49,352 nucleotides of DNA, from the NCBI GenBank assembly GCA_021324185.1, contig JAJPJN010000148.1:1-49352 (forward strand). Direction: 5' to 3'. Shown piece after piece: positions 1 to 49,352 of this stretch. The stretch is from Terriglobia bacterium (GTDB taxonomy: Bacteria > Acidobacteriota > Terriglobia > Bryobacterales > Bryobacteraceae). The first letter of the stretch is position 1. Each line of letters begins with the position of its first letter. The position numbers were made by a program, and so were the translations under genes. The notes beneath the pieces are model-generated. The model saw only the letters and a list, made by a program, of their open reading frames with translations, did not search any database and was not told the origin of the DNA.

Positions 1-143
1 GCCAGCACCAGGATAGACGAGAAATTGGTTTTGGAAAAGCTTGTAGTTGTCGTCGATCGGGAGAAATAGTTGTCGTTGAACGGGAAAAGTAGTTGACGCC
101 GAACACTAATCCCCTTTGTTTTGACGGCTGTACGGACCTTTTG
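1..143 (+). promoter_or_regulatory. Probable CRISPR leader region
   Basis: This AT-richer stretch lies directly before the first conserved repeat. The repeats decay at the other end of the array, so by the usual polarity of CRISPR arrays this side is the leader, where transcription starts and new spacers are added. It contains a 23-bp-period tandem motif (see 43-108). Reading frame 1 is open from the window edge to a TAG at 67-69, so the tail of a gene outside the window could overlap it; 22 codons are too few to identify. Confidence 0.45.
43..108 (+). repeat. Three imperfect 23-bp-period tandem copies in the CRISPR leader
   Basis: Copies start at 43 (GTAGTTGTCGTCGATCGGGA), 66 (ATAGTTGTCGTTGAACGGGA) and 89 (GTAGTTGACGCCGAACACTA). 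The first two differ at four of 20 positions; the third is more diverged. The third copy also resembles the 5' end of the CRISPR repeat (AAGTAGTTGACGCC against AAGTAACTGATGCC). They could be leader protein-binding sites or very old repeat remnants; the sequence does not decide. Confidence 0.5.
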
Positions 144-911
144 GAAGTAACTGATGCCCCTGTTCGAAGGGGACTGAAACCAGCATCGCAGATGCCGATG
201 TTGATTCTGTCGTGGGAAGTAACTGATGCCCCTGTTCGAAGGGGACTGAAACGTGGGTCCAGGCGTTGCGACGAGCACCTTGCCCACCGAAGTAACTGAT
301 GCCTCTGTTCGAAGGGGACTGAAACATTCCCGCTATTAACTGGGGCGATCTTCAAGCCGGTTGAAGTAACTGATGCCCCTGTTCGAAGGGGACTGAAACA
401 AAAAAGTTGGCCGACGGCCTAAAATACGTAACGTATGAAGTAACTGATGCCCCTGTTCGAAGGGGACTGAAACGTAACATCCACAATCGTCTCGGGAACA
501 AGCGCCACCGGAAGTAACTGATGCCCCTGTTCGAAGGGGACTGAAACAAAAATGAGCCGCATCGGGAACAACGAATTGTTCGAAGAAGTAACTGATGCCC
601 CTGTTCGAAGGGGACTGAAACTTCTCCGGCTCCGCCGACCATTCTTCCGGCGTAAGAAGAAGTAACTGATGCCCCTGTTCGAAGGGGACTGAAACCGTAC
701 TGGTGTTGCCGCAGATGCTGAAGCGATTCGAGAAGTAACTGATGCCCCTGTTCGAAGGGGACCGAAACGGATAGTAAACTAAGCAGCGTTCATGCCGGTC
801 ACAAAGTAACTGACGCCCCTGCTCGAAGGGGATTGAAACAACGACAGTGCGGCCGTGCTCAGTGATGCCTGCGAAAAGCAGTTAATGCCGCGGTTAGAAG
901 GGGAACTAAAA
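144..911 (+). CRISPR. CRISPR array, 11 repeats of 37 bp with 10 spacers
   Basis: Repeats begin at 144, 216, 289, 363, 437, 511, 585, 659, 732, 803 and about 875. Each is 37 bp, starts GAAGTAACTGATGCC and ends GGGGACTGAAAC. Spacers are 34 to 37 bp and all differ. The repeat core CCCCT-GTTCGA-AGGGG can form a 5-bp hairpin, and the GAAAC end is typical of the crRNA-sense strand in many type I and III arrays, so transcription is probably left to right. Repeats 1, 2 and 4-8 are identical. The copy at 289 has one change (GCCTCTG) and the copy at 732 one change (ACCGAAAC). The copy at 803 has several changes, and the copy at 875 is strongly degenerate. That decay marks the old, leader-distal end. 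No cas gene is in the window, so the type cannot be set; cas genes, if linked, lie to the left. Confidence 0.97.
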
Positions 912-979
912 GTCGCAAGCGACAGCGCGTGAAGCCGGCAATAGCTGGAGGCCGCTTTGTTCATTGCGCTGCCGGTGAT

Positions 980-996
980 GAGACGTAAGTCGTCTC
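980..996. other. Small inverted repeat between the CRISPR array and the hydrolase gene
   Basis: GAGACG (980-985) and CGTCTC (991-996) are perfect complements around a 5-base loop. The site lies 60 bases beyond the end of the minus-strand hydrolase gene. A terminator role is possible, but there is no clear T run next to it. Confidence 0.25.
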
Positions 997-1055
997 GGAT
1001 AGCAACAGCAGCCAAAATGGAAAAAGGCCGGCGGCGGGGAAGGTCGCTCAGCCCG

Positions 1056-2363
1056 CTATTGCTTGATCCAGGTTGCGATGTCGTTGATTACTTCTTCTGA
1101 AACATGGCCGGGCTCGTTGTATTCGGCCGGGAGGCTCTTGCCTTGGCCCGTGATGAAGAGGTGGTTCAGCGACGGATAGAGATGAAAAGTAGCGTTGGCG
1201 TGGCCTTTGAGCGCGTCTTGCCAGCCGGCGTAGTCGGGCTGGGTGACCTGGTAATCGCGGCCGCCTTGCAGAACCAGAATGCGGCAGTGGAGTTTTTGCA
1301 CTTCGGCTTTCGGATCGTACTTGTTCAGATCGAGCCAATAGGAACGGGGGGCGTTGAGTAGCGGGCCGCCTTCGGCGTTCTGCAGATTGTGGATTTCGGA
1401 AGCTTCCTGTTTCATTCCCAAAATCTGGTCTGCGGGGGCGCCGAGGTAGTTTGCCTGATCGAGCATCACGTCTTCGACCGGGCGAGTGATGCCCGCCATG
1501 ATGATGATGCCGGCTAATTGCGGATCACGCTCGGCGATGCGCGGCGCCAGATATGCGCCGAGACTGTGGCCGAGGAGATAGACGCGTTTGGGATCGATCT
1601 CCGGCTGGGTGCGCAAGAGTTGAAGCGCGAGGAGCGCGTCATCAATGGTCTCTTCATTTACGGTGAGATTTTTGATGGATGCCATCTGCTGGCCGTAGAC
1701 TTTGGTGCGCTTCTCATAGCGCAGTACGGCAATGCCGCGCGAGGCGAGGCCTTGGGCGATGTCACGGAACGGCTTGTTGGCGCCCACGGTTTCGTCGCGG
1801 TCCTGGGGTCCGGAGCCCTGCACGAGAACTACGGCGGGGAAAGGTCCCGCGCCGTTCGGGATAGAAAGCGTTCCAGGAAGTTTCCAGGGATCGCGGCCGA
1901 TGGTGACTTCGCGATCGTGGAACGCAGAGGGATTCACATAGGCAGGCGGAGACCACGGGGTTGCGGAGGCGCCAGGGCCGTGTCCGGGAACGAGGCGAAG
2001 GCCGGAGATCTTTCCCGCGTTATCGACCGTGATGATGACGTCGAAATCGCCGGCGGTGAAGTGAATCGGGAAGGTGACGATGGATACGACCTGGCCGGGC
2101 TGAACGGAGGGCTCGCCGATTTTTTCGGCTTTGCCGAAGGCCTTAATCTCGGGGCCGACCATGATGCGCAGCTTGTCTTCGGTGAGGGCCTGCTGCATGG
2201 CGGTGTCGAACATTTCGTGCAATTCGTGGTACTGATCTGCGAGCAGCAGATCCAGAGCTTTGCGTGCGATGGGAACGGGACTTGGGGCTTGCCCAGCGAA
2301 CGCCGTAGCGAGCGGCAGGATGGCCAAGAAGGCTGAGAAGCAAATTCGGAACATCTTAGCCAT
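1056..2363 (-). CDS. Secreted alpha/beta hydrolase with N-terminal DUF3887-like domain
   Basis: The 435-residue protein starts with a signal peptide (hydrophobic residues 5-23, likely cleavage after AFA). Residues about 28-125 look like a DUF3887 domain, often found before hydrolases of this kind. Residues about 150-435 form an alpha/beta hydrolase. The nucleophile elbow GHSLG gives Ser267, and the likely acid and base are Asp370 (LQGGRD) and His401 (SLNH), so the triad appears complete. The enzyme probably acts in the periplasm as an esterase or acyl hydrolase; the substrate cannot be read from the sequence. ATG at 2363 puts the signal peptide at the N terminus; a second ATG three codons in is also possible. 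It diverges from the symporter gene with 53 bp between the starts, so the two promoters are close or overlapping. Confidence 0.9.
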   Translation of the reverse strand: MAKMFRICFSAFLAILPLATAFAGQAPSPVPIARKALDLLLADQYHELHEMFDTAMQQALTEDKLRIMVGPEIKAFGKAEKIGEPSVQPGQVVSIVTFPIHFTAGDFDVIITVDNAGKISGLRLVPGHGPGASATPWSPPAYVNPSAFHDREVTIGRDPWKLPGTLSIPNGAGPFPAVVLVQGSGPQDRDETVGANKPFRDIAQGLASRGIAVLRYEKRTKVYGQQMASIKNLTVNEETIDDALLALQLLRTQPEIDPKRVYLLGHSLGAYLAPRIAERDPQLAGIIIMAGITRPVEDVMLDQANYLGAPADQILGMKQEASEIHNLQNAEGGPLLNAPRSYWLDLNKYDPKAEVQKLHCRILVLQGGRDYQVTQPDYAGWQDALKGHANATFHLYPSLNHLFITGQGKSLPAEYNEPGHVSEEVINDIATWIKQ

Positions 2364-2416
2364 GAGTCTACATCGGGAGTTGCACGGCGAAGCATAGGAT
2401 ATGCTCAGCCATTGGC

Positions 2417-4219
2417 ATGGTTCTTCATCCGATCGATTGGATCATCGCTGCACTCTGCATTCTGATCTGTTTTCTTCCGGCGCTGGCATTCGGGAGGCGC
2501 TCGGGGAAGAACACGGCGGAGTTCTTCGCCTCGGGGCGTTCGGTGCCGTGGTGGCTGGCGGGAATTTCGCTGGTGGCGACCACGTTTTCAAGCGATACGC
2601 CGAATCTGGTAGCCAACATTGTGCGCACGCAGGGCGTGGCAGGGAACTGGCAGTGGTGGGCGTTTACGCTGACCGGCGTTGCGACGGTATTTTTTTACGC
2701 GCGGCTGTGGCGCCGTTCGGGGGTTCTGACCGATCTCGAGTTTTATGAGCTGCGCTATTCGGGCAGATCGGCAAGCGCGGTGCGTGGTTTTCGCGCGGTG
2801 TATCTGGGGCTGCTGTTCAACTGCATGATCATGGCGACGGTAGATCTTGCGGCGTGCAAGATCGCGAGCGTGCTGTTCGGGCTGAGCCGCTGGGAGACGC
2901 TGCTGGCGGTGGGATTACTGAACGTGGTTTTCGCGGCGCATTCAGGGCTGTGGGGCGTTCTCGTCATCGACATGTTTCAGTTCTTCATCAAGATGGCGGC
3001 GGTGATTGCGGCGGCATATTTTGCGGTGGAGCTGCCGCAGGTAGGCGGCATGAGCGGCCTGGTTGCGAAACTTTCGCACACGCCGGGTCCGGGCGGATTG
3101 AATTTTCTTTCGATGCTGCCGGATTTCCGGAATACATGGGACCTGGCGGTGGCGGTATTTATCATGCCGCTGGCGGTGCAGTGGTGGGCGGTCTGGTATC
3201 CGGGGGCGGAGCCGGGCGGCGGCAGCTATGTGGCGCAGCGGATGCTGGCATCACGATCCGAAAAAGACTCGCTTGGCGGCACATTGTTTTTCAACCTTGC
3301 GCATTATGTGCTGCGGCCATGGCCCTGGATTCTGGTGGGACTGGCGTCGCTGATTGTTTATCCGACGGTGCAGGATATTCAGATTGCATTTCCGCACGTA
3401 GACAAATCGCTTTTGGGACCGGACATTGCATTTCCGGCGATGCTGAAGTTTCTGCCGGCGGGTTGGATCGGGCTGATGGTGGGAGGGCTGGTGGCGGCCA
3501 ATTCATCGACGATCCTGAGCCATTTGAATTGGGGCGCATCGTATCTGGTTCATGACTTTTATCGCCGTTTTCTGCGCCCCAAGGAAACGGAAAAGCATTA
3601 TGTGTTCGCGGGGCGCATGGCGACGATTCTGCTGTTTGTGTTGTCGTCGGCGCTGGTGTTTTTTTTGCAGACGGCGCAGGAAAGTTTTTATTTGATCCTG
3701 CAGGTGGGCGCGGGCACGGGTCTGCTGTATCTGTTGCGCTGGTTCTGGTGGCGCATTACGGCGTGGTGCGAGATAGCGGCGATGGTCAGCTCGTTTGTGA
3801 TCTCAGTGATTTTTTTTGTGGCCGGGCGGCGCGGGCACGTGGTGACGACCGATATGCAGTTGCTGTTTACCGTGATCGGAACGACGATCTGCTGGGTCAT
3901 TGTGGCGTATGCGGGGCCGCAGACGGACCCCAAGACGCTGATCGATTTCTACCACAAGGTGCGGCCGTTCGGGCCCGGTTGGCGGCGCATTCGGATCGAG
4001 GCGGGGGTTTCGGCGGCGGAAGCGGCAAAGTGGGCGCGGACGGACAACATCCCGTTGGCGTTGCTGGGATGGGCGATGGGGACGACGGTGATCTGGGCAT
4101 CGCTATTCACGGTCGGCAACTTTTTGTATGGGCGCATGGGTTATGCGGTGGGGCTGCTGGCGGTGTCGATTGTGAGCGGAGCGATGTTGATTTGGGTGGT
4201 CAAGCGGCTGTGGCGCTAG
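2417..4219 (+). CDS. Sodium:solute symporter (SSF family)
   Basis: This 600-residue polytopic inner-membrane protein has the SSF pattern. There is an early helix (IDWIIAALCILICFLPA), then the FASGRSVPWWLAGISLVAT stretch with TFSSDTPN, which is typical of the first sodium-site helices in this superfamily, and many further hydrophobic segments to the C terminus. Members couple sodium entry to uptake of sugars, amino acids, organic acids or other solutes. The substrate is not evident here. The length is slightly above the common 500-550 because of an extended C-terminal part with two extra helices. A structured stem-loop follows the stop codon. The neighbour across the divergent promoter is a secreted hydrolase, so uptake of a hydrolysis product is a reasonable but unproven guess. 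Confidence 0.9.
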   Translation: MVLHPIDWIIAALCILICFLPALAFGRRSGKNTAEFFASGRSVPWWLAGISLVATTFSSDTPNLVANIVRTQGVAGNWQWWAFTLTGVATVFFYARLWRRSGVLTDLEFYELRYSGRSASAVRGFRAVYLGLLFNCMIMATVDLAACKIASVLFGLSRWETLLAVGLLNVVFAAHSGLWGVLVIDMFQFFIKMAAVIAAAYFAVELPQVGGMSGLVAKLSHTPGPGGLNFLSMLPDFRNTWDLAVAVFIMPLAVQWWAVWYPGAEPGGGSYVAQRMLASRSEKDSLGGTLFFNLAHYVLRPWPWILVGLASLIVYPTVQDIQIAFPHVDKSLLGPDIAFPAMLKFLPAGWIGLMVGGLVAANSSTILSHLNWGASYLVHDFYRRFLRPKETEKHYVFAGRMATILLFVLSSALVFFLQTAQESFYLILQVGAGTGLLYLLRWFWWRITAWCEIAAMVSSFVISVIFFVAGRRGHVVTTDMQLLFTVIGTTICWVIVAYAGPQTDPKTLIDFYHKVRPFGPGWRRIRIEAGVSAAEAAKWARTDNIPLALLGWAMGTTVIWASLFTVGNFLYGRMGYAVGLLAVSIVSGAMLIWVVKRLWR

Positions 4220-4221
4220 AG

Positions 4222-4261
4222 ACTAACCGTTTGCTGAAGAGATTTAGCACATTCGGTTAGT
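4222..4261 (+). terminator. Long two-part stem-loop just after the symporter stop
   Basis: The outer stem is ACTAACCG (4222-4229) with CGGTTAGT (4254-4261), a perfect 8-bp match. Inside it, TGCTGAA (4232-4238) pairs with TTTAGCA (4243-4249), with one G-U pair, around a GAGA loop. It begins 2 bases after the stop codon. There is no T run, so it may be a terminator, an RNA-stability element or the start of the structured leader that follows. Confidence 0.6.
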
Positions 4262-4443
4262 GGAGTGAGCCGATGATGTGCGGGCGAAACACCCGCAGTT
4301 GAATGTACCGGGCTGGCCCTGAATCTGCCTGCCTATTCTGTGGCGAGGTCCGCGTTACTGAGCGGATCGCAAGCTAAATCACAAAACGGGTCTGCGGAAT
4401 TGCTGCCTCCGCGCAGCCATGCCGCTGCCCAAGGGAGAAAGCC
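4262..4443 (+). promoter_or_regulatory. Structured untranslated region before the large modular protein
   Basis: No gene is seen in this stretch. Two further hairpins can be drawn: TGCGGG (4279-4284) with CCCGCA (4292-4297) around CGAAACA, and TCCGC (4349-4353) with GCGGA (4362-4366). A GGGC/GCCC pair lies at 4310-4319. The ribosome-binding site AGGGAGA sits just before the TTG start at 4444. The set resembles a structured 5' leader, but it was not matched to a known riboswitch class by eye. Confidence 0.4.
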
Positions 4444-7400
4444 TTGAATATAGGAACAACTGTTTTTCAATTGAACTCCGATGCAGGCAAGCTGTTTGAC
4501 GGATCCACTCGGGGAGTATCGGTTCTGAATGTAACGAACGCGTCATCGCTGGCCGGTGATGCGGGTGTTCACTTCAACAACGGGGCGGTGGAACTGGCCC
4601 GGCACACGGCGCTCGACAATCTGCAATCGTTCACCATCCATGCCACCATCAACGCCACCACGATTGCCGGGAGCAGGCGTGACATTGCGGAGGCGCAGAC
4701 TCCGGGCATTGCTCTGTATATCGATGCCAGCGGGAAATTGGTGGGGTCGGTGAACACGGCGCAAGGCTGGCAGAGCGTTGACAGCGGCACGGTGCTGGTG
4801 AAAGAAGGCGTAGCGACCAGCGTTCAATTCGCGCGCGATGCGAAGGGACTGATGACGCTGCAGATTAACGGCGCGCAGGTGGGCTCGAAGCAGGCGCCGG
4901 GTCCGATTGTGAACGCGGGCACGGCGGGATTCAAGATTGGAAGCTGGATCGATGGGAAAACCTATCCGTTCATGGGCAACATTTTGAATCTGCAGATCGT
5001 GAACGGCGTGGTCACGCCTGAAGTTCTAACCGCGCGGCAGACCACGATGCAACAGGTGCTGGCCGGGGTGAAGAACAAAGTGAGCTCATCCAGGATCTCG
5101 GTGATTCTGGATCCGGATCCGAGCCTGGCGCGTCTTCAAAAGCTGCGCGACATACTGGACGCCGCCGGAGTGACGCGGCTCTCAGATATCAGCACGCTTC
5201 GCCTGACTGCGCCATTGCGCATGACACCGAACAAGATTGTGGTGGCGCCCAAGCCATTTACGGTGAAGACGCCGTGGAACCAAGTGGCGGCAGAAGTGGC
5301 GAGCGGATCGGCGGCAACGGTTCGGACGCGGCTGGCGCAATACCTCACGAACAGGAACAGCCTGGGTGTGGTGAATCAGCTTGCGGGGATTCACACGACT
5401 GCGGGGACAGGTGGAGCCGGCGGGGCGGGGAGAGTACCGGTGTCTGCTGTGGGCGCGACAGGGGTGCTGGAAAATCCGGTTCTCCATGCGGCTGCGGGTT
5501 CCGTAACTGCGACCACACCGGTAGCGCACGATACTGCGACACTGACGGGATTGCATGCGGTGACGGGCGACGGCATCGGTGCGGCGCGGCTGGCGGTTCG
5601 CGAGCCGGTGCGGATTACGGATGTTTTTGAGGCGAGCGGGAACGGTCTCAAAGTGCTGGATACGACGGTGCTGGATAAATTCACCAGCAGCAAGCCGTCG
5701 CAATGGCCGGTCACGTCGGCGCCGGTGTGGAACTTCATCACACCCAAGACAATTCCGGAGGACAGCGCGGCGGTGATTGCGCAAACGCTGGATCTGACGC
5801 AAACGACATTGCAGATCGATCCGAACGTGACGACGCTGTACATCATTGCGGAGGAAGTGATCTGCGGGCCGGGTGCGAGCATTACGTGGCTGATGCCGGG
5901 CGGCAGCACGCCGGGGCGGCTGGATGATCCGGGTTTGAACGGGCGCGGCTGGTCGGGGGTTCAGACGAACGGCAGTTCGCGAGATGGGCTGGCGGGGCAG
6001 AGCGGAAGCGCGGGGGCGCCGGGGATTGATGGTGCTCGGGGGCGCAACGCTCCTGCGATTGAGATGTGGGTGAAGACACTGACGGCGATGCCGAATATCA
6101 GTCTGAACGGCGAAGACGGCAGGCCGGGCGGGCAAGGACAGCGCGGCGGGAGTGGCGGCAACGGAGCCGATGGCGCGCTGGGGCACCGCTGGTGGCTTTT
6201 CGGCTGGCATTGCGACACGCAGGGCGGCGATGGAGGAGACGGCGGCAATGGCGGGCCAGGCGGCCCCGGCGGGCGCGGCGGTAATGGCGGCAATGGGGGC
6301 GCGATTACAATCGGCACTCTGCAAGGCACGCTGGCATCAACCGTTACGAGCAAGAGCTTCTTACTCAAAAATCAGGGCGGCCGGCCGGGACCGGGCGGAC
6401 CTGGAGGACCGGGAGGTTTTGGCGGCGCGGGCGGGCACGCGGGGAATGGAGAGACCTGTCACGATGCCAAAGACGGGCACAACGGAGCGCAGGCGCAGCC
6501 TGGACCGCAGGGTGCAGCGGGACAGAGCGCCGGCAGCGATGGCCTAGTGGAGTTCTTCGAATTTACTGAGGCGGATTGGGATGAGCTGCTCACGCGCCCG
6601 TGGATATCGAAGATTTCGCCTACCGACGCGGCGCCCGGTGACACGCTCACGATTTTCGGAAGCGCCTTCACGGTAGCGGACCGCATCGTTGTGGACGGCG
6701 CGACGTTTACGCCGACGGTCAATGCGGACCAAAGCATCTCGATGACGATTCCGCTTGCGATGACCGGGGGCAGCAAGTCGATCAGCGTTCGCCGGCAGGA
6801 TGGAACGGAGAGCAATCGACTGACGCTGTGGATCAAGCCGCAGCTTGATGCGTTCACCGCGCTGCTGGCGCCGAATGCGACCGTCACGCTGACGGGACAT
6901 GCATTTGAGCCGGGCGCATCGGTGTTGATCAACGGACAGGCCATTCCGGCGAACGTGATCAGCAATACGAGCCTGGCTTTCACTGTTCCGGGTACCGGGG
7001 GCACGGGTTCAGGCGGCGGCACCGTGACGGTGCAGGTGCGCAATCCGGACGGCTGGACCAGCAATCCACGGACGGCATCGAAACCGAGAATTCTCGAAAT
7101 CCCGTTTCAGTGGGGCGTCAACAATCTTCAATTCCCCAGCTTCACAAACGGAGCGCCCGACTGGGGCACATTCGAAGACACCTTCGGAACGGCGGAGGTT
7201 TGGCATGAGCTGCTGGATCCGATCTTCGGCCATCCGATTCTGACCGGCGCATTCTTCGCCTTCTACGTTTACTTCCTCAAAGGGAAGGGAAATGGCGGGC
7301 TTTGCACGGGATACTGCACGTCGCTTGCGAGCGAGGTGACGGACGATCTGTGGACCGGAAAAATGAACACTCACGGATTGACGTTGACGGATGATTTGCG

Positions 7401-8574
7401 CAAGCATCTTACCGGCGTGCATGGAAAACTGCTGAGCCGGCAGAGTCTGCTGCATTTTCATGATCAGGGCAGGCAGGGAATCGCGCGGGTAGAGCAGACG
7501 GCGCGCGAGATTGAAGCGACGTTCCTGCGAGGGTGTGACAGGAACAGCGCTCCGCTGCTGTTCTTTATTCCTTCTGGCGATATCTGGGATTCAGGCTACT
7601 TCGACAAGCTGAGCGATTCACACTGCGTGATGCCGTATCGTTTTGTTTACCCGCCGGGACATTCCGCGCCACAGCTTTCCGACGACGGAACCACGACGAC
7701 GACCAGCCTGGATGGAGTGCAGCTCTTCGTTTGGGACTGCAACCATCCTGAATCACAGAACTGCCGGCTGGAGTTTTTCATGCAGGGCGGCCAACTGACG
7801 TTTCAATACAAGCCGGATTCAAACACGCCGGAGTTTTCGTCTTCAGACGGAATTACCCTGGGCGAGTGGACGAACGGCAACTATTTGCTGGGCGATCACG
7901 ATCTGCCGTTTAGCGGCCCGCTGGGGTTGACGACGTTTATCATTGACTTTCTGCTATCGCCCGCCGATCTGCAGGTGGTGGACGATGCCGGAAACCGGAC
8001 CGGGACTTTCGGAACGCAGATCCGCGCGGATATTCCGGGCAGCCATCCGTGCTATCTGGCGAAGAACATGTACATGCTGCCTGCGAACACGGCGCTGAGC
8101 CGCACCATAGTGGGCAATGGAACCGGCAATTACACATTCAACTCGATCATGCCGGATCAAGGCTCGCTGGTGATTGAAAACGTGCCTACGATTCCGGGGC
8201 AGCAGGACATGATTTCGGTAAGCTCCGATGGCACGCAGGTGCGGTTTTCGGCAGGGGCGGAAAAGACGTTCAATCTGACGATCTCCCGGCAGGTGGGTAC
8301 AGCGATGCGGGCCATTGCTGTGTCGGGTGCGGGGGCGGCGCCGGGGGCGGACGTCGATTTGACTGTTGCACCCGACTTGTCGCTGGTTCGCCTGGGAAAT
8401 CAGGGGGCAGCTCGCAGCGTGGAGGTGAAGGCCTTCACGATCGATAAAGCGGCCAATACGCCTTTGAACAAGAGCGTTTCGGGGGTTGCCTTGCCGCCAC
8501 AGCATGATCTGGTGGTGGCAGTTCCGGATTGGACGCAGGTCAATCTGTCGGTGCAGGCGGTGAGCTTCTCGTAG
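4444..8574 (+). CDS. Large modular protein: lectin-like, Gly-rich, IPT/TIG and candidate cysteine-peptidase domains
   Basis: The protein has 1376 residues from a TTG start that follows a good ribosome-binding site (AGGGAGA, 7 bases away); no signal peptide is visible. Residues about 1-205 look like a concanavalin A/LamG beta-sandwich. Residues about 545-700 are Gly-rich with GG/PGG/NGG repeats, like collagen-like or PE-PGRS segments. Residues about 720-885 resemble two IPT/TIG immunoglobulin-like folds. Residues about 895-1210 contain GGLCTGYCTS (Cys954, Cys958), then DSHCVMPYRF (His1060) and VWDCNHP (Asp1098, Asn1100). This Cys...His...Asp/Asn order, with a histidine followed by a beta strand and a YD/WD-N-P motif, recalls papain-like or C39-like cysteine peptidases. 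The C-terminal 170 residues look like beta-rich repeats. A role in adhesion or at the cell surface is inferred. The peptidase call is a pattern match by eye, and the export route is unclear. Confidence 0.75.
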   Translation: MNIGTTVFQLNSDAGKLFDGSTRGVSVLNVTNASSLAGDAGVHFNNGAVELARHTALDNLQSFTIHATINATTIAGSRRDIAEAQTPGIALYIDASGKLVGSVNTAQGWQSVDSGTVLVKEGVATSVQFARDAKGLMTLQINGAQVGSKQAPGPIVNAGTAGFKIGSWIDGKTYPFMGNILNLQIVNGVVTPEVLTARQTTMQQVLAGVKNKVSSSRISVILDPDPSLARLQKLRDILDAAGVTRLSDISTLRLTAPLRMTPNKIVVAPKPFTVKTPWNQVAAEVASGSAATVRTRLAQYLTNRNSLGVVNQLAGIHTTAGTGGAGGAGRVPVSAVGATGVLENPVLHAAAGSVTATTPVAHDTATLTGLHAVTGDGIGAARLAVREPVRITDVFEASGNGLKVLDTTVLDKFTSSKPSQWPVTSAPVWNFITPKTIPEDSAAVIAQTLDLTQTTLQIDPNVTTLYIIAEEVICGPGASITWLMPGGSTPGRLDDPGLNGRGWSGVQTNGSSRDGLAGQSGSAGAPGIDGARGRNAPAIEMWVKTLTAMPNISLNGEDGRPGGQGQRGGSGGNGADGALGHRWWLFGWHCDTQGGDGGDGGNGGPGGPGGRGGNGGNGGAITIGTLQGTLASTVTSKSFLLKNQGGRPGPGGPGGPGGFGGAGGHAGNGETCHDAKDGHNGAQAQPGPQGAAGQSAGSDGLVEFFEFTEADWDELLTRPWISKISPTDAAPGDTLTIFGSAFTVADRIVVDGATFTPTVNADQSISMTIPLAMTGGSKSISVRRQDGTESNRLTLWIKPQLDAFTALLAPNATVTLTGHAFEPGASVLINGQAIPANVISNTSLAFTVPGTGGTGSGGGTVTVQVRNPDGWTSNPRTASKPRILEIPFQWGVNNLQFPSFTNGAPDWGTFEDTFGTAEVWHELLDPIFGHPILTGAFFAFYVYFLKGKGNGGLCTGYCTSLASEVTDDLWTGKMNTHGLTLTDDLRKHLTGVHGKLLSRQSLLHFHDQGRQGIARVEQTAREIEATFLRGCDRNSAPLLFFIPSGDIWDSGYFDKLSDSHCVMPYRFVYPPGHSAPQLSDDGTTTTTSLDGVQLFVWDCNHPESQNCRLEFFMQGGQLTFQYKPDSNTPEFSSSDGITLGEWTNGNYLLGDHDLPFSGPLGLTTFIIDFLLSPADLQVVDDAGNRTGTFGTQIRADIPGSHPCYLAKNMYMLPANTALSRTIVGNGTGNYTFNSIMPDQGSLVIENVPTIPGQQDMISVSSDGTQVRFSAGAEKTFNLTISRQVGTAMRAIAVSGAGAAPGADVDLTVAPDLSLVRLGNQGAARSVEVKAFTIDKAANTPLNKSVSGVALPPQHDLVVAVPDWTQVNLSVQAVSFS

Positions 8575-8681
8575 CGGGGAACTGCAGGCTGGGTGGGGCA
8601 GGCTCGGGGCCTCCTGGCAAGCGCCGGCTGGAAAGCTGACGGCAGGCTGAAAGCCCAGCCCCACAAAGCCACAAACTTATC
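8575..8681. terminator. Convergent intergenic region with inverted repeat
   Basis: The modular-protein gene and galactokinase gene end face to face here. GTGGGGC (8593-8599) is the exact complement of GCCCCAC (8658-8664), and GGCTGGAAAGC and GGCTGAAAGC form a short direct repeat between them. A shared terminator is plausible; a dispersed genomic repeat is the alternative. Confidence 0.3.
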
Positions 8682-9764
8682 TCAAACAGATTGAAGGGCT
8701 GAGCTCCTAAGAACACCCGCGGAGGGGTGCGCGAGGAAGAGATGCTGGCCGGGATCGAAGGCGGGTTGGGTGGAGTAGAAGCCATCCATTAACCGGCTGC
8801 GGACCTGATCGATGTTTTCGCTGCTGCAGAGGCAAACGATGCAGCCGCCAAATCCGGCCCCGGTAAGGCGGGCGCCGAATGCGCCGGCAGCCAGGGCGCA
8901 ATCGATGAGGCGATCGATGGCCGGCAGGCTGACATGCAGACGGTCGCGGAGACTCGCGTGAGATTCGGACAGAAGCCGCCCGAAGGTAAGTAAGTCAGCC
9001 TGGCGCAATGCGGCGGCGGCATCTCGGACGCGGTGCGCCTCGGTTGTGACGTGCAGGAAGGCGTCGCGTTCGACAGAGTCGTTCAGATTGGCGGCAAAGG
9101 CGGGCGATGCTTCGCGATAGGAAGCGAAGCCGAGGCGCTCGAGGGCGCGTGTTCCGGCTTCTCGTCGCAGGTTGTATTCGGATTTCAAAGCGCCGGATTT
9201 TTCGGCCTGAACGAGACTATGGGCGATGAGAAAGCGCCAGCCGGGAGGCACCGGGACATAGTCGATTGCGAGTGGTTCGAAAGAGCGGATCAGGGTTGCG
9301 AAACCAGCGCGGGAGGCGAGTATGGCGACGTGATCCATGGCGCCGCCGCGGGTGCCAACGAACTGCTCACCTTGGGCCAGCAGGGCCGTCAATTCAGGTA
9401 GGGGCAGCTGAATTTCGTTCACGCGCATGAGGGCGAGCGTGACGGCGGTGAGCAGCGCGGAAGAGGAAGAAAGGCCTGCCGCCATGGGCAGATCACTGGT
9501 GATCGCGGCATCGATGCCGCGCTTCAGAGGCTGGTGGCTTTGCAGAGCTTCGATGGCGGCCAGGACATACTTCCGCCAATCGCTCGAGGGGGCTTTGTCA
9601 CTCGATACGTGAACGTACGTATCAGGGCGCGCTGTGAAACGGATTGTGACGCGTTTCTGGATGGCGATGGGCAGGACGGGCAGGTTGTGGTAATCAATGT
9701 GCTCACCAATAAGGTTGACCCGGCCGGGTACCGGGATTTCGTTAGAAGAGTGCGAAGTTGACAG
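8682..9764 (-). CDS. galK: Galactokinase, apparently with a CTG start
   Basis: Galactokinase phosphorylates galactose at C1 with ATP, the first step of the Leloir pathway in the cytoplasm. The signature PGRVNLIGEHIDYHNLPVLP lies at residues 13-32 and the GHMP ATP-binding motif AAGLSSSSA at about 95-103. The C-terminal motif GAFGARLTGAGFGGCIV is also present. No ATG, GTG or TTG lies between the in-frame TAA (9770-9768) and the signature; the nearest ATG (9485) would delete the signature and cannot be the real start. A CTG at 9764 is preceded by AAAGGG at a workable distance, so it is chosen, giving about 360 residues. This N terminus is shorter than in E. coli GalK, so an upstream frame error is an alternative. 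The gene diverges from the efflux operon with only 40 bp between starts. Confidence 0.88.
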   Translation of the reverse strand: MSTSHSSNEIPVPGRVNLIGEHIDYHNLPVLPIAIQKRVTIRFTARPDTYVHVSSDKAPSSDWRKYVLAAIEALQSHQPLKRGIDAAITSDLPMAAGLSSSSALLTAVTLALMRVNEIQLPLPELTALLAQGEQFVGTRGGAMDHVAILASRAGFATLIRSFEPLAIDYVPVPPGWRFLIAHSLVQAEKSGALKSEYNLRREAGTRALERLGFASYREASPAFAANLNDSVERDAFLHVTTEAHRVRDAAAALRQADLLTFGRLLSESHASLRDRLHVSLPAIDRLIDCALAAGAFGARLTGAGFGGCIVCLCSSENIDQVRSRLMDGFYSTQPAFDPGQHLFLAHPSAGVLRSSALQSV

Positions 9765-9804
9765 AACTTAGAGCCCTTTTCGACCGTAACAACTATATGC
9801 GAGG

Positions 9805-11103
9805 ATGAAAGTAAGCCGCCGTTCGCCACCTCTTGTGAATTTAAGTCACCGCTTTTCTCATCTATTACAGCTATCTCTGTGCGTGCTTGCCGGGATGGTG
9901 CTACTGGTTTCGTGCAGCAAAGCTCCGTCTGCCGGGGGTGGAGGCATGATGATGCCGGCCGCGCCGGTGCGGACGGTATCGGCAGTAGCGGAAGACGTGC
10001 CGCTGGATGTGACGGCTGTGGGGACGGTAGAGGCGATTACCAGCGTGGATGTGAAATCGCGCGTTGCGGGCCAGATTCTGAGAGTCGATTTTCAGGAAGG
10101 GCAGAATGTCGAAAAAGGACAGTTACTGTTCGAAATCGATCCAGAACCGCTGGAGCGCCAGATCGCCGAGATTCAGGCGGACATCGCCAAAGATGTTGCG
10201 CTCGAACAGCAGGCGCGCGCCAACGTAACTAAAGACGAGGCGAACATTCAGCAGACCAGCGCTTCGGCGCGGCGGGCTCTAGAGCTTTCGCGTGAAGGGA
10301 TATTTTCGAAGGAACAAACGGAACAGGTAGTTTCGACCAATGAACAGGCGCAGGCAGCGCTCACGGCGGACAAAGCAGCGGTAGAGAGCGCGGTGGCATC
10401 GAATAAGGCCGATCATGCGCGGCTGGCGCAGACTCAACTGCAACTCAGTTATACGAAGATCACTGCGCCGATTAGCGGGCGAGCGGGAGCGGTGGCGGTG
10501 AAAGCGGGAAATCTGATCAAAGACAATGATGCAGCTTTGGTGACCATTTTGCAGATGTCTCCGATTTATGTTTCGTTTGGGCTTCCCGAGCAGTTACTCG
10601 AGGATGTGCGCAAGTTCAACCAGGAACATCCTCTTTTGGTGCGGGCGACTCCGGATGGCGAGAACACGCTTACAGGACGATTGAAATTCATCGATAACAC
10701 GGTGGATGCGAGCACCGGAACCATCAAGCTGAAAGCCGAGTTTGCCAATAGTGAGCGCATGTTATGGCCAGGGCAGTTTGTGAACGTGGAGACGCAGCTT
10801 GAAGTGGAGCACGATCGCGTGACGGTGCCGGTGCAAACGATTCAGACAGGGCCGCAAGGGAAGTACGTGTGGCTGATGAACAAGGGAACGCAGACGGTGG
10901 AGATCAGGCCGGTTCAGGTGCTGCGCAATTTCACGCCGGACAAAGGGCGCGAACTGGCGGTGATCGGCAAAGGTTTGTCGGCGGGGGACATGGTGATTTC
11001 AGAAGGACAGATGCGGCTGGCGCCGGGGATGAAAGTGGAGGTGCTGAAACCGCAAACACAATTGGGCGAGAGCAGCAGCGCGGGCGTGGATAAGCGGTCG
11101 TAA
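9805..11103 (+). CDS. RND efflux periplasmic adaptor lipoprotein (HlyD/MFP family)
   Basis: The 432-residue protein begins with a hydrophobic segment ending in LVSC, a lipobox, which would anchor mature Cys37 in the membrane. The order after that is typical of AcrA/MdtA-like adaptors. It runs from a biotinyl-lipoyl half (VKSRVAGQILRVDFQEGQNV) to an alpha-helical hairpin rich in Ala, Glu and Gln (about 110-205). The second lipoyl half (TKITAPISGRAGAVAVKAG) follows, then the beta-barrel and a membrane-proximal domain. Adaptors link an RND pump to an outer-membrane channel. The permease gene follows 7 bp later. No outer-membrane factor gene is in the window. The ATG at 9805 has only a weak GAGG immediately before it. 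Confidence 0.93.
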   Translation: MKVSRRSPPLVNLSHRFSHLLQLSLCVLAGMVLLVSCSKAPSAGGGGMMMPAAPVRTVSAVAEDVPLDVTAVGTVEAITSVDVKSRVAGQILRVDFQEGQNVEKGQLLFEIDPEPLERQIAEIQADIAKDVALEQQARANVTKDEANIQQTSASARRALELSREGIFSKEQTEQVVSTNEQAQAALTADKAAVESAVASNKADHARLAQTQLQLSYTKITAPISGRAGAVAVKAGNLIKDNDAALVTILQMSPIYVSFGLPEQLLEDVRKFNQEHPLLVRATPDGENTLTGRLKFIDNTVDASTGTIKLKAEFANSERMLWPGQFVNVETQLEVEHDRVTVPVQTIQTGPQGKYVWLMNKGTQTVEIRPVQVLRNFTPDKGRELAVIGKGLSAGDMVISEGQMRLAPGMKVEVLKPQTQLGESSSAGVDKRS

Positions 11104-11110
11104 GCAGCCG

Positions 11111-14100
11111 ATGCATTTTACTGATTTTTTTATTCGCCGGGCGATCACCACAACGCTGGTGATGAGCGGCATCCTGATCTTCGGATTACTCAGCTACTTC
11201 ACGCTGCCGGTAAGCAATCTGCCGACGGTGGAGTATCCGACGATACAGGTTTCGGCATCGCTGCCGGGCGCGAATCCGGACGTGATGGCTTCCTCGGTAG
11301 CAACACCGCTCGAAGCCGAGTTTTCGAATATTGCCGGCATTAACAGCATGTCTTCGTCGAGCTCGATGGGCTCGACCTCGATTACGCTGCAGTTCGATTT
11401 GAGCCGCAATATTGATGCCGCGGCGCAGGACGTACAGGCGGCGATTTCGCGCGCCGAAGGCAGCCTGCCTACGAACATGCCGGCGCCTCCGTCATATGCC
11501 AAGGTGAATCCGGCCGAGAGCCCGATCATGTACATCGCGGTTTCTTCGGAGACCATGTCGCCTTCGCAACTGGACGATTATGCCGAGACCATGATGGCGC
11601 GGCGGATTTCGATGGTGAGCGGGGTTGCGCAGGTAAACGTCTACGGCGCCAAAAAATATGCGGTGCGAGTGGAAGCAGATCCGGAGAAGCTGGCGGCGCA
11701 TCAGATCGATCTGGAACAGGTGAGAACGGCGCTTGCGACCGGCAGCCTCAACATGCCCGCAGGCGCGTTATACGGCTACTCGAAAGCGTATTCGGTACAA
11801 GCGAACAGCCAGTTGACGTCGGCGGAGCAGTTTGCGCAGTTAATCGTCACTTACAAAGACGGCGCACCGGTGCGGCTGGCGCAACTGGGCAACGTGCTGG
11901 ACAGCATCGCCAATCTACATTCGGTGTTCTGGCTGGACGGGCATCAGAGCATTGTTCTGGCGATCAATAAACAGCCGGGATCGAACACGGTGGAAGTGGC
12001 GGATGCGGTGAAGGCGCTGGTTCCGGTGCTGGAGCAATCGATGCCGGCGGGGGTAAAGATCGGGCGGGCATTCGATGCGTCGCAGAATATCCGGGAGTCG
12101 ATTGCAGACGTGAAGTTCACGTTGATGCTGACGATTTGCCTGGTGATTCTGGTGATCTTTTTCTTCCTGCGTAACGTATCGGCGACGGCGATTCCGAGCC
12201 TGGCAGTGCCCCTGTCGTTACTCGGCACGTTCGCCGCGATGAGGCTACTGGGATTTACCATCGACATTTTGTCGATGATGGCGATGACGTTGTCGGTGGG
12301 CTTCGTGGTGGATGACGCCATCGTGATGCTCGAAAACATCGTGCGGCACATGGAGATGGGGAAGACGCGCATGCAGGCGGCGCTCGAAGGCGCGCGCGAA
12401 GTGGGCTTCACGATTGTATCGATGACGGTTTCGCTGGTCGCGGTATTTATTCCGGTACTGTTTCTGGGCGGAATTATCGGGCGGCTGCTGCGGGAATTTT
12501 CGATCACGATTGCGGTGGCGGTGCTCATTTCGGGAGTCATCTCACTCACGCTGACACCGATGTTGTGCAGCCGCTTCCTGAGGCATGAGACTCATTCGGC
12601 CGGGTGGTTTTATCGCAACACGGAAGCGTTTTTTGTATGGCTGAACGAGACATACCGGCGGACGTTGAGGGCAGTGCTACGGCACAAGCGATGGACGCTG
12701 GCAGCGAGTGTGGTGTTGACTCTGGCTACGTTGTATCTGTTCGTGGTGATGCCGAAGGGCTTTATGCCGACGGTAGATCAAGGATTTTTCGGCGGCGGAG
12801 CGGAAGGCGCGGAAGATGCTTCCTACGACGAGATGGTGCGGCTGATGCATCAGGTGACTGCGGTGATCAGCAGCAATCCGTGGGTGGAGGACTGGGGCGC
12901 CGGCACAGGCGGATTCGGCGGGCAGAATCAGGGATTTCTGTTCGTCGCACTGAAGAACGGCAAGCGGCCGCCGGCGCAAGCGATTCTGGGCCAGATGCAA
13001 GCGAAGCTGTCGCAGATTCCCGGGCTGATGGTGTTTTTGCAGATTCCTCCGCTGATTCCGCTGGGCCAGAATGAGAACCGCGCGCAGTACTCGCTCGCAT
13101 TGCAGGACGCCAATACGACGGAGTTATTCAAGTGGGCGCCGGTGCTGGAGCAGAAGCTGCGCTCGATTCCGCAGTTGGAGGGTATTTACAGCGATCTTCA
13201 CCTGGCGAGCCCGCGACTGGATGTGGATATCGACCGCAACCGGGCGCTCGCGGTGGGAGTCACGCCGGATCAGATTGCGAACACGCTTTACGACGCCTAT
13301 GGCAACCGGCGCGTCACGACGATTCAGACGTCTTCCAATCAATACGATGTGATTTTGGAAGTGCCGCCGCAGGATCAGCGCAACCCGGCGGCGCTCAAGG
13401 ATCTGTATATCCGGTCGAACCAGGGAAAGATGGTCCCGTTGAGTGCGGTTGTGCAGTTGAAGCAAACGGTGGCGCCGCTGAGCATCAGCCATATCGGGCA
13501 GCTGCCGGCGGTGAATTTTCAGTTCAATGTGAAGCCTGGCGTTTCGCTGAGCGCGGCCACGAAGCTGGTCGATGAAGCGGCGCGGCAGATCGGCATGCCG
13601 GATACGGTTACATTCAACTACACGGGTACGGCGGCAGCGTTCCAGAGTTCGATTCGCGATTTGGGCATTTTGCTGCTGATTGCGGTAGTCGTGATTTATC
13701 TGGTGCTGGGGATTCTGTATGAGAGCTTCATTCACCCGATCACGATTTTGTCGGGGCTACCTGCGGCAGGGCTGGGCGCGCTGTTGACACTGCTGCTGTT
13801 CGGGCAGGATTTGAATCTGTACTCGTTTGTGGGCATCATTCTGCTGATCGGCATTGTGAAGAAGAACGCGATCATGATGATCGATTTCGCGCTCGAGGCA
13901 GAACGGAAAGAAGGCAAGCCGCCGGAAGAAGCGATTTTCGAGGGCTGCATGCAGCGCTTCCGGCCCATCATGATGACGACGATGGCGGCGCTGCTGGGCA
14001 CATTGCCGATTGCATTCGGAAGCGGGGCGGGGGGTGAAGCACGGCGCCCGCTGGGTATCGCGGTTGTCGGGGGACTGGTGGTATCGCAGTTACTAACGCT

Positions 14101-14215
14101 TTACATCACGCCGGTGATTTACCTGTATCTGGATCGGTTCCAATCGGGGCGCAAGCGGCGCCGGGTGGAACGCGGGCGGGTGGTGGTGGCGCCGGAAGAG
14201 TCGCTGGTGGGGTAG
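11111..14215 (+). CDS. RND efflux pump permease (HAE1-type, MdtB/AcrB-like)
   Basis: This 1034-residue inner-membrane pump has the full RND layout: an N-terminal helix (TTTLVMSGILIFGLLSYF), a first large periplasmic loop and a block of helices from about 335. A second periplasmic loop follows about residue 560, and a final helix block lies at about 855-1015. The proton-relay pair in helix 4 is present in VGFVVDDAIVMLENI (Asp401, Asp402). The sequence is full length with no visible damage. The family exports drugs, detergents or similar hydrophobic compounds using the proton gradient, together with the adaptor encoded just upstream. Substrate specificity cannot be predicted. Confidence 0.95.
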   Translation: MHFTDFFIRRAITTTLVMSGILIFGLLSYFTLPVSNLPTVEYPTIQVSASLPGANPDVMASSVATPLEAEFSNIAGINSMSSSSSMGSTSITLQFDLSRNIDAAAQDVQAAISRAEGSLPTNMPAPPSYAKVNPAESPIMYIAVSSETMSPSQLDDYAETMMARRISMVSGVAQVNVYGAKKYAVRVEADPEKLAAHQIDLEQVRTALATGSLNMPAGALYGYSKAYSVQANSQLTSAEQFAQLIVTYKDGAPVRLAQLGNVLDSIANLHSVFWLDGHQSIVLAINKQPGSNTVEVADAVKALVPVLEQSMPAGVKIGRAFDASQNIRESIADVKFTLMLTICLVILVIFFFLRNVSATAIPSLAVPLSLLGTFAAMRLLGFTIDILSMMAMTLSVGFVVDDAIVMLENIVRHMEMGKTRMQAALEGAREVGFTIVSMTVSLVAVFIPVLFLGGIIGRLLREFSITIAVAVLISGVISLTLTPMLCSRFLRHETHSAGWFYRNTEAFFVWLNETYRRTLRAVLRHKRWTLAASVVLTLATLYLFVVMPKGFMPTVDQGFFGGGAEGAEDASYDEMVRLMHQVTAVISSNPWVEDWGAGTGGFGGQNQGFLFVALKNGKRPPAQAILGQMQAKLSQIPGLMVFLQIPPLIPLGQNENRAQYSLALQDANTTELFKWAPVLEQKLRSIPQLEGIYSDLHLASPRLDVDIDRNRALAVGVTPDQIANTLYDAYGNRRVTTIQTSSNQYDVILEVPPQDQRNPAALKDLYIRSNQGKMVPLSAVVQLKQTVAPLSISHIGQLPAVNFQFNVKPGVSLSAATKLVDEAARQIGMPDTVTFNYTGTAAAFQSSIRDLGILLLIAVVVIYLVLGILYESFIHPITILSGLPAAGLGALLTLLLFGQDLNLYSFVGIILLIGIVKKNAIMMIDFALEAERKEGKPPEEAIFEGCMQRFRPIMMTTMAALLGTLPIAFGSGAGGEARRPLGIAVVGGLVVSQLLTLYITPVIYLYLDRFQSGRKRRRVERGRVVVAPEESLVG

Positions 14216-14231
14216 AGCGTGAGCTGAGCAA

Positions 14232-15605
14232 TTAGCGCTGGGTGGGGAAATCGACGAAGCGGGCGGCGCAGCTTATCTTCGGCGATTCGCCGGGCGTGCC
14301 CGTTACGGTCACATTCGGGCCGGTGATCTTGATATTGAAACGGCCGGGGCCGAGCCTGACATCGGAGTTTTTGGCGTTGACCTTGATGGCAGAAGGATCG
14401 GTGAAGACGACGTTATCGAACTGGATGCCGAGGCGGTGCGTCGGATCGTAACCATCCAGGGTGACAGTGCCGGGGCCTTCGATTAAGACGTTGCGCAGCA
14501 CGATATCGCGGAAAATCGGAATCAGATTGGCCGCATTACTCGCGTGGGCAGTGTAGCTGGTATCCATCATGATCGGGTTGGGCGTGTTGCGGATGCAGAC
14601 GTCTTCAAATATCACATCGTGAACCAGGCCGCCACGCGTGATGTTGGATTTGATGCGAATTCCGTTATCGGCCTGATCGATCGTGAGATCGGAAACGCGA
14701 ATGGCGCTGGCGCCTCCGTCTGTATTGCTGCCGATCGACATGCCGTGTCCTGAATAGAAGTGGTTGTGCAGGATCGTCATGTTGGTGGTGGGAGCGCCGG
14801 CCGGTGCTTTGATGGCGATCTGATCGTCACCGGTGTGGATGAAAGAGTTGGTGATGGTGACGTTGGTGGAGTTGCCGGGATCGATGCCGTCGGTGTTGCG
14901 GGCGCGTTCAGGGGTCCAGATTTTTACCCCCCAAACCGTAAAGCCGTTGCCGTTTTCGTAGCCGACGTGGAAGTTGGGCGAGTTCAGCAGGGTAATGCGA
15001 TAGAGGATGAAATTATTGCAGTGGTTCAGGCGGATGAGCGTGGGATTGTTTTGACCGCCGCCTTTGCGCGCGAGATCGGCCAGGTTCCACCAGGTCATTT
15101 TTTGGCCCAGGATGGTTTCGCCGCCGCGGCCATCGACGACGCCGTCACCCATCACGCCGGAATTGTCCACGCCATCGCCGTTAATGAGCGCCTTGCAGCC
15201 GCGCGGTCCTGAGTGGGTGATGGTTCCGCAGACGCCGGGGCGCGTATCGTAGTCGCGCGGGTTGCGAGAGGCATAGAGATACGCGCCGCGATCAACAACG
15301 AGTACAACGCCGCGACGCAACTGCAGAGGTCCTGAGAGGAAAGCGTCGGTGCGTTCTGAAGCGCGCTTCAAGACAACGGAGTGGCCGGCCGGGCAATGAT
15401 CGAGCGCGGCCTGGATGCGAGCGGTGTCGAGCTTATTTTCATCGTCCGGGTAAATGGAAAGGCCCATGCGATTGATCTTGGCTTCGAGCGTTGCGCAGGC
15501 GGGAGGAATAGAGGGCTCGGCGACGGTGCGAGTATCCTGAGCGACAGCGGCGGCGGAAGCGCTTAACAACAGCGCTGCGAGAAAGGCGATCTTTTGGGTG
15601 CTCAT
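14232..15605 (-). CDS. Secreted glycoside hydrolase family 28 (polygalacturonase-type)
   Basis: The protein has 457 residues with a signal peptide (cleavage probably after AVA or AQ near residue 22) and a right-handed beta-helix. All GH28 active-site motifs are present: NTD (237-239), DD (260-261), GHG (286-288) and RIK (317-319). GH28 enzymes hydrolyse alpha-1,4 links in homogalacturonan or rhamnogalacturonan by inversion, with the aspartates as catalysts. Exo or endo action and exact substrate are not certain. It lies 9 bp downstream of a second GH28 gene and an SDR gene on the same strand, so the three are almost certainly one operon devoted to pectin. Confidence 0.92.
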   Translation of the reverse strand: MSTQKIAFLAALLLSASAAAVAQDTRTVAEPSIPPACATLEAKINRMGLSIYPDDENKLDTARIQAALDHCPAGHSVVLKRASERTDAFLSGPLQLRRGVVLVVDRGAYLYASRNPRDYDTRPGVCGTITHSGPRGCKALINGDGVDNSGVMGDGVVDGRGGETILGQKMTWWNLADLARKGGGQNNPTLIRLNHCNNFILYRITLLNSPNFHVGYENGNGFTVWGVKIWTPERARNTDGIDPGNSTNVTITNSFIHTGDDQIAIKAPAGAPTTNMTILHNHFYSGHGMSIGSNTDGGASAIRVSDLTIDQADNGIRIKSNITRGGLVHDVIFEDVCIRNTPNPIMMDTSYTAHASNAANLIPIFRDIVLRNVLIEGPGTVTLDGYDPTHRLGIQFDNVVFTDPSAIKVNAKNSDVRLGPGRFNIKITGPNVTVTGTPGESPKISCAARFVDFPTQR

Positions 15606-15614
15606 GCGTGCTTC

Positions 15615-17213
15615 CTATTGTGTGTTGGGCGCCGGGCCGTAGTCTTTCCAGAAATCTTTGGCCACTTCCGTCTGGGGCGCCTTCGCATTTTTCAATACGT
15701 TCGATTCAAGAGTCAAGGCGCTTAGCTCGCCCGGTGGCACAGAGAGAAACGTACCGGTGCCGGGGAAGGCTCTGCTGTCGCGAATGATGGCGCCGGGGCA
15801 ACGGTCCAGCCTAACCACGGGCATGCCCGGCAGGGGCTTGGTCGAGGTTACATCCGCCAGTTCCAGTTGTTGTGAATCGCGGATCAGAAAGGCTGGGCCG
15901 GACGCGGCATTGATGTGGATACTGTGCAGTTCCATGCCGCTGGTATTGTAAGCCTGCAGGCCGGTTTTTCCGGAGGCGATGATGCCGCTGATGCGAAGCC
16001 CTGAAATCGGCATTTCGGGCAGGCCTTCGATCTCAATGGGTACTTGGGCACCGGTGATGGTCATGTTGCTGATAGCGATGTCGCGAAATACGGGGGTGCG
16101 GTTTGAGACGGGCTCTTCGGCTGTTCGCTTTTCGCCTTCCATGATGTAGTAATTCGTGACGTTGATGCCGACGGAGACGTCCTCCATAGTCCAGTTATCG
16201 AATCGGACGTTTTCTACCGCGCCGCCGCGGCCACGACGGCTTTTGATGCGCACGCCGATTTGCGTGCCGTGGCAAGTGATGTTGCTGGCGACGAGATTGC
16301 GGACTCCGCCGGCAATTTCGCTGCCTAGAACGACGGCGCCGTGGGCGTGATAGACATTGCAATTCGTGATGGTGACGTTCTCCGTGGGACGATTCAAACG
16401 CAGCCCGTCGGCATCTTTGCCGGATTTGATAACGATGCCATCATCGCCGGTGTTGATGAACGAATTCGAGATGCGCACGTCTTTGCTGGAGTCGATGGCG
16501 ATGCCATCCGTGTGGACTCCCGGATAAGTGTCAATGGTGACCCCGTCGACCACGACTTTTTCCGAATAAAGGATGTGAACGGTCCACATGGGCGAACCGA
16601 TAAAGTGAACGCCTTGGACCAGCACGTTGGTGCTGTCCATGAAGCGCACGAATGACGGCCGAAGATGCGGCGCCGCTTTTTCGTACAGCTCTTTCGGGGC
16701 GGGCGAGTGGACTTCGAGGGCATCGAGCAGGCGCGTCCAATCGGGTCCGAAGACGGAACCCGGCCCGGTGGCGCTGTTCTTTTCAGGCCGCCCCAGAAGA
16801 TTGAGCCAGTCTTCGTTGCTGGTGGTCAAAATGCCTTGCCCCGCGATGGCGACATCGTGGAGGCGGCGGCCACCGATGAGGGGCACGGGGGTGAGGCACT
16901 CGATGCCTTGTTCGCGGCCTTCGGTGAAGGGCAGATGGGCTGCGGGAAAACGCAGAACGGCTCCGGCATCGACGTATAAAACGGTGTTGCTTGCCAGCTC
17001 GATGGGTCCGGTGATGTAGTCGCCAGCGGGGACAAAAATAGTGCCACCGCCAGCGGTTTTTGCGGCTTGAACGGCGGCGCGAAATGCATCGGTGGAGGGC
17101 CCGGAGCCGTCCCGCCTGGCGCCGTAATCAACCACGTTGAAAAAAGGTGAAGTGGCGGCAGAAGCAGGAAGGAAAGTGATTGTTAGTAACAGCGGCAGTA
17201 ACAGGCGAAACAT
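15615..17213 (-). CDS. Secreted glycoside hydrolase family 28, variant active-site motifs
   Basis: The protein has 532 residues with a clear signal peptide ending ASA. The N-terminal part FNVVDYGARRDG leads into a pectate-lyase-like beta-helix. The catalytic region keeps HTDG (234-237), TGDDG (256-260, Asp257 and Asp258) and VRIKS (321-325), but the first motif has His for Asn and the usual GHG is AHG (His291). These variants are common in exo-acting and rhamnogalacturonan-directed GH28 groups (family knowledge, not tested here). The catalytic aspartates and RIK are intact, so it is probably active. The SDR gene is 6 bp upstream and the other GH28 gene 9 bp downstream. Confidence 0.9.
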   Translation of the reverse strand: MFRLLLPLLLTITFLPASAATSPFFNVVDYGARRDGSGPSTDAFRAAVQAAKTAGGGTIFVPAGDYITGPIELASNTVLYVDAGAVLRFPAAHLPFTEGREQGIECLTPVPLIGGRRLHDVAIAGQGILTTSNEDWLNLLGRPEKNSATGPGSVFGPDWTRLLDALEVHSPAPKELYEKAAPHLRPSFVRFMDSTNVLVQGVHFIGSPMWTVHILYSEKVVVDGVTIDTYPGVHTDGIAIDSSKDVRISNSFINTGDDGIVIKSGKDADGLRLNRPTENVTITNCNVYHAHGAVVLGSEIAGGVRNLVASNITCHGTQIGVRIKSRRGRGGAVENVRFDNWTMEDVSVGINVTNYYIMEGEKRTAEEPVSNRTPVFRDIAISNMTITGAQVPIEIEGLPEMPISGLRISGIIASGKTGLQAYNTSGMELHSIHINAASGPAFLIRDSQQLELADVTSTKPLPGMPVVRLDRCPGAIIRDSRAFPGTGTFLSVPPGELSALTLESNVLKNAKAPQTEVAKDFWKDYGPAPNTQ

Positions 17214-17219
17214 ACTCAG

Positions 17220-17981
17220 TTACTCTCCTTGCGGCTGGAAGGGCCAAATACCGGTTGTAGTAAAGCCGCCATCGACGGCGATGACCTGGCCGGTGATGTA
17301 GTCGGCGCCGGGACTGCATAGGAAGGCCGCCAGAGGAGCGATATCTTCGGGCGCTCCCATGCGCGGGTTCGCCTGGGAAGCGGCGAGCCACTGCTTCATT
17401 TCGTCGGATTGCCACATCTGGCGGTTCAGGTCCGTAAGAATGAAGCCCGGAGCGATGCAGTTCACCTGGATGTTGTACTGACCCCATTCGGCTGCGAGGC
17501 AACGCGTGAGTCCGGCGAGAGCGCTCTTGGTCATTCCGTAAGCGGTCAGGTAGGGAAATCCGAGCAAGGAAGTGAGGCTTCCGATAAAAATAATTTTGCC
17601 GCCGGTTCCACGCTCAATCATTCTGCTGCCGATGCGCTGGGTGAGATGCACGAGACCAGTGAGATTCGAGCGGAAGAGATAGTCGAATTCTTCCGGCGTA
17701 TAGTTTTCAAACGGCTTACGAATGTTGGTGCCAGCGACATTGACCAGGGCATCGACGTCGGGCAGGCTGCTGATGGTATCGGGATCAGTGACGTCCATGC
17801 GCATGGCCCCGGCGCTAAAACCTTGTTTGCGCAGCGCGTCGGCTTCGGCTTCCAATGCGTTCAGGGTGCGAGCTGCCAGAATCGTGTGCGCGCCAGCCTG
17901 GGCAATAGCGCGGGCAATGGCAAGACCGATGCCGCGGCTGGCGCCCACGACCAGTACCGTTTTATTTGTCAGGTTGTGCAT
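17220..17981 (-). CDS. SDR oxidoreductase, gluconate 5-dehydrogenase/KduD-like
   Basis: This is a classical short-chain dehydrogenase of 253 residues. The Rossmann motif GASRGIG lies at 13-19 and NVAG at 81-84. The catalytic Ser135, Tyr148 and Lys152 (YGMTK) are present. The VNVAGTNIRKPFE and YITGQVIAVDGGF segments resemble gluconate 5-dehydrogenases and 2-keto-3-deoxygluconate dehydrogenases, which act in uronate breakdown. It is the first gene of an operon with two GH28 pectin hydrolases, so a role in galacturonate-derived sugar acid metabolism is a good inference. NAD or NADP preference is not decided; Ala-Arg after the second strand (AARTL) hints at NADP. Confidence 0.88.
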   Translation of the reverse strand: MHNLTNKTVLVVGASRGIGLAIARAIAQAGAHTILAARTLNALEAEADALRKQGFSAGAMRMDVTDPDTISSLPDVDALVNVAGTNIRKPFENYTPEEFDYLFRSNLTGLVHLTQRIGSRMIERGTGGKIIFIGSLTSLLGFPYLTAYGMTKSALAGLTRCLAAEWGQYNIQVNCIAPGFILTDLNRQMWQSDEMKQWLAASQANPRMGAPEDIAPLAAFLCSPGADYITGQVIAVDGGFTTTGIWPFQPQGE

Positions 17982-18017
17982 AGAACAAAAATAGAGTGGA
18001 TGTCGATTGCGACCGGT

Positions 18018-18587
18018 TTAGCGATAAGTCTTGTCGTCGAGATGGTTGAAATTGACGCTGTCGTTGAGCACGCCAATGGTGACGATGGCGAATGTGAAGA
18101 CGTTGGTCCCCGGCTCCAGGTGACCGCCGAAGGCTTTGTCCGGGTTAGCCAAAGTCATGTGGGCATGGACGCGGCCGTTGATGATATAGCCGTTCATGCC
18201 GATGAGGTCGGCCGGGGCGGTGGGATTTTTCTCAAAAGTGTCGCGAGAAGGAAAGGTGCGGTTGGTGACCTGATGAACCTGATAGCCGCGCACCGAACCC
18301 GCAGCGGAGAGGATGACGCCGTTGCGGATATTTTGCTGCTTGACCATTTTTTCGAGTCCGGCAAGCAGGTCCGTATCGTATTTAAATCGTAAAATCACGA
18401 TGCGGTCGAAGTGACCGGTGATGGCGTAGACATCGGGCACGCTGGAGCTGTTGGGTTTGGCGTCATCGGCCGGATTGGCAGCGCGATTGACGATTTCGTG
18501 ACGGGACTCCTGCGCTCGCGACGAGCAAGCAAAAAGCAGCAGGAGAGGGCAAATGAATTTCAGATTTATCAGCTTAAGTGGAGGCAT
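18018..18587 (-). CDS. Exported lipoprotein with PPC/DUF296 domain
   Basis: An open frame runs further upstream (to 18617), but the ATG at 18587 puts a lipoprotein signal at the N terminus: LLLLFACSS, with Cys21 as the lipid-modified residue. Mature residues about 60-180 match the PPC (DUF296) fold, with RIVILRFKYDTDLLAGLE, GVILSAAGSVRGYQVHQV and the metal-type motif VHAHMTLANPDKAFGGHL. In plants this domain sits in AT-hook proteins; bacterial forms are trimers of unknown function with a metal-like His cluster. An exported version is unusual. It diverges from the FG-GAP gene at 18631 with 43 bp between the starts. Function is unknown. Confidence 0.8.
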   Translation of the reverse strand: MPPLKLINLKFICPLLLLFACSSRAQESRHEIVNRAANPADDAKPNSSSVPDVYAITGHFDRIVILRFKYDTDLLAGLEKMVKQQNIRNGVILSAAGSVRGYQVHQVTNRTFPSRDTFEKNPTAPADLIGMNGYIINGRVHAHMTLANPDKAFGGHLEPGTNVFTFAIVTIGVLNDSVNFNHLDDKTYR

Positions 18588-18630
18588 GGTTTCGCGATCC
18601 GAAAGGGATGCACGCATCTTCTAGTTTGCG

Positions 18631-19809
18631 ATGGGGCAGTTTGCGACGAAGTCCGTTCCCGGGAGGCAGTGGTTGAAAAAGGCTACGGTGGCCGTGCTGT
18701 GTAGTATCGTGAACGCGGCTGGGCAGATGCCGCATTTTACGCAGCAGACGATAGCGACGGATCTGGCGGGTGGCTACCAGGTGGTTGCCTGCGATGTCAA
18801 TCACGATGGCAAGCCCGACCTGATTGCTCTTGCGAGCAATATGACCGAGCTGATCTGGTTTGAGAACCCAGGCTGGCAGCGGCATGTCATCGCGTCCGGT
18901 CTGCATCACATGATCAATCTGGCGGCCTGGGACATTGATGGGGACGGCATTCCGGAAATTGCACTCGCGTACGAATTCTCGATGAATCCGGCCGAAAGCC
19001 TGGGCAAGGTAGCGATTTTGCATCACGAGGGCGATGTGCGGCAGCCCTGGAAGATGGAGGAGATTGACCGGCTTCCTGCTTCACACCGGCTGCGCTGGGC
19101 TGACATTGACGGTAGCGGAAAGAAAGTTTTGATCAATGCTCCGCTTGCCGCTGCGCACGCCCAGGCGCCTGACTATCGCGGCCGTGTGCCGCTAGTCTAT
19201 TACCGCCCGGACGATTGGAAGCGGCGGCTGATCGGAGATGCGGAAGAAGGTATTGTTCATGGGATCTATGTGACGGATTGGGATGGCGACGGGCGAGACG
19301 AGATCCTGATTGGCAGTTTTCTCGGGATTCATCTGTATAGATACACGCGCGATGGCGAGTGGGCGCGCAGTGAAATCACGCGCGGCGATCCGAATCCATG
19401 GCCGAGAAGCGGAACGAGCGATATCGCGCCCGGCCAGTTAGAGAAAGAGCGCTTTCTGGCCGCGATTGAGCCTTGGCATGGCAACCAGGTGGTTGTGTAC
19501 CGGCAAGCTACATCGAGGGGAGCGTGGAAGCGACAGGTGATCGACAGCAGCCTGTTGGATGGGCACACGGTTCTGACTGCCGATTTCGATGGTGACGGCT
19601 CGGATGAGATTATCGCGGGCTATCGTGGGCAGCCTTACGGCGTCAACTTGTATAAGTTCCGCGGAGAAAGTTGGACTCGTGAAGCAATTGATTCCGGCGG
19701 CATGTCGGCAGCAGGTTGCGCGATTGCGGATCTGAACGGTGATGGCCGTCCGGATTTTGCGTGCATCGGGTCGGCGACCCACAATCTGAAGGTGTATCTG
19801 AACCAGTAG
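18631..19809 (+). CDS. Secreted FG-GAP/VCBS repeat beta-propeller protein
   Basis: The protein has 392 residues. An N-terminal basic and hydrophobic segment (KKATVAVLCSIVNAAG) looks like a signal peptide. The rest is a set of about six repeats with calcium-binding-type motifs: DVNHDGKPD, DIDGDGIPE, DIDGSGKKV, DWDGDGRDE, DFDGDGSDE and DLNGDGRPD. These are hallmarks of integrin-like propellers found in secreted bacterial proteins, often attached to sugar-degrading or surface systems. No catalytic domain is seen. It may bind a polysaccharide or another protein, but the target is unknown. Confidence 0.88.
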   Translation: MGQFATKSVPGRQWLKKATVAVLCSIVNAAGQMPHFTQQTIATDLAGGYQVVACDVNHDGKPDLIALASNMTELIWFENPGWQRHVIASGLHHMINLAAWDIDGDGIPEIALAYEFSMNPAESLGKVAILHHEGDVRQPWKMEEIDRLPASHRLRWADIDGSGKKVLINAPLAAAHAQAPDYRGRVPLVYYRPDDWKRRLIGDAEEGIVHGIYVTDWDGDGRDEILIGSFLGIHLYRYTRDGEWARSEITRGDPNPWPRSGTSDIAPGQLEKERFLAAIEPWHGNQVVVYRQATSRGAWKRQVIDSSLLDGHTVLTADFDGDGSDEIIAGYRGQPYGVNLYKFRGESWTREAIDSGGMSAAGCAIADLNGDGRPDFACIGSATHNLKVYLNQ

Positions 19810-19848
19810 AGCTGTTGCCAGGATGGAGGGGCGTGGCTGTAGATTAAG

Positions 19849-21178
19849 TTAGGGCAGCTTGCACCTGAGTTCGTAGATTTCTTCGCTGAGGGAGTTTTTG
19901 GAACCCAGTAACGTTCCATCCGGCGCTACTCCCCACCAGTTCTCGATGGGAATCGGGAAGTCCTTCATATCGACGAGCTTTTGTAACGCGCCCGTGACGA
20001 CATTAATGCGATAGAGCGCCCACTCCGATTCCAGATATGCTCTTCCACTAAAGTAGATGGATTGGGAATCGTACGACCAGGTGACGTTATCCACGTCATG
20101 CATGGAGATCACATCGCGCCAATACGAGGCATCGGAAGGTGAGATCCGAATCGTTCTGTTGTCTGTTGTGATCGCCAGAAGACTTTTTCCGTCGGGCGAC
20201 CAGCGCGGGCTCCAGAGCCCGTTTGTTTCTTTCAAGCTTTCGACTTGCCTTGTGCGCAGATCCATGCGATGCAGGCGCATTTCGGAACGCTGCCGGTGAT
20301 CCAAGCGTTCGCCGAATAAGAGGTAGGCATCATCCGGCGACCAGGTGGGGACACCCTGATCCGGCCCATCCGGCTGGAGTTGCTGCGGCGCTCCCCCCGC
20401 TGCGCTCACAACAAAAACTCGATATCTGCCGTTTGAATCCACGCGCACGGATCCCCAGAGCTTGTTTCCGCGTAAAGAGCAGATTCTGCCCGTCTGGTGA
20501 AATATCTAGTAATCGCAAACCGGATGGCATGGGGAGAGCGACTGGTTTTCCTCCCGTTACCAGGACTGTGACGGCACGCGCGAAAGCGCCCGCACCCTCG
20601 CTGAAGAAAAGGCGGCGTCCGTCTGTGAGGATCGGGCCGAATTTGGGTTGTCCGTCGTTGGTGATCTGGACAAACTGAGTCACGTTGGCGTTGCTCGGCC
20701 GGGCGTGGAAAGCTGTAATGGCGGCGAGGGATGCTGCCGCACCGGCCAGCCAGTAGCCGATGGACTTCTTCTTTGCAGGTTTGGGCGGGAGGGGCGGTTT
20801 CGGCGAAACTTGTGGAGGCTGAACGGGCAGTTTTGTGGGTTCGATTACTTCTACTTCGCGAACTTCGGCTACGAACTGCCAACCCGTTCCATAAGTCGAC
20901 TTTATATAGGAATCACCAGAGTCCGATGAGCCGAGTGCTTTCCGGATGAGTTTGATCTGGTAGTCAACTGCGTTTGGCGTGACATTCACTCCGGGCCAGA
21001 AGGTCTTAGTTAATTCCTCTCTGGAGATGGCGCGTTCGCGGTTGATAATCACGTGCTCCAGGATGGCGGTCGCCTTCGGCTGAAGCGGAATGTGAACCCC
21101 AGTACGAGTCAGTTTTCGGGTTTTGATGTTATAGGTGCAGTTCCCGAACTCTAGTAATTTGTTGAACAGAAAAGACAT
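19849..21178 (-). pseudogene. CadC-like winged-helix/TolB-propeller regulator, frameshifted
   Basis: Two overlapping frames encode one protein. The N-terminal frame (from ATG 21178) has an OmpR/CadC-type winged helix (about residues 10-105), a Pro-rich linker (112-138), one membrane helix (about 140-160) and the start of a TolB/PD40 propeller ending SPDGQNLLFT. The C-terminal frame (to 19849) continues the propeller with GNKLWGSVRVDSNGRYRVFV, TWSPDDAYLLF, RWSPDGKSLL and TWSYDSQSIYFSG. The switch lies at about 20468-20474 and corresponds to one extra base or two missing. Joined, the product would be about 442 residues. Such proteins are common in Acidobacteriota and are thought to sense outside the membrane while binding DNA inside. 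Either a true pseudogene or a sequence error is possible. Confidence 0.85.
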
Positions 21179-21299
21179 ATAAAAACTCAGAATTGCTCAG
21201 AAGTTTTAAGCCTGCGTTTCCTGTAAGTGTATTCCATGATGAGCCGGGAGCAAAAAAGCAGAAGCGAGGGTGATTGGCCTCGAAAGGAGGCTAAAGGAG

Positions 21300-22184
21300 A
21301 TGTCTAAAGTAAGAGCATTTGTCTTGTATGTATGCTCTTCACTCGTGTTGGCTGCTTCTGCCGAACCAGCAACCGTTACAAACACGACATGCGGACTCAG
21401 TATCAGAAATGGCGCGAGCATTATGCAAACTGACCCAACTAGCTGCAAAGTAAACCTCGGCACTCCAAGCGGCAGCGCCGGCACGGCAATTTCAACTACC
21501 TCGGCTGCAGTGAGTGCTCCTGCAATAGGCGCTTCTACAACCTCCGTTGTTACGCATTTAAATTCGCAAGTTGCGGCGATGCGGGGGGCGGATCTCAGCG
21601 TGTCGACGTTTGGCTACGCAACAGCTTCGGATACCGTTAGCTTTCTTTTCTACACCACAGGCCCTGTGCGGGAGAGGCAAATCCTGTTTGACGAGGAAAT
21701 TACTCTACAAGGCGGAACTGATCCGCCAGACGTGAACACGGCCTCGGTTCAGGTTGGATCGCTTCAGGCGAGCTGTAGATTTGCAGGAAACACGGCACCC
21801 GCTTGCTCGGGCAACCTCGGGCCAACTAACGGCTTCACCCAGACTAGGTCCCAGACGTTCATGCTGGGCCAGATGTTCGGCTTTTCCGAAGCGCTGAATA
21901 TACAAGCCTTTAGCGAGAATCCTTCCGGAAATATTGAAACGGGAGGTTCTTCGGTGATCTTCAACTTCAGCATTCTGGATGCGAACGGTACCTCCGTACC
22001 GATATTTGCAGCGCCTGAACCGAATGCAGGCCTACTTTGGCTTGTTGGATTCGGCATTATAATCGCACTCTTCGGCCGCAAAGTGATTGGTAATGCACAC
22101 ATTTACCATTTCTGCCTGGATAATTCAAAAACTCAAAAAGTACTCAGAATTGGCGAAGCGAATCCTGGTGTAAAAGTTTTCTAG
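21300..22184 (+). CDS. PEP-CTERM secreted protein with unusual C-terminal tail
   Basis: The ATG at 21300 is preceded by a strong AAAGGAG site; an open frame extends 10 codons further but lacks this support. The 294-residue protein has a signal peptide (residues 1-22, ending ASA), a Ser/Thr-rich domain with four cysteines, and a C-terminal sorting signal. That signal is PEP at 239-241, the helix LLWLVGFGIIIALF, then GRK. Exosortase systems recognise such signals. Unusually, about 30 residues follow the basic end; the signal normally ends the protein, so the tail may come from loss of a stop codon. The gene diverges from the CadC-like regulator (121 bp between starts), which may control it. Confidence 0.8.
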   Translation: MSKVRAFVLYVCSSLVLAASAEPATVTNTTCGLSIRNGASIMQTDPTSCKVNLGTPSGSAGTAISTTSAAVSAPAIGASTTSVVTHLNSQVAAMRGADLSVSTFGYATASDTVSFLFYTTGPVRERQILFDEEITLQGGTDPPDVNTASVQVGSLQASCRFAGNTAPACSGNLGPTNGFTQTRSQTFMLGQMFGFSEALNIQAFSENPSGNIETGGSSVIFNFSILDANGTSVPIFAAPEPNAGLLWLVGFGIIIALFGRKVIGNAHIYHFCLDNSKTQKVLRIGEANPGVKVF

Positions 22185-22198
22185 GCCGTATGAAAAAG

Positions 22199-22213
22199 AC
22201 GCCCTAACAGGGC
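22199..22213. other. Short hairpin between two PEP-CTERM genes
   Basis: GCCCT (22201-22205) and AGGGC (22209-22213) pair around AAC, preceded by an A-rich stretch and followed by ATTTG. It lies between the first PEP-CTERM stop and the next ribosome-binding site. A weak terminator or attenuator is possible. Confidence 0.3.
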
Positions 22214-22245
22214 ATTTGAACCGGCCAACTGAAAGGAGAAAGATC

Positions 22246-23140
22246 ATGGAAGTGAAGTTATTGAAGTCGCTAAGCAGGCGCAAAGCCTCGGTAACGAGGC
22301 GTAACTTGTCGTGCGCGGCTTTGCTGTCGTTCGGGGCCGTTGGCCTATCGACCAGCGCGTTGGCAGACAGTACGATATTCTCGGACAACTTTACGGAGAC
22401 AATCTTAGGCGCGCCTTGGCAGGTGCTTACGGGTCAGGGCACGTACACGGTAGGGGGTGGCAAGCTGCAATATTTCAATCAAGGGCCGCTGTCCGGTCCT
22501 CAGGTATGGAGCACCACAGCGCTTTCGCTAGGAGTCCCATTCACCGGAACAAATTGGCGATTGAGTACCGAAGTAAGCTATCATCTGAACTATTTAGATT
22601 CCGGCGGCGGTTCGTCCGGTGCACAAAGGCACAAGTTATCGTGAGCTTCGCGCCCGTTACCGCGGCCGACCGCAACGCCCTGGGCACGAATCCCAATTTT
22701 GCGGATTTGGACCGGGAAATAGACGCGGGGTATGGCACGAACAGGCTTTCCGCTTACTATATCGACTCAACTACTCAAGTCAGGAATGCAGACTTGCCCG
22801 TTACTCCGCTTGTCAACAACGTTGCTGACGGAACCTACTGGTACATTTTCACGCGCGACGGCGGCACTCTCGCGATGCAGTACAGCACAGATGGCATTAA
22901 CTTCGCTACAGCCTTAACCGCATCGCTTGAAAATCCAACTGACCCGTTCAATGAATTTCTGATCAGTGGAACCACATATGAACGGCGGGCTCCTACGCCA
23001 CGTTCAACTACGTCAACATCTCGACTGCCACTCCCGAGCCGGGTACGTGGGGGAGTTTAGGGCAGGGGATTGTTGCGATGGGATTTCTATGCGTGAAGGG
23101 CCGATTCAAATTTGGCTCGAGGCTCTTTGTACGGAGATAG
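22246..23140 (+). pseudogene. PEP-CTERM secreted protein broken by two frameshifts
   Basis: The start ATG has a good site (GAAAGGAG) 8 bases upstream. Frame A (22246 to about 22620) gives a signal peptide ending STSALA and a beta-sandwich start, IFSDNFTETILGAPWQVLTG. Frame B (about 22620-22975) continues with IVSFAPVTAADRN, YYIDSTTQVRNADLP and YSTDGINFATALTA. Frame C (about 22985-23140) gives GGSYATFNYVNISTATPEPG, a short helix and FGSRLFVRR, a PEP-CTERM signal. Both switches move in the same direction (one missing or two extra). Rejoined, the gene would encode a complete PEP-CTERM protein of about 298 residues with a jelly-roll type domain. It is either a decayed gene or a low-quality stretch of sequence. 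Confidence 0.82.
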
Positions 23141-23306
23141 GAGAATAGGGCTCAGGACTGAAACGGCCTGCAAATGGTTTAGTCGAGTCGTTCTTTACCT
23201 GTTTGTTCCGCTTTTTCTATTCGCATCGCTGGGACTCGGGCAAACGCCAACGCAGGCAATAAAGCAAGTTACGCCTCATGCCGCGAATTACGAGTCTCGG
23301 CGATAA
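23112..23306 (+). pseudogene. Possible remnant of a secreted protein (signal-peptide-like)
   Basis: This short frame overlaps the end of the previous gene. Its second half, KWFSRVVLYLFVPLFLFASL followed by GLGQ, looks like a signal peptide and then stops after about 25 further residues. There is no good start codon with a ribosome-binding site near it. It may be the truncated front of a lost secreted protein; it could also be chance. Confidence 0.22.
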
Positions 23307-23487
23307 ATGCTCGCGGAGATATCGCTTGGAGCCGAAATAGCTTTCAGATTGCAACACGATATTTCCAGGTGAAAGCTAGCCGTAGTTGCTGGCGACATCA
23401 CAAAGACTTAGTGAATCATCACGATGACATTGTCTGACGCCGATAGGCTTTGAGCGGGCACAAGGATCGCATAGGGGGGGGTCGCGC

Positions 23488-24367
23488 GTGGCTACGTTTG
23501 CGTGGCGAGTTTTGCTACGGCTGATTCATATGGGTTTACTTGTGCTGGCCGCGCTTGCTGCTGCACGTGGGGATAGCATAACGCCGTACCGCCAAGCAAT
23601 TATTACGACGTGTGTAGGCAGCTTCGGTATCATAGCTAATCCTCCGGGCCCTTGTTTGTTACAGGCGAGTTCAAATGGAACTGCTATATCCAACGCCGGT
23701 ACGGTTAGCACTTCAGGCGAGGTGGTAAATTACTCCGCTTTAAGTGTCTTTCACGCCGGCTCCCTTGGGGGCAGTAACTGTCGCAACGAATACGCTGAAC
23801 TCTTCCGGTTCCGGCGTGATGGTCGATGCACTAGAACAGCTTGTTGACGCCGTTACCGTCTCATATGGACCGCTAAACGGACAAACGGAATACATGCTTC
23901 TGGAATACACACTTCACGGGACTAATAGTCGTTTCGGCGGTGATGCGGTCCCCTATGGGCGTGTCAAGTTGGGTATAAACAACCCCATTTTCCCATTCGG
24001 GTGGCAAGGCTTTTCACAAGGAACGGTGGTAGGAACTTTTAGCTCGGGTGTGTTTCCATTCACTTATGGCCAGGCATTTCCGTTGTGGTTCAAGCTAGAG
24101 AGCATTGGAGGTACGGGTGTCGGATCCGGGAGGCCCACTGGTGTGAAATCGTCGCAGGCAGATTTCTATAACACGGTAGCGATTGCTGGCGTGTTTCTTT
24201 ACGATCAGAATATGAACGTGCTTAGCGAAAATCCAGTGATTAGTTCTGACCTGGGTATTTCTTACTCGAATCTCAGCACGCCAGAGCCGTTGACGAGTTT
24301 ATTGCTGCCCAGGGGGGCTTTAGTTCTTGCTTTAGCGTTTGCGTTCCGCCGTTTAAAAGACCGTTAA
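23488..24367 (+). pseudogene. PEP-CTERM secreted protein, frameshifted
   Basis: The GTG at 23488 follows a G-rich ribosome-binding site. The first frame gives a signal peptide (LLVLAALAAARG) and about 70 residues ending STSGEVVNYSALS. The second frame, entered near 23741, continues with VSFTPAPLGAVTVATNTLNS and ends with TPEPLTSLLLPRG, a helix and FRRLKDR, a full PEP-CTERM signal. The two parts clearly belong together; rejoined length is about 292 residues. The domain between is beta-rich and not recognised. This is the fourth frame break within 4 kb. Confidence 0.8.
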
Positions 24368-24920
24368 ATTGTTGGGCGGCATGATCGACGCTATGGGTGT
24401 TCAGCATCAATTCCAGCCCGCAAAGCGAGGCAGCTCGTAAGTTGAGATTTGTTGGTCGGAAGTTGTCCGAAGACCCCGTCAAGCAAGGGCGGCCCTGATA
24501 ATTAATCGTCGCTTTGGATGCCCGCAGTCAAGCCTCTTTGCGCGCCGCGAACACGTCGGGGGCCGACCTGTTGGTTGCCTAGTCGAACCGGATGTTCTAG
24601 TTAGACCAGCCGCATCGCCAACGCCATCCGCGCCGAATCGTGTAGACCTTAAGCAGAGGGGATCAGCTTTCGAGCACGTCTGTTTGGAACGTGTTTGTAG
24701 CGAAATCCGTCGCGGATGTTACGTGAAAAGTATCGGCCTTTGGAATCGGCGGTTGGGGTATCAAGCTGCTATGCGGGAAGGCTGGACGGATTAGCGTCGC
24801 TGGATTCACGAAAGAAGGCCGGTAGACGGGAGAACGCTATCCAAGCAGATAACGTTTGACCTCCTGCGCGGCGGTGCCGGCAAGGCATTACGGCTGGCCG
24901 GAAGCAGATTTCTTTCGGCT
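24368..24920. other. Gene-poor stretch of about 550 bp
   Basis: No convincing open frame, RNA gene or clear repeat was found here on either strand. It follows the broken PEP-CTERM genes and precedes a doubtful small gene. It probably holds decayed sequence. Confidence 0.5.
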
Positions 24921-25241
24921 GTGACAGTTGCAGATGTGTCGATTCCGGCTAATGCGCGCACATTCATTCAATGTGGCCGTTTAATTGCTCTGCTTTTGAT
25001 AGTGGCAATTACAACCAAACGCCGGGCCGACCCCGCCGCTGCTGCGGGTATTCTGGCCTCACAAAGCGGCGCCCTGAAAAGCGACGATGCTGACGCGCTC
25101 TGTGACGAACTGCAGAAACACATCCTCGACTGTGAAGCATGTATCAATGGGCGAGAAGAATCTTGCAATGTTTACCGCTCTTTTCAGGAGCGAATCGCAC
25201 AGGCGGGTGGCGTTACCAAAAGCGCGCTTCTAGCCATCTAG
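24921..25241 (+). CDS. Small hypothetical protein with membrane segment and Cys-rich end
   Basis: The 106-residue frame starts with GTG and lacks a clear ribosome-binding site. It has one hydrophobic segment (residues about 17-31, CGRLIALLLIVAITT) and then a hydrophilic part with four cysteines (LCDELQKHILDCEACINGRE then SCN). The spacing CDELxxHILDCExC recalls cysteine/histidine clusters of anti-sigma-like proteins, but the order of membrane and zinc parts is reversed. It is not recognised and may not be expressed. Confidence 0.35.
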   Translation: MTVADVSIPANARTFIQCGRLIALLLIVAITTKRRADPAAAAGILASQSGALKSDDADALCDELQKHILDCEACINGREESCNVYRSFQERIAQAGGVTKSALLAI

Positions 25242-25311
25242 AACTTGGAAGTTAACCACGACTTCCACCGCGATCCACAGCACGACTCCGGCGGGTTAAA
25301 ATCCAAACGGC

Positions 25312-25761
25312 GTGCCCTATCTGCGAATCACTTGTCCGGAAATGCCCGATCAGCGGAGGCGGCAAATTGCGGAGCGGTTGACGCTCGAAATTAATGATCT
25401 CTTCTTCAATCCGAGCGCCCGCATAACACGCGAGGAACTGCGGGAGCGCACCACCGTGCATTTCACGCCTTACAGGGAAAATGAGCTGTTCATCGGAGCG
25501 CGTACGCCCGCTGAGCGCGGCGCCATCGATCTGACCGTGGAGCTTTCCGACTGGAGCATGTCTCGGAAGCAGCAGCGGCGCATTGCCCGGCATCTGACTC
25601 CCGTACTGGCGGATCTCTTTGAAGTCCCGCCGGCCGGCCTCGAGGGCATCAACATCCGATTTCACCCGTACCCGCCGAGCGACTTCGCCGTGGGGGGCCG
25701 CCTCCTGTCCGATATCGTTCCGCTCATCGGCCGCCTGATGAAACGTCTTGCGAGGCACTGA
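25312..25761 (+). CDS. Tautomerase superfamily protein (two-repeat 4-OT-like)
   Basis: From a GTG start the 149-residue protein begins MPYLRITCPEM. Pro2 would become the N-terminal catalytic proline of the 4-oxalocrotonate tautomerase/MIF superfamily after Met removal. The protein contains two related halves (residues 2-75 and about 76-140), each with the beta-alpha-beta pattern: QRRRQIAERLTLEINDLF and KQQRRIARHLTPVLADLF. It therefore looks like a fused 4-OT-type protein. The second half lacks a proline at its start, so probably one active site per chain. The substrate is unknown; keto-enol tautomerisation of a small dicarboxylate is typical. Confidence 0.75.
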   Translation: MPYLRITCPEMPDQRRRQIAERLTLEINDLFFNPSARITREELRERTTVHFTPYRENELFIGARTPAERGAIDLTVELSDWSMSRKQQRRIARHLTPVLADLFEVPPAGLEGINIRFHPYPPSDFAVGGRLLSDIVPLIGRLMKRLARH

Positions 25762-25810
25762 TCCGCATTCGCCACAGCCCTGAGGCCATGTGGGTTCAGG
25801 TTCAGTTCCA

Positions 25811-25870
25811 CGGTTATCATGGCCACTGTTATCGTGGGCCACTGTTATCATGGAAATGATTCGTGATAAC
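25811..25870 (+). promoter_or_regulatory. Repeated operator-like sites before the toxin-antitoxin pair
   Basis: Direct copies of GTTATCAT/GTTATCGT lie at 25813-25820, 25828-25835 and 25844-25851, spaced 15 and 16 bp. An inverted copy GTGATAAC lies at 25863-25870, right before the antitoxin ATG. The array fits binding of several ribbon-helix-helix dimers, as in autoregulated vapBC-type operons. Confidence 0.6.
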
Positions 25871-26095
25871 ATGATCCGCACGCAGATCAGCCTTAACCAA
25901 GAGGAGTATGATTCCGCGAGGCAGCAGGCGGCAGCCCTTGGCATTTCGCTGGCTGAGTTTGTACGGCGGGCTGTGCGCGAACAATTGCCCGTGCATGGCG
26001 GCGGCCCCTGGATGAAATATGCGGGCTTTGTGGAAAGCGGCGACCGGCGTTCCAGCCAGTCTATAGACGAGATCGTCTATGGCGCCAAAGACTAG
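25871..26095 (+). CDS. Antitoxin, ribbon-helix-helix (CopG/VapB-like)
   Basis: An open frame runs back to 25790, but the ATG at 25871 fits the family: MIRTQISLNQEEYDSARQQA, then AAALGISLAEFVRRAVREQL. This is a ribbon-helix-helix DNA-binding domain of about 45 residues. The rest (LPVHGGGPWMKYAGFVESGD to the end) is a flexible tail that in this family wraps the toxin. The 74-residue product should bind its own promoter, where four copies of a GTTATCAT-type site are seen, and neutralise the PIN toxin encoded next. The two genes overlap by 17 bp. Confidence 0.88.
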   Translation: MIRTQISLNQEEYDSARQQAAALGISLAEFVRRAVREQLPVHGGGPWMKYAGFVESGDRRSSQSIDEIVYGAKD

Positions 26096-26522
26096 GCATG
26101 CCTCGCGAAAAGCAAGGACGCCTCGCGAAGTTTACCTGGATACCTCAGCATTCATAGCGTTTCTTGATCGTTCCGACAGCTATCACGCAATTTTTAGGCG
26201 GGCGTTCGCGACACCACCTCCCCTGGTGACCTCGGCGCTGGTGGTTGCCGAGGCGCACGGCTGGTTCTTGAGGCGCTATGACACGCGTCGAGCCAAAGAG
26301 TTTTTGAGCTTCCTCGATATGCTTCCGGCGTTGACGGTAGTGGCTTTTGATCGAGCAGAACTTGCCAAGCAGCGACCCATCTTGTCACGCTTCGGCGACC
26401 AGAATCTGACCCTTGCTGACGCGCATGGTCTTGTGATTATGGGCGAGCGCAAGACGAAAATGTGTTGGTCTACGGACAGGCACCTGGGGTTGACGGGAGT
26501 AGAGCTGATCATTCATACGTAG
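26079..26522 (+). CDS. PIN-domain toxin (VapC-like ribonuclease)
   Basis: The protein has 147 residues, with a basic N-terminal extension of about 16 residues before the PIN domain. The four acidic residues expected for metal-dependent RNA cleavage are visible: Asp21 (YLDTSAF), Glu58 (VVAEAHGW), Asp114 (LADAHG) and Asp133 (WSTDRHL). VapC toxins cut tRNA or rRNA and stop translation when the antitoxin is degraded. The start overlaps the antitoxin gene by 17 bp, which supports translational coupling. Nothing suggests inactivation. Confidence 0.9.
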   Translation: MAPKTRHASRKARTPREVYLDTSAFIAFLDRSDSYHAIFRRAFATPPPLVTSALVVAEAHGWFLRRYDTRRAKEFLSFLDMLPALTVVAFDRAELAKQRPILSRFGDQNLTLADAHGLVIMGERKTKMCWSTDRHLGLTGVELIIHT

Positions 26523-26539
26523 AAACCGGCAATCGCGGG

Positions 26540-26560
26540 CTGGGGCTTTCAGCTCCCCAG
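26540..26560. terminator. Likely shared terminator between convergent genes
   Basis: CTGGGG (26540-26545) pairs with CCCCAG (26555-26560) around a 9-base loop. The site is 17 bases after the VapC-like stop and 41 bases after the stop of the minus-strand hydrolase, so it could serve both. Confidence 0.45.
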
Positions 26561-26601
26561 TGATCCGAATTACTAGCGAGGCGTACATCCTGAGTACCCG
26601 G

Positions 26602-28485
26602 CTAGTCTCGTTCAATCGGAATATTGATTGAGGAAGCGCGGATGATGTCGCGATGTACCTTCCAAACGGACGCCGCTCCGGAAAGCGGAATGAACGTTCC
26701 TACGTCAGATCCCGCTAATACCAACCGGATGCGGTGCCCGGCTTTCAGCTCGTAGGACGTCGGCGCTAGTTCAAAGGCAATCTCGGCGGCTTGACCCGGG
26801 TTCAGCGGCATGGCATCAGCTCGCAAGAACGTGTGAGTGACGAGTCGGGCATCTGCTGATGCGGACGCGGCGGGCCGGCGTTGGATGCCGCGCAAACAGC
26901 CCGATGTTACATACTGCGCAATGCCGTGTTCATCTTGATCCTCTAGCCAAGCAATGAATTCATCATCTGTCGCGGAGGAATCGACCCAAAGATCCAGCCG
27001 CACGCTGCCAGCGATTAGCAGTTTCGAGGTAAGCGGTTCAGACGTGTAATGCAGCGATTTCGCGTCCGTGGCGCGGCGATCCGCATACGTGAAATTCATT
27101 TCGCGCAGTAAAAGCGATGGATTGGGGACCGATCGAAATGTGCGATCGGCCGTGTACGTGTCGAACGCCTCGGCTGAAGCTGGGGACTGACGGCTTAAAC
27201 GCCCGCCGTCCTCGAAATACAAACGGCGGGACTGCGCCGCGGGCGGAGGCCACGATTTTGCAAAATTCCACCGCTCCGCGCCCATGGTGAAGTACTGAAC
27301 CGGCGCGCGCCCCTCGTACCCATTGCGCTCACCCTTTAGATAGTGATCGAAGAACTGCAGCACTTCCCCCGCCAGATTGAAGGAGCCTGCATGCCACTGA
27401 GTAAAAGGACTCGCGTCTTGGAGTCCATGATTCCAAGGTCCGATAATCACGCGTCGAGGGTTGGTTAACGTGTTGAAAGCCCTCAAACCAGCACCCGCAC
27501 CGTCCATCCATCCGTGTAGAATCAGCAGCGGTGTTCCGGAGGCGCTGATCTGCTCAGCCTTTGAGCTGGCTCCGATCGCCTGCGTCGGAATTCCCAGCGA
27601 GGTGTCGTCGTCACGAAAAACTACTTCCGATGCGAGCTGCCCAATATCGCCATTCCGCCGGTGTTCAGCCACCGCTTGAGCGAGAAGACGCTTGCCCTCA
27701 GTTCCATCCACCGGTGTTACGCCATGCATGAACATCCTGAAATAGAAGGGTGGCCGCATTTGCGGTGGCAGTTCACCCTCGTCGTAGAAGCTCATCATTT
27801 TCGCCAGCGCACTGGGCGCGACGGAAGGAACCCCTCCCGGATGAGTAAAATCCTGATAGACATCGAACCCCCCGCGGTCGAAGAAACAAGCCTTTATCGC
27901 GGCATTGTGCTCAGCTAGCAGTAGCAGCGCACTCACAGATTCAAAGGACAACCCCCAAACTCCGACAGCGCCGTTAGACCAGGGCTGCTTCGCGATCCAG
28001 TTGACAACCTCGTCTCCATCGCGAGCCTCGCTATCGCTGAAAGGGACGGATCTGGTTCCAAAGGATGCTCCACTGCCGCGGATATCCATGTTCACCATTG
28101 CGTATCCATGCTGTAACGCTACGTTGCCGGGATCGCTGCTATCGCGCATTACGGCACTAGCAGGCCAGGGAATGTTCCAGCGTCGCCAATACCGCGCCGA
28201 GCGCAGCAGCGTGGGCAGCCTTTGCCCCGATCGAAGATTAGCGGGGAGAATCGTAGTTACGGCGATCCTGACCCCGTCGCGCATCGTAAGATACTGCGAT
28301 TTGTCTGTCGACTCGGTGGATGTAATTGGCTGGGATTGCAGGTACTCCGAGGCAGAAGGCCAATTATCGGCCGAAAGCGGGTGTGGCGCGCTGTGGCTGT
28401 GCAGGAAAAAAAAGGCGGTACATATCGCGACTGCAACGACTGCGAGGCCAACGAAAACCTTTCTGGATTTCCCAATACGCTTCAT
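26602..28485 (-). CDS. CocE/NonD family hydrolase (X-Pro dipeptidyl-peptidase S15 type)
   Basis: The protein has 627 residues. An N-terminal hydrophobic segment (residues about 10-28, FVGLAVVAVAICTAFFFLH) is a signal anchor or signal peptide. Residues about 60-340 form the alpha/beta hydrolase with the nucleophile motif GLSFES (Ser180) and the oxyanion-type DIRGSGAS. Residues about 370-620 are the C-terminal jelly-roll domain of the PepX/CocE family (LRLDLWVDSSATDDEF). Members hydrolyse esters such as cocaine or glutaryl-7-ACA, or X-Pro peptides; substrates vary widely. The gene stands alone with flanking terminator-like sequence. Confidence 0.9.
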   Translation of the reverse strand: MKRIGKSRKVFVGLAVVAVAICTAFFFLHSHSAPHPLSADNWPSASEYLQSQPITSTESTDKSQYLTMRDGVRIAVTTILPANLRSGQRLPTLLRSARYWRRWNIPWPASAVMRDSSDPGNVALQHGYAMVNMDIRGSGASFGTRSVPFSDSEARDGDEVVNWIAKQPWSNGAVGVWGLSFESVSALLLLAEHNAAIKACFFDRGGFDVYQDFTHPGGVPSVAPSALAKMMSFYDEGELPPQMRPPFYFRMFMHGVTPVDGTEGKRLLAQAVAEHRRNGDIGQLASEVVFRDDDTSLGIPTQAIGASSKAEQISASGTPLLILHGWMDGAGAGLRAFNTLTNPRRVIIGPWNHGLQDASPFTQWHAGSFNLAGEVLQFFDHYLKGERNGYEGRAPVQYFTMGAERWNFAKSWPPPAAQSRRLYFEDGGRLSRQSPASAEAFDTYTADRTFRSVPNPSLLLREMNFTYADRRATDAKSLHYTSEPLTSKLLIAGSVRLDLWVDSSATDDEFIAWLEDQDEHGIAQYVTSGCLRGIQRRPAASASADARLVTHTFLRADAMPLNPGQAAEIAFELAPTSYELKAGHRIRLVLAGSDVGTFIPLSGAASVWKVHRDIIRASSINIPIERD

Positions 28486-28547
28486 GTTTTGCAGGCCTTT
28501 CTGGGATCACGACGGTTTCCGGCGGACTGGCAGCAGTCTAGCACGAA

Positions 28548-29153
28548 TTAGAGGCGACGTTCCGCTGTGCTTCCTGGGGCAGTCCCCACCTTCTGCGATG
28601 ACTGACGGCTAGCCGCCCAGATTCCTACCGCGCCTGCCAGTCGCGAGACCAGTAGTCCGGCGATACACCAGGCGGTGGCGGACGCGAGCAGGCGAACTCT
28701 GTTGAGGCGATACCATCTCCTTAATAGCGTTTCCCGCATTGGGCTTGGGATGCTTGGAGCGCCAAAGAGTAACTTCAGGTTTACCGTGCGGACCAGGTAT
28801 ACCGTTACTCCGATCACGGTGAAAGAGCTTACAGCAGTTGCTCCAAGTAACGGCCGGTACGCTCGATATTTCCATCCTGTTTTTACCGCTGACAATGTCG
28901 CACCGGCCACGATCGGAATCGCGGGGAGGTAATACCGTACCGGACTGCCTTTGCCCAGAATGGATTTATGCAACTGTTCATTTTGGCTGGCGCATTGATT
29001 TGCCAGCGTGTCCGGAATTCTGACCAGAGCCTCGTAAAGGTTGCCAAAAAAGCACTGAGCATAACCCAATCGGGCGAGGCTGAGAAGCGCCATTACCGCC
29101 TTTTCACCACCCGGCCGGCAGCCGCCCTCCTTCTTAATGGTTGTTTCGCTCAT
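28548..29153 (-). CDS. DUF1772-like integral membrane protein
   Basis: The 201-residue frame begins at ATG 29153; an ATG 20 codons in (29093) gives a start closer to the first helix. There are about four hydrophobic segments: LARLGYAQCFFGNLYEALV, YYLPAIPIVAGATLSAVK, LLGATAVSSFTVIGVTVYLV and LLASATAWCIAGLLVSRLAG. This pattern, with a conserved VRTVNLKLL stretch between helices 3 and 4, resembles DUF1772 membrane proteins, some of which are related to anthrone oxygenases. No function is assigned. It is on the same strand as the CocE-type hydrolase, 62 bp upstream. Confidence 0.65.
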   Translation of the reverse strand: MSETTIKKEGGCRPGGEKAVMALLSLARLGYAQCFFGNLYEALVRIPDTLANQCASQNEQLHKSILGKGSPVRYYLPAIPIVAGATLSAVKTGWKYRAYRPLLGATAVSSFTVIGVTVYLVRTVNLKLLFGAPSIPSPMRETLLRRWYRLNRVRLLASATAWCIAGLLVSRLAGAVGIWAASRQSSQKVGTAPGSTAERRL

Positions 29154-29296
29154 TAACGAGAGCTCCTGAAACTTCCATACTTCCGATGACGGATCAAACG
29201 CCGCCGATGTGACAAGAATCGTGGTTTGCGCGCCCGGCCAAGCGAATGAAGAGCCAAGGAGAACTCCGGGAATTATCCGGTGCGGTATCCACCCCG

Positions 29297-29686
29297 CTAT
29301 GCGCGAACTACTTGAGGTATCCGGTCGAAATGGTCATCTCGCGTGATCAGTACAAGGTCGTGTTCAAGGACGAGCGCGGCAATCCAAAGATCATTGTCCG
29401 GAACCGGAGTGCCGGCTCGCTTGAGTTGAACGAAGATCCGCGCGTACTGTTCCGCCGTTTCTCTACTCGGAAGCAACACGCCAACGGTAGGTTTGGCTAG
29501 CAATCTGTTAAGCAGAGCCTCGTTCCGCCGCTGCTGCGTTCCGCCCTGAAAACCAGCTTTGATTTCGCCCAGCGCGAACAGGGGAATCCAGACCTCTTCG
29601 GACGTGCTTAACTGGTCTGCAAGTTCCACATCACCGCGAAACAGATCGGTGATGCGATTCCTGTCAAGCGCAACTCTCACTTCCAT
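29297..29686 (-). CDS. PIN-domain toxin (VapC/FitB-like)
   Basis: The 129-residue PIN domain has acidic residues at Asp8 (ALDRNRITDLF), Glu41 (ALGEIKAGF), Asp97/Asp99 (PDNDLWIAA) and Asp117 (TRDDHFDRI), the usual order for VapC ribonucleases. The usual LDTN at the start is LDRN here, a change next to the first metal ligand. It overlaps the preceding antitoxin gene by 10 bp, so the pair is translated together. It is unlike the toxin at 26079, so the window holds two independent toxin-antitoxin pairs 3 kb apart. Confidence 0.9.
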   Translation of the reverse strand: MEVRVALDRNRITDLFRGDVELADQLSTSEEVWIPLFALGEIKAGFQGGTQQRRNEALLNRLLAKPTVGVLLPSRETAEQYARIFVQLKRAGTPVPDNDLWIAALVLEHDLVLITRDDHFDRIPQVVRA

Positions 29687-29931
29687 TTATCCGGATCAAT
29701 CTGTCTTTGACTCGCCACAATCTCATCAAAGGCGGGGTCAGAAGTCCATTGGCCGGTAACATCCCGGAAATCCGCTCGCTTCCTCTCGCCGGTCGTGAGG
29801 GCAGTCAGTTCCTCTACAATCAGCCGGTTCAAGCTCACCTTGCGCCGGATGGCCCTCCTGCGCAGCGCCCTGTCAACCTCTCGTGGCACTCCACGAATCG
29901 TGTACTGAATCTCACGCGCCTGCTCTCTCAT
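29677..29931 (-). CDS. Antitoxin, ribbon-helix-helix (FitA/VapB-like)
   Basis: The 84-residue protein contains IQYTIRGVPREVDRALRRRA then IRRKVSLNRLIVEELTAL, a FitA/Arc-type ribbon-helix-helix DNA-binding domain. The C-terminal tail (DFRDVTGQWTSDPAFDEIVA) is the usual toxin-binding segment ending in a Trp-rich acidic motif. It is encoded just before, and overlaps, the PIN toxin gene. It should repress its own operon and block the toxin. Confidence 0.88.
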   Translation of the reverse strand: MREQAREIQYTIRGVPREVDRALRRRAIRRKVSLNRLIVEELTALTTGERKRADFRDVTGQWTSDPAFDEIVASQRQIDPDKWK

Positions 29932-30043
29932 GCCTGCATGATAGCGAAAATTGTAGGCAGATTCTCTCCCACGATCCGCTCGCCTGCATAACCCATAAGC
30001 CGCACCTATAAGGGAAACGCGCTTCCTACTTCTCCCTTCCCAC

Positions 30044-31369
30044 TCACCCCATATTCAGCCGCTTCTCTTTCCAGCGCCCGCGCGTAAAATCCGGAAACTG
30101 CTGCGGCATGCTCCCGTTGGCCACCGACGCCACGCTCAGCGGCCCGGGAGCGCTCCACGCCGCCGCATCATAAACGTCCATATCCGGAACAAGACCACGC
30201 CGCATCGCCTCCACCAGCCGGCAAGCCATGATGTAATCCATGCCGCCGTGATCGCCCTCCGTTTTGGCGCGCTCGCCATTCATCTTCCAGAACGGGTGCC
30301 GGTACGCCTCCTTATATTGATCGATCGGAGTGAATTCTTCCTTCTCTGGATTATCGAAGTAGATGCGCGGCGGATAATCGCGAAAAACTCCTTTGGTCCC
30401 GGAGATCAGGTTAATGCGGTCGTAAGGCCGCGGATTCACCACGTCGTTTTGCAGCAGAATCGTGAGCCCGTTCGCGGTTTTAATCAAAGACGAATTCATG
30501 TCGCCGCAGATATACTTCTCTTTCCACTTCGGACTATCTGGCGGCACATTGGCGGCGCGCCACGCGTCCAGGCCGCGCTCGCGTGAGCTCATCGAAACCA
30601 GATATTCGAAGCGGTCGCCGCGTTGGATATCCATATAATTCGCCACCGGCCCGAGTCCGTGCGTCGAATACAAGTTGCCGTTCTTCTGCGTGTGCGGAAA
30701 ACGGCGCCACAGTCCCTCACTTCGGTTTTCATTCAGAATCCGGCGCAGGTCATGAATATAGGCGCCCTCGCCGTGCAGCAGATCCCCGAACAGCCCCTGC
30801 CGAACCATATTCAGCACCATCAATTCGTTTTCGCCGTAGCAGCAGTTTTCGCACATGATGCAGTGGCGGCGCGTGCGCTCGGACGTGTTCACCAGCGCCC
30901 AGCAATCTTCAATGCTGGTGGCCGCGGGCACTTCCACCAGCGCGTGTTTGCCGTTATTCATCGCCGCCAGCGCGGCCGGTACGTGCCACTCCCATGGAGT
31001 AGCGATGTAGACCACATCGACGTCGTCCCGCTTCACCAGGTTTTTGAAATCATGATCGCCGTCCGTATAAAGCGTGGGTTCAGCGAAGCCGCCCGCGGTC
31101 ACGGTTTGCTGCGCTTCCAGGGCATGATCGCGAACCGGATCGCAGATGGCCGTGAATTGTACGCCTTCCGTTGCGACGAACGTCTTCAGCATCGAATTGC
31201 CGCGCAGCCCCGCGCCAATCAGCCCCATGCGGACTTTATCGCGCGGTTCAAACGTCATCCCGATAACCGATTCGCCCGTTTGCGCTGGCAGCACATTGCT
31301 CGCCGCGGCAGCCGCTATTCCCATTCCCAGGCTTTGCAAAATGGAGCGGCGTGTCGTGATCATTGACAT
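30044..31369 (-). CDS. Gfo/Idh/MocA oxidoreductase, GH109-like, Tat-exported
   Basis: The open frame begins further upstream only with a TTG. The ATG at 31369 gives MSMITTRRSILQSLGMGIAA, a Tat-type signal, and a mature protein of about 410 residues. The NAD-binding part has GLIGAGLRGNSML, and TPWEWHVPAALAAMNNGKHA and CENCCYGENELM follow. The segment THGLGPVANYMDIQRGDRFE is also present. These closely resemble GH109 alpha-N-acetylgalactosaminidases, which keep bound NAD and cleave glycosides by an oxidation-elimination route. A plain sugar dehydrogenase is the alternative. It diverges from the CBS-protein gene with 65 bp between starts. Confidence 0.87.
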   Translation of the reverse strand: MSMITTRRSILQSLGMGIAAAAASNVLPAQTGESVIGMTFEPRDKVRMGLIGAGLRGNSMLKTFVATEGVQFTAICDPVRDHALEAQQTVTAGGFAEPTLYTDGDHDFKNLVKRDDVDVVYIATPWEWHVPAALAAMNNGKHALVEVPAATSIEDCWALVNTSERTRRHCIMCENCCYGENELMVLNMVRQGLFGDLLHGEGAYIHDLRRILNENRSEGLWRRFPHTQKNGNLYSTHGLGPVANYMDIQRGDRFEYLVSMSSRERGLDAWRAANVPPDSPKWKEKYICGDMNSSLIKTANGLTILLQNDVVNPRPYDRINLISGTKGVFRDYPPRIYFDNPEKEEFTPIDQYKEAYRHPFWKMNGERAKTEGDHGGMDYIMACRLVEAMRRGLVPDMDVYDAAAWSAPGPLSVASVANGSMPQQFPDFTRGRWKEKRLNMG

Positions 31370-31434
31370 ATTTTTGTGCGGAAACGAAAAAGGATGCCTG
31401 AAGTCGAATATACTAGCCAAAATCGAGGCAAGCT

Positions 31435-31881
31435 ATGAAAGTCCTTGACAGCGTCGGCATGGTTTTAAAGGAAAAAGGCGGCCAGATCTGGTTTATTGAT
31501 CCCGCCGCGACCGTCTACGAAGCGCTCGAAGTCATGGCCGATAAAGGCGTCGGAGCCCTGCTCGTCATGCAGGGCAGTAAACTGCTCGGCGTCATCTCCG
31601 AACGCGATTATGCGCGCAAAATCATCCTGACCGGCCGCTCTTCAAAAACAACTCGCGTAAGCGAGATCATGAGCTCGCCCGCGCGCACCATCAATATGGA
31701 CACCACCGTGGACGATGCCATGCACATCATGACCAACAATCGAATCCGCCACTTGCCCGTAATGGATGGCGATGGCAATGTGGCGGGCGTCGTCTCATTA
31801 GGCGATCTCGTGAAGTGGACCATCACATCGCACGAACAGACCATCGAGCAACTCGAAAGCTATATCTCCGGCAGCCGCTAG
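31435..31881 (+). CDS. Two-CBS-domain protein
   Basis: The 148-residue protein is almost only a CBS pair. The first CBS is about residues 20-75 (ATVYEALEVMADKGVGALLV, GVISERDYARKI) and the second about 80-140 (TTVDDAMHIMTNNRIRHLPV, GVVSLGDLVKW). CBS pairs bind adenosine nucleotides or S-adenosylmethionine and regulate partner proteins. No effector domain is attached and no partner is obvious nearby, so it acts alone or on a distant protein. Confidence 0.93.
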   Translation: MKVLDSVGMVLKEKGGQIWFIDPAATVYEALEVMADKGVGALLVMQGSKLLGVISERDYARKIILTGRSSKTTRVSEIMSSPARTINMDTTVDDAMHIMTNNRIRHLPVMDGDGNVAGVVSLGDLVKWTITSHEQTIEQLESYISGSR

Positions 31882-32065
31882 CCCCCAGCGGCCCGGTTAT
31901 GCCTGCGATAGAAAAATTCTTCTTTGCAAACGTCTTGCCCGGCGTTATCTTTATAAAAAGCTCTCATTGCCCATGAGCAGCTTCTACCGGAGCCCGTTCA
32001 CTCCACCCGCTCACCGCTTGAGCAGATTTCCCAGTCGTCAATAAACTCGAAGAGAGGATGTTTCT

Positions 32066-32863
32066 TTGCAGCCCCGGAGCTGCCAGATAGCGTCCAAAGA
32101 GGTGACTGCGCAAGAGATGGCCAAAGTGTTCTTAGTTGGGGCAGGGCCGGGTGATCCGGATCTTCTCACCCTGAAAGCTGCCCGCATACTTCAGCAAGCC
32201 GAGGTCGTAATCCATGACCGGCTCGTCAACGCTGGCATTCTCGCGCTCGCACCCGGCGCCTTGCTCATCGATGGCGGCAAACGCCGCGGCGAACAGGAAC
32301 GAATCCAGCGCGAAATCAACCGGCTGCTGGTGAAATATGCGCGCGATGGCCGGCGCGTCGTCCGCCTCAAAGCAGGCGATCCCATGATCTTTGCGCGCGG
32401 TTTCGAAGAGTGGGAATACCTGCTCCATCATGGAATTGAAGTCGAAGTAGTTCCGGGAATTTCCTCCGCACTCGCCGCGCCATTGCTCGCCGGGGTCCCG
32501 CTCACCTGTCGCGGTACGGCAGCATCCTTTGCGGTAATCGCAGGCCATCGCGAGAACTTCATGCTGGCCGATTGGCAGCAGTATGCGCAGCTCGATACTC
32601 TCGTCATCCTCATGGGAGTTGAAAATCGCGAATATATCGCCGAAAGCCTGATTCGCTCGGGCCGCAGCGCCGCTCAACCCGTGGCATTCATCGAGAATGC
32701 GACCACCCCCGGGGAGCGCGTCATCGAAAGCACGCTCGGCGCCGTCGCCGCCGGTGAAGTAGACGTAAACCCGCCGGCCGTTTTTGTCATCGGCGACGTC
32801 GTGGCCCTGCGCCATCGCCTTCTGGAAACGAAATCCGCGCTGGAACGGATACCGGCGAGATAA
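32066..32863 (+). CDS. cobA: Uroporphyrinogen-III C-methyltransferase
   Basis: This enzyme uses S-adenosylmethionine to methylate uroporphyrinogen III twice, giving precorrin-2 for siroheme or cobalamin. The motifs are VFLVGAGPGDPDLLTLKAAR, then VVIHDRLV, VVRLKAGDPMIFARG and VVPGISSALAAPLLAGVPLT; all are typical and complete. The TTG at 32066 has GAGGA 7 bases upstream, but the ATG at 32117 begins at the family's usual N terminus; translation could start at either. The porin gene begins at the very next base after this stop, so the two are coupled. In other bacteria this enzyme often sits with nitrite or sulfite reductase genes, but none is here. Confidence 0.92.
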   Translation: MQPRSCQIASKEVTAQEMAKVFLVGAGPGDPDLLTLKAARILQQAEVVIHDRLVNAGILALAPGALLIDGGKRRGEQERIQREINRLLVKYARDGRRVVRLKAGDPMIFARGFEEWEYLLHHGIEVEVVPGISSALAAPLLAGVPLTCRGTAASFAVIAGHRENFMLADWQQYAQLDTLVILMGVENREYIAESLIRSGRSAAQPVAFIENATTPGERVIESTLGAVAAGEVDVNPPAVFVIGDVVALRHRLLETKSALERIPAR

Positions 32864-34402
32864 GTGCCGAACACCTGCACGCGGCTGCTGCCGCACAGCT
32901 CGCATTCCCCTAACTCCGTACGCCTGCGGCTCGTGCTCTGCGCCAACTGGCTCGTCGTAGCATCTACCTCATCCGCATTGCAGGCACAGGCGCCGGGCGC
33001 CGCTGCCGCAGATCCCATCAAAATCGGTAACATCACCGTATCCGGCAGTTTGCGTTCGCGCCTCTATTTCTGGGATTGGTTTCAGCCCGCCGCCGGCAAC
33101 AACAATTATCAGTATTCAGGCAATGTCTTCCGCATCAGCCTTTCCGAAAGTCGCGACACCTGGGACTGGAAGGCTGAGTTCGCCCTTCCGTTCCTTCTTG
33201 CCATGCCTTCGAATGCCACCGGCACGGGCCCTCAGCAAGGCGCGTTGGGACTTGGCGCAAACTATGCGTCCGCGAATTCCGGCAAGCAGAACGCAGCGAT
33301 GATCTTTGCCAAGCAGCTCTATCTACGGCTGGACGGGTTAGCCGGCAACCGCGAACACACACTTCAGATCGGGCGCTTCGAGTTCGCGGACGGAAGCGAA
33401 TTGACTCCAAAGAACGCCACGCTCGCCGCATTGAAGCGCGATCGTATTGCCCAGCGCCTGATCGGCGCCTTTGGATTCACTGACGTGGGCCGCAGTTTCG
33501 ATGGCCTCCATTACGCCTACGGAACGGCCAGAGATAACTTCACATTCGTGGGCGCGATACCCACGCGCGGCGTCTTCCAGGTGGATGGCTGGGGCTGGAA
33601 CCGCGTCGCATTTGCCTATACCGCCTACACGCACGAGTGGGGACATAACCGGCATGCGGCGGACACCCGGCTGTTCTTCTTCGAATATGACGACTTCCGG
33701 CATATCTTGAAAACCGACAACCGGCTCTTAAGCACGCGCCGCGCCGATCTGGCCAATATTCGCATTGATACCTTTGCAGGGCATTCCGTGCACGCTTTCG
33801 AGACCAATGCGGGAACCGCTGATCTGCTCTTTTGGGGTGCAGTGCAGACCGGCCGTTGGGGAGTTCAGGCGCAGCGGGCTGCTGCCTTCGATATCGAAGG
33901 AGGTTTCCAACCAAAAACGTTCTCAAAGGCCAAGCCTTGGCTGCGCAGCGGCTTCACTTATGGTTCCGGAGACGGCAATGCGAACGACAACACCCATGGG
34001 ACGTTTTTCCAGTTGCTTCCCACGCCGCGCACCTACGCTCGCTTTCCGTTCTTCAACATGATGAACAACGAGGATCTCTACGGCATCCTGCTGCTGCGGC
34101 CCAACGCCAACCTGACGGTCTCGAGCGAGTTCCATTCGCTCCGCCTCGCCAACCGCAACGATCTCTGGTATAGCGGAGGCGGTGCGTTTCAGCCCTGGAC
34201 CTTCGGCTATACCGGCCGTTCGGCATCCGCTGCGCGATCTTTGGCAAGTCTTTACGACACCCAGCTCGATTACCGCTTGAATCGCAGTGTTTCCCTGACA
34301 GCTTATTTAGGCTATGCGCAGGGCCTCGCGGCCATGGAGCAGATCTATTCCAAAGGCAAGGACGGCCGGTTCGGATACTTGGAGCTGTTTTACCGGTTCT
34401 AA
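32864..34402 (+). CDS. Outer-membrane porin, alginate-export family type
   Basis: The GTG start directly follows the stop of the methyltransferase gene. The 512-residue protein has a signal peptide (about residues 18-42, ending ALQAQ) and a beta-barrel: alternating strands such as LRSRLYFWDWF, TWDWKAEFALPF and KPWLRSGFTYGSGDGNANDN, with THGTFFQLLPTPRTYARFPF near the constriction. It ends in YLELFYRF, with a C-terminal aromatic for barrel assembly. It resembles AlgE-like alginate-export porins. Coupling to a siroheme gene suggests a role in nitrate or nitrite entry rather than alginate; this is inference from context only. Confidence 0.82.
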   Translation: MPNTCTRLLPHSSHSPNSVRLRLVLCANWLVVASTSSALQAQAPGAAAADPIKIGNITVSGSLRSRLYFWDWFQPAAGNNNYQYSGNVFRISLSESRDTWDWKAEFALPFLLAMPSNATGTGPQQGALGLGANYASANSGKQNAAMIFAKQLYLRLDGLAGNREHTLQIGRFEFADGSELTPKNATLAALKRDRIAQRLIGAFGFTDVGRSFDGLHYAYGTARDNFTFVGAIPTRGVFQVDGWGWNRVAFAYTAYTHEWGHNRHAADTRLFFFEYDDFRHILKTDNRLLSTRRADLANIRIDTFAGHSVHAFETNAGTADLLFWGAVQTGRWGVQAQRAAAFDIEGGFQPKTFSKAKPWLRSGFTYGSGDGNANDNTHGTFFQLLPTPRTYARFPFFNMMNNEDLYGILLLRPNANLTVSSEFHSLRLANRNDLWYSGGGAFQPWTFGYTGRSASAARSLASLYDTQLDYRLNRSVSLTAYLGYAQGLAAMEQIYSKGKDGRFGYLELFYRF

Positions 34403-34449
34403 TGAACGGCTGGAGTCGGGCTTAACACACGAACTCGCCGCGGCTCGCC

Positions 34450-34578
34450 TCAGGCTTCCAGTCTGGCCAGAAGATCAGTCCAGGTGATGATTCGAAAGAA
34501 CCGCAGTTTGCCTTGGCGGGAGATCAAATAAATTCCGCGTTTGGTTACGAGCAAGGATGTTCGTTTCGCGCTCGCCAT
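34450..34578 (-). CDS. Possible small antitoxin-like protein (42 residues)
   Basis: A short minus-strand frame from ATG 34578 encodes a 42-residue product containing KRTSLLVTKRGIYLISRQGK and ending TWTDLLARLEA. The SLLVTKRG stretch recalls the Phd/YefM antitoxin turn (VTKRGKPVA), but the usual N-terminal part is missing, and the in-frame sequence before the ATG has no normal start codon. It could be a truncated antitoxin or chance coding. Confidence 0.3.
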   Translation of the reverse strand: MASAKRTSLLVTKRGIYLISRQGKLRFFRIITWTDLLARLEA

Positions 34579-34630
34579 GGGGGCATCTTTGCGCAGTTGC
34601 GAGATAATTGCCGTCTCTGATGCGGACGCC

Positions 34631-35665
34631 TTACCCTGATGCTAATCCTAAGCCCACTAGATTAGCCGCGGCGATGATCACGAGAATACCGATCCAGAGC
34701 GGGCGAATGGCGCGGCTGCTCACACCGGCCCACTCCCCAAGCGCCAGCCCTACGATACCGCCGAACAGGACGTAGCCACTCATGTGCAGCATCCAGTTCA
34801 CATAGCTAAGCCGCTGCGGGATGTTTGATACTCCCCAGGCATAAAAGAAGAACTGCAGATACCACATGATGCCGCCGAGCGCTGCCAGGGTTGCGTTCTT
34901 TGTAACTATGTTGGTTGGTTGCCGTAGGTCTCGCCGTAGCGAGATTTTGGAGAGGGCTGCAAGGCGGACGAAGCAGTAGGAAAAATTCACGAAAGCGCCG
35001 CCGCCCATGATGAACACATACGCCGGCAGCGCCGAATAGAGCGGATTAACGCCGGCGCGCAGCGCCGCACCCTGAATTGGCTGAGCCGCGTCAATAGCGA
35101 ACGACATTCCCGAGGAAAAGATGCCGCAGATGACTGCGAGTGCCAATCCGAGCATCACGTTGAACTCACTCGGCTCGTCACCTTTTAGCTGCATCTCCTT
35201 TTGATGTCCTGCCCACGAAACAATCGCGACGCCAATCAGGGCCACAGCCACACCGGCCATATTGAGTAGGCCGCTGCGCGTATGGAACAACATCGCCGAC
35301 TGGCCGTGCATCAGCGGCGGCGCCAGGGTGCCGACCACGAGCGTCACGCCAATCGCCACGCCAATGCCGAGCGACATGCCCAGGTAGCGCATGGTCAAGC
35401 CATAATTCACATTTCCTACACCCCACATGGCCCCGAATAGGGCGACCTTCAATAACACTGCCCCAGGAATAGAGCGGTAGAAAGCACCAAAATGCGGCAG
35501 AAGAATGTAGCTGACGCTAATCGGGAGCAATATCCAGGAGAAGACTCCGGCTACGGCCCATGTGGTCTCCCACGACCATTTCTTTACCTTTTCAATAGGT
35601 GCGTAGAATGACGCCGCTGACGCCGCACCCACCATGTGCCATCCGATCCCAGCAAGTAGTGACAT
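34631..35665 (-). CDS. rhaT: L-rhamnose/H+ symporter
   Basis: This 344-residue protein with about ten membrane helices has the RhaT signature at its N terminus (LAGIGWHMVGAASAASFYAP, KKWSWETTWAV) and GNVNYGLTMRYLGMSLGIGV in the middle. It imports L-rhamnose with protons across the inner membrane. It is the last gene of the minus-strand rhamnose operon, 49 bp after the mutarotase gene. Closely similar transporters in the family use related 6-deoxysugars, but the rhamnose genes around it make rhamnose by far the likeliest. Confidence 0.93.
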   Translation of the reverse strand: MSLLAGIGWHMVGAASAASFYAPIEKVKKWSWETTWAVAGVFSWILLPISVSYILLPHFGAFYRSIPGAVLLKVALFGAMWGVGNVNYGLTMRYLGMSLGIGVAIGVTLVVGTLAPPLMHGQSAMLFHTRSGLLNMAGVAVALIGVAIVSWAGHQKEMQLKGDEPSEFNVMLGLALAVICGIFSSGMSFAIDAAQPIQGAALRAGVNPLYSALPAYVFIMGGGAFVNFSYCFVRLAALSKISLRRDLRQPTNIVTKNATLAALGGIMWYLQFFFYAWGVSNIPQRLSYVNWMLHMSGYVLFGGIVGLALGEWAGVSSRAIRPLWIGILVIIAAANLVGLGLASG

Positions 35666-35714
35666 TCGTTCTCCTCGTTTCGCGTGCGATATCGGTTCTC
35701 GTGAACTTCTCCCG

Positions 35715-36083
35715 TCAAAGGGAGGCGCCGCTGGCTGGATTCAGAGTAACGTCCTGATGTTGCTCGTCCAGATGGAACACTTCTTCAAGAGGCGACATGG
35801 CGCGATCAGGCGTGGCGCCGTTTGTCTGAACAAAGAACGGCAGCATTTCGCGCTGCCACCGCTGATTCACGTCGCGCCGCGCCATTTCAGACCGGGCATG
35901 CTCAAAGTCTTCCGTTTCGAGATAACCGATTAGAAGACCATCGGGCCGCAGGAAGAGAGAGTAATTGTGCCAGCCGGTTTCGCGCAACGCCTGCTGCATC
36001 TCCGGCCAGACCGCGCTGTGCCGCCGCTTGTATTCTTCCATGCGCTCCGGGCGAACCTGGAGCGTGAAGCAGATCCTCTGCAT
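35715..36083 (-). CDS. rhaM: L-rhamnose mutarotase
   Basis: The protein has 122 residues and contains the mutarotase pattern: RICFTLQVRPERMEEYKRRH, AVWPEM, GWHNYSLFLRPDGLLIGYLE and RWQREMLPFF. The family interconverts alpha and beta anomers of L-rhamnose so that the isomerase is supplied with its preferred form. It is a little longer than the usual 104 residues because of a C-terminal tail (TPDRAMSPLEEVFHLDEQHQ). It lies 16 bp after the aldolase/dehydrogenase gene in the operon. Confidence 0.93.
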   Translation of the reverse strand: MQRICFTLQVRPERMEEYKRRHSAVWPEMQQALRETGWHNYSLFLRPDGLLIGYLETEDFEHARSEMARRDVNQRWQREMLPFFVQTNGATPDRAMSPLEEVFHLDEQHQDVTLNPASGASL

Positions 36084-36099
36084 CGCTTAAGAGTTTCTC

Positions 36100-38322
36100 C
36101 TATCGCAGGAATGCTTCCTGGAGCCCGCCGTCTACTGGGATGATGTGACCCGTCGTTTTGGCGGCTTCTTCGCTTGCCAGCCAGACAATCGCATTGGCGC
36201 AATCCTGCGGCAGAATAGGCCGCCGCGTGAGCGTCCGCTGTGCATAAAAATTCGCGAGTTTGTTCCGCAGTTCTTCCGTTGTTTCCGATTCCGAAAATTC
36301 GATCTTATACTTCTGCAGCGATTGAATCACGCGGTCGCGCGGAAACATCGTGGAACCGGCGACCACCGTAGCCGGCGCGATGCCATTCACCCGCACCAGC
36401 GGCGCCAGCCCCACCGCCAGCTCGCGAATCAAATGATTCAGCGCGCTCTTACTGATGTCATAGGCTTCGCTGCCGAACTTCGGAACTACTGCGTTCGCCG
36501 AGCTCGTCAGCACGATGCAGGCCGGAAGCTTCTGATCACGCAGAATCCATCCCGCCTCGCGGGCGAGCAGGTAGTTACCGGTGACGTTTACCAAAAACGT
36601 CTTGCTCCACTGGGTCTCGCTGAGCTGGCCGTCTTTTTGCGCCACCGGGAAAATAGCCGCCGTGTTGATAATCGCATCGATACCACCGAACTGGAGCACT
36701 GTAAAACGCGCCGCCTCGGCAATGCTTCCCGCGGAGCTGATATCGATTGCGGTATGCGCGACGACCTCCGGTGAAGCCACCGCCGCCGCTTCGCCCGCGA
36801 CCTCTTTCGCGCCTTCAGCGTTCTGATCCGCAACCACCACATGCGCGCCCTTGCGCGCCAGAATCAGCGCCACCTCACGGCCAATGCCGCTGCCGCCGCC
36901 CACAACCAGCAGAATTTTGCGGCTGAACTCCGCTTCCGCAGGCATGCGCTGCAGCTTGGCTTCTTCTAATGCCCAATACTCGATGCGGAACGCCTCCGAG
37001 CGCGGCAAAGCGACATAGTTGTGCCGGCTTTCAAATTGCTTGGATTGCTCTGCCGCCCGCGCTTGCGGCAAGGGATGCGTTGCCGGACCGGATTCGAGGG
37101 CGTTCGCTCCCGCCATCACATGGATGGCATTGACGAAGAACTCGGTCGTGATACGCGCCTCTTTTTTGTTCTTGGCGAAGCCGAAAAGGCCCACCCCCGG
37201 AATGAGCACCACCGAAGGATTCGAATCGCGCAGCTTTGGTGATTCCGGAGTAGCCCAGGCGTTGTAGTAGGCGGCGTACACGTTGCGATACGTCTCTGCC
37301 CGTTCGGCGATCAGCGCTTTAAGCGTGTCGATATTTTCCTCGCTCGGATGCCAGTCGACCAGCATCGGGCAGATGCGCGTGCGCAGGAAATGATCGGGGC
37401 AGCTTGTTCCCAGATCCCCGAGCTCGGCTGCCCACTCCGACCCGGCAAAGGTGAGTGCGTCTTCCTGATCGGTGTAATGCGCAATCACACGCCGGTTGGA
37501 AGACATGATGCCGCGCAGCGTGGGAAGAATCGCGGCAGCGATTTGGTTCCGGTTCGGCAGCGATTTGTATTTTTCGCCCCCGAACGGAGGAGCATTCAAC
37601 CTCTTTTGATGCTCCAGGATGAACTCGCCCATCTGGTCAATCGTCCGGATGCTGTTCAGGTAGCATTCGCGCTGCGTATTGCCCCAGGTAAACAGGCCGT
37701 GGCTGCCCAGCAGAACGCCATCGCAGCCGGGGTTCTCCTTCACCGCTTTCTCGAGTTGCAGCGCCAGTTCAAATCCCGGACGCTGCCACGGCAGCCAGAC
37801 GATCTTCCGGCCGTACTGCCGGTTGAACTCCTCCAGTTTCTGCTTGCCGTTCGCCGCCGCTGCAATCGCAATCGCCCAGTCCGGATGCAGATGATCGACG
37901 TGATCGAACGGCAGAAAAGCGTGCAGCGGCGTGTCGATTGAAGCGGCGACGCGGTTCTGCCCAAACGCCGACAGCGGATAGTAGCCCACCATCTCGTCTT
38001 CATGCGCCTCGCCTCGATAGAGTTGCTTGAGCTGCTCCAACCGGTCGAGGTATAGAAGCGCAAAACCGGATTCCTTGATCGAGCCGAGATCTCCGCCGCT
38101 CCCCTTCACCGCCAGCACGCGCACCGGCTTGCCCGTAAACGGATCCGGCAGCATGATCTTTGAGCTGGTGTTGCCGCCGCCAAAGTTTGTAATGCGCAGG
38201 TCCGCGCCAAGCAGGTTTGAGCGGTAGCGCAATAGCGCTAGCTGATTGTTTTGAAGTTGGGCGGCGATTTTATCGTCCCAGAGATCTTTCAGGTGATGAA
38301 CGGTTTCTGTAGCTGTGGGCAT
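36100..38322 (-). CDS. Bifunctional rhamnulose-1-phosphate aldolase/lactaldehyde-type dehydrogenase
   Basis: The open frame reaches 38340, but the ATG at 38322 has a GAGAG site at proper distance, giving 740 residues. Residues about 1-400 are a class II aldolase/adducin domain (ITNFGGGNTSSKIML, then LLGSHGLFTWG). Residues about 465-740 are a short-chain dehydrogenase (LLVVGGGSGIGREVALILAR, NTAAIFPVA, SEAYDISKSALNHLI, HIIPVDGG). The fused family splits rhamnulose-1-phosphate to dihydroxyacetone phosphate and L-lactaldehyde and oxidises or reduces the aldehyde, as known for RhaEW-type proteins. It lies between rhaI and rhaM. Confidence 0.93.
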   Translation of the reverse strand: MPTATETVHHLKDLWDDKIAAQLQNNQLALLRYRSNLLGADLRITNFGGGNTSSKIMLPDPFTGKPVRVLAVKGSGGDLGSIKESGFALLYLDRLEQLKQLYRGEAHEDEMVGYYPLSAFGQNRVAASIDTPLHAFLPFDHVDHLHPDWAIAIAAAANGKQKLEEFNRQYGRKIVWLPWQRPGFELALQLEKAVKENPGCDGVLLGSHGLFTWGNTQRECYLNSIRTIDQMGEFILEHQKRLNAPPFGGEKYKSLPNRNQIAAAILPTLRGIMSSNRRVIAHYTDQEDALTFAGSEWAAELGDLGTSCPDHFLRTRICPMLVDWHPSEENIDTLKALIAERAETYRNVYAAYYNAWATPESPKLRDSNPSVVLIPGVGLFGFAKNKKEARITTEFFVNAIHVMAGANALESGPATHPLPQARAAEQSKQFESRHNYVALPRSEAFRIEYWALEEAKLQRMPAEAEFSRKILLVVGGGSGIGREVALILARKGAHVVVADQNAEGAKEVAGEAAAVASPEVVAHTAIDISSAGSIAEAARFTVLQFGGIDAIINTAAIFPVAQKDGQLSETQWSKTFLVNVTGNYLLAREAGWILRDQKLPACIVLTSSANAVVPKFGSEAYDISKSALNHLIRELAVGLAPLVRVNGIAPATVVAGSTMFPRDRVIQSLQKYKIEFSESETTEELRNKLANFYAQRTLTRRPILPQDCANAIVWLASEEAAKTTGHIIPVDGGLQEAFLR

Positions 38323-38352
38323 GGTTGACTCTCTCAACACGCGCGAACTGTA

Positions 38353-39567
38353 CTACGCATAAGACGTTATGCCGGCCATATTTTTAGCACTGCGTTCCCG
38401 GGTAATTTTCTCCAGGTAACCGCTCGAACGGAAGGCCTGCATCGGATCTTCCGGCAGGCCCTTCGAGGCGCGCCACTCGCGAATGCTCGGACGCACATCG
38501 GTCGAAAACGCATCCTGGAGATAAGATTCGGCTCGCACAAGCTCGGCTTTCGCCTGGGCGCTGGCGAGTTGCTCGTGATCCACCAGGGCCGCCTTCGCGA
38601 AAAGCTCCTGCGCCACGGTAACGGTCTGGATCATGGCCTCGATTTTGCCTTTGAGGTTATGGCTCTGATCGATCATGTACGCAACATCGGCGCGGCTGCC
38701 GTTTTCCCACTCGAAGAAAAGAATCTCGTGGAAGATGCGAAATACCTGGTACGGGTCGATAGACCCCATCGTGAGATCGTCGTCGGCATAACGGCGGTCG
38801 TTGAAATGGAAGCCGCCGAGCATGTTTTCCGAAAGCAGCCAGGCAACAAGCTGCTCGATATTCTGCGCCTGATAATGATGCCCGGTATCTACCAGCACTT
38901 TCGCTTGCGGCCCGGCTGCCTTAGCCAGCAGCAGCGCCATCCCCCAATCGGCTATATCGGTGTGATAAAAAGCCGGCTCGAACGGTTTGTATTCGACCAG
39001 CAAGCGCTGATCCGGCGCGAGTCTCGCATGGCTTGCTTCGAGCAACTCCGTGAACCAGGCTTTTCGCCGCCGCATGTTCGCGGTTCCGGGATAATTCGAG
39101 CCGTCGGCAAACCACAATGAGATATCGCGGCAGTGCAGACGTTTTGCAATCTCGATGCTCTCTTCGGTATGACGGAAAGCCTGCTGCCGTACCGATTCGT
39201 CTGGATTGCCGAATGAGCCGTATTTGTAGATCTGATCCTGAAAGTAGTTCGGATTGATCGCCCCCGGCCGCACGCCGTAGCGCGTTCCGAGTTTATCGAC
39301 TTCACTGCAGCTTCCGATGCCCTCGGGAAGATCCCACAAAACGTGCAGCGCCACAGTCGGGCAGATGCCGGTGAGAGCGTGTACCTGCCCCGCATCGGAA
39401 AACTTCTCCTCCACCGTAGTTGCCGCCGCCGGCTGCAGGAACTTGCCGAAGCGCGTACCGGTATTGGCAAATCCCCAGGAGGGCAGCTCAATGCGGAAGG
39501 TCTCGAGCGCGGCGTGAATTTTGTCGGTCAGATTTGATGGCATGCGGGCACCAATCGATGCCGACAT
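38353..39567 (-). CDS. rhaI: L-rhamnose isomerase
   Basis: The 404-residue enzyme converts L-rhamnose to L-rhamnulose with divalent metals. Its sequence belongs to the Pseudomonas stutzeri-like RhaI group of TIM-barrel isomerases, not the E. coli RhaA group. Indicators are SWGFANTGTRFG, PTVALHVLWDLPEG, EYKPFEPAFYHTDIADWG, LVDTGHHYQAQNIEQLVAWL and GGFHFNDRRYADDDLTMGSI; the His and Asp of the last two stretches are the likely metal ligands. It is the first gene of the minus-strand operon. An ATG eight codons inside is an alternative start. No strong ribosome-binding site is visible at either. Confidence 0.93.
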   Translation of the reverse strand: MSASIGARMPSNLTDKIHAALETFRIELPSWGFANTGTRFGKFLQPAAATTVEEKFSDAGQVHALTGICPTVALHVLWDLPEGIGSCSEVDKLGTRYGVRPGAINPNYFQDQIYKYGSFGNPDESVRQQAFRHTEESIEIAKRLHCRDISLWFADGSNYPGTANMRRRKAWFTELLEASHARLAPDQRLLVEYKPFEPAFYHTDIADWGMALLLAKAAGPQAKVLVDTGHHYQAQNIEQLVAWLLSENMLGGFHFNDRRYADDDLTMGSIDPYQVFRIFHEILFFEWENGSRADVAYMIDQSHNLKGKIEAMIQTVTVAQELFAKAALVDHEQLASAQAKAELVRAESYLQDAFSTDVRPSIREWRASKGLPEDPMQAFRSSGYLEKITRERSAKNMAGITSYA

Positions 39568-39603
39568 GGTAATTCACGTTACTGCTTAATAGTAGTCTTT
39601 TCT

Positions 39604-39661
39604 AGCGCCGGGCGCTGATTTTGCACTGTAAAATGCCGCCTGCTTCCCGCGCGGCAGGCGG
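39604..39661. promoter_or_regulatory. Two further inverted repeats in the rhamnose control region
   Basis: AGCGCC-G-GGCGCT (39604-39616) is a perfect 6-1-6 palindrome. CCGCCTGC (39636-39643) and GCAGGCGG (39654-39661) are perfect complements around 10 bases, followed by TTTC. The second could also be an RNA hairpin in the leader of either transcript. Confidence 0.45.
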
Positions 39662-39721
39662 TTTCATCTGCTACTAGAAACTCGGCGCCACTCCGCTCCT
39701 GATATATTTTGCATTGCAGAA
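39618..39721. promoter_or_regulatory. Pair of matching palindromic operator candidates between rhaI and its regulator
   Basis: TTTTGCACTGTAAAA (39619-39633) and TTTTGCATTGCAGAA (39707-39721) are both near-perfect 15-bp palindromes, each with one mismatched pair, and are 88 bp apart. The first is 51 bp before the rhaI start and the second 17 bp before the regulator start. They share the form TTTTGCA-N-TG-N-A-N-AA. They are the best candidates for binding by the regulator encoded at 39739. Confidence 0.6.
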
Positions 39722-39738
39722 GATAGTTCGAGGTAACC

Positions 39739-40881
39739 ATGAGCGTTCCCGTCCGGAGCCGTGATCCGTACTTAGTAAAGTCCGTCATCCACTCGTCGCA
39801 ATTGCTGCTGGCATTTCGCAGCGCCGGTGAGACCCTGCGGCTGAAGGAAATTGCCGCGCGCAGCGGCTTGCCCAAGACCATGGTCTTCCGGCTGCTGTAT
39901 ACGCTCGAGCGTTGCGGAATGATCGAGAAGGTCGGCGAGAATCTGTACCAAAGCTGTCTGCGGCCATTCAAACAGCGCATGTATCGCCTCGGCTATGCGG
40001 CGCAGGGAACCGACTATGAGTTCTCGAAGGACGTCTCAACCAGCCTCGTGCGCGCCGCCTCGGCGGAAGGCATAGAGCTCATCGTGCTCGACAACCGCTA
40101 TAACCCGAAAATCGCGCAGCGCAATGCCGATCTGCTCGTACGGGAAAAGGTGGACCTGGTAATTGAGTTTCAGACGGATGAAAACGTCGCGCCGGTTGTC
40201 GCCTCCAAATACCGCGAGGCAAACATACCGCTGATCGCCATCGATATCCCGCACCCCGGCGCTACCTATTACGGCGCCAACAACTACGAAGCCGGGTTGA
40301 TCGGCGGCCGCTATATGGGACGTTGGGCCAAGCACCACTGGCAATCCGATGTCGACGAAATTATTTTGCTGGAGCTGCCGCGCGCGGGAAGCTTGCCGCG
40401 CATGCGCCTCACCGGGATGCTGGCGGGCATGAGAGAAGTGGTTCCCAAGCTGGATAACTGCCCGGTGATTTACCTGAACACCGACGGCCAGTTGGGTGAA
40501 AGTTTCGAAGCGATGCGCAAGCACCTGCGCGCCAGCCGCGCCAGCCGCATTATGATCGGCGCAATTAATGATGCGACCGCGCTCGGCGCATTACGCGCAT
40601 TTCAGGAAGCAGGCCGCGCCGCCAATTGCGCGATTATGGGCCAGAACGCATCGCCCGAAGGAAGAGCGGAGTTGCGCGAGCCGGGCACCAGAATGATCGG
40701 CTCCGTCGCCTACTTCCCGGAACGCTACGGCGATGATCTGGTGCGCGTCGCACTGGATATTTTGAACCGCCGTCCGGTACCGCCGGCGGTGTTTGTCAAA
40801 CATCAACTCATCACGCCGGAGACGGTGAATCACTTCTATCCCAATGACCGGCTGATGCAGGTCGCGACCGCAAGCGCCTGA
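39739..40881 (+). CDS. Transcriptional regulator: IclR-type winged helix fused to a sugar-binding (PBP1) domain
   Basis: The 380-residue protein starts at an ATG with GAGG 6 bases upstream. Residues about 10-72 look like an IclR N-terminal domain: SVIHSSQLLLAF, LRLKEIAARSGLPKTMVFRL, LYTLERCGMIEKVGENLYQ. Residues about 90-365 look like a type 1 periplasmic-binding/LacI-like ligand domain: VREKVDLVIEFQTDENVAPV, IPLIAIDIPHPGATYYGANN, YEAGLIGGRYMGRW and AINDATALGALRAFQEAG. It has no signal peptide, so it acts in the cytoplasm. It faces the rhamnose operon across 171 bp with two matching palindromes, so rhamnose or a derivative is the likely ligand. LacI regulators normally carry a different DNA-binding domain and IclR regulators a GAF-like ligand domain; this pairing is unusual. 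Confidence 0.88.
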   Translation: MSVPVRSRDPYLVKSVIHSSQLLLAFRSAGETLRLKEIAARSGLPKTMVFRLLYTLERCGMIEKVGENLYQSCLRPFKQRMYRLGYAAQGTDYEFSKDVSTSLVRAASAEGIELIVLDNRYNPKIAQRNADLLVREKVDLVIEFQTDENVAPVVASKYREANIPLIAIDIPHPGATYYGANNYEAGLIGGRYMGRWAKHHWQSDVDEIILLELPRAGSLPRMRLTGMLAGMREVVPKLDNCPVIYLNTDGQLGESFEAMRKHLRASRASRIMIGAINDATALGALRAFQEAGRAANCAIMGQNASPEGRAELREPGTRMIGSVAYFPERYGDDLVRVALDILNRRPVPPAVFVKHQLITPETVNHFYPNDRLMQVATASA

Positions 40882-41000
40882 AGGAGTATACTTAAGGAGT
40901 CTGAGCACCCCCGCCCATTCGTCAGATCCTCTGAACTAAGTCAGATCTTCTGAAAACCATTTCTTAGAACAACAGCAAGGGCCCGTTGGGAGCGTAAGAC

Positions 41001-41378
41001 ATGCATTTCGCATACGAAGGCTTTACTCAAGATGGCGACATAAGATGCTTCTTGTTTCGCCACCTCGGAGAGCACCAGCCAATAAGTATCTTCGCGATTG
41101 AAATCGATCTGCGCCTGTTCATGCAAAACGGTATGCCGGTGCAGGAAGGCCCCATGTTTTGCCTTCAACTTCTCAACGCCGCATCCGTTACTGGGCCAAC
41201 TTGTCTGGATGGATTTCGCAATTACAAAGTCGTCAGACAGGATTTTCATTCATTCGTCATGGAACGCGAGCGAGTGGCTGCCGAGAAGGCGGCAAGAAAA
41301 CTCACTCGCAAGCCGTTCCGCCCGCTGCCATCCATGGCGTCAAACCTTCACCTGGCAACGCGCTCCAAGGAGCGCTAA
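41001..41378 (+). CDS. Hypothetical protein, partner of the GIY-YIG-like gene
   Basis: The 125-residue protein starts at an ATG with GGGAG about 9 bases upstream. It begins MHFAYEGFTQDGDIRCFLFR, followed by PISIFAIEIDLRLFMQNGMP and ends in a basic tail (RKLTRKPFRPLPSMASNLHL). The order of strands and the lack of hydrophobic helices suggest a small soluble domain of about 95 residues with a charged tail. It is not recognised. The next gene starts 4 bp after its stop, so the two are probably translated together. An overlapping minus-strand frame (40941-41249) is less convincing. Confidence 0.6.
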   Translation: MHFAYEGFTQDGDIRCFLFRHLGEHQPISIFAIEIDLRLFMQNGMPVQEGPMFCLQLLNAASVTGPTCLDGFRNYKVVRQDFHSFVMERERVAAEKAARKLTRKPFRPLPSMASNLHLATRSKER

Positions 41379-41382
41379 CGCC

Positions 41383-41757
41383 ATGTCCTTTACAGAATGT
41401 GCCGCCCGTGCGTTTACGGCGGTATCCATTCAGAAGAACGCGCCGGAATCCTCCGGCGTCTATGGCCTCGCGAACGCGCGTGAATGGATATTCATCGGCG
41501 AAGCAAATAACATCCGGGCGCGGCTGATGGAACATCTGTCAGAGGCAGGCACCCGGCTTATGCATCGCCAGCCGACGGGCTTTACGTTCGAGGAGTGTTC
41601 CCCGGGCGAGCGCATCCGCCGTCACGACGCGCTGGTGCGGCAATTCGCACCATCTTGCAATCGGCGTGCTGGCTTGGCAGTAAACCGGCGCATCATCTTA
41701 CCCGATGTTCGATATCCTCCTCGCGAGCAGTGTGGCCAGCCTGTACAAGCTGCTTGA
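41383..41757 (+). CDS. GIY-YIG-like nuclease-fold protein
   Basis: From the ATG at 41383 (AAGGAG upstream) the protein has 124 residues. GVYGLANAREWIFIGEANN (residues 25-43) matches the GIY-YIG core as GVY...FIG, followed by IRARLMEHL with the usual Arg and His. HDALVRQFAPSCN (81-93) matches the family's closing LExxLIxxxxPxxN, but the catalytic Glu is Asp82. The fold assignment is good; catalytic activity is uncertain because of that change. The C-terminal 30 residues overlap, on the opposite strand, the ccmD gene by 65 bp and may be read-through sequence. It probably forms an operon with the hypothetical gene before it. Confidence 0.7.
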   Translation: MSFTECAARAFTAVSIQKNAPESSGVYGLANAREWIFIGEANNIRARLMEHLSEAGTRLMHRQPTGFTFEECSPGERIRRHDALVRQFAPSCNRRAGLAVNRRIILPDVRYPPREQCGQPVQAA

Positions 41758-41878
41758 CGTTTTCGAGTTCACGCTTCAGGCGTGCGCCGCGGCGAGCCAG
41801 ACTAATCACATAAATTGCAACAATCAGCCACGCGGCCGCGAAGCCGTAAAACATGAAAGTAAAATTTCGTGCGTCCAT
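41693..41878 (-). CDS. ccmD: CcmD-like heme exporter protein D
   Basis: The 61-residue protein has one membrane helix (FTFMFYGFAAAWLIVAIYVI) near its N terminus and a basic, helical tail (SLARRGARLKRELENVKQLV). This size and layout, with its position 15 bp after ccmC, identify CcmD, which helps release heme-loaded CcmE from the CcmABC complex. Its 3' end overlaps the convergent GIY-YIG-like gene. Confidence 0.85.
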   Translation of the reverse strand: MDARNFTFMFYGFAAAWLIVAIYVISLARRGARLKRELENVKQLVQAGHTAREEDIEHRVR

Positions 41879-41893
41879 TCAGTTTCCTTCGAG

Positions 41894-42580
41894 CTACATA
41901 GCATGCGCCAGCCGCCGCAGCGAATCGATTTCGCGCGTAGTGGCTTCCTGCCGCGTTCGAATCAATACCAACGCGGTTGCGATCAGCAAAATCGCTAAAA
42001 AGTTCAAATAGAAAATGCGTTCCATTGCCGGGTCCATGTGGCCGCCGCCGGTGCGTATGCTGAGCACAGGGCCCGGATGCTGCGTGCGGAACCACTCAAT
42101 CGATTTCCAGACGATGACCTCATCGACACAGCCAAAAATGCAAAGCGCAGCGGAGAGCCGCCCCCGTTGCGTGGGCTCATCAATCGCTCTGCGAAGCATC
42201 AAATAAGCCAGGAAAATGAGTATGCCCACCAGCGCCGAAGTGAGGCGCGCATCCCAGGTCCACCAGATGCCCCAGATGACCCGCGCCCAGATGCTGCCGC
42301 TCACGATATTCACCAGCGAAAAGACCAGCGACACTTCGACTACCGAAGCTGCCAGCGAATCCCACTTGAGGTCTTTCGAGCTGAGATAGAGCACGCTGAG
42401 TACTAGCGCGACAAAATAGCCCACCATACCAACAATGGCCGCCGGTACATGGAAAAAGAGAATGCGATAGATCGGCCCTTGCATCGCCTCATCCGGCAGC
42501 ACGAGGAAGATCTGGTACAAGTCATACACCAGCAGCAGGCCGCCGGCAGCAGCCAGGGCGATTGTTAATTTTTCCCGCAT
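41894..42580 (-). CDS. ccmC: Heme exporter/handling protein CcmC
   Basis: The open frame extends to 42688, but the ATG at 42580 matches the family start (MREKLTIALAAAGG) and avoids overlap with ccmB. The 228-residue protein has about six membrane helices and the heme-binding tryptophan-rich motif WGIWWTWDARLTSALV in a periplasmic loop. The flanking histidines are in LFFHVPAA and RTQHPGPVLS. CcmC loads heme onto CcmE. It lies between ccmB and ccmD. Confidence 0.94.
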   Translation of the reverse strand: MREKLTIALAAAGGLLLVYDLYQIFLVLPDEAMQGPIYRILFFHVPAAIVGMVGYFVALVLSVLYLSSKDLKWDSLAASVVEVSLVFSLVNIVSGSIWARVIWGIWWTWDARLTSALVGILIFLAYLMLRRAIDEPTQRGRLSAALCIFGCVDEVIVWKSIEWFRTQHPGPVLSIRTGGGHMDPAMERIFYLNFLAILLIATALVLIRTRQEATTREIDSLRRLAHAM

Positions 42581-42600
42581 AGGTTTATTATCCCGATGTT

Positions 42601-43281
42601 TCAATTCACCAGAATCGTCTCCGCCAGTGCTATGGCAAGCGACGTAAATACAATGTCGAAAACGATGAGCACCTTGGCCCAGAGCCATTCGTAACTCGTG
42701 AACGGCTGATTGCCGAGCAGCGCATTCGTCATCTCAATTGCTCCTACCAGCAACGGCACCAGAAGCGGGTAAATAATCACCGGAAGCATCAGCTCGCGAA
42801 GCCGGAGATTCACCGTGAGAGCACCAAAAACTGAGCCGGTGATAGCGATGCCCCAGCTTGCCAGCGCGCAGGTCAACGCCAGTTCGCCCGGATGCAGCCA
42901 CCAGCGGATGTTGTAGAACACGCCAAAAACAAACAGCGAAACCACTTCCACCAGCAGAAGCAGAAAGAACACGCCGATGGCTTTACCAATAAGCAGGCTC
43001 GATGGCGCCAGCGGAGACGCCAGCAAGGTGTCCAGGCACTCGTTCGGAAGCTCGCGCGCAAATCCACGGTTAAACACCAGCGCACCTGCAAACGCAAACG
43101 TCAGCCACAGCAGGCCGGCCGCGAGCTCGTGAATTGCCTCCGAAAATGGATCGAAAGCGAAACTGAACAGGATGAGAATGGCAATGGAGAACGCGCCCGC
43201 GGCATTGACTGATTCTTTGGTACGAAGCTCGAGCGCCAGATCCTTGCGCGCAACGGAAAACGCCTGCTTGAACGCCTTCAC
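42601..43281 (-). CDS. ccmB: Heme ABC transporter permease CcmB
   Basis: The 226-residue protein has six membrane helices and the CcmB family pattern (FSVARKDLALELRTKE, NRGFARELPNECLDTLLASP, PSSLLIGKAIGVFFLLLLVE, then the final helices). It overlaps the ccmA stop by 4 bases, so it is translationally coupled. CcmA and CcmB form the ABC module that releases heme-bound CcmE. Confidence 0.94.
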   Translation of the reverse strand: MKAFKQAFSVARKDLALELRTKESVNAAGAFSIAILILFSFAFDPFSEAIHELAAGLLWLTFAFAGALVFNRGFARELPNECLDTLLASPLAPSSLLIGKAIGVFFLLLLVEVVSLFVFGVFYNIRWWLHPGELALTCALASWGIAITGSVFGALTVNLRLRELMLPVIIYPLLVPLLVGAIEMTNALLGNQPFTSYEWLWAKVLIVFDIVFTSLAIALAETILVN

Positions 43282-43988
43282 GCGGCGCCCGGCTCCGCGT
43301 GCAAACGGTAGAGCAGCGCCGGGTCATCCAACATGGCCTGCGTGCGTTCGCCGCTGAAACGCAGCCTCCCGTTTTCAATAAGGGCGACATGCGAGGCGAT
43401 GGCCATGGCTTCGCGAAGCTGATGAGTCGACAAAATAATGGTTGCCTGGCGGGCACGCGCTTCGACAAGCAACTGGCTCAACATGTGGATGGCGCGATCA
43501 TCGAGCGACGTGAACGGCTCATCCAGCAGCAAGACGTTCGGCGCATGCAGAAACGTGCGGGCCAGAGCCAGCCGCTGCCGCATGCCGCGTGAAAACTGCC
43601 GGACGGGCATATCCGCAACCCGCTCCAGGCCGACACGCTCGAGCCAGCCGCTTACCACCCCGCGGGCATTCGGCACATCCGCAATGCGGGCAAAAAACTG
43701 CAAATTCTCGCGAGCCGAAAGGTCTTCGTAGACTCCGATCCCGTGCCCTAGAAAGCCCGTGCGGCGGCGCGTTTCGCCCGTGCGAGGAGCCGTTCCGAAC
43801 AAACGCACAGTGCCGCGCTGAAAATGCGACAGGCCGGCGAGAATGCGCAACAGAGTCGTTTTCCCGGCGCCGTTGCGGCCCAGAAGCGCGCAACAGGAAC
43901 CCTCCGCGACGCTCAGCGTGCAATCGCGCAAAGCCGGGTAATCGCCATAGTATTTCCAGATGTGAGCTATCTCGATCGCCGCTGTCAT
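43278..43988 (-). CDS. ccmA: Heme ABC transporter ATPase CcmA
   Basis: The 236-residue ABC ATPase has the Walker A motif GRNGAGKTT (residues 37-45), signature FSRGMRQRLALAR and Walker B VLLLDEPFTSLD. The switch histidine is in STHQLREA. It energises release of heme-loaded CcmE together with CcmB and CcmC. Its position after the carboxypeptidase-regulatory gene and before ccmB supports the call over other ABC proteins. Confidence 0.93.
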   Translation of the reverse strand: MTAAIEIAHIWKYYGDYPALRDCTLSVAEGSCCALLGRNGAGKTTLLRILAGLSHFQRGTVRLFGTAPRTGETRRRTGFLGHGIGVYEDLSARENLQFFARIADVPNARGVVSGWLERVGLERVADMPVRQFSRGMRQRLALARTFLHAPNVLLLDEPFTSLDDRAIHMLSQLLVEARARQATIILSTHQLREAMAIASHVALIENGRLRFSGERTQAMLDDPALLYRLHAEPGAA

Positions 43989-44002
43989 CCGGTTGATCTG
44001 GG

Positions 44003-45001
44003 TTATTTACCGTAAGGAGAGCGCACCGGTGAGTTGCGGAATAAAAAAATCAGACCGGCGCCCAGAATCGCAAATAGAATCGCAAGCAGCCAGCGAAGAT
44101 GGGCGTAGATCCGCGGGTTGCCTTCGGTGACTTGCGGGCGGTCGGCATCATCATCGCTCCCGGTGTCCTGCTGGTGCAACGACCCGATTCCGGCGATGTC
44201 GAATGAGAAGAAACCCGCAGCGGTGACGTTATAGATAGTGGCTTGCGTCTTGGGTTCCGTGCCGATCTGCTGAATATCCTTGCCGCTGAGCGTGACGCCC
44301 GGCGGAGCAATTAAACGCAACGGTCCGGATGGCATTCCTTTTACGCCCACAAGCCGCCCGTGGAAAGTGAAAGGCGAACCCACCGGCAGAACGTAATTCA
44401 CATCGAACTCTGTTTCGCCCGGTTTGATCGGGAAATCGACTTTGAAGACGTCAGCTTCCTTGGTCTTCTCGGCGGGGCGCGGAAGCGGCATGCCTTGCGG
44501 CCCCTGCGCATTCACGCGCACCTGCCCGTTGGCGGCAGGCGGTAGATAGAAACGGAGTTCGCCCGTTTCCGGATTGTTGAAAGTCGTGTTCGTAGTGTTT
44601 TCGACGAGCACCGTTTCGGAAACGCCGATCTGGCTCGTGTTCGGCTCAATCATCAGCATCTGCTGCGCAACATGCGCCACTGCCGGTGATTTTGTCGCTT
44701 CGAAAATGTCCAACTCGACATTCGAAGTAGCGATATTCGGCGTGAGTAGCTTGTTGTAGTTGACGCCCTTGTAATTGGCTTGCAGCAACTGCGGGCCACC
44801 ACCCGGCTCGTCTTTTTCGAAAACGAAGTGGCCGGCCGCATCGCTGATCGCGGTTCCGAGCGTCCGCATTCCGCCCTGTCCCGGCTTGATCAAATTGATT
44901 GTGACGCCCGGCTGCGGCTTACCCGTCGTGCGGTTTACTACCGTTCCATCGATGGCAGCCTGCAGGGAAGCAGCCATCAATAAGCACACGAGCAGCCTCA
45001 T
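44003..45001 (-). CDS. Membrane-anchored carboxypeptidase-regulatory-domain protein in the ccm operon
   Basis: The ATG at 45001 (an open frame reaches 45019) overlaps the previous stop by 4 bases and begins a signal peptide (LLVCLLMAASLQA). The next part, IDGTVVNRTTGKPQPGVTIN, is a carboxypeptidase regulatory-like beta-sandwich (about residues 17-100). A long beta-rich region follows, and a C-terminal membrane helix (WLLAILFAILGAGLIFLFR, about 298-317) anchors it. The bulk of the protein should face the periplasm. Such a protein is not one of the standard ccm genes. Its place in the middle of the operon, coupled to its neighbour, suggests a role in cytochrome c maturation, but nothing in the sequence shows what. 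Confidence 0.85.
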   Translation of the reverse strand: MRLLVCLLMAASLQAAIDGTVVNRTTGKPQPGVTINLIKPGQGGMRTLGTAISDAAGHFVFEKDEPGGGPQLLQANYKGVNYNKLLTPNIATSNVELDIFEATKSPAVAHVAQQMLMIEPNTSQIGVSETVLVENTTNTTFNNPETGELRFYLPPAANGQVRVNAQGPQGMPLPRPAEKTKEADVFKVDFPIKPGETEFDVNYVLPVGSPFTFHGRLVGVKGMPSGPLRLIAPPGVTLSGKDIQQIGTEPKTQATIYNVTAAGFFSFDIAGIGSLHQQDTGSDDDADRPQVTEGNPRIYAHLRWLLAILFAILGAGLIFLFRNSPVRSPYGK

Positions 45002-45408
45002 GCGATCGCCTTCCCGCATTCACCGCAAAACTTCAAGTGTTGTGCAAAGGAGGCGCCGCAATGCGGGCAGAGCGTCCCGGTTTGCGTCTGTGGTTTCGCT
45101 TTCGGCTTTGCCGGGGAGACGGAACTTGGTCCCAATCCAAGCCGCTTGCTCAACTCCTCGGTTTCGGCCAGCACGCCCGCAAGTTCTTTCTGCAAGGCGA
45201 GCTTGGTCTGCTGGTAATCTTCATCGGATAGCTTGCCCAAACGATACTCAAATTGCAGGTCTCGCAGATTTTCATAGATCGCCTGTTTGCGATCCTGCAG
45301 ATGCTGAATAGGCGAAACGGGCAGCGGCTCGGGAATATCGCGATCGCGAACAAAGAGTGTGTAGTACAGGGCTGCAAGCGCAACAACAATGGCCAGGACA
45401 ACGATCAT
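44998..45408 (-). CDS. Membrane zinc-ribbon protein, CcmI-like N-terminal part
   Basis: The 136-residue protein has an N-terminal helix (MIVVLAIVVALAALYYTLFV). A helical region, NLRDLQFEYRLGKLSDEDYQ then QTKLALQKELAGVL, resembles the helical hairpin of CcmI (the segment that binds CcmF/H). The C-terminal zinc ribbon has CPHCGAS (Cys114, Cys117) and CGECG (Cys128, Cys131). It overlaps ccmH by 4 bp and the next gene by 4 bp. A role as a shortened CcmI partner is inferred; the zinc ribbon replaces the usual periplasmic TPR part. Confidence 0.8.
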   Translation of the reverse strand: MIVVLAIVVALAALYYTLFVRDRDIPEPLPVSPIQHLQDRKQAIYENLRDLQFEYRLGKLSDEDYQQTKLALQKELAGVLAETEELSKRLGLGPSSVSPAKPKAKPQTQTGTLCPHCGASFAQHLKFCGECGKAIA

Positions 45409-45929
45409 GTCTGCGCGTCTGAACCCTTTCGTTCCGTTTCCGGAGATTCGCCCAATTCGCGATCAATCTGGTTGCGGAAACGCTCGATTGTGGCGCGGTC
45501 GATTTCGGTCAGCGGTTCGGGAGCTTTGCGATTGCGCCGCACATAGGCGGAATAGACGAAAAGCCCGATCAGGAGTGCGATGCCGGGCATGACCCACGTG
45601 ATGAGTCCGCCCAGTGTGCCGGTTGGCGGCGCGGCGAGCGCTACGGTGCCTTCCTCGCGAACGATAGTATTGATCACGTCCTGATCGCTCATCCCGCTCA
45701 TCTTCATCTGGTAAATCCGGCGGCGAAGCGGATCGGCAGAGCTGCAGCGCAGCATGGGACAGTTGCCGACCGTGTTGCGGCAACCGCCACAGCGGCACGC
45801 GAGGTGATCGCCCACCCGCATGACGCCAGGTGTGAGATAGGACGTCGGATCCTGCGCCACCAGCGCGGCGACCACTGCGCAAAAGGCCAGGACTAATTTA
45901 AAGCTCGATCGCCGCAGGCGCGCTCGCAA
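45405..45929 (-). CDS. ccmH: Cytochrome c maturation thiol protein CcmH
   Basis: The 174-residue protein has a signal peptide or anchor (KLVLAFCAVVAALVAQ), then HLACRCGGC (Cys45, Cys47, Cys50), a redox CxxC at Cys47-Cys50. Further cysteines follow in VGNCPMLRC, then the typical helices (LRRRIYQMKMSGMSDQDVIN) and a C-terminal membrane helix (ITWVMPGIALLIGLFVYSAY). CcmH keeps apocytochrome heme-motif cysteines reduced and works with CcmF. The canonical Leu-Arg-Cys start is Cys-Arg-Cys here, with extra cysteines, so a metal or extra disulfide is possible. It overlaps ccmF by 32 bp at its start. Confidence 0.9.
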   Translation of the reverse strand: MRARLRRSSFKLVLAFCAVVAALVAQDPTSYLTPGVMRVGDHLACRCGGCRNTVGNCPMLRCSSADPLRRRIYQMKMSGMSDQDVINTIVREEGTVALAAPPTGTLGGLITWVMPGIALLIGLFVYSAYVRRNRKAPEPLTEIDRATIERFRNQIDRELGESPETERKGSDAQT

Positions 45930-47910
45930 TGCCTACTACCTCCGTTCGCGCGTATTGCAGCCGCACCTTGCCGGGAATCAGGCAGATGATGGTTCCGAAC
46001 AGGAGAACCCAGTACCCCAGCCAGATGCAACTGACCAGGGGAAAGATATAAATCTGGAAGATCGCTTTGGTATTGTCCGGAAGAACACCCGAGTAGTTTA
46101 CATACAGATCTTCGTTGAGGCGGCGGCGAATGCCGATGATCGAACTCTGCTCTTGGTTGTTTTTGTAGACCCGCACTTCCGGATCGAGCTGATCGATCAC
46201 CTTGCCGCCGCGCGATACTTCGATCACTGCATGGCTGAACTGATAATCGGGAGTTTCGCCGTCGTTTACGCTCAGCAGCTTCAGATCGTAGCGGCCGAAA
46301 CGCAGGCTCTCATTCAGCCCTAAATTGCGCGTCTCGTGCTGGTTGAAGGCGCTGCCGGTAAAGCCGATGAACATCAATACAATCCCGACGTGCACAAGGT
46401 ATCCGCCGTACCGGCGCGTGTTGCGCCAGGTCAGCTCAAAGGCCGCCTTCGGCAGCGGCAGATGTTCCTTTATTTGGATGGCGCGCGAGCCTTTCCAGAA
46501 CTCGCCCGCGATGGTGGATAAAACGAACGCGCACAGGCCGAACGAGATGAGCGGCGCTATTTCGTGAATGCCGGCCAGTGCCAGCGAAACGCTCACTGCC
46601 AAGCCAATTAGCGCGGGAACGAGAAACGCCCGTTTCAAACTGTTCAACGAGCTTTTGCGCCACGCAATCAGCGGTCCAACGCCGGTCAGGAAAATCAGGA
46701 ACAACGCGATGGGCACATTGACGCGGTTGTAATAAGGCGCATCGATGGTCTCTTTCTCGCCCGTCAGCGCTTCCATCACCACCGGGAACAACGTGCCCCA
46801 CAAGATCGCGAAGCAGCTTGCCAGCAGAATCAGATTGTTGAACAGGAAACTCGATTCGCGTGAAACCACGCTCTCCAGCTTCACTTCGCTCTTGAGGTAC
46901 GGAAGGTTCTTGACGATCGCAAAGGCAGTCAGAACGGTGGCGGAAACGATGAATGTGGTGAAGTACGGCTTCACAGGCGATTGCGCGAAAGCGTGAACCG
47001 AGGCGACCAGACCGGTGCGCGTCAGAGTCGTACCAAGAATGCTCAGCAGAAACGTGGCCGATACCAGGACCATGTTCCAGACCTTCATCATTCCCTTTTT
47101 TTCCTGCATCATTACGGAATGGAGGAAAGCCGTGGCAGTGATCCAAGGCATCAGTGAGGCGTTCTCTACCGGATCCCAGCCCCAATAACCGCCCCAGCCA
47201 AGCACGGTATAGGCCCAGCCCATCCCGAGCAGAATTCCGGTGCTTTGAAACAGCCAGGTAACAATCGCCCAGCGGCGGGTCGTGTGAATCCAGCCTTCAC
47301 CAGGTTGATGAGTGATCAGCGAGGCCATCGCAAAAGCGAACGGCACCGTGAATCCCACGTATCCGAGATACAGAAATGGCGGGTGGATGGCCATGGTCCA
47401 CCACTGCAACAGCGGGCTGAGGCCGTTGCCATCGCCAACGTCGATGACACCGCGTCCGGCCATCAGCACCTGGAACGGGCTTGCGACGAACGCCACCATG
47501 CCCACAAAGAAGGCGAGGGTGGTCATCATGATCGCAACCACGATGGGCATCATCTCGCGGAATTTGCGCCGGTTCGTATAGACCGCGATGGCCGAATAGG
47601 TTGAAAGCAGCCAGCTCCAGAAAAGCAGCGAGCCTTGTTGTCCGCCCCACCAGGCTGTGAATTTGTACACCGCAGGCATCGCCTTGTCGGTATGTGCCGC
47701 GACATAGGCGATGCGGTAATCACCCTGCATCAACAGCGCGATCAGCACAGCAGAGGCGATTGTCAGGAGCGCCCAGATAGCGTACACGGCGCGTTCGGCG
47801 CTAACCGTCAGATATGGCCGGCGCGCATACTTGCCGCTGATGGCCGCTATCACCGAAAACACTGCCAGGCAGAAAGCCAGCAAGACCGAAAGCGCGCCAA
47901 TATTTTCCAT
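45898..47910 (-). CDS. ccmF: Cytochrome c heme lyase subunit CcmF
   Basis: The 670-residue membrane protein has the family WWD heme motif GGYWGWDPVENASLMPW (about residues 230-250) and an otherwise full CcmF length with many helices and a large C-terminal periplasmic domain (IGIRRRLNEDLYVNYSGVLP). Histidines in HPPFLYLGYVGFTVPFAFAM fit the heme-coordinating positions. CcmF attaches heme to apocytochrome c on the periplasmic side. It starts 12 bp after ccmE. Confidence 0.95.
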   Translation of the reverse strand: MENIGALSVLLAFCLAVFSVIAAISGKYARRPYLTVSAERAVYAIWALLTIASAVLIALLMQGDYRIAYVAAHTDKAMPAVYKFTAWWGGQQGSLLFWSWLLSTYSAIAVYTNRRKFREMMPIVVAIMMTTLAFFVGMVAFVASPFQVLMAGRGVIDVGDGNGLSPLLQWWTMAIHPPFLYLGYVGFTVPFAFAMASLITHQPGEGWIHTTRRWAIVTWLFQSTGILLGMGWAYTVLGWGGYWGWDPVENASLMPWITATAFLHSVMMQEKKGMMKVWNMVLVSATFLLSILGTTLTRTGLVASVHAFAQSPVKPYFTTFIVSATVLTAFAIVKNLPYLKSEVKLESVVSRESSFLFNNLILLASCFAILWGTLFPVVMEALTGEKETIDAPYYNRVNVPIALFLIFLTGVGPLIAWRKSSLNSLKRAFLVPALIGLAVSVSLALAGIHEIAPLISFGLCAFVLSTIAGEFWKGSRAIQIKEHLPLPKAAFELTWRNTRRYGGYLVHVGIVLMFIGFTGSAFNQHETRNLGLNESLRFGRYDLKLLSVNDGETPDYQFSHAVIEVSRGGKVIDQLDPEVRVYKNNQEQSSIIGIRRRLNEDLYVNYSGVLPDNTKAIFQIYIFPLVSCIWLGYWVLLFGTIICLIPGKVRLQYARTEVVGIASAPAAIEL

Positions 47911-47922
47911 GAACTGCTTGCT

Positions 47923-48351
47923 TTATGAACGCGCGGACGCCGTTTCGTGAGTTACGCGCTGCGCCGGTTTGGCCTCATATTTCGATGCGCATTTGGCTTG
48001 AATGTGGTTGGCTTCAAACGTTCCGTTCGCCGCCAATCGGCCTTCTGCCAGCGCCTGAGCGTTGTCTTTGAATGTGTCCGGCAACGGATCGGAACCGGTA
48101 TAAACCACGCTTAGAGTATCGGCGCCCTGGTGAAGCTGGAACGAAACGCGGCTGCCGCTCTTGACGATGGAACCGGGCTCCACCTCGCCGCCCACACGAA
48201 GCCGTTGCCCCTGCGCCTGCGCGCCCATTTTTTCAAGCTCCGGGATGGTCTTATAGTACGTTTTGGTATCTTTCACGCCGCTAAACGCCAACCAGACGAG
48301 AGATCCAACAATCAGGACCATAAGAATCCCGAACTTCACGTACGTATTCAT
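47923..48351 (-). CDS. ccmE: CcmE heme chaperone with CxxxY motif
   Basis: The ATG at 48351 gives a 142-residue protein with the CcmE layout: membrane anchor (FGILMVLIVGSLVWLAF) and an OB-fold (LRVGGEVEPGSIVKSGSRVS, FQLHQGADTLSVVYTGSDPL). The heme-binding stretch is GTFEANHIQAKCASKY; the open frame reaches 48519, but the extra residues do not fit. Most CcmE proteins bind heme through His in HxxxY; here the motif is Cys121-x3-Tyr125 (CASKY). CxxxY forms are known in archaea and some sulfate reducers (established knowledge). CcmE carries heme from CcmC to CcmF. It is the first gene of the operon. Confidence 0.92.
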   Translation of the reverse strand: MNTYVKFGILMVLIVGSLVWLAFSGVKDTKTYYKTIPELEKMGAQAQGQRLRVGGEVEPGSIVKSGSRVSFQLHQGADTLSVVYTGSDPLPDTFKDNAQALAEGRLAANGTFEANHIQAKCASKYEAKPAQRVTHETASARS

Positions 48352-48381
48352 TTTTGGGAGGCCTAAGAGATAAGTATAGCG

Positions 48382-49233
48382 ATGAATCGTTCGATGATGC
48401 TGAGTCCTGCGGCGCCCGAAACGCACTTTCACCGGCTCGCCACGCGCGCGCCATTCATGTGCTTGCTGCTTTTGACGGTTGCGGTTTCGAGCCTGTATGC
48501 ACAAGGCCCTCCGTTCCAAACTGATGACCCGGTTCCAGTCGAGCTACACCACTACGAGTTCTACATATTCGGAACTATGGCTGGAACGCCCGCCGAAATC
48601 GACTCCACCGGTCCGGCCTTCGAGTTCAACTGGGGCGCCATTCCCAGAGTGCAACTGCATGTGATCGCACCCTGGGGCAGTATCAACCCTTCCAACAACC
48701 CCATCTACGCGCCCGGAGGAACGGGCCCCTCCGCTTTCGGCTACACCGACATGGAACTCGGCGCGAAAATCGCGTTCATCAAAGAGTCGAAATACATTCC
48801 CCAAATCGGCACGTTCACGATGTTCGAAATGCCAACCGGCAATTACGACAAGGGCCTCGGCGTGGGAAAGGTGTGGTACAAAGTGCCTCTCTGGCTGCAA
48901 AAGAATTTCGGGCACTGGCTGCTCGACGGCGGGGGCGGGGAGGTCGTCGTTCCTCAAACCGGCTACCGCAACTTCCCCTATGGCGCATTCCTGTTGAAGT
49001 ACACCTTCGGCGAGCGGTTGGAACTCGGGGGCGAGGTGTTCTCGCATGGACGCGAGGGCTACGCCACGCCGCAGACGCAAGCTTCCACCATGATCGATAT
49101 CGGCGGTTACTATCACTTCAAGCATCATCCAGGGGAGCAGTTCTTGTTTTGCTACGGGCACTCGGTAGCCGGCCAAACCGAACAATACGCGTATGCCGGC
49201 ATGTACTGGACATGGGGCAAAGACAACAAGTGA
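48382..49233 (+). CDS. Predicted outer-membrane beta-barrel protein
   Basis: The 283-residue protein has a signal peptide (PFMCLLLLTVAVSSLYAQ, cleavage after YAQ) and beta-strand-rich sequence: HHYEFYIFGTMAGTP, AIPRVQLHVIAPWG, YTDMELGAKIAFIKE and YGAFLLKYTFGERLELGGEV, ending YAYAGMYWTWGKDNK. This resembles barrel proteins of the MetA/transporter-like group. No substrate can be predicted. The likely start is uncertain, since 25 residues precede the hydrophobic part. It diverges from ccmE with 30 bp between starts. Confidence 0.75.
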   Translation: MNRSMMLSPAAPETHFHRLATRAPFMCLLLLTVAVSSLYAQGPPFQTDDPVPVELHHYEFYIFGTMAGTPAEIDSTGPAFEFNWGAIPRVQLHVIAPWGSINPSNNPIYAPGGTGPSAFGYTDMELGAKIAFIKESKYIPQIGTFTMFEMPTGNYDKGLGVGKVWYKVPLWLQKNFGHWLLDGGGGEVVVPQTGYRNFPYGAFLLKYTFGERLELGGEVFSHGREGYATPQTQASTMIDIGGYYHFKHHPGEQFLFCYGHSVAGQTEQYAYAGMYWTWGKDNK

Positions 49234-49352
49234 GGGTAAAGCTGCGGCTGATTCCCGTCCGAAGCCTGGTTGCAAAGTAAACTACGATCATCGGGGATTG
49301 CAATTGGCCAGCCCGCTGAAGACATTTCCGGCATTCGGGCGCGCGCCCGCGC

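Follow-up and report, generated by a model that had tools for sequence, protein, structure and literature searches.

A regulator joining an IclR-type winged helix to a periplasmic-type sugar-binding domain and its predicted operators at rhamnose and rhamnogalacturonan genes of Acidobacteriota

Rhamnose regulators have been reported from the AraC, DeoR and LacI families (PMC3870299, which like the papers below is cited from excerpts). The LacI-family regulators RhaR of the Actinomycetales, RhiR and RhmR control rhamnose or rhamnogalacturonan regulons and possess a sugar domain homologous to that of the protein described here, the hybrid (PMC3870299). They differ from it by their LacI helix-turn-helix (HTH), and even operators are usual in the LacI family (PMC4052901), whereas the hybrid has no LacI HTH and an odd 17-bp predicted operator. 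AraR of B. subtilis, like the hybrid, unites a winged helix and a sugar-binding domain from different families and controls sugar-use genes (PMC4218819, PMC4052901), but its HTH is of the GntR type and is joined to a GalR/LacI-type domain, while the HTH of the hybrid is of the IclR type and its predicted targets are rhamnose genes. AraR is thus a precedent for joining a winged helix with a sugar domain of the LacI type (PMC4218819), and the hybrid varies a known principle. Members of the IclR family (COG1414; KdgR, IclR, PcaR) share with the hybrid an N-terminal HTH_IclR domain. The operator consensus predicted from orthologs of the hybrid fits group 1 of that family (PMC8222616), although the two sites beside the hybrid's own gene depart from it. 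These proteins are about 250 aa long with an IclR_C domain, whereas the hybrid has 380 aa and no IclR_C; their tandem sites are spaced 18-22 nt from centre to centre (PMC8222616), as against 76-126 bp for most pairs of predicted hybrid sites. CUT2 ABC sugar-binding proteins, RbsB and one from Acidisoma among them, contain the same entire sugar-binding fold as the hybrid. The Acidisoma and Rhizobium CUT2 proteins, however, are ABC-transporter parts with an apparent export signal at the start, whereas in the hybrid the domain comes after a DNA-binding domain and is thus presumably cytoplasmic. No report of a regulator combining an IclR HTH with a sugar-binding protein was found in a search of the full-text literature, which left most subscription papers outside. 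The hybrid would add a further type to the AraC, DeoR and LacI rhamnose regulators.

The window (the whole stretch of DNA analysed, 49,352 nucleotides from a Terriglobia bacterium) encodes the hybrid at 39739-40881 on the + strand as a single open frame of 380 aa, which starts with ATG and is preceded by GAGG at 39730-39733. The preliminary description, made by eye, had proposed an IclR winged helix at the N-terminus and a periplasmic-binding-protein type 1 domain in the remainder, with neither a LacI HTH nor the IclR ligand domain. Indeed, Pfam placed HTH_IclR at residues 20-65 (39796-39933, + strand; 50.9 bits, cut-off 22, E 1.3e-13) and Peripla_BP_4 at residues 89-343 (40003-40767, + strand; 83.4 bits, cut-off 35.1, E 2.5e-23), and Peripla_BP_1 was likewise above its cut-off. 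The LacI HTH (PF00356), IclR_C (PF01614) and the GntR HTH did not appear among the nine Pfam families reported up to E 1, a range in which the HMMER filters discard most matches above about 0.1. The Pfam search thus returned a significant IclR match and no standard LacI HTH, and the possibility that a LacI-type HTH had been overlooked by eye was ruled out by the same listing. All NCBIfam matches were far below their cut-offs; those of the N-terminal part were IclR-type regulators and those of the C-terminal part were sugar-binding proteins and LacI-type repressors. The structure prediction suggested in the preliminary description was made with AlphaFold: the model, computed from 19 aligned orthologs (alignment A1; mean pLDDT 82.2, pTM 0.65), had helices and strands in a winged-helix pattern at residues 16-72 and a sugar-binding fold at 83-358. 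Ribose-binding proteins were the top solved structures matched by Foldseek (2ioy first, E 7e-18, TM 0.86 over the target), and the ancestral LacI sugar domain 9nt4 ranked 47th in the list.

The closest matches of the sugar domain among plasmid records were sugar-binding proteins of ABC transporters from Rhizobium and Acidisoma, at about 35% identity. The cluster that encodes the Acidisoma protein carries annotations for L-rhamnonate dehydratase and an IclR regulator, the Rhizobium protein adjoins an annotated arabinose isomerase, and the stretch IDIPxPGAxx[FY]GxNN is common to both and to the hybrid. In an alignment to RbsB, residues R223, N277 and D/E169 of the hybrid fell on the ribose contacts R141, N190 and D89 of RbsB; the positions of D215 and Q235 are occupied in the hybrid by N303 and Y325. 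Because the ribose-contact positions are partly kept and partly replaced, the pocket looks like a sugar pocket changed relative to ribose.

Of 396 genomes from the window's phylum, the Acidobacteriota, 44 contained relatives of the hybrid (E up to 1e-30), at 77 places with 31-77% identity to the window's protein, the window itself aside; one stop fell within the match at six of these places. Both HTH_IclR and Peripla_BP_4 were detected (E up to 0.001) in all 50 members scanned, which had been picked across clades out of 69 ORFs (alignment A2). A joining of two genes by misassembly or faulty gene calling is next to impossible given these 50 members and the near-full-length relatives in the 44 genomes and in named contigs, and this explanation was rejected. 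Judged from sequence, the hybrid build is common to a family in the phylum. A tree divided the family into several clades, named A (the window's) to G. A scan of genome contigs from 84,980 species of all phyla, which detects close relatives only, yielded 20 loci, all in records titled Acidobacteria, Acidobacteriota, Acidobacteriaceae, Terriglobia or Bryobacterales; in 18 the match ran from the N-terminal part onward, and the others covered only residues 296-379 (L020) and 113-374 (L021). Beyond the phylum the hybrid protein was further compared with plasmids, phages and viral contigs. Among plasmids there were 63 matching records, and 59 of the 60 read matched from residue 74 or later and therefore without the winged helix. 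The one exception, a Pseudarthrobacter protein with the annotation of an ABC substrate-binding protein, aligned to residues 26-366 with 21% identity. A single match, 33 residues long, came from viral contigs, and phages gave none.

The preliminary description had also placed the gene divergently to rhaI and tied it to rhamnose genes, and this was borne out. On the - strand lie rhaI for L-rhamnose isomerase, the divergent target (38353-39567; NCBIfam RhaI_grampos, E 5.7e-150, 499.5 bits, below the 531 cut-off), rhaDW for a rhamnulose-1-phosphate aldolase/short-chain dehydrogenase (36100-38340; NCBIfam NF006189, 941 bits, cut-off 634), rhaM for L-rhamnose mutarotase (35715-36083; Pfam rhaM, E 3.4e-33) and rhaT for the L-rhamnose/proton symporter (34631-35665; Pfam RhaT, E 3.1e-131). 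The gaps between the rha genes are 12-50 bp, in an operon-like arrangement, and a rhaB-like kinase is encoded elsewhere in the genome (contig C95, 15782-17164; 452.6 bits, below cut-off). The accompanying statement that another regulator is lacking held for the reading frames beside the operon; the genome has other regulators, including four matches to the LacI HTH. HTH_IclR matched three times in the genome, with 54.6 bits for the hybrid and marginal scores of 22.4 and 22.1 for the other two; IclR_C had no match across the genome at E up to 0.001.

The pairing of this family with rhamnose genes recurred in other genomes, as the preliminary description had proposed looking for. Among the 396 genomes the family occurred in 44, rhaI in 59 and both in 39, so that 39 of the 44 genomes containing the family also had rhaI (a rhaI match was missing in five), as against 20 of the 352 lacking it. 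The family member and rhaI were at most 6 kb apart in 36 of the 39 genomes having both. Within the window's class, all 36 genomes containing the family had rhaI, as against 2 of the 11 lacking it, counts that are uncorrected for relatedness. At 20 named ortholog loci, rhaI, rhaD or rhaM lay within the fetched stretch in 13, and all three were missing from it in seven. Among 80 fetched stretches, which represent 79 distinct places (L008 equals L073) and many of which stop at a contig end, 32 contained rhaI and 41 contained any of rhaI, D, M, B and T. Members of clade G, which share about 35% identity with the window's protein, frequently lie in the order rhaI - regulator - rhaDW - rhaB, while eight members of clade F (L116 and L119-L125) are divergent to mannonate dehydratase (uxuA) and beside receptor-like genes. 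Because some clades stand beside mannonate dehydratase or other genes, the ligand is not rhamnose throughout the family; going by gene neighbours, this is a family that serves sugars besides rhamnose, in clade F by way of mannonate dehydratase. A clade D member (L088, 6412-9317) precedes matches to aceric acid hydrolase (109 bits) and to OiaX, 3-oxo-isoapionate-4-phosphate decarboxylase (462 bits), both under their cut-offs, neighbours hinting at rhamnogalacturonan II sugars.

A predicted operator, the 17-bp palindrome ATTTTGCACTGTAAAAT, was spotted by eye near rhaI at 39618-39634, with a partner near the regulator gene at 39706-39722 that suggests autoregulation; the two carry one and two mismatches, respectively, to RTTTYGCANTGCRAAAY. 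These copies are 88 bp apart between rhaI and the regulator gene. The rhaI-proximal site starts 51 bp before the start codon of rhaI, and the regulator-proximal site occupies positions 17-33 bp ahead of the regulator ATG. An unsupervised palindrome search of upstream DNA from 21 close orthologs returned RTTTCGCAnTGCGAAAY with a score of 305, against 137-144 for three sets of controls that were plainly shuffled and uncorrected for relatedness. The best site of each ortholog region had at most two mismatches to RTTTYGCANTGCRAAAY in 17 of 21 (a fit reached by at most 0.3% of 300 shuffles each) and three mismatches in 3 of 21 (about 2% of shuffles); in the remaining region, that of the most divergent ortholog (L018), the best site had five mismatches, which is chance level. 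Between the two predicted operators of the window, at 39635-39662, there is a ten-pair hairpin, and folding of 39600-39738 gave -48.6 kcal/mol (z -2.25), a value at least equalled by 7 of 200 shuffles.

The reported IclR group 1 consensus is GKTYCRYW3-4RYGRAMC, with subgroups GTTYCRYW3RYGRAAC and WTTYCRYW3RYGRAAW, in the excerpt of PMC8222616, whereas that of PMC4052901 gives even palindromes for 1251 of 1303 LacI regulators, a central CG for 1173 and odd palindromes for about 4%. The ortholog consensus fits IclR group 1, unlike the usual LacI type, and the predicted operator, an odd 17-bp palindrome, lacks the even LacI-type form. The two sites of the window depart from the IclR consensus five bases in from either end, where T/A replaces C/G, and are thus weaker examples of an IclR operator; the rhaI-proximal site also has a central C where the IclR consensus expects W. 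IclR-like motifs were returned for clade F (GTTTCRCWnWGYGAAAC, a 17-bp palindrome; 135 versus 78), for clade D (ATTCCRnnnnnYGGAAT; 99 versus 61) and, weakly, for clade B (67 versus 47-51). The first motif run on DNA upstream of the clade G regulators gave no clear motif, and the DNA upstream of rhaI in that clade gave an 18-bp even palindrome, WWnTYTCWATWGARAnWW (234 versus 126), which is not of the IclR type and, because the clade G genomes are close relatives, may reflect shared descent.

Searches of whole genomes extended the predicted sites beyond the rha operon. In the window's own genome 31 sites with at most two mismatches were found, against 6 for the reversed pattern, and each of the five one-mismatch sites was close to a rha gene, a PL4 lyase gene or an outer-membrane receptor-like gene ('receptor-like' denoting a match to Pfam OMP_b-brl_4). 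One is the predicted operator at the rha locus; three others precede a PL4 rhamnogalacturonan lyase gene (contig C39), a receptor-like gene adjoining PL22 and GH106 (C112) and a second receptor-like gene (C26), and the last, on C180, is flanked by a GH2/GH28 pair on one side and a third receptor-like gene on the other. Both C39 sites fall within a mechanically called frame on the opposite strand. At C112 (L038, 6144-9615) the receptor-like gene with its paired operators adjoins a divergent gene pair for a PL22 oligogalacturonate lyase and a GH106 rhamnosidase. Three of the 26 two-mismatch sites are partners of one-mismatch sites; of the other 23, 21 are inside a called frame (two of these in receptor-like frames), and none precedes a gene of the reference set by 500 bp or less. 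The rhaB-like gene at C95:15782 has no nearby site with up to three mismatches. In the KBS 96 genome all three one-mismatch sites are upstream of such genes, two by 338 and 374 bp ahead of receptor-like frames and one by 46 bp ahead of a rhaDW gene that is unlinked to, and far from, the regulator gene. Seven clade A genomes had 0-5 one-mismatch sites each, 17 in total: the five of genome G399 are by rhaI/regulator and receptor-like genes, the single site of G348 is beside no gene of the reference set, and G398 has the ortholog and no one-mismatch site. The predicted regulon extends past the rha operon to rhamnogalacturonan lyase and outer-membrane receptor-like genes.

Counts in seven genomes without the family were 0, 4, 0, 0, 0, 0 and 1 (four in G289, one in G257), and the one-mismatch site is therefore not exclusive to the family. 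These two genomes favour an alternative in which the palindrome belongs to another regulator and the hybrid acts elsewhere, which is nonetheless very improbable. The ortholog consensus of the site matches that of IclR group 1, two more clades have IclR-type palindromes of their own, and the window's genome has no IclR_C and, besides the hybrid, only the two marginal IclR-HTH matches of about 22 bits. The site also accompanies clade A: upstream of rhaI the best site had 4-7 mismatches in 12 of 12 genomes without clade A and one mismatch in 2 of 2 with it, in a comparison that looked at 16 of 30 rhaI loci and dropped two rows (L189 and L193) cut short by a contig end. We infer that the hybrid binds at the predicted sites and regard it as likely to be a regulator of rhamnose and rhamnogalacturonan genes acting through them. 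This reading offers a hypothesis for the control of rhamnogalacturonan use in a large, poorly studied soil phylum and supplies an operator candidate.

In the proposed mechanism the hybrid would be a one-component transcription factor whose IclR-type winged helix reads 17-bp palindromes RTTTYGCAnTGCRAAAY and whose sugar domain, in effect the sugar-binding protein of an ABC transporter in cytoplasmic form, would sense L-rhamnose or a close rhamnogalacturonan breakdown product. That the sensed sugar is L-rhamnose itself we hold to be about evenly balanced. A ligand that is instead an oligo- or acid product of rhamnogalacturonan, such as galacturonosyl-rhamnose or an unsaturated rhamnogalacturonide, is possible but doubtful. 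It would suit predicted targets that include the PL4 lyase gene, the receptor-like gene by PL22 and GH106 and the GH2/GH28 locus, as well as the mannonate dehydratase adjoining another clade; yet rhaI, rhaDW and rhaB are the most frequent recognised neighbours in clades A and G, and it is monosaccharide binders that the sugar domain resembles.

With respect to the sign of control, we lean towards a repressor rather than an activator. The hybrid would occupy the two sites that separate rhaI from its own gene and repress both genes, would likewise repress receptor-like and lyase genes from nearby sites, many of which are paired, and would release the DNA when bound sugar closes the two lobes. 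A scan of 39500-39800 found no sigma-70 promoter or terminator; the operators are thus unplaced relative to promoters, and repression is a guess from position. Some IclR-type regulators are activators. The same sites and regulon could serve a hybrid that is an activator or dual regulator and whose sugar-bound form recruits polymerase, which we consider rather unlikely. The start of the rhaI-proximal site 51 bp ahead of rhaI favours activation, and paired sites ahead of one recognised gene, as at C112, suit either sign; the regulator-proximal site, however, is so close to its own ATG (17-33 bp) that its position is more usual for repression.

Of 31 examined regions, 16 contained a second site that had three or fewer mismatches, compared with 0.6 expected, although 10 of the 31 had been picked for holding a site. 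Spacings were 76, 86, 88 and 88 bp in the window's own genome and 113-126 bp in 9 of 12 pairs elsewhere, the rest being 21, 147 and 210 bp; 13 of the 16 pairs were thus spaced by 76-126 bp and one by 21 bp. Both sites at C112, 88 bp apart, precede one recognised gene, and a pair is therefore not merely one site for each of two divergent promoters. In the loops formed by the Lac and Gal repressors, operators about 90-114 bp apart are known. A dimer contact is present both in IclR proteins and in LacI-type domains, and the hybrid may for this reason bridge two operator-bound dimers. If so, an IclR operator would be combined with a loop like that of the Gal or Lac repressor, over paired sites 76-126 bp apart. 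Such looping is part of a broader reading, possible but doubtful, in which the proteins form a separate Acidobacteriota family of transcription factors that arose when an IclR winged helix captured a CUT2 protein and that has spread into several subfamilies for plant-sugar genes. The hybrid represents a natural experiment in the exchange of DNA-reading and sugar-sensing modules that may be useful in sensor building.

Other genes of the window were named by eye. At 14232-17981 a pair of GH28-like pectinase genes accompanies a gene for a short-chain dehydrogenase, with no predicted operator of up to two mismatches nearby. At 20330-21178 a winged-helix frame is followed by an apparent truncated beta-propeller and is possibly cut short, and genes resembling those of cytochrome c maturation occupy 41894-47910 on the - strand.
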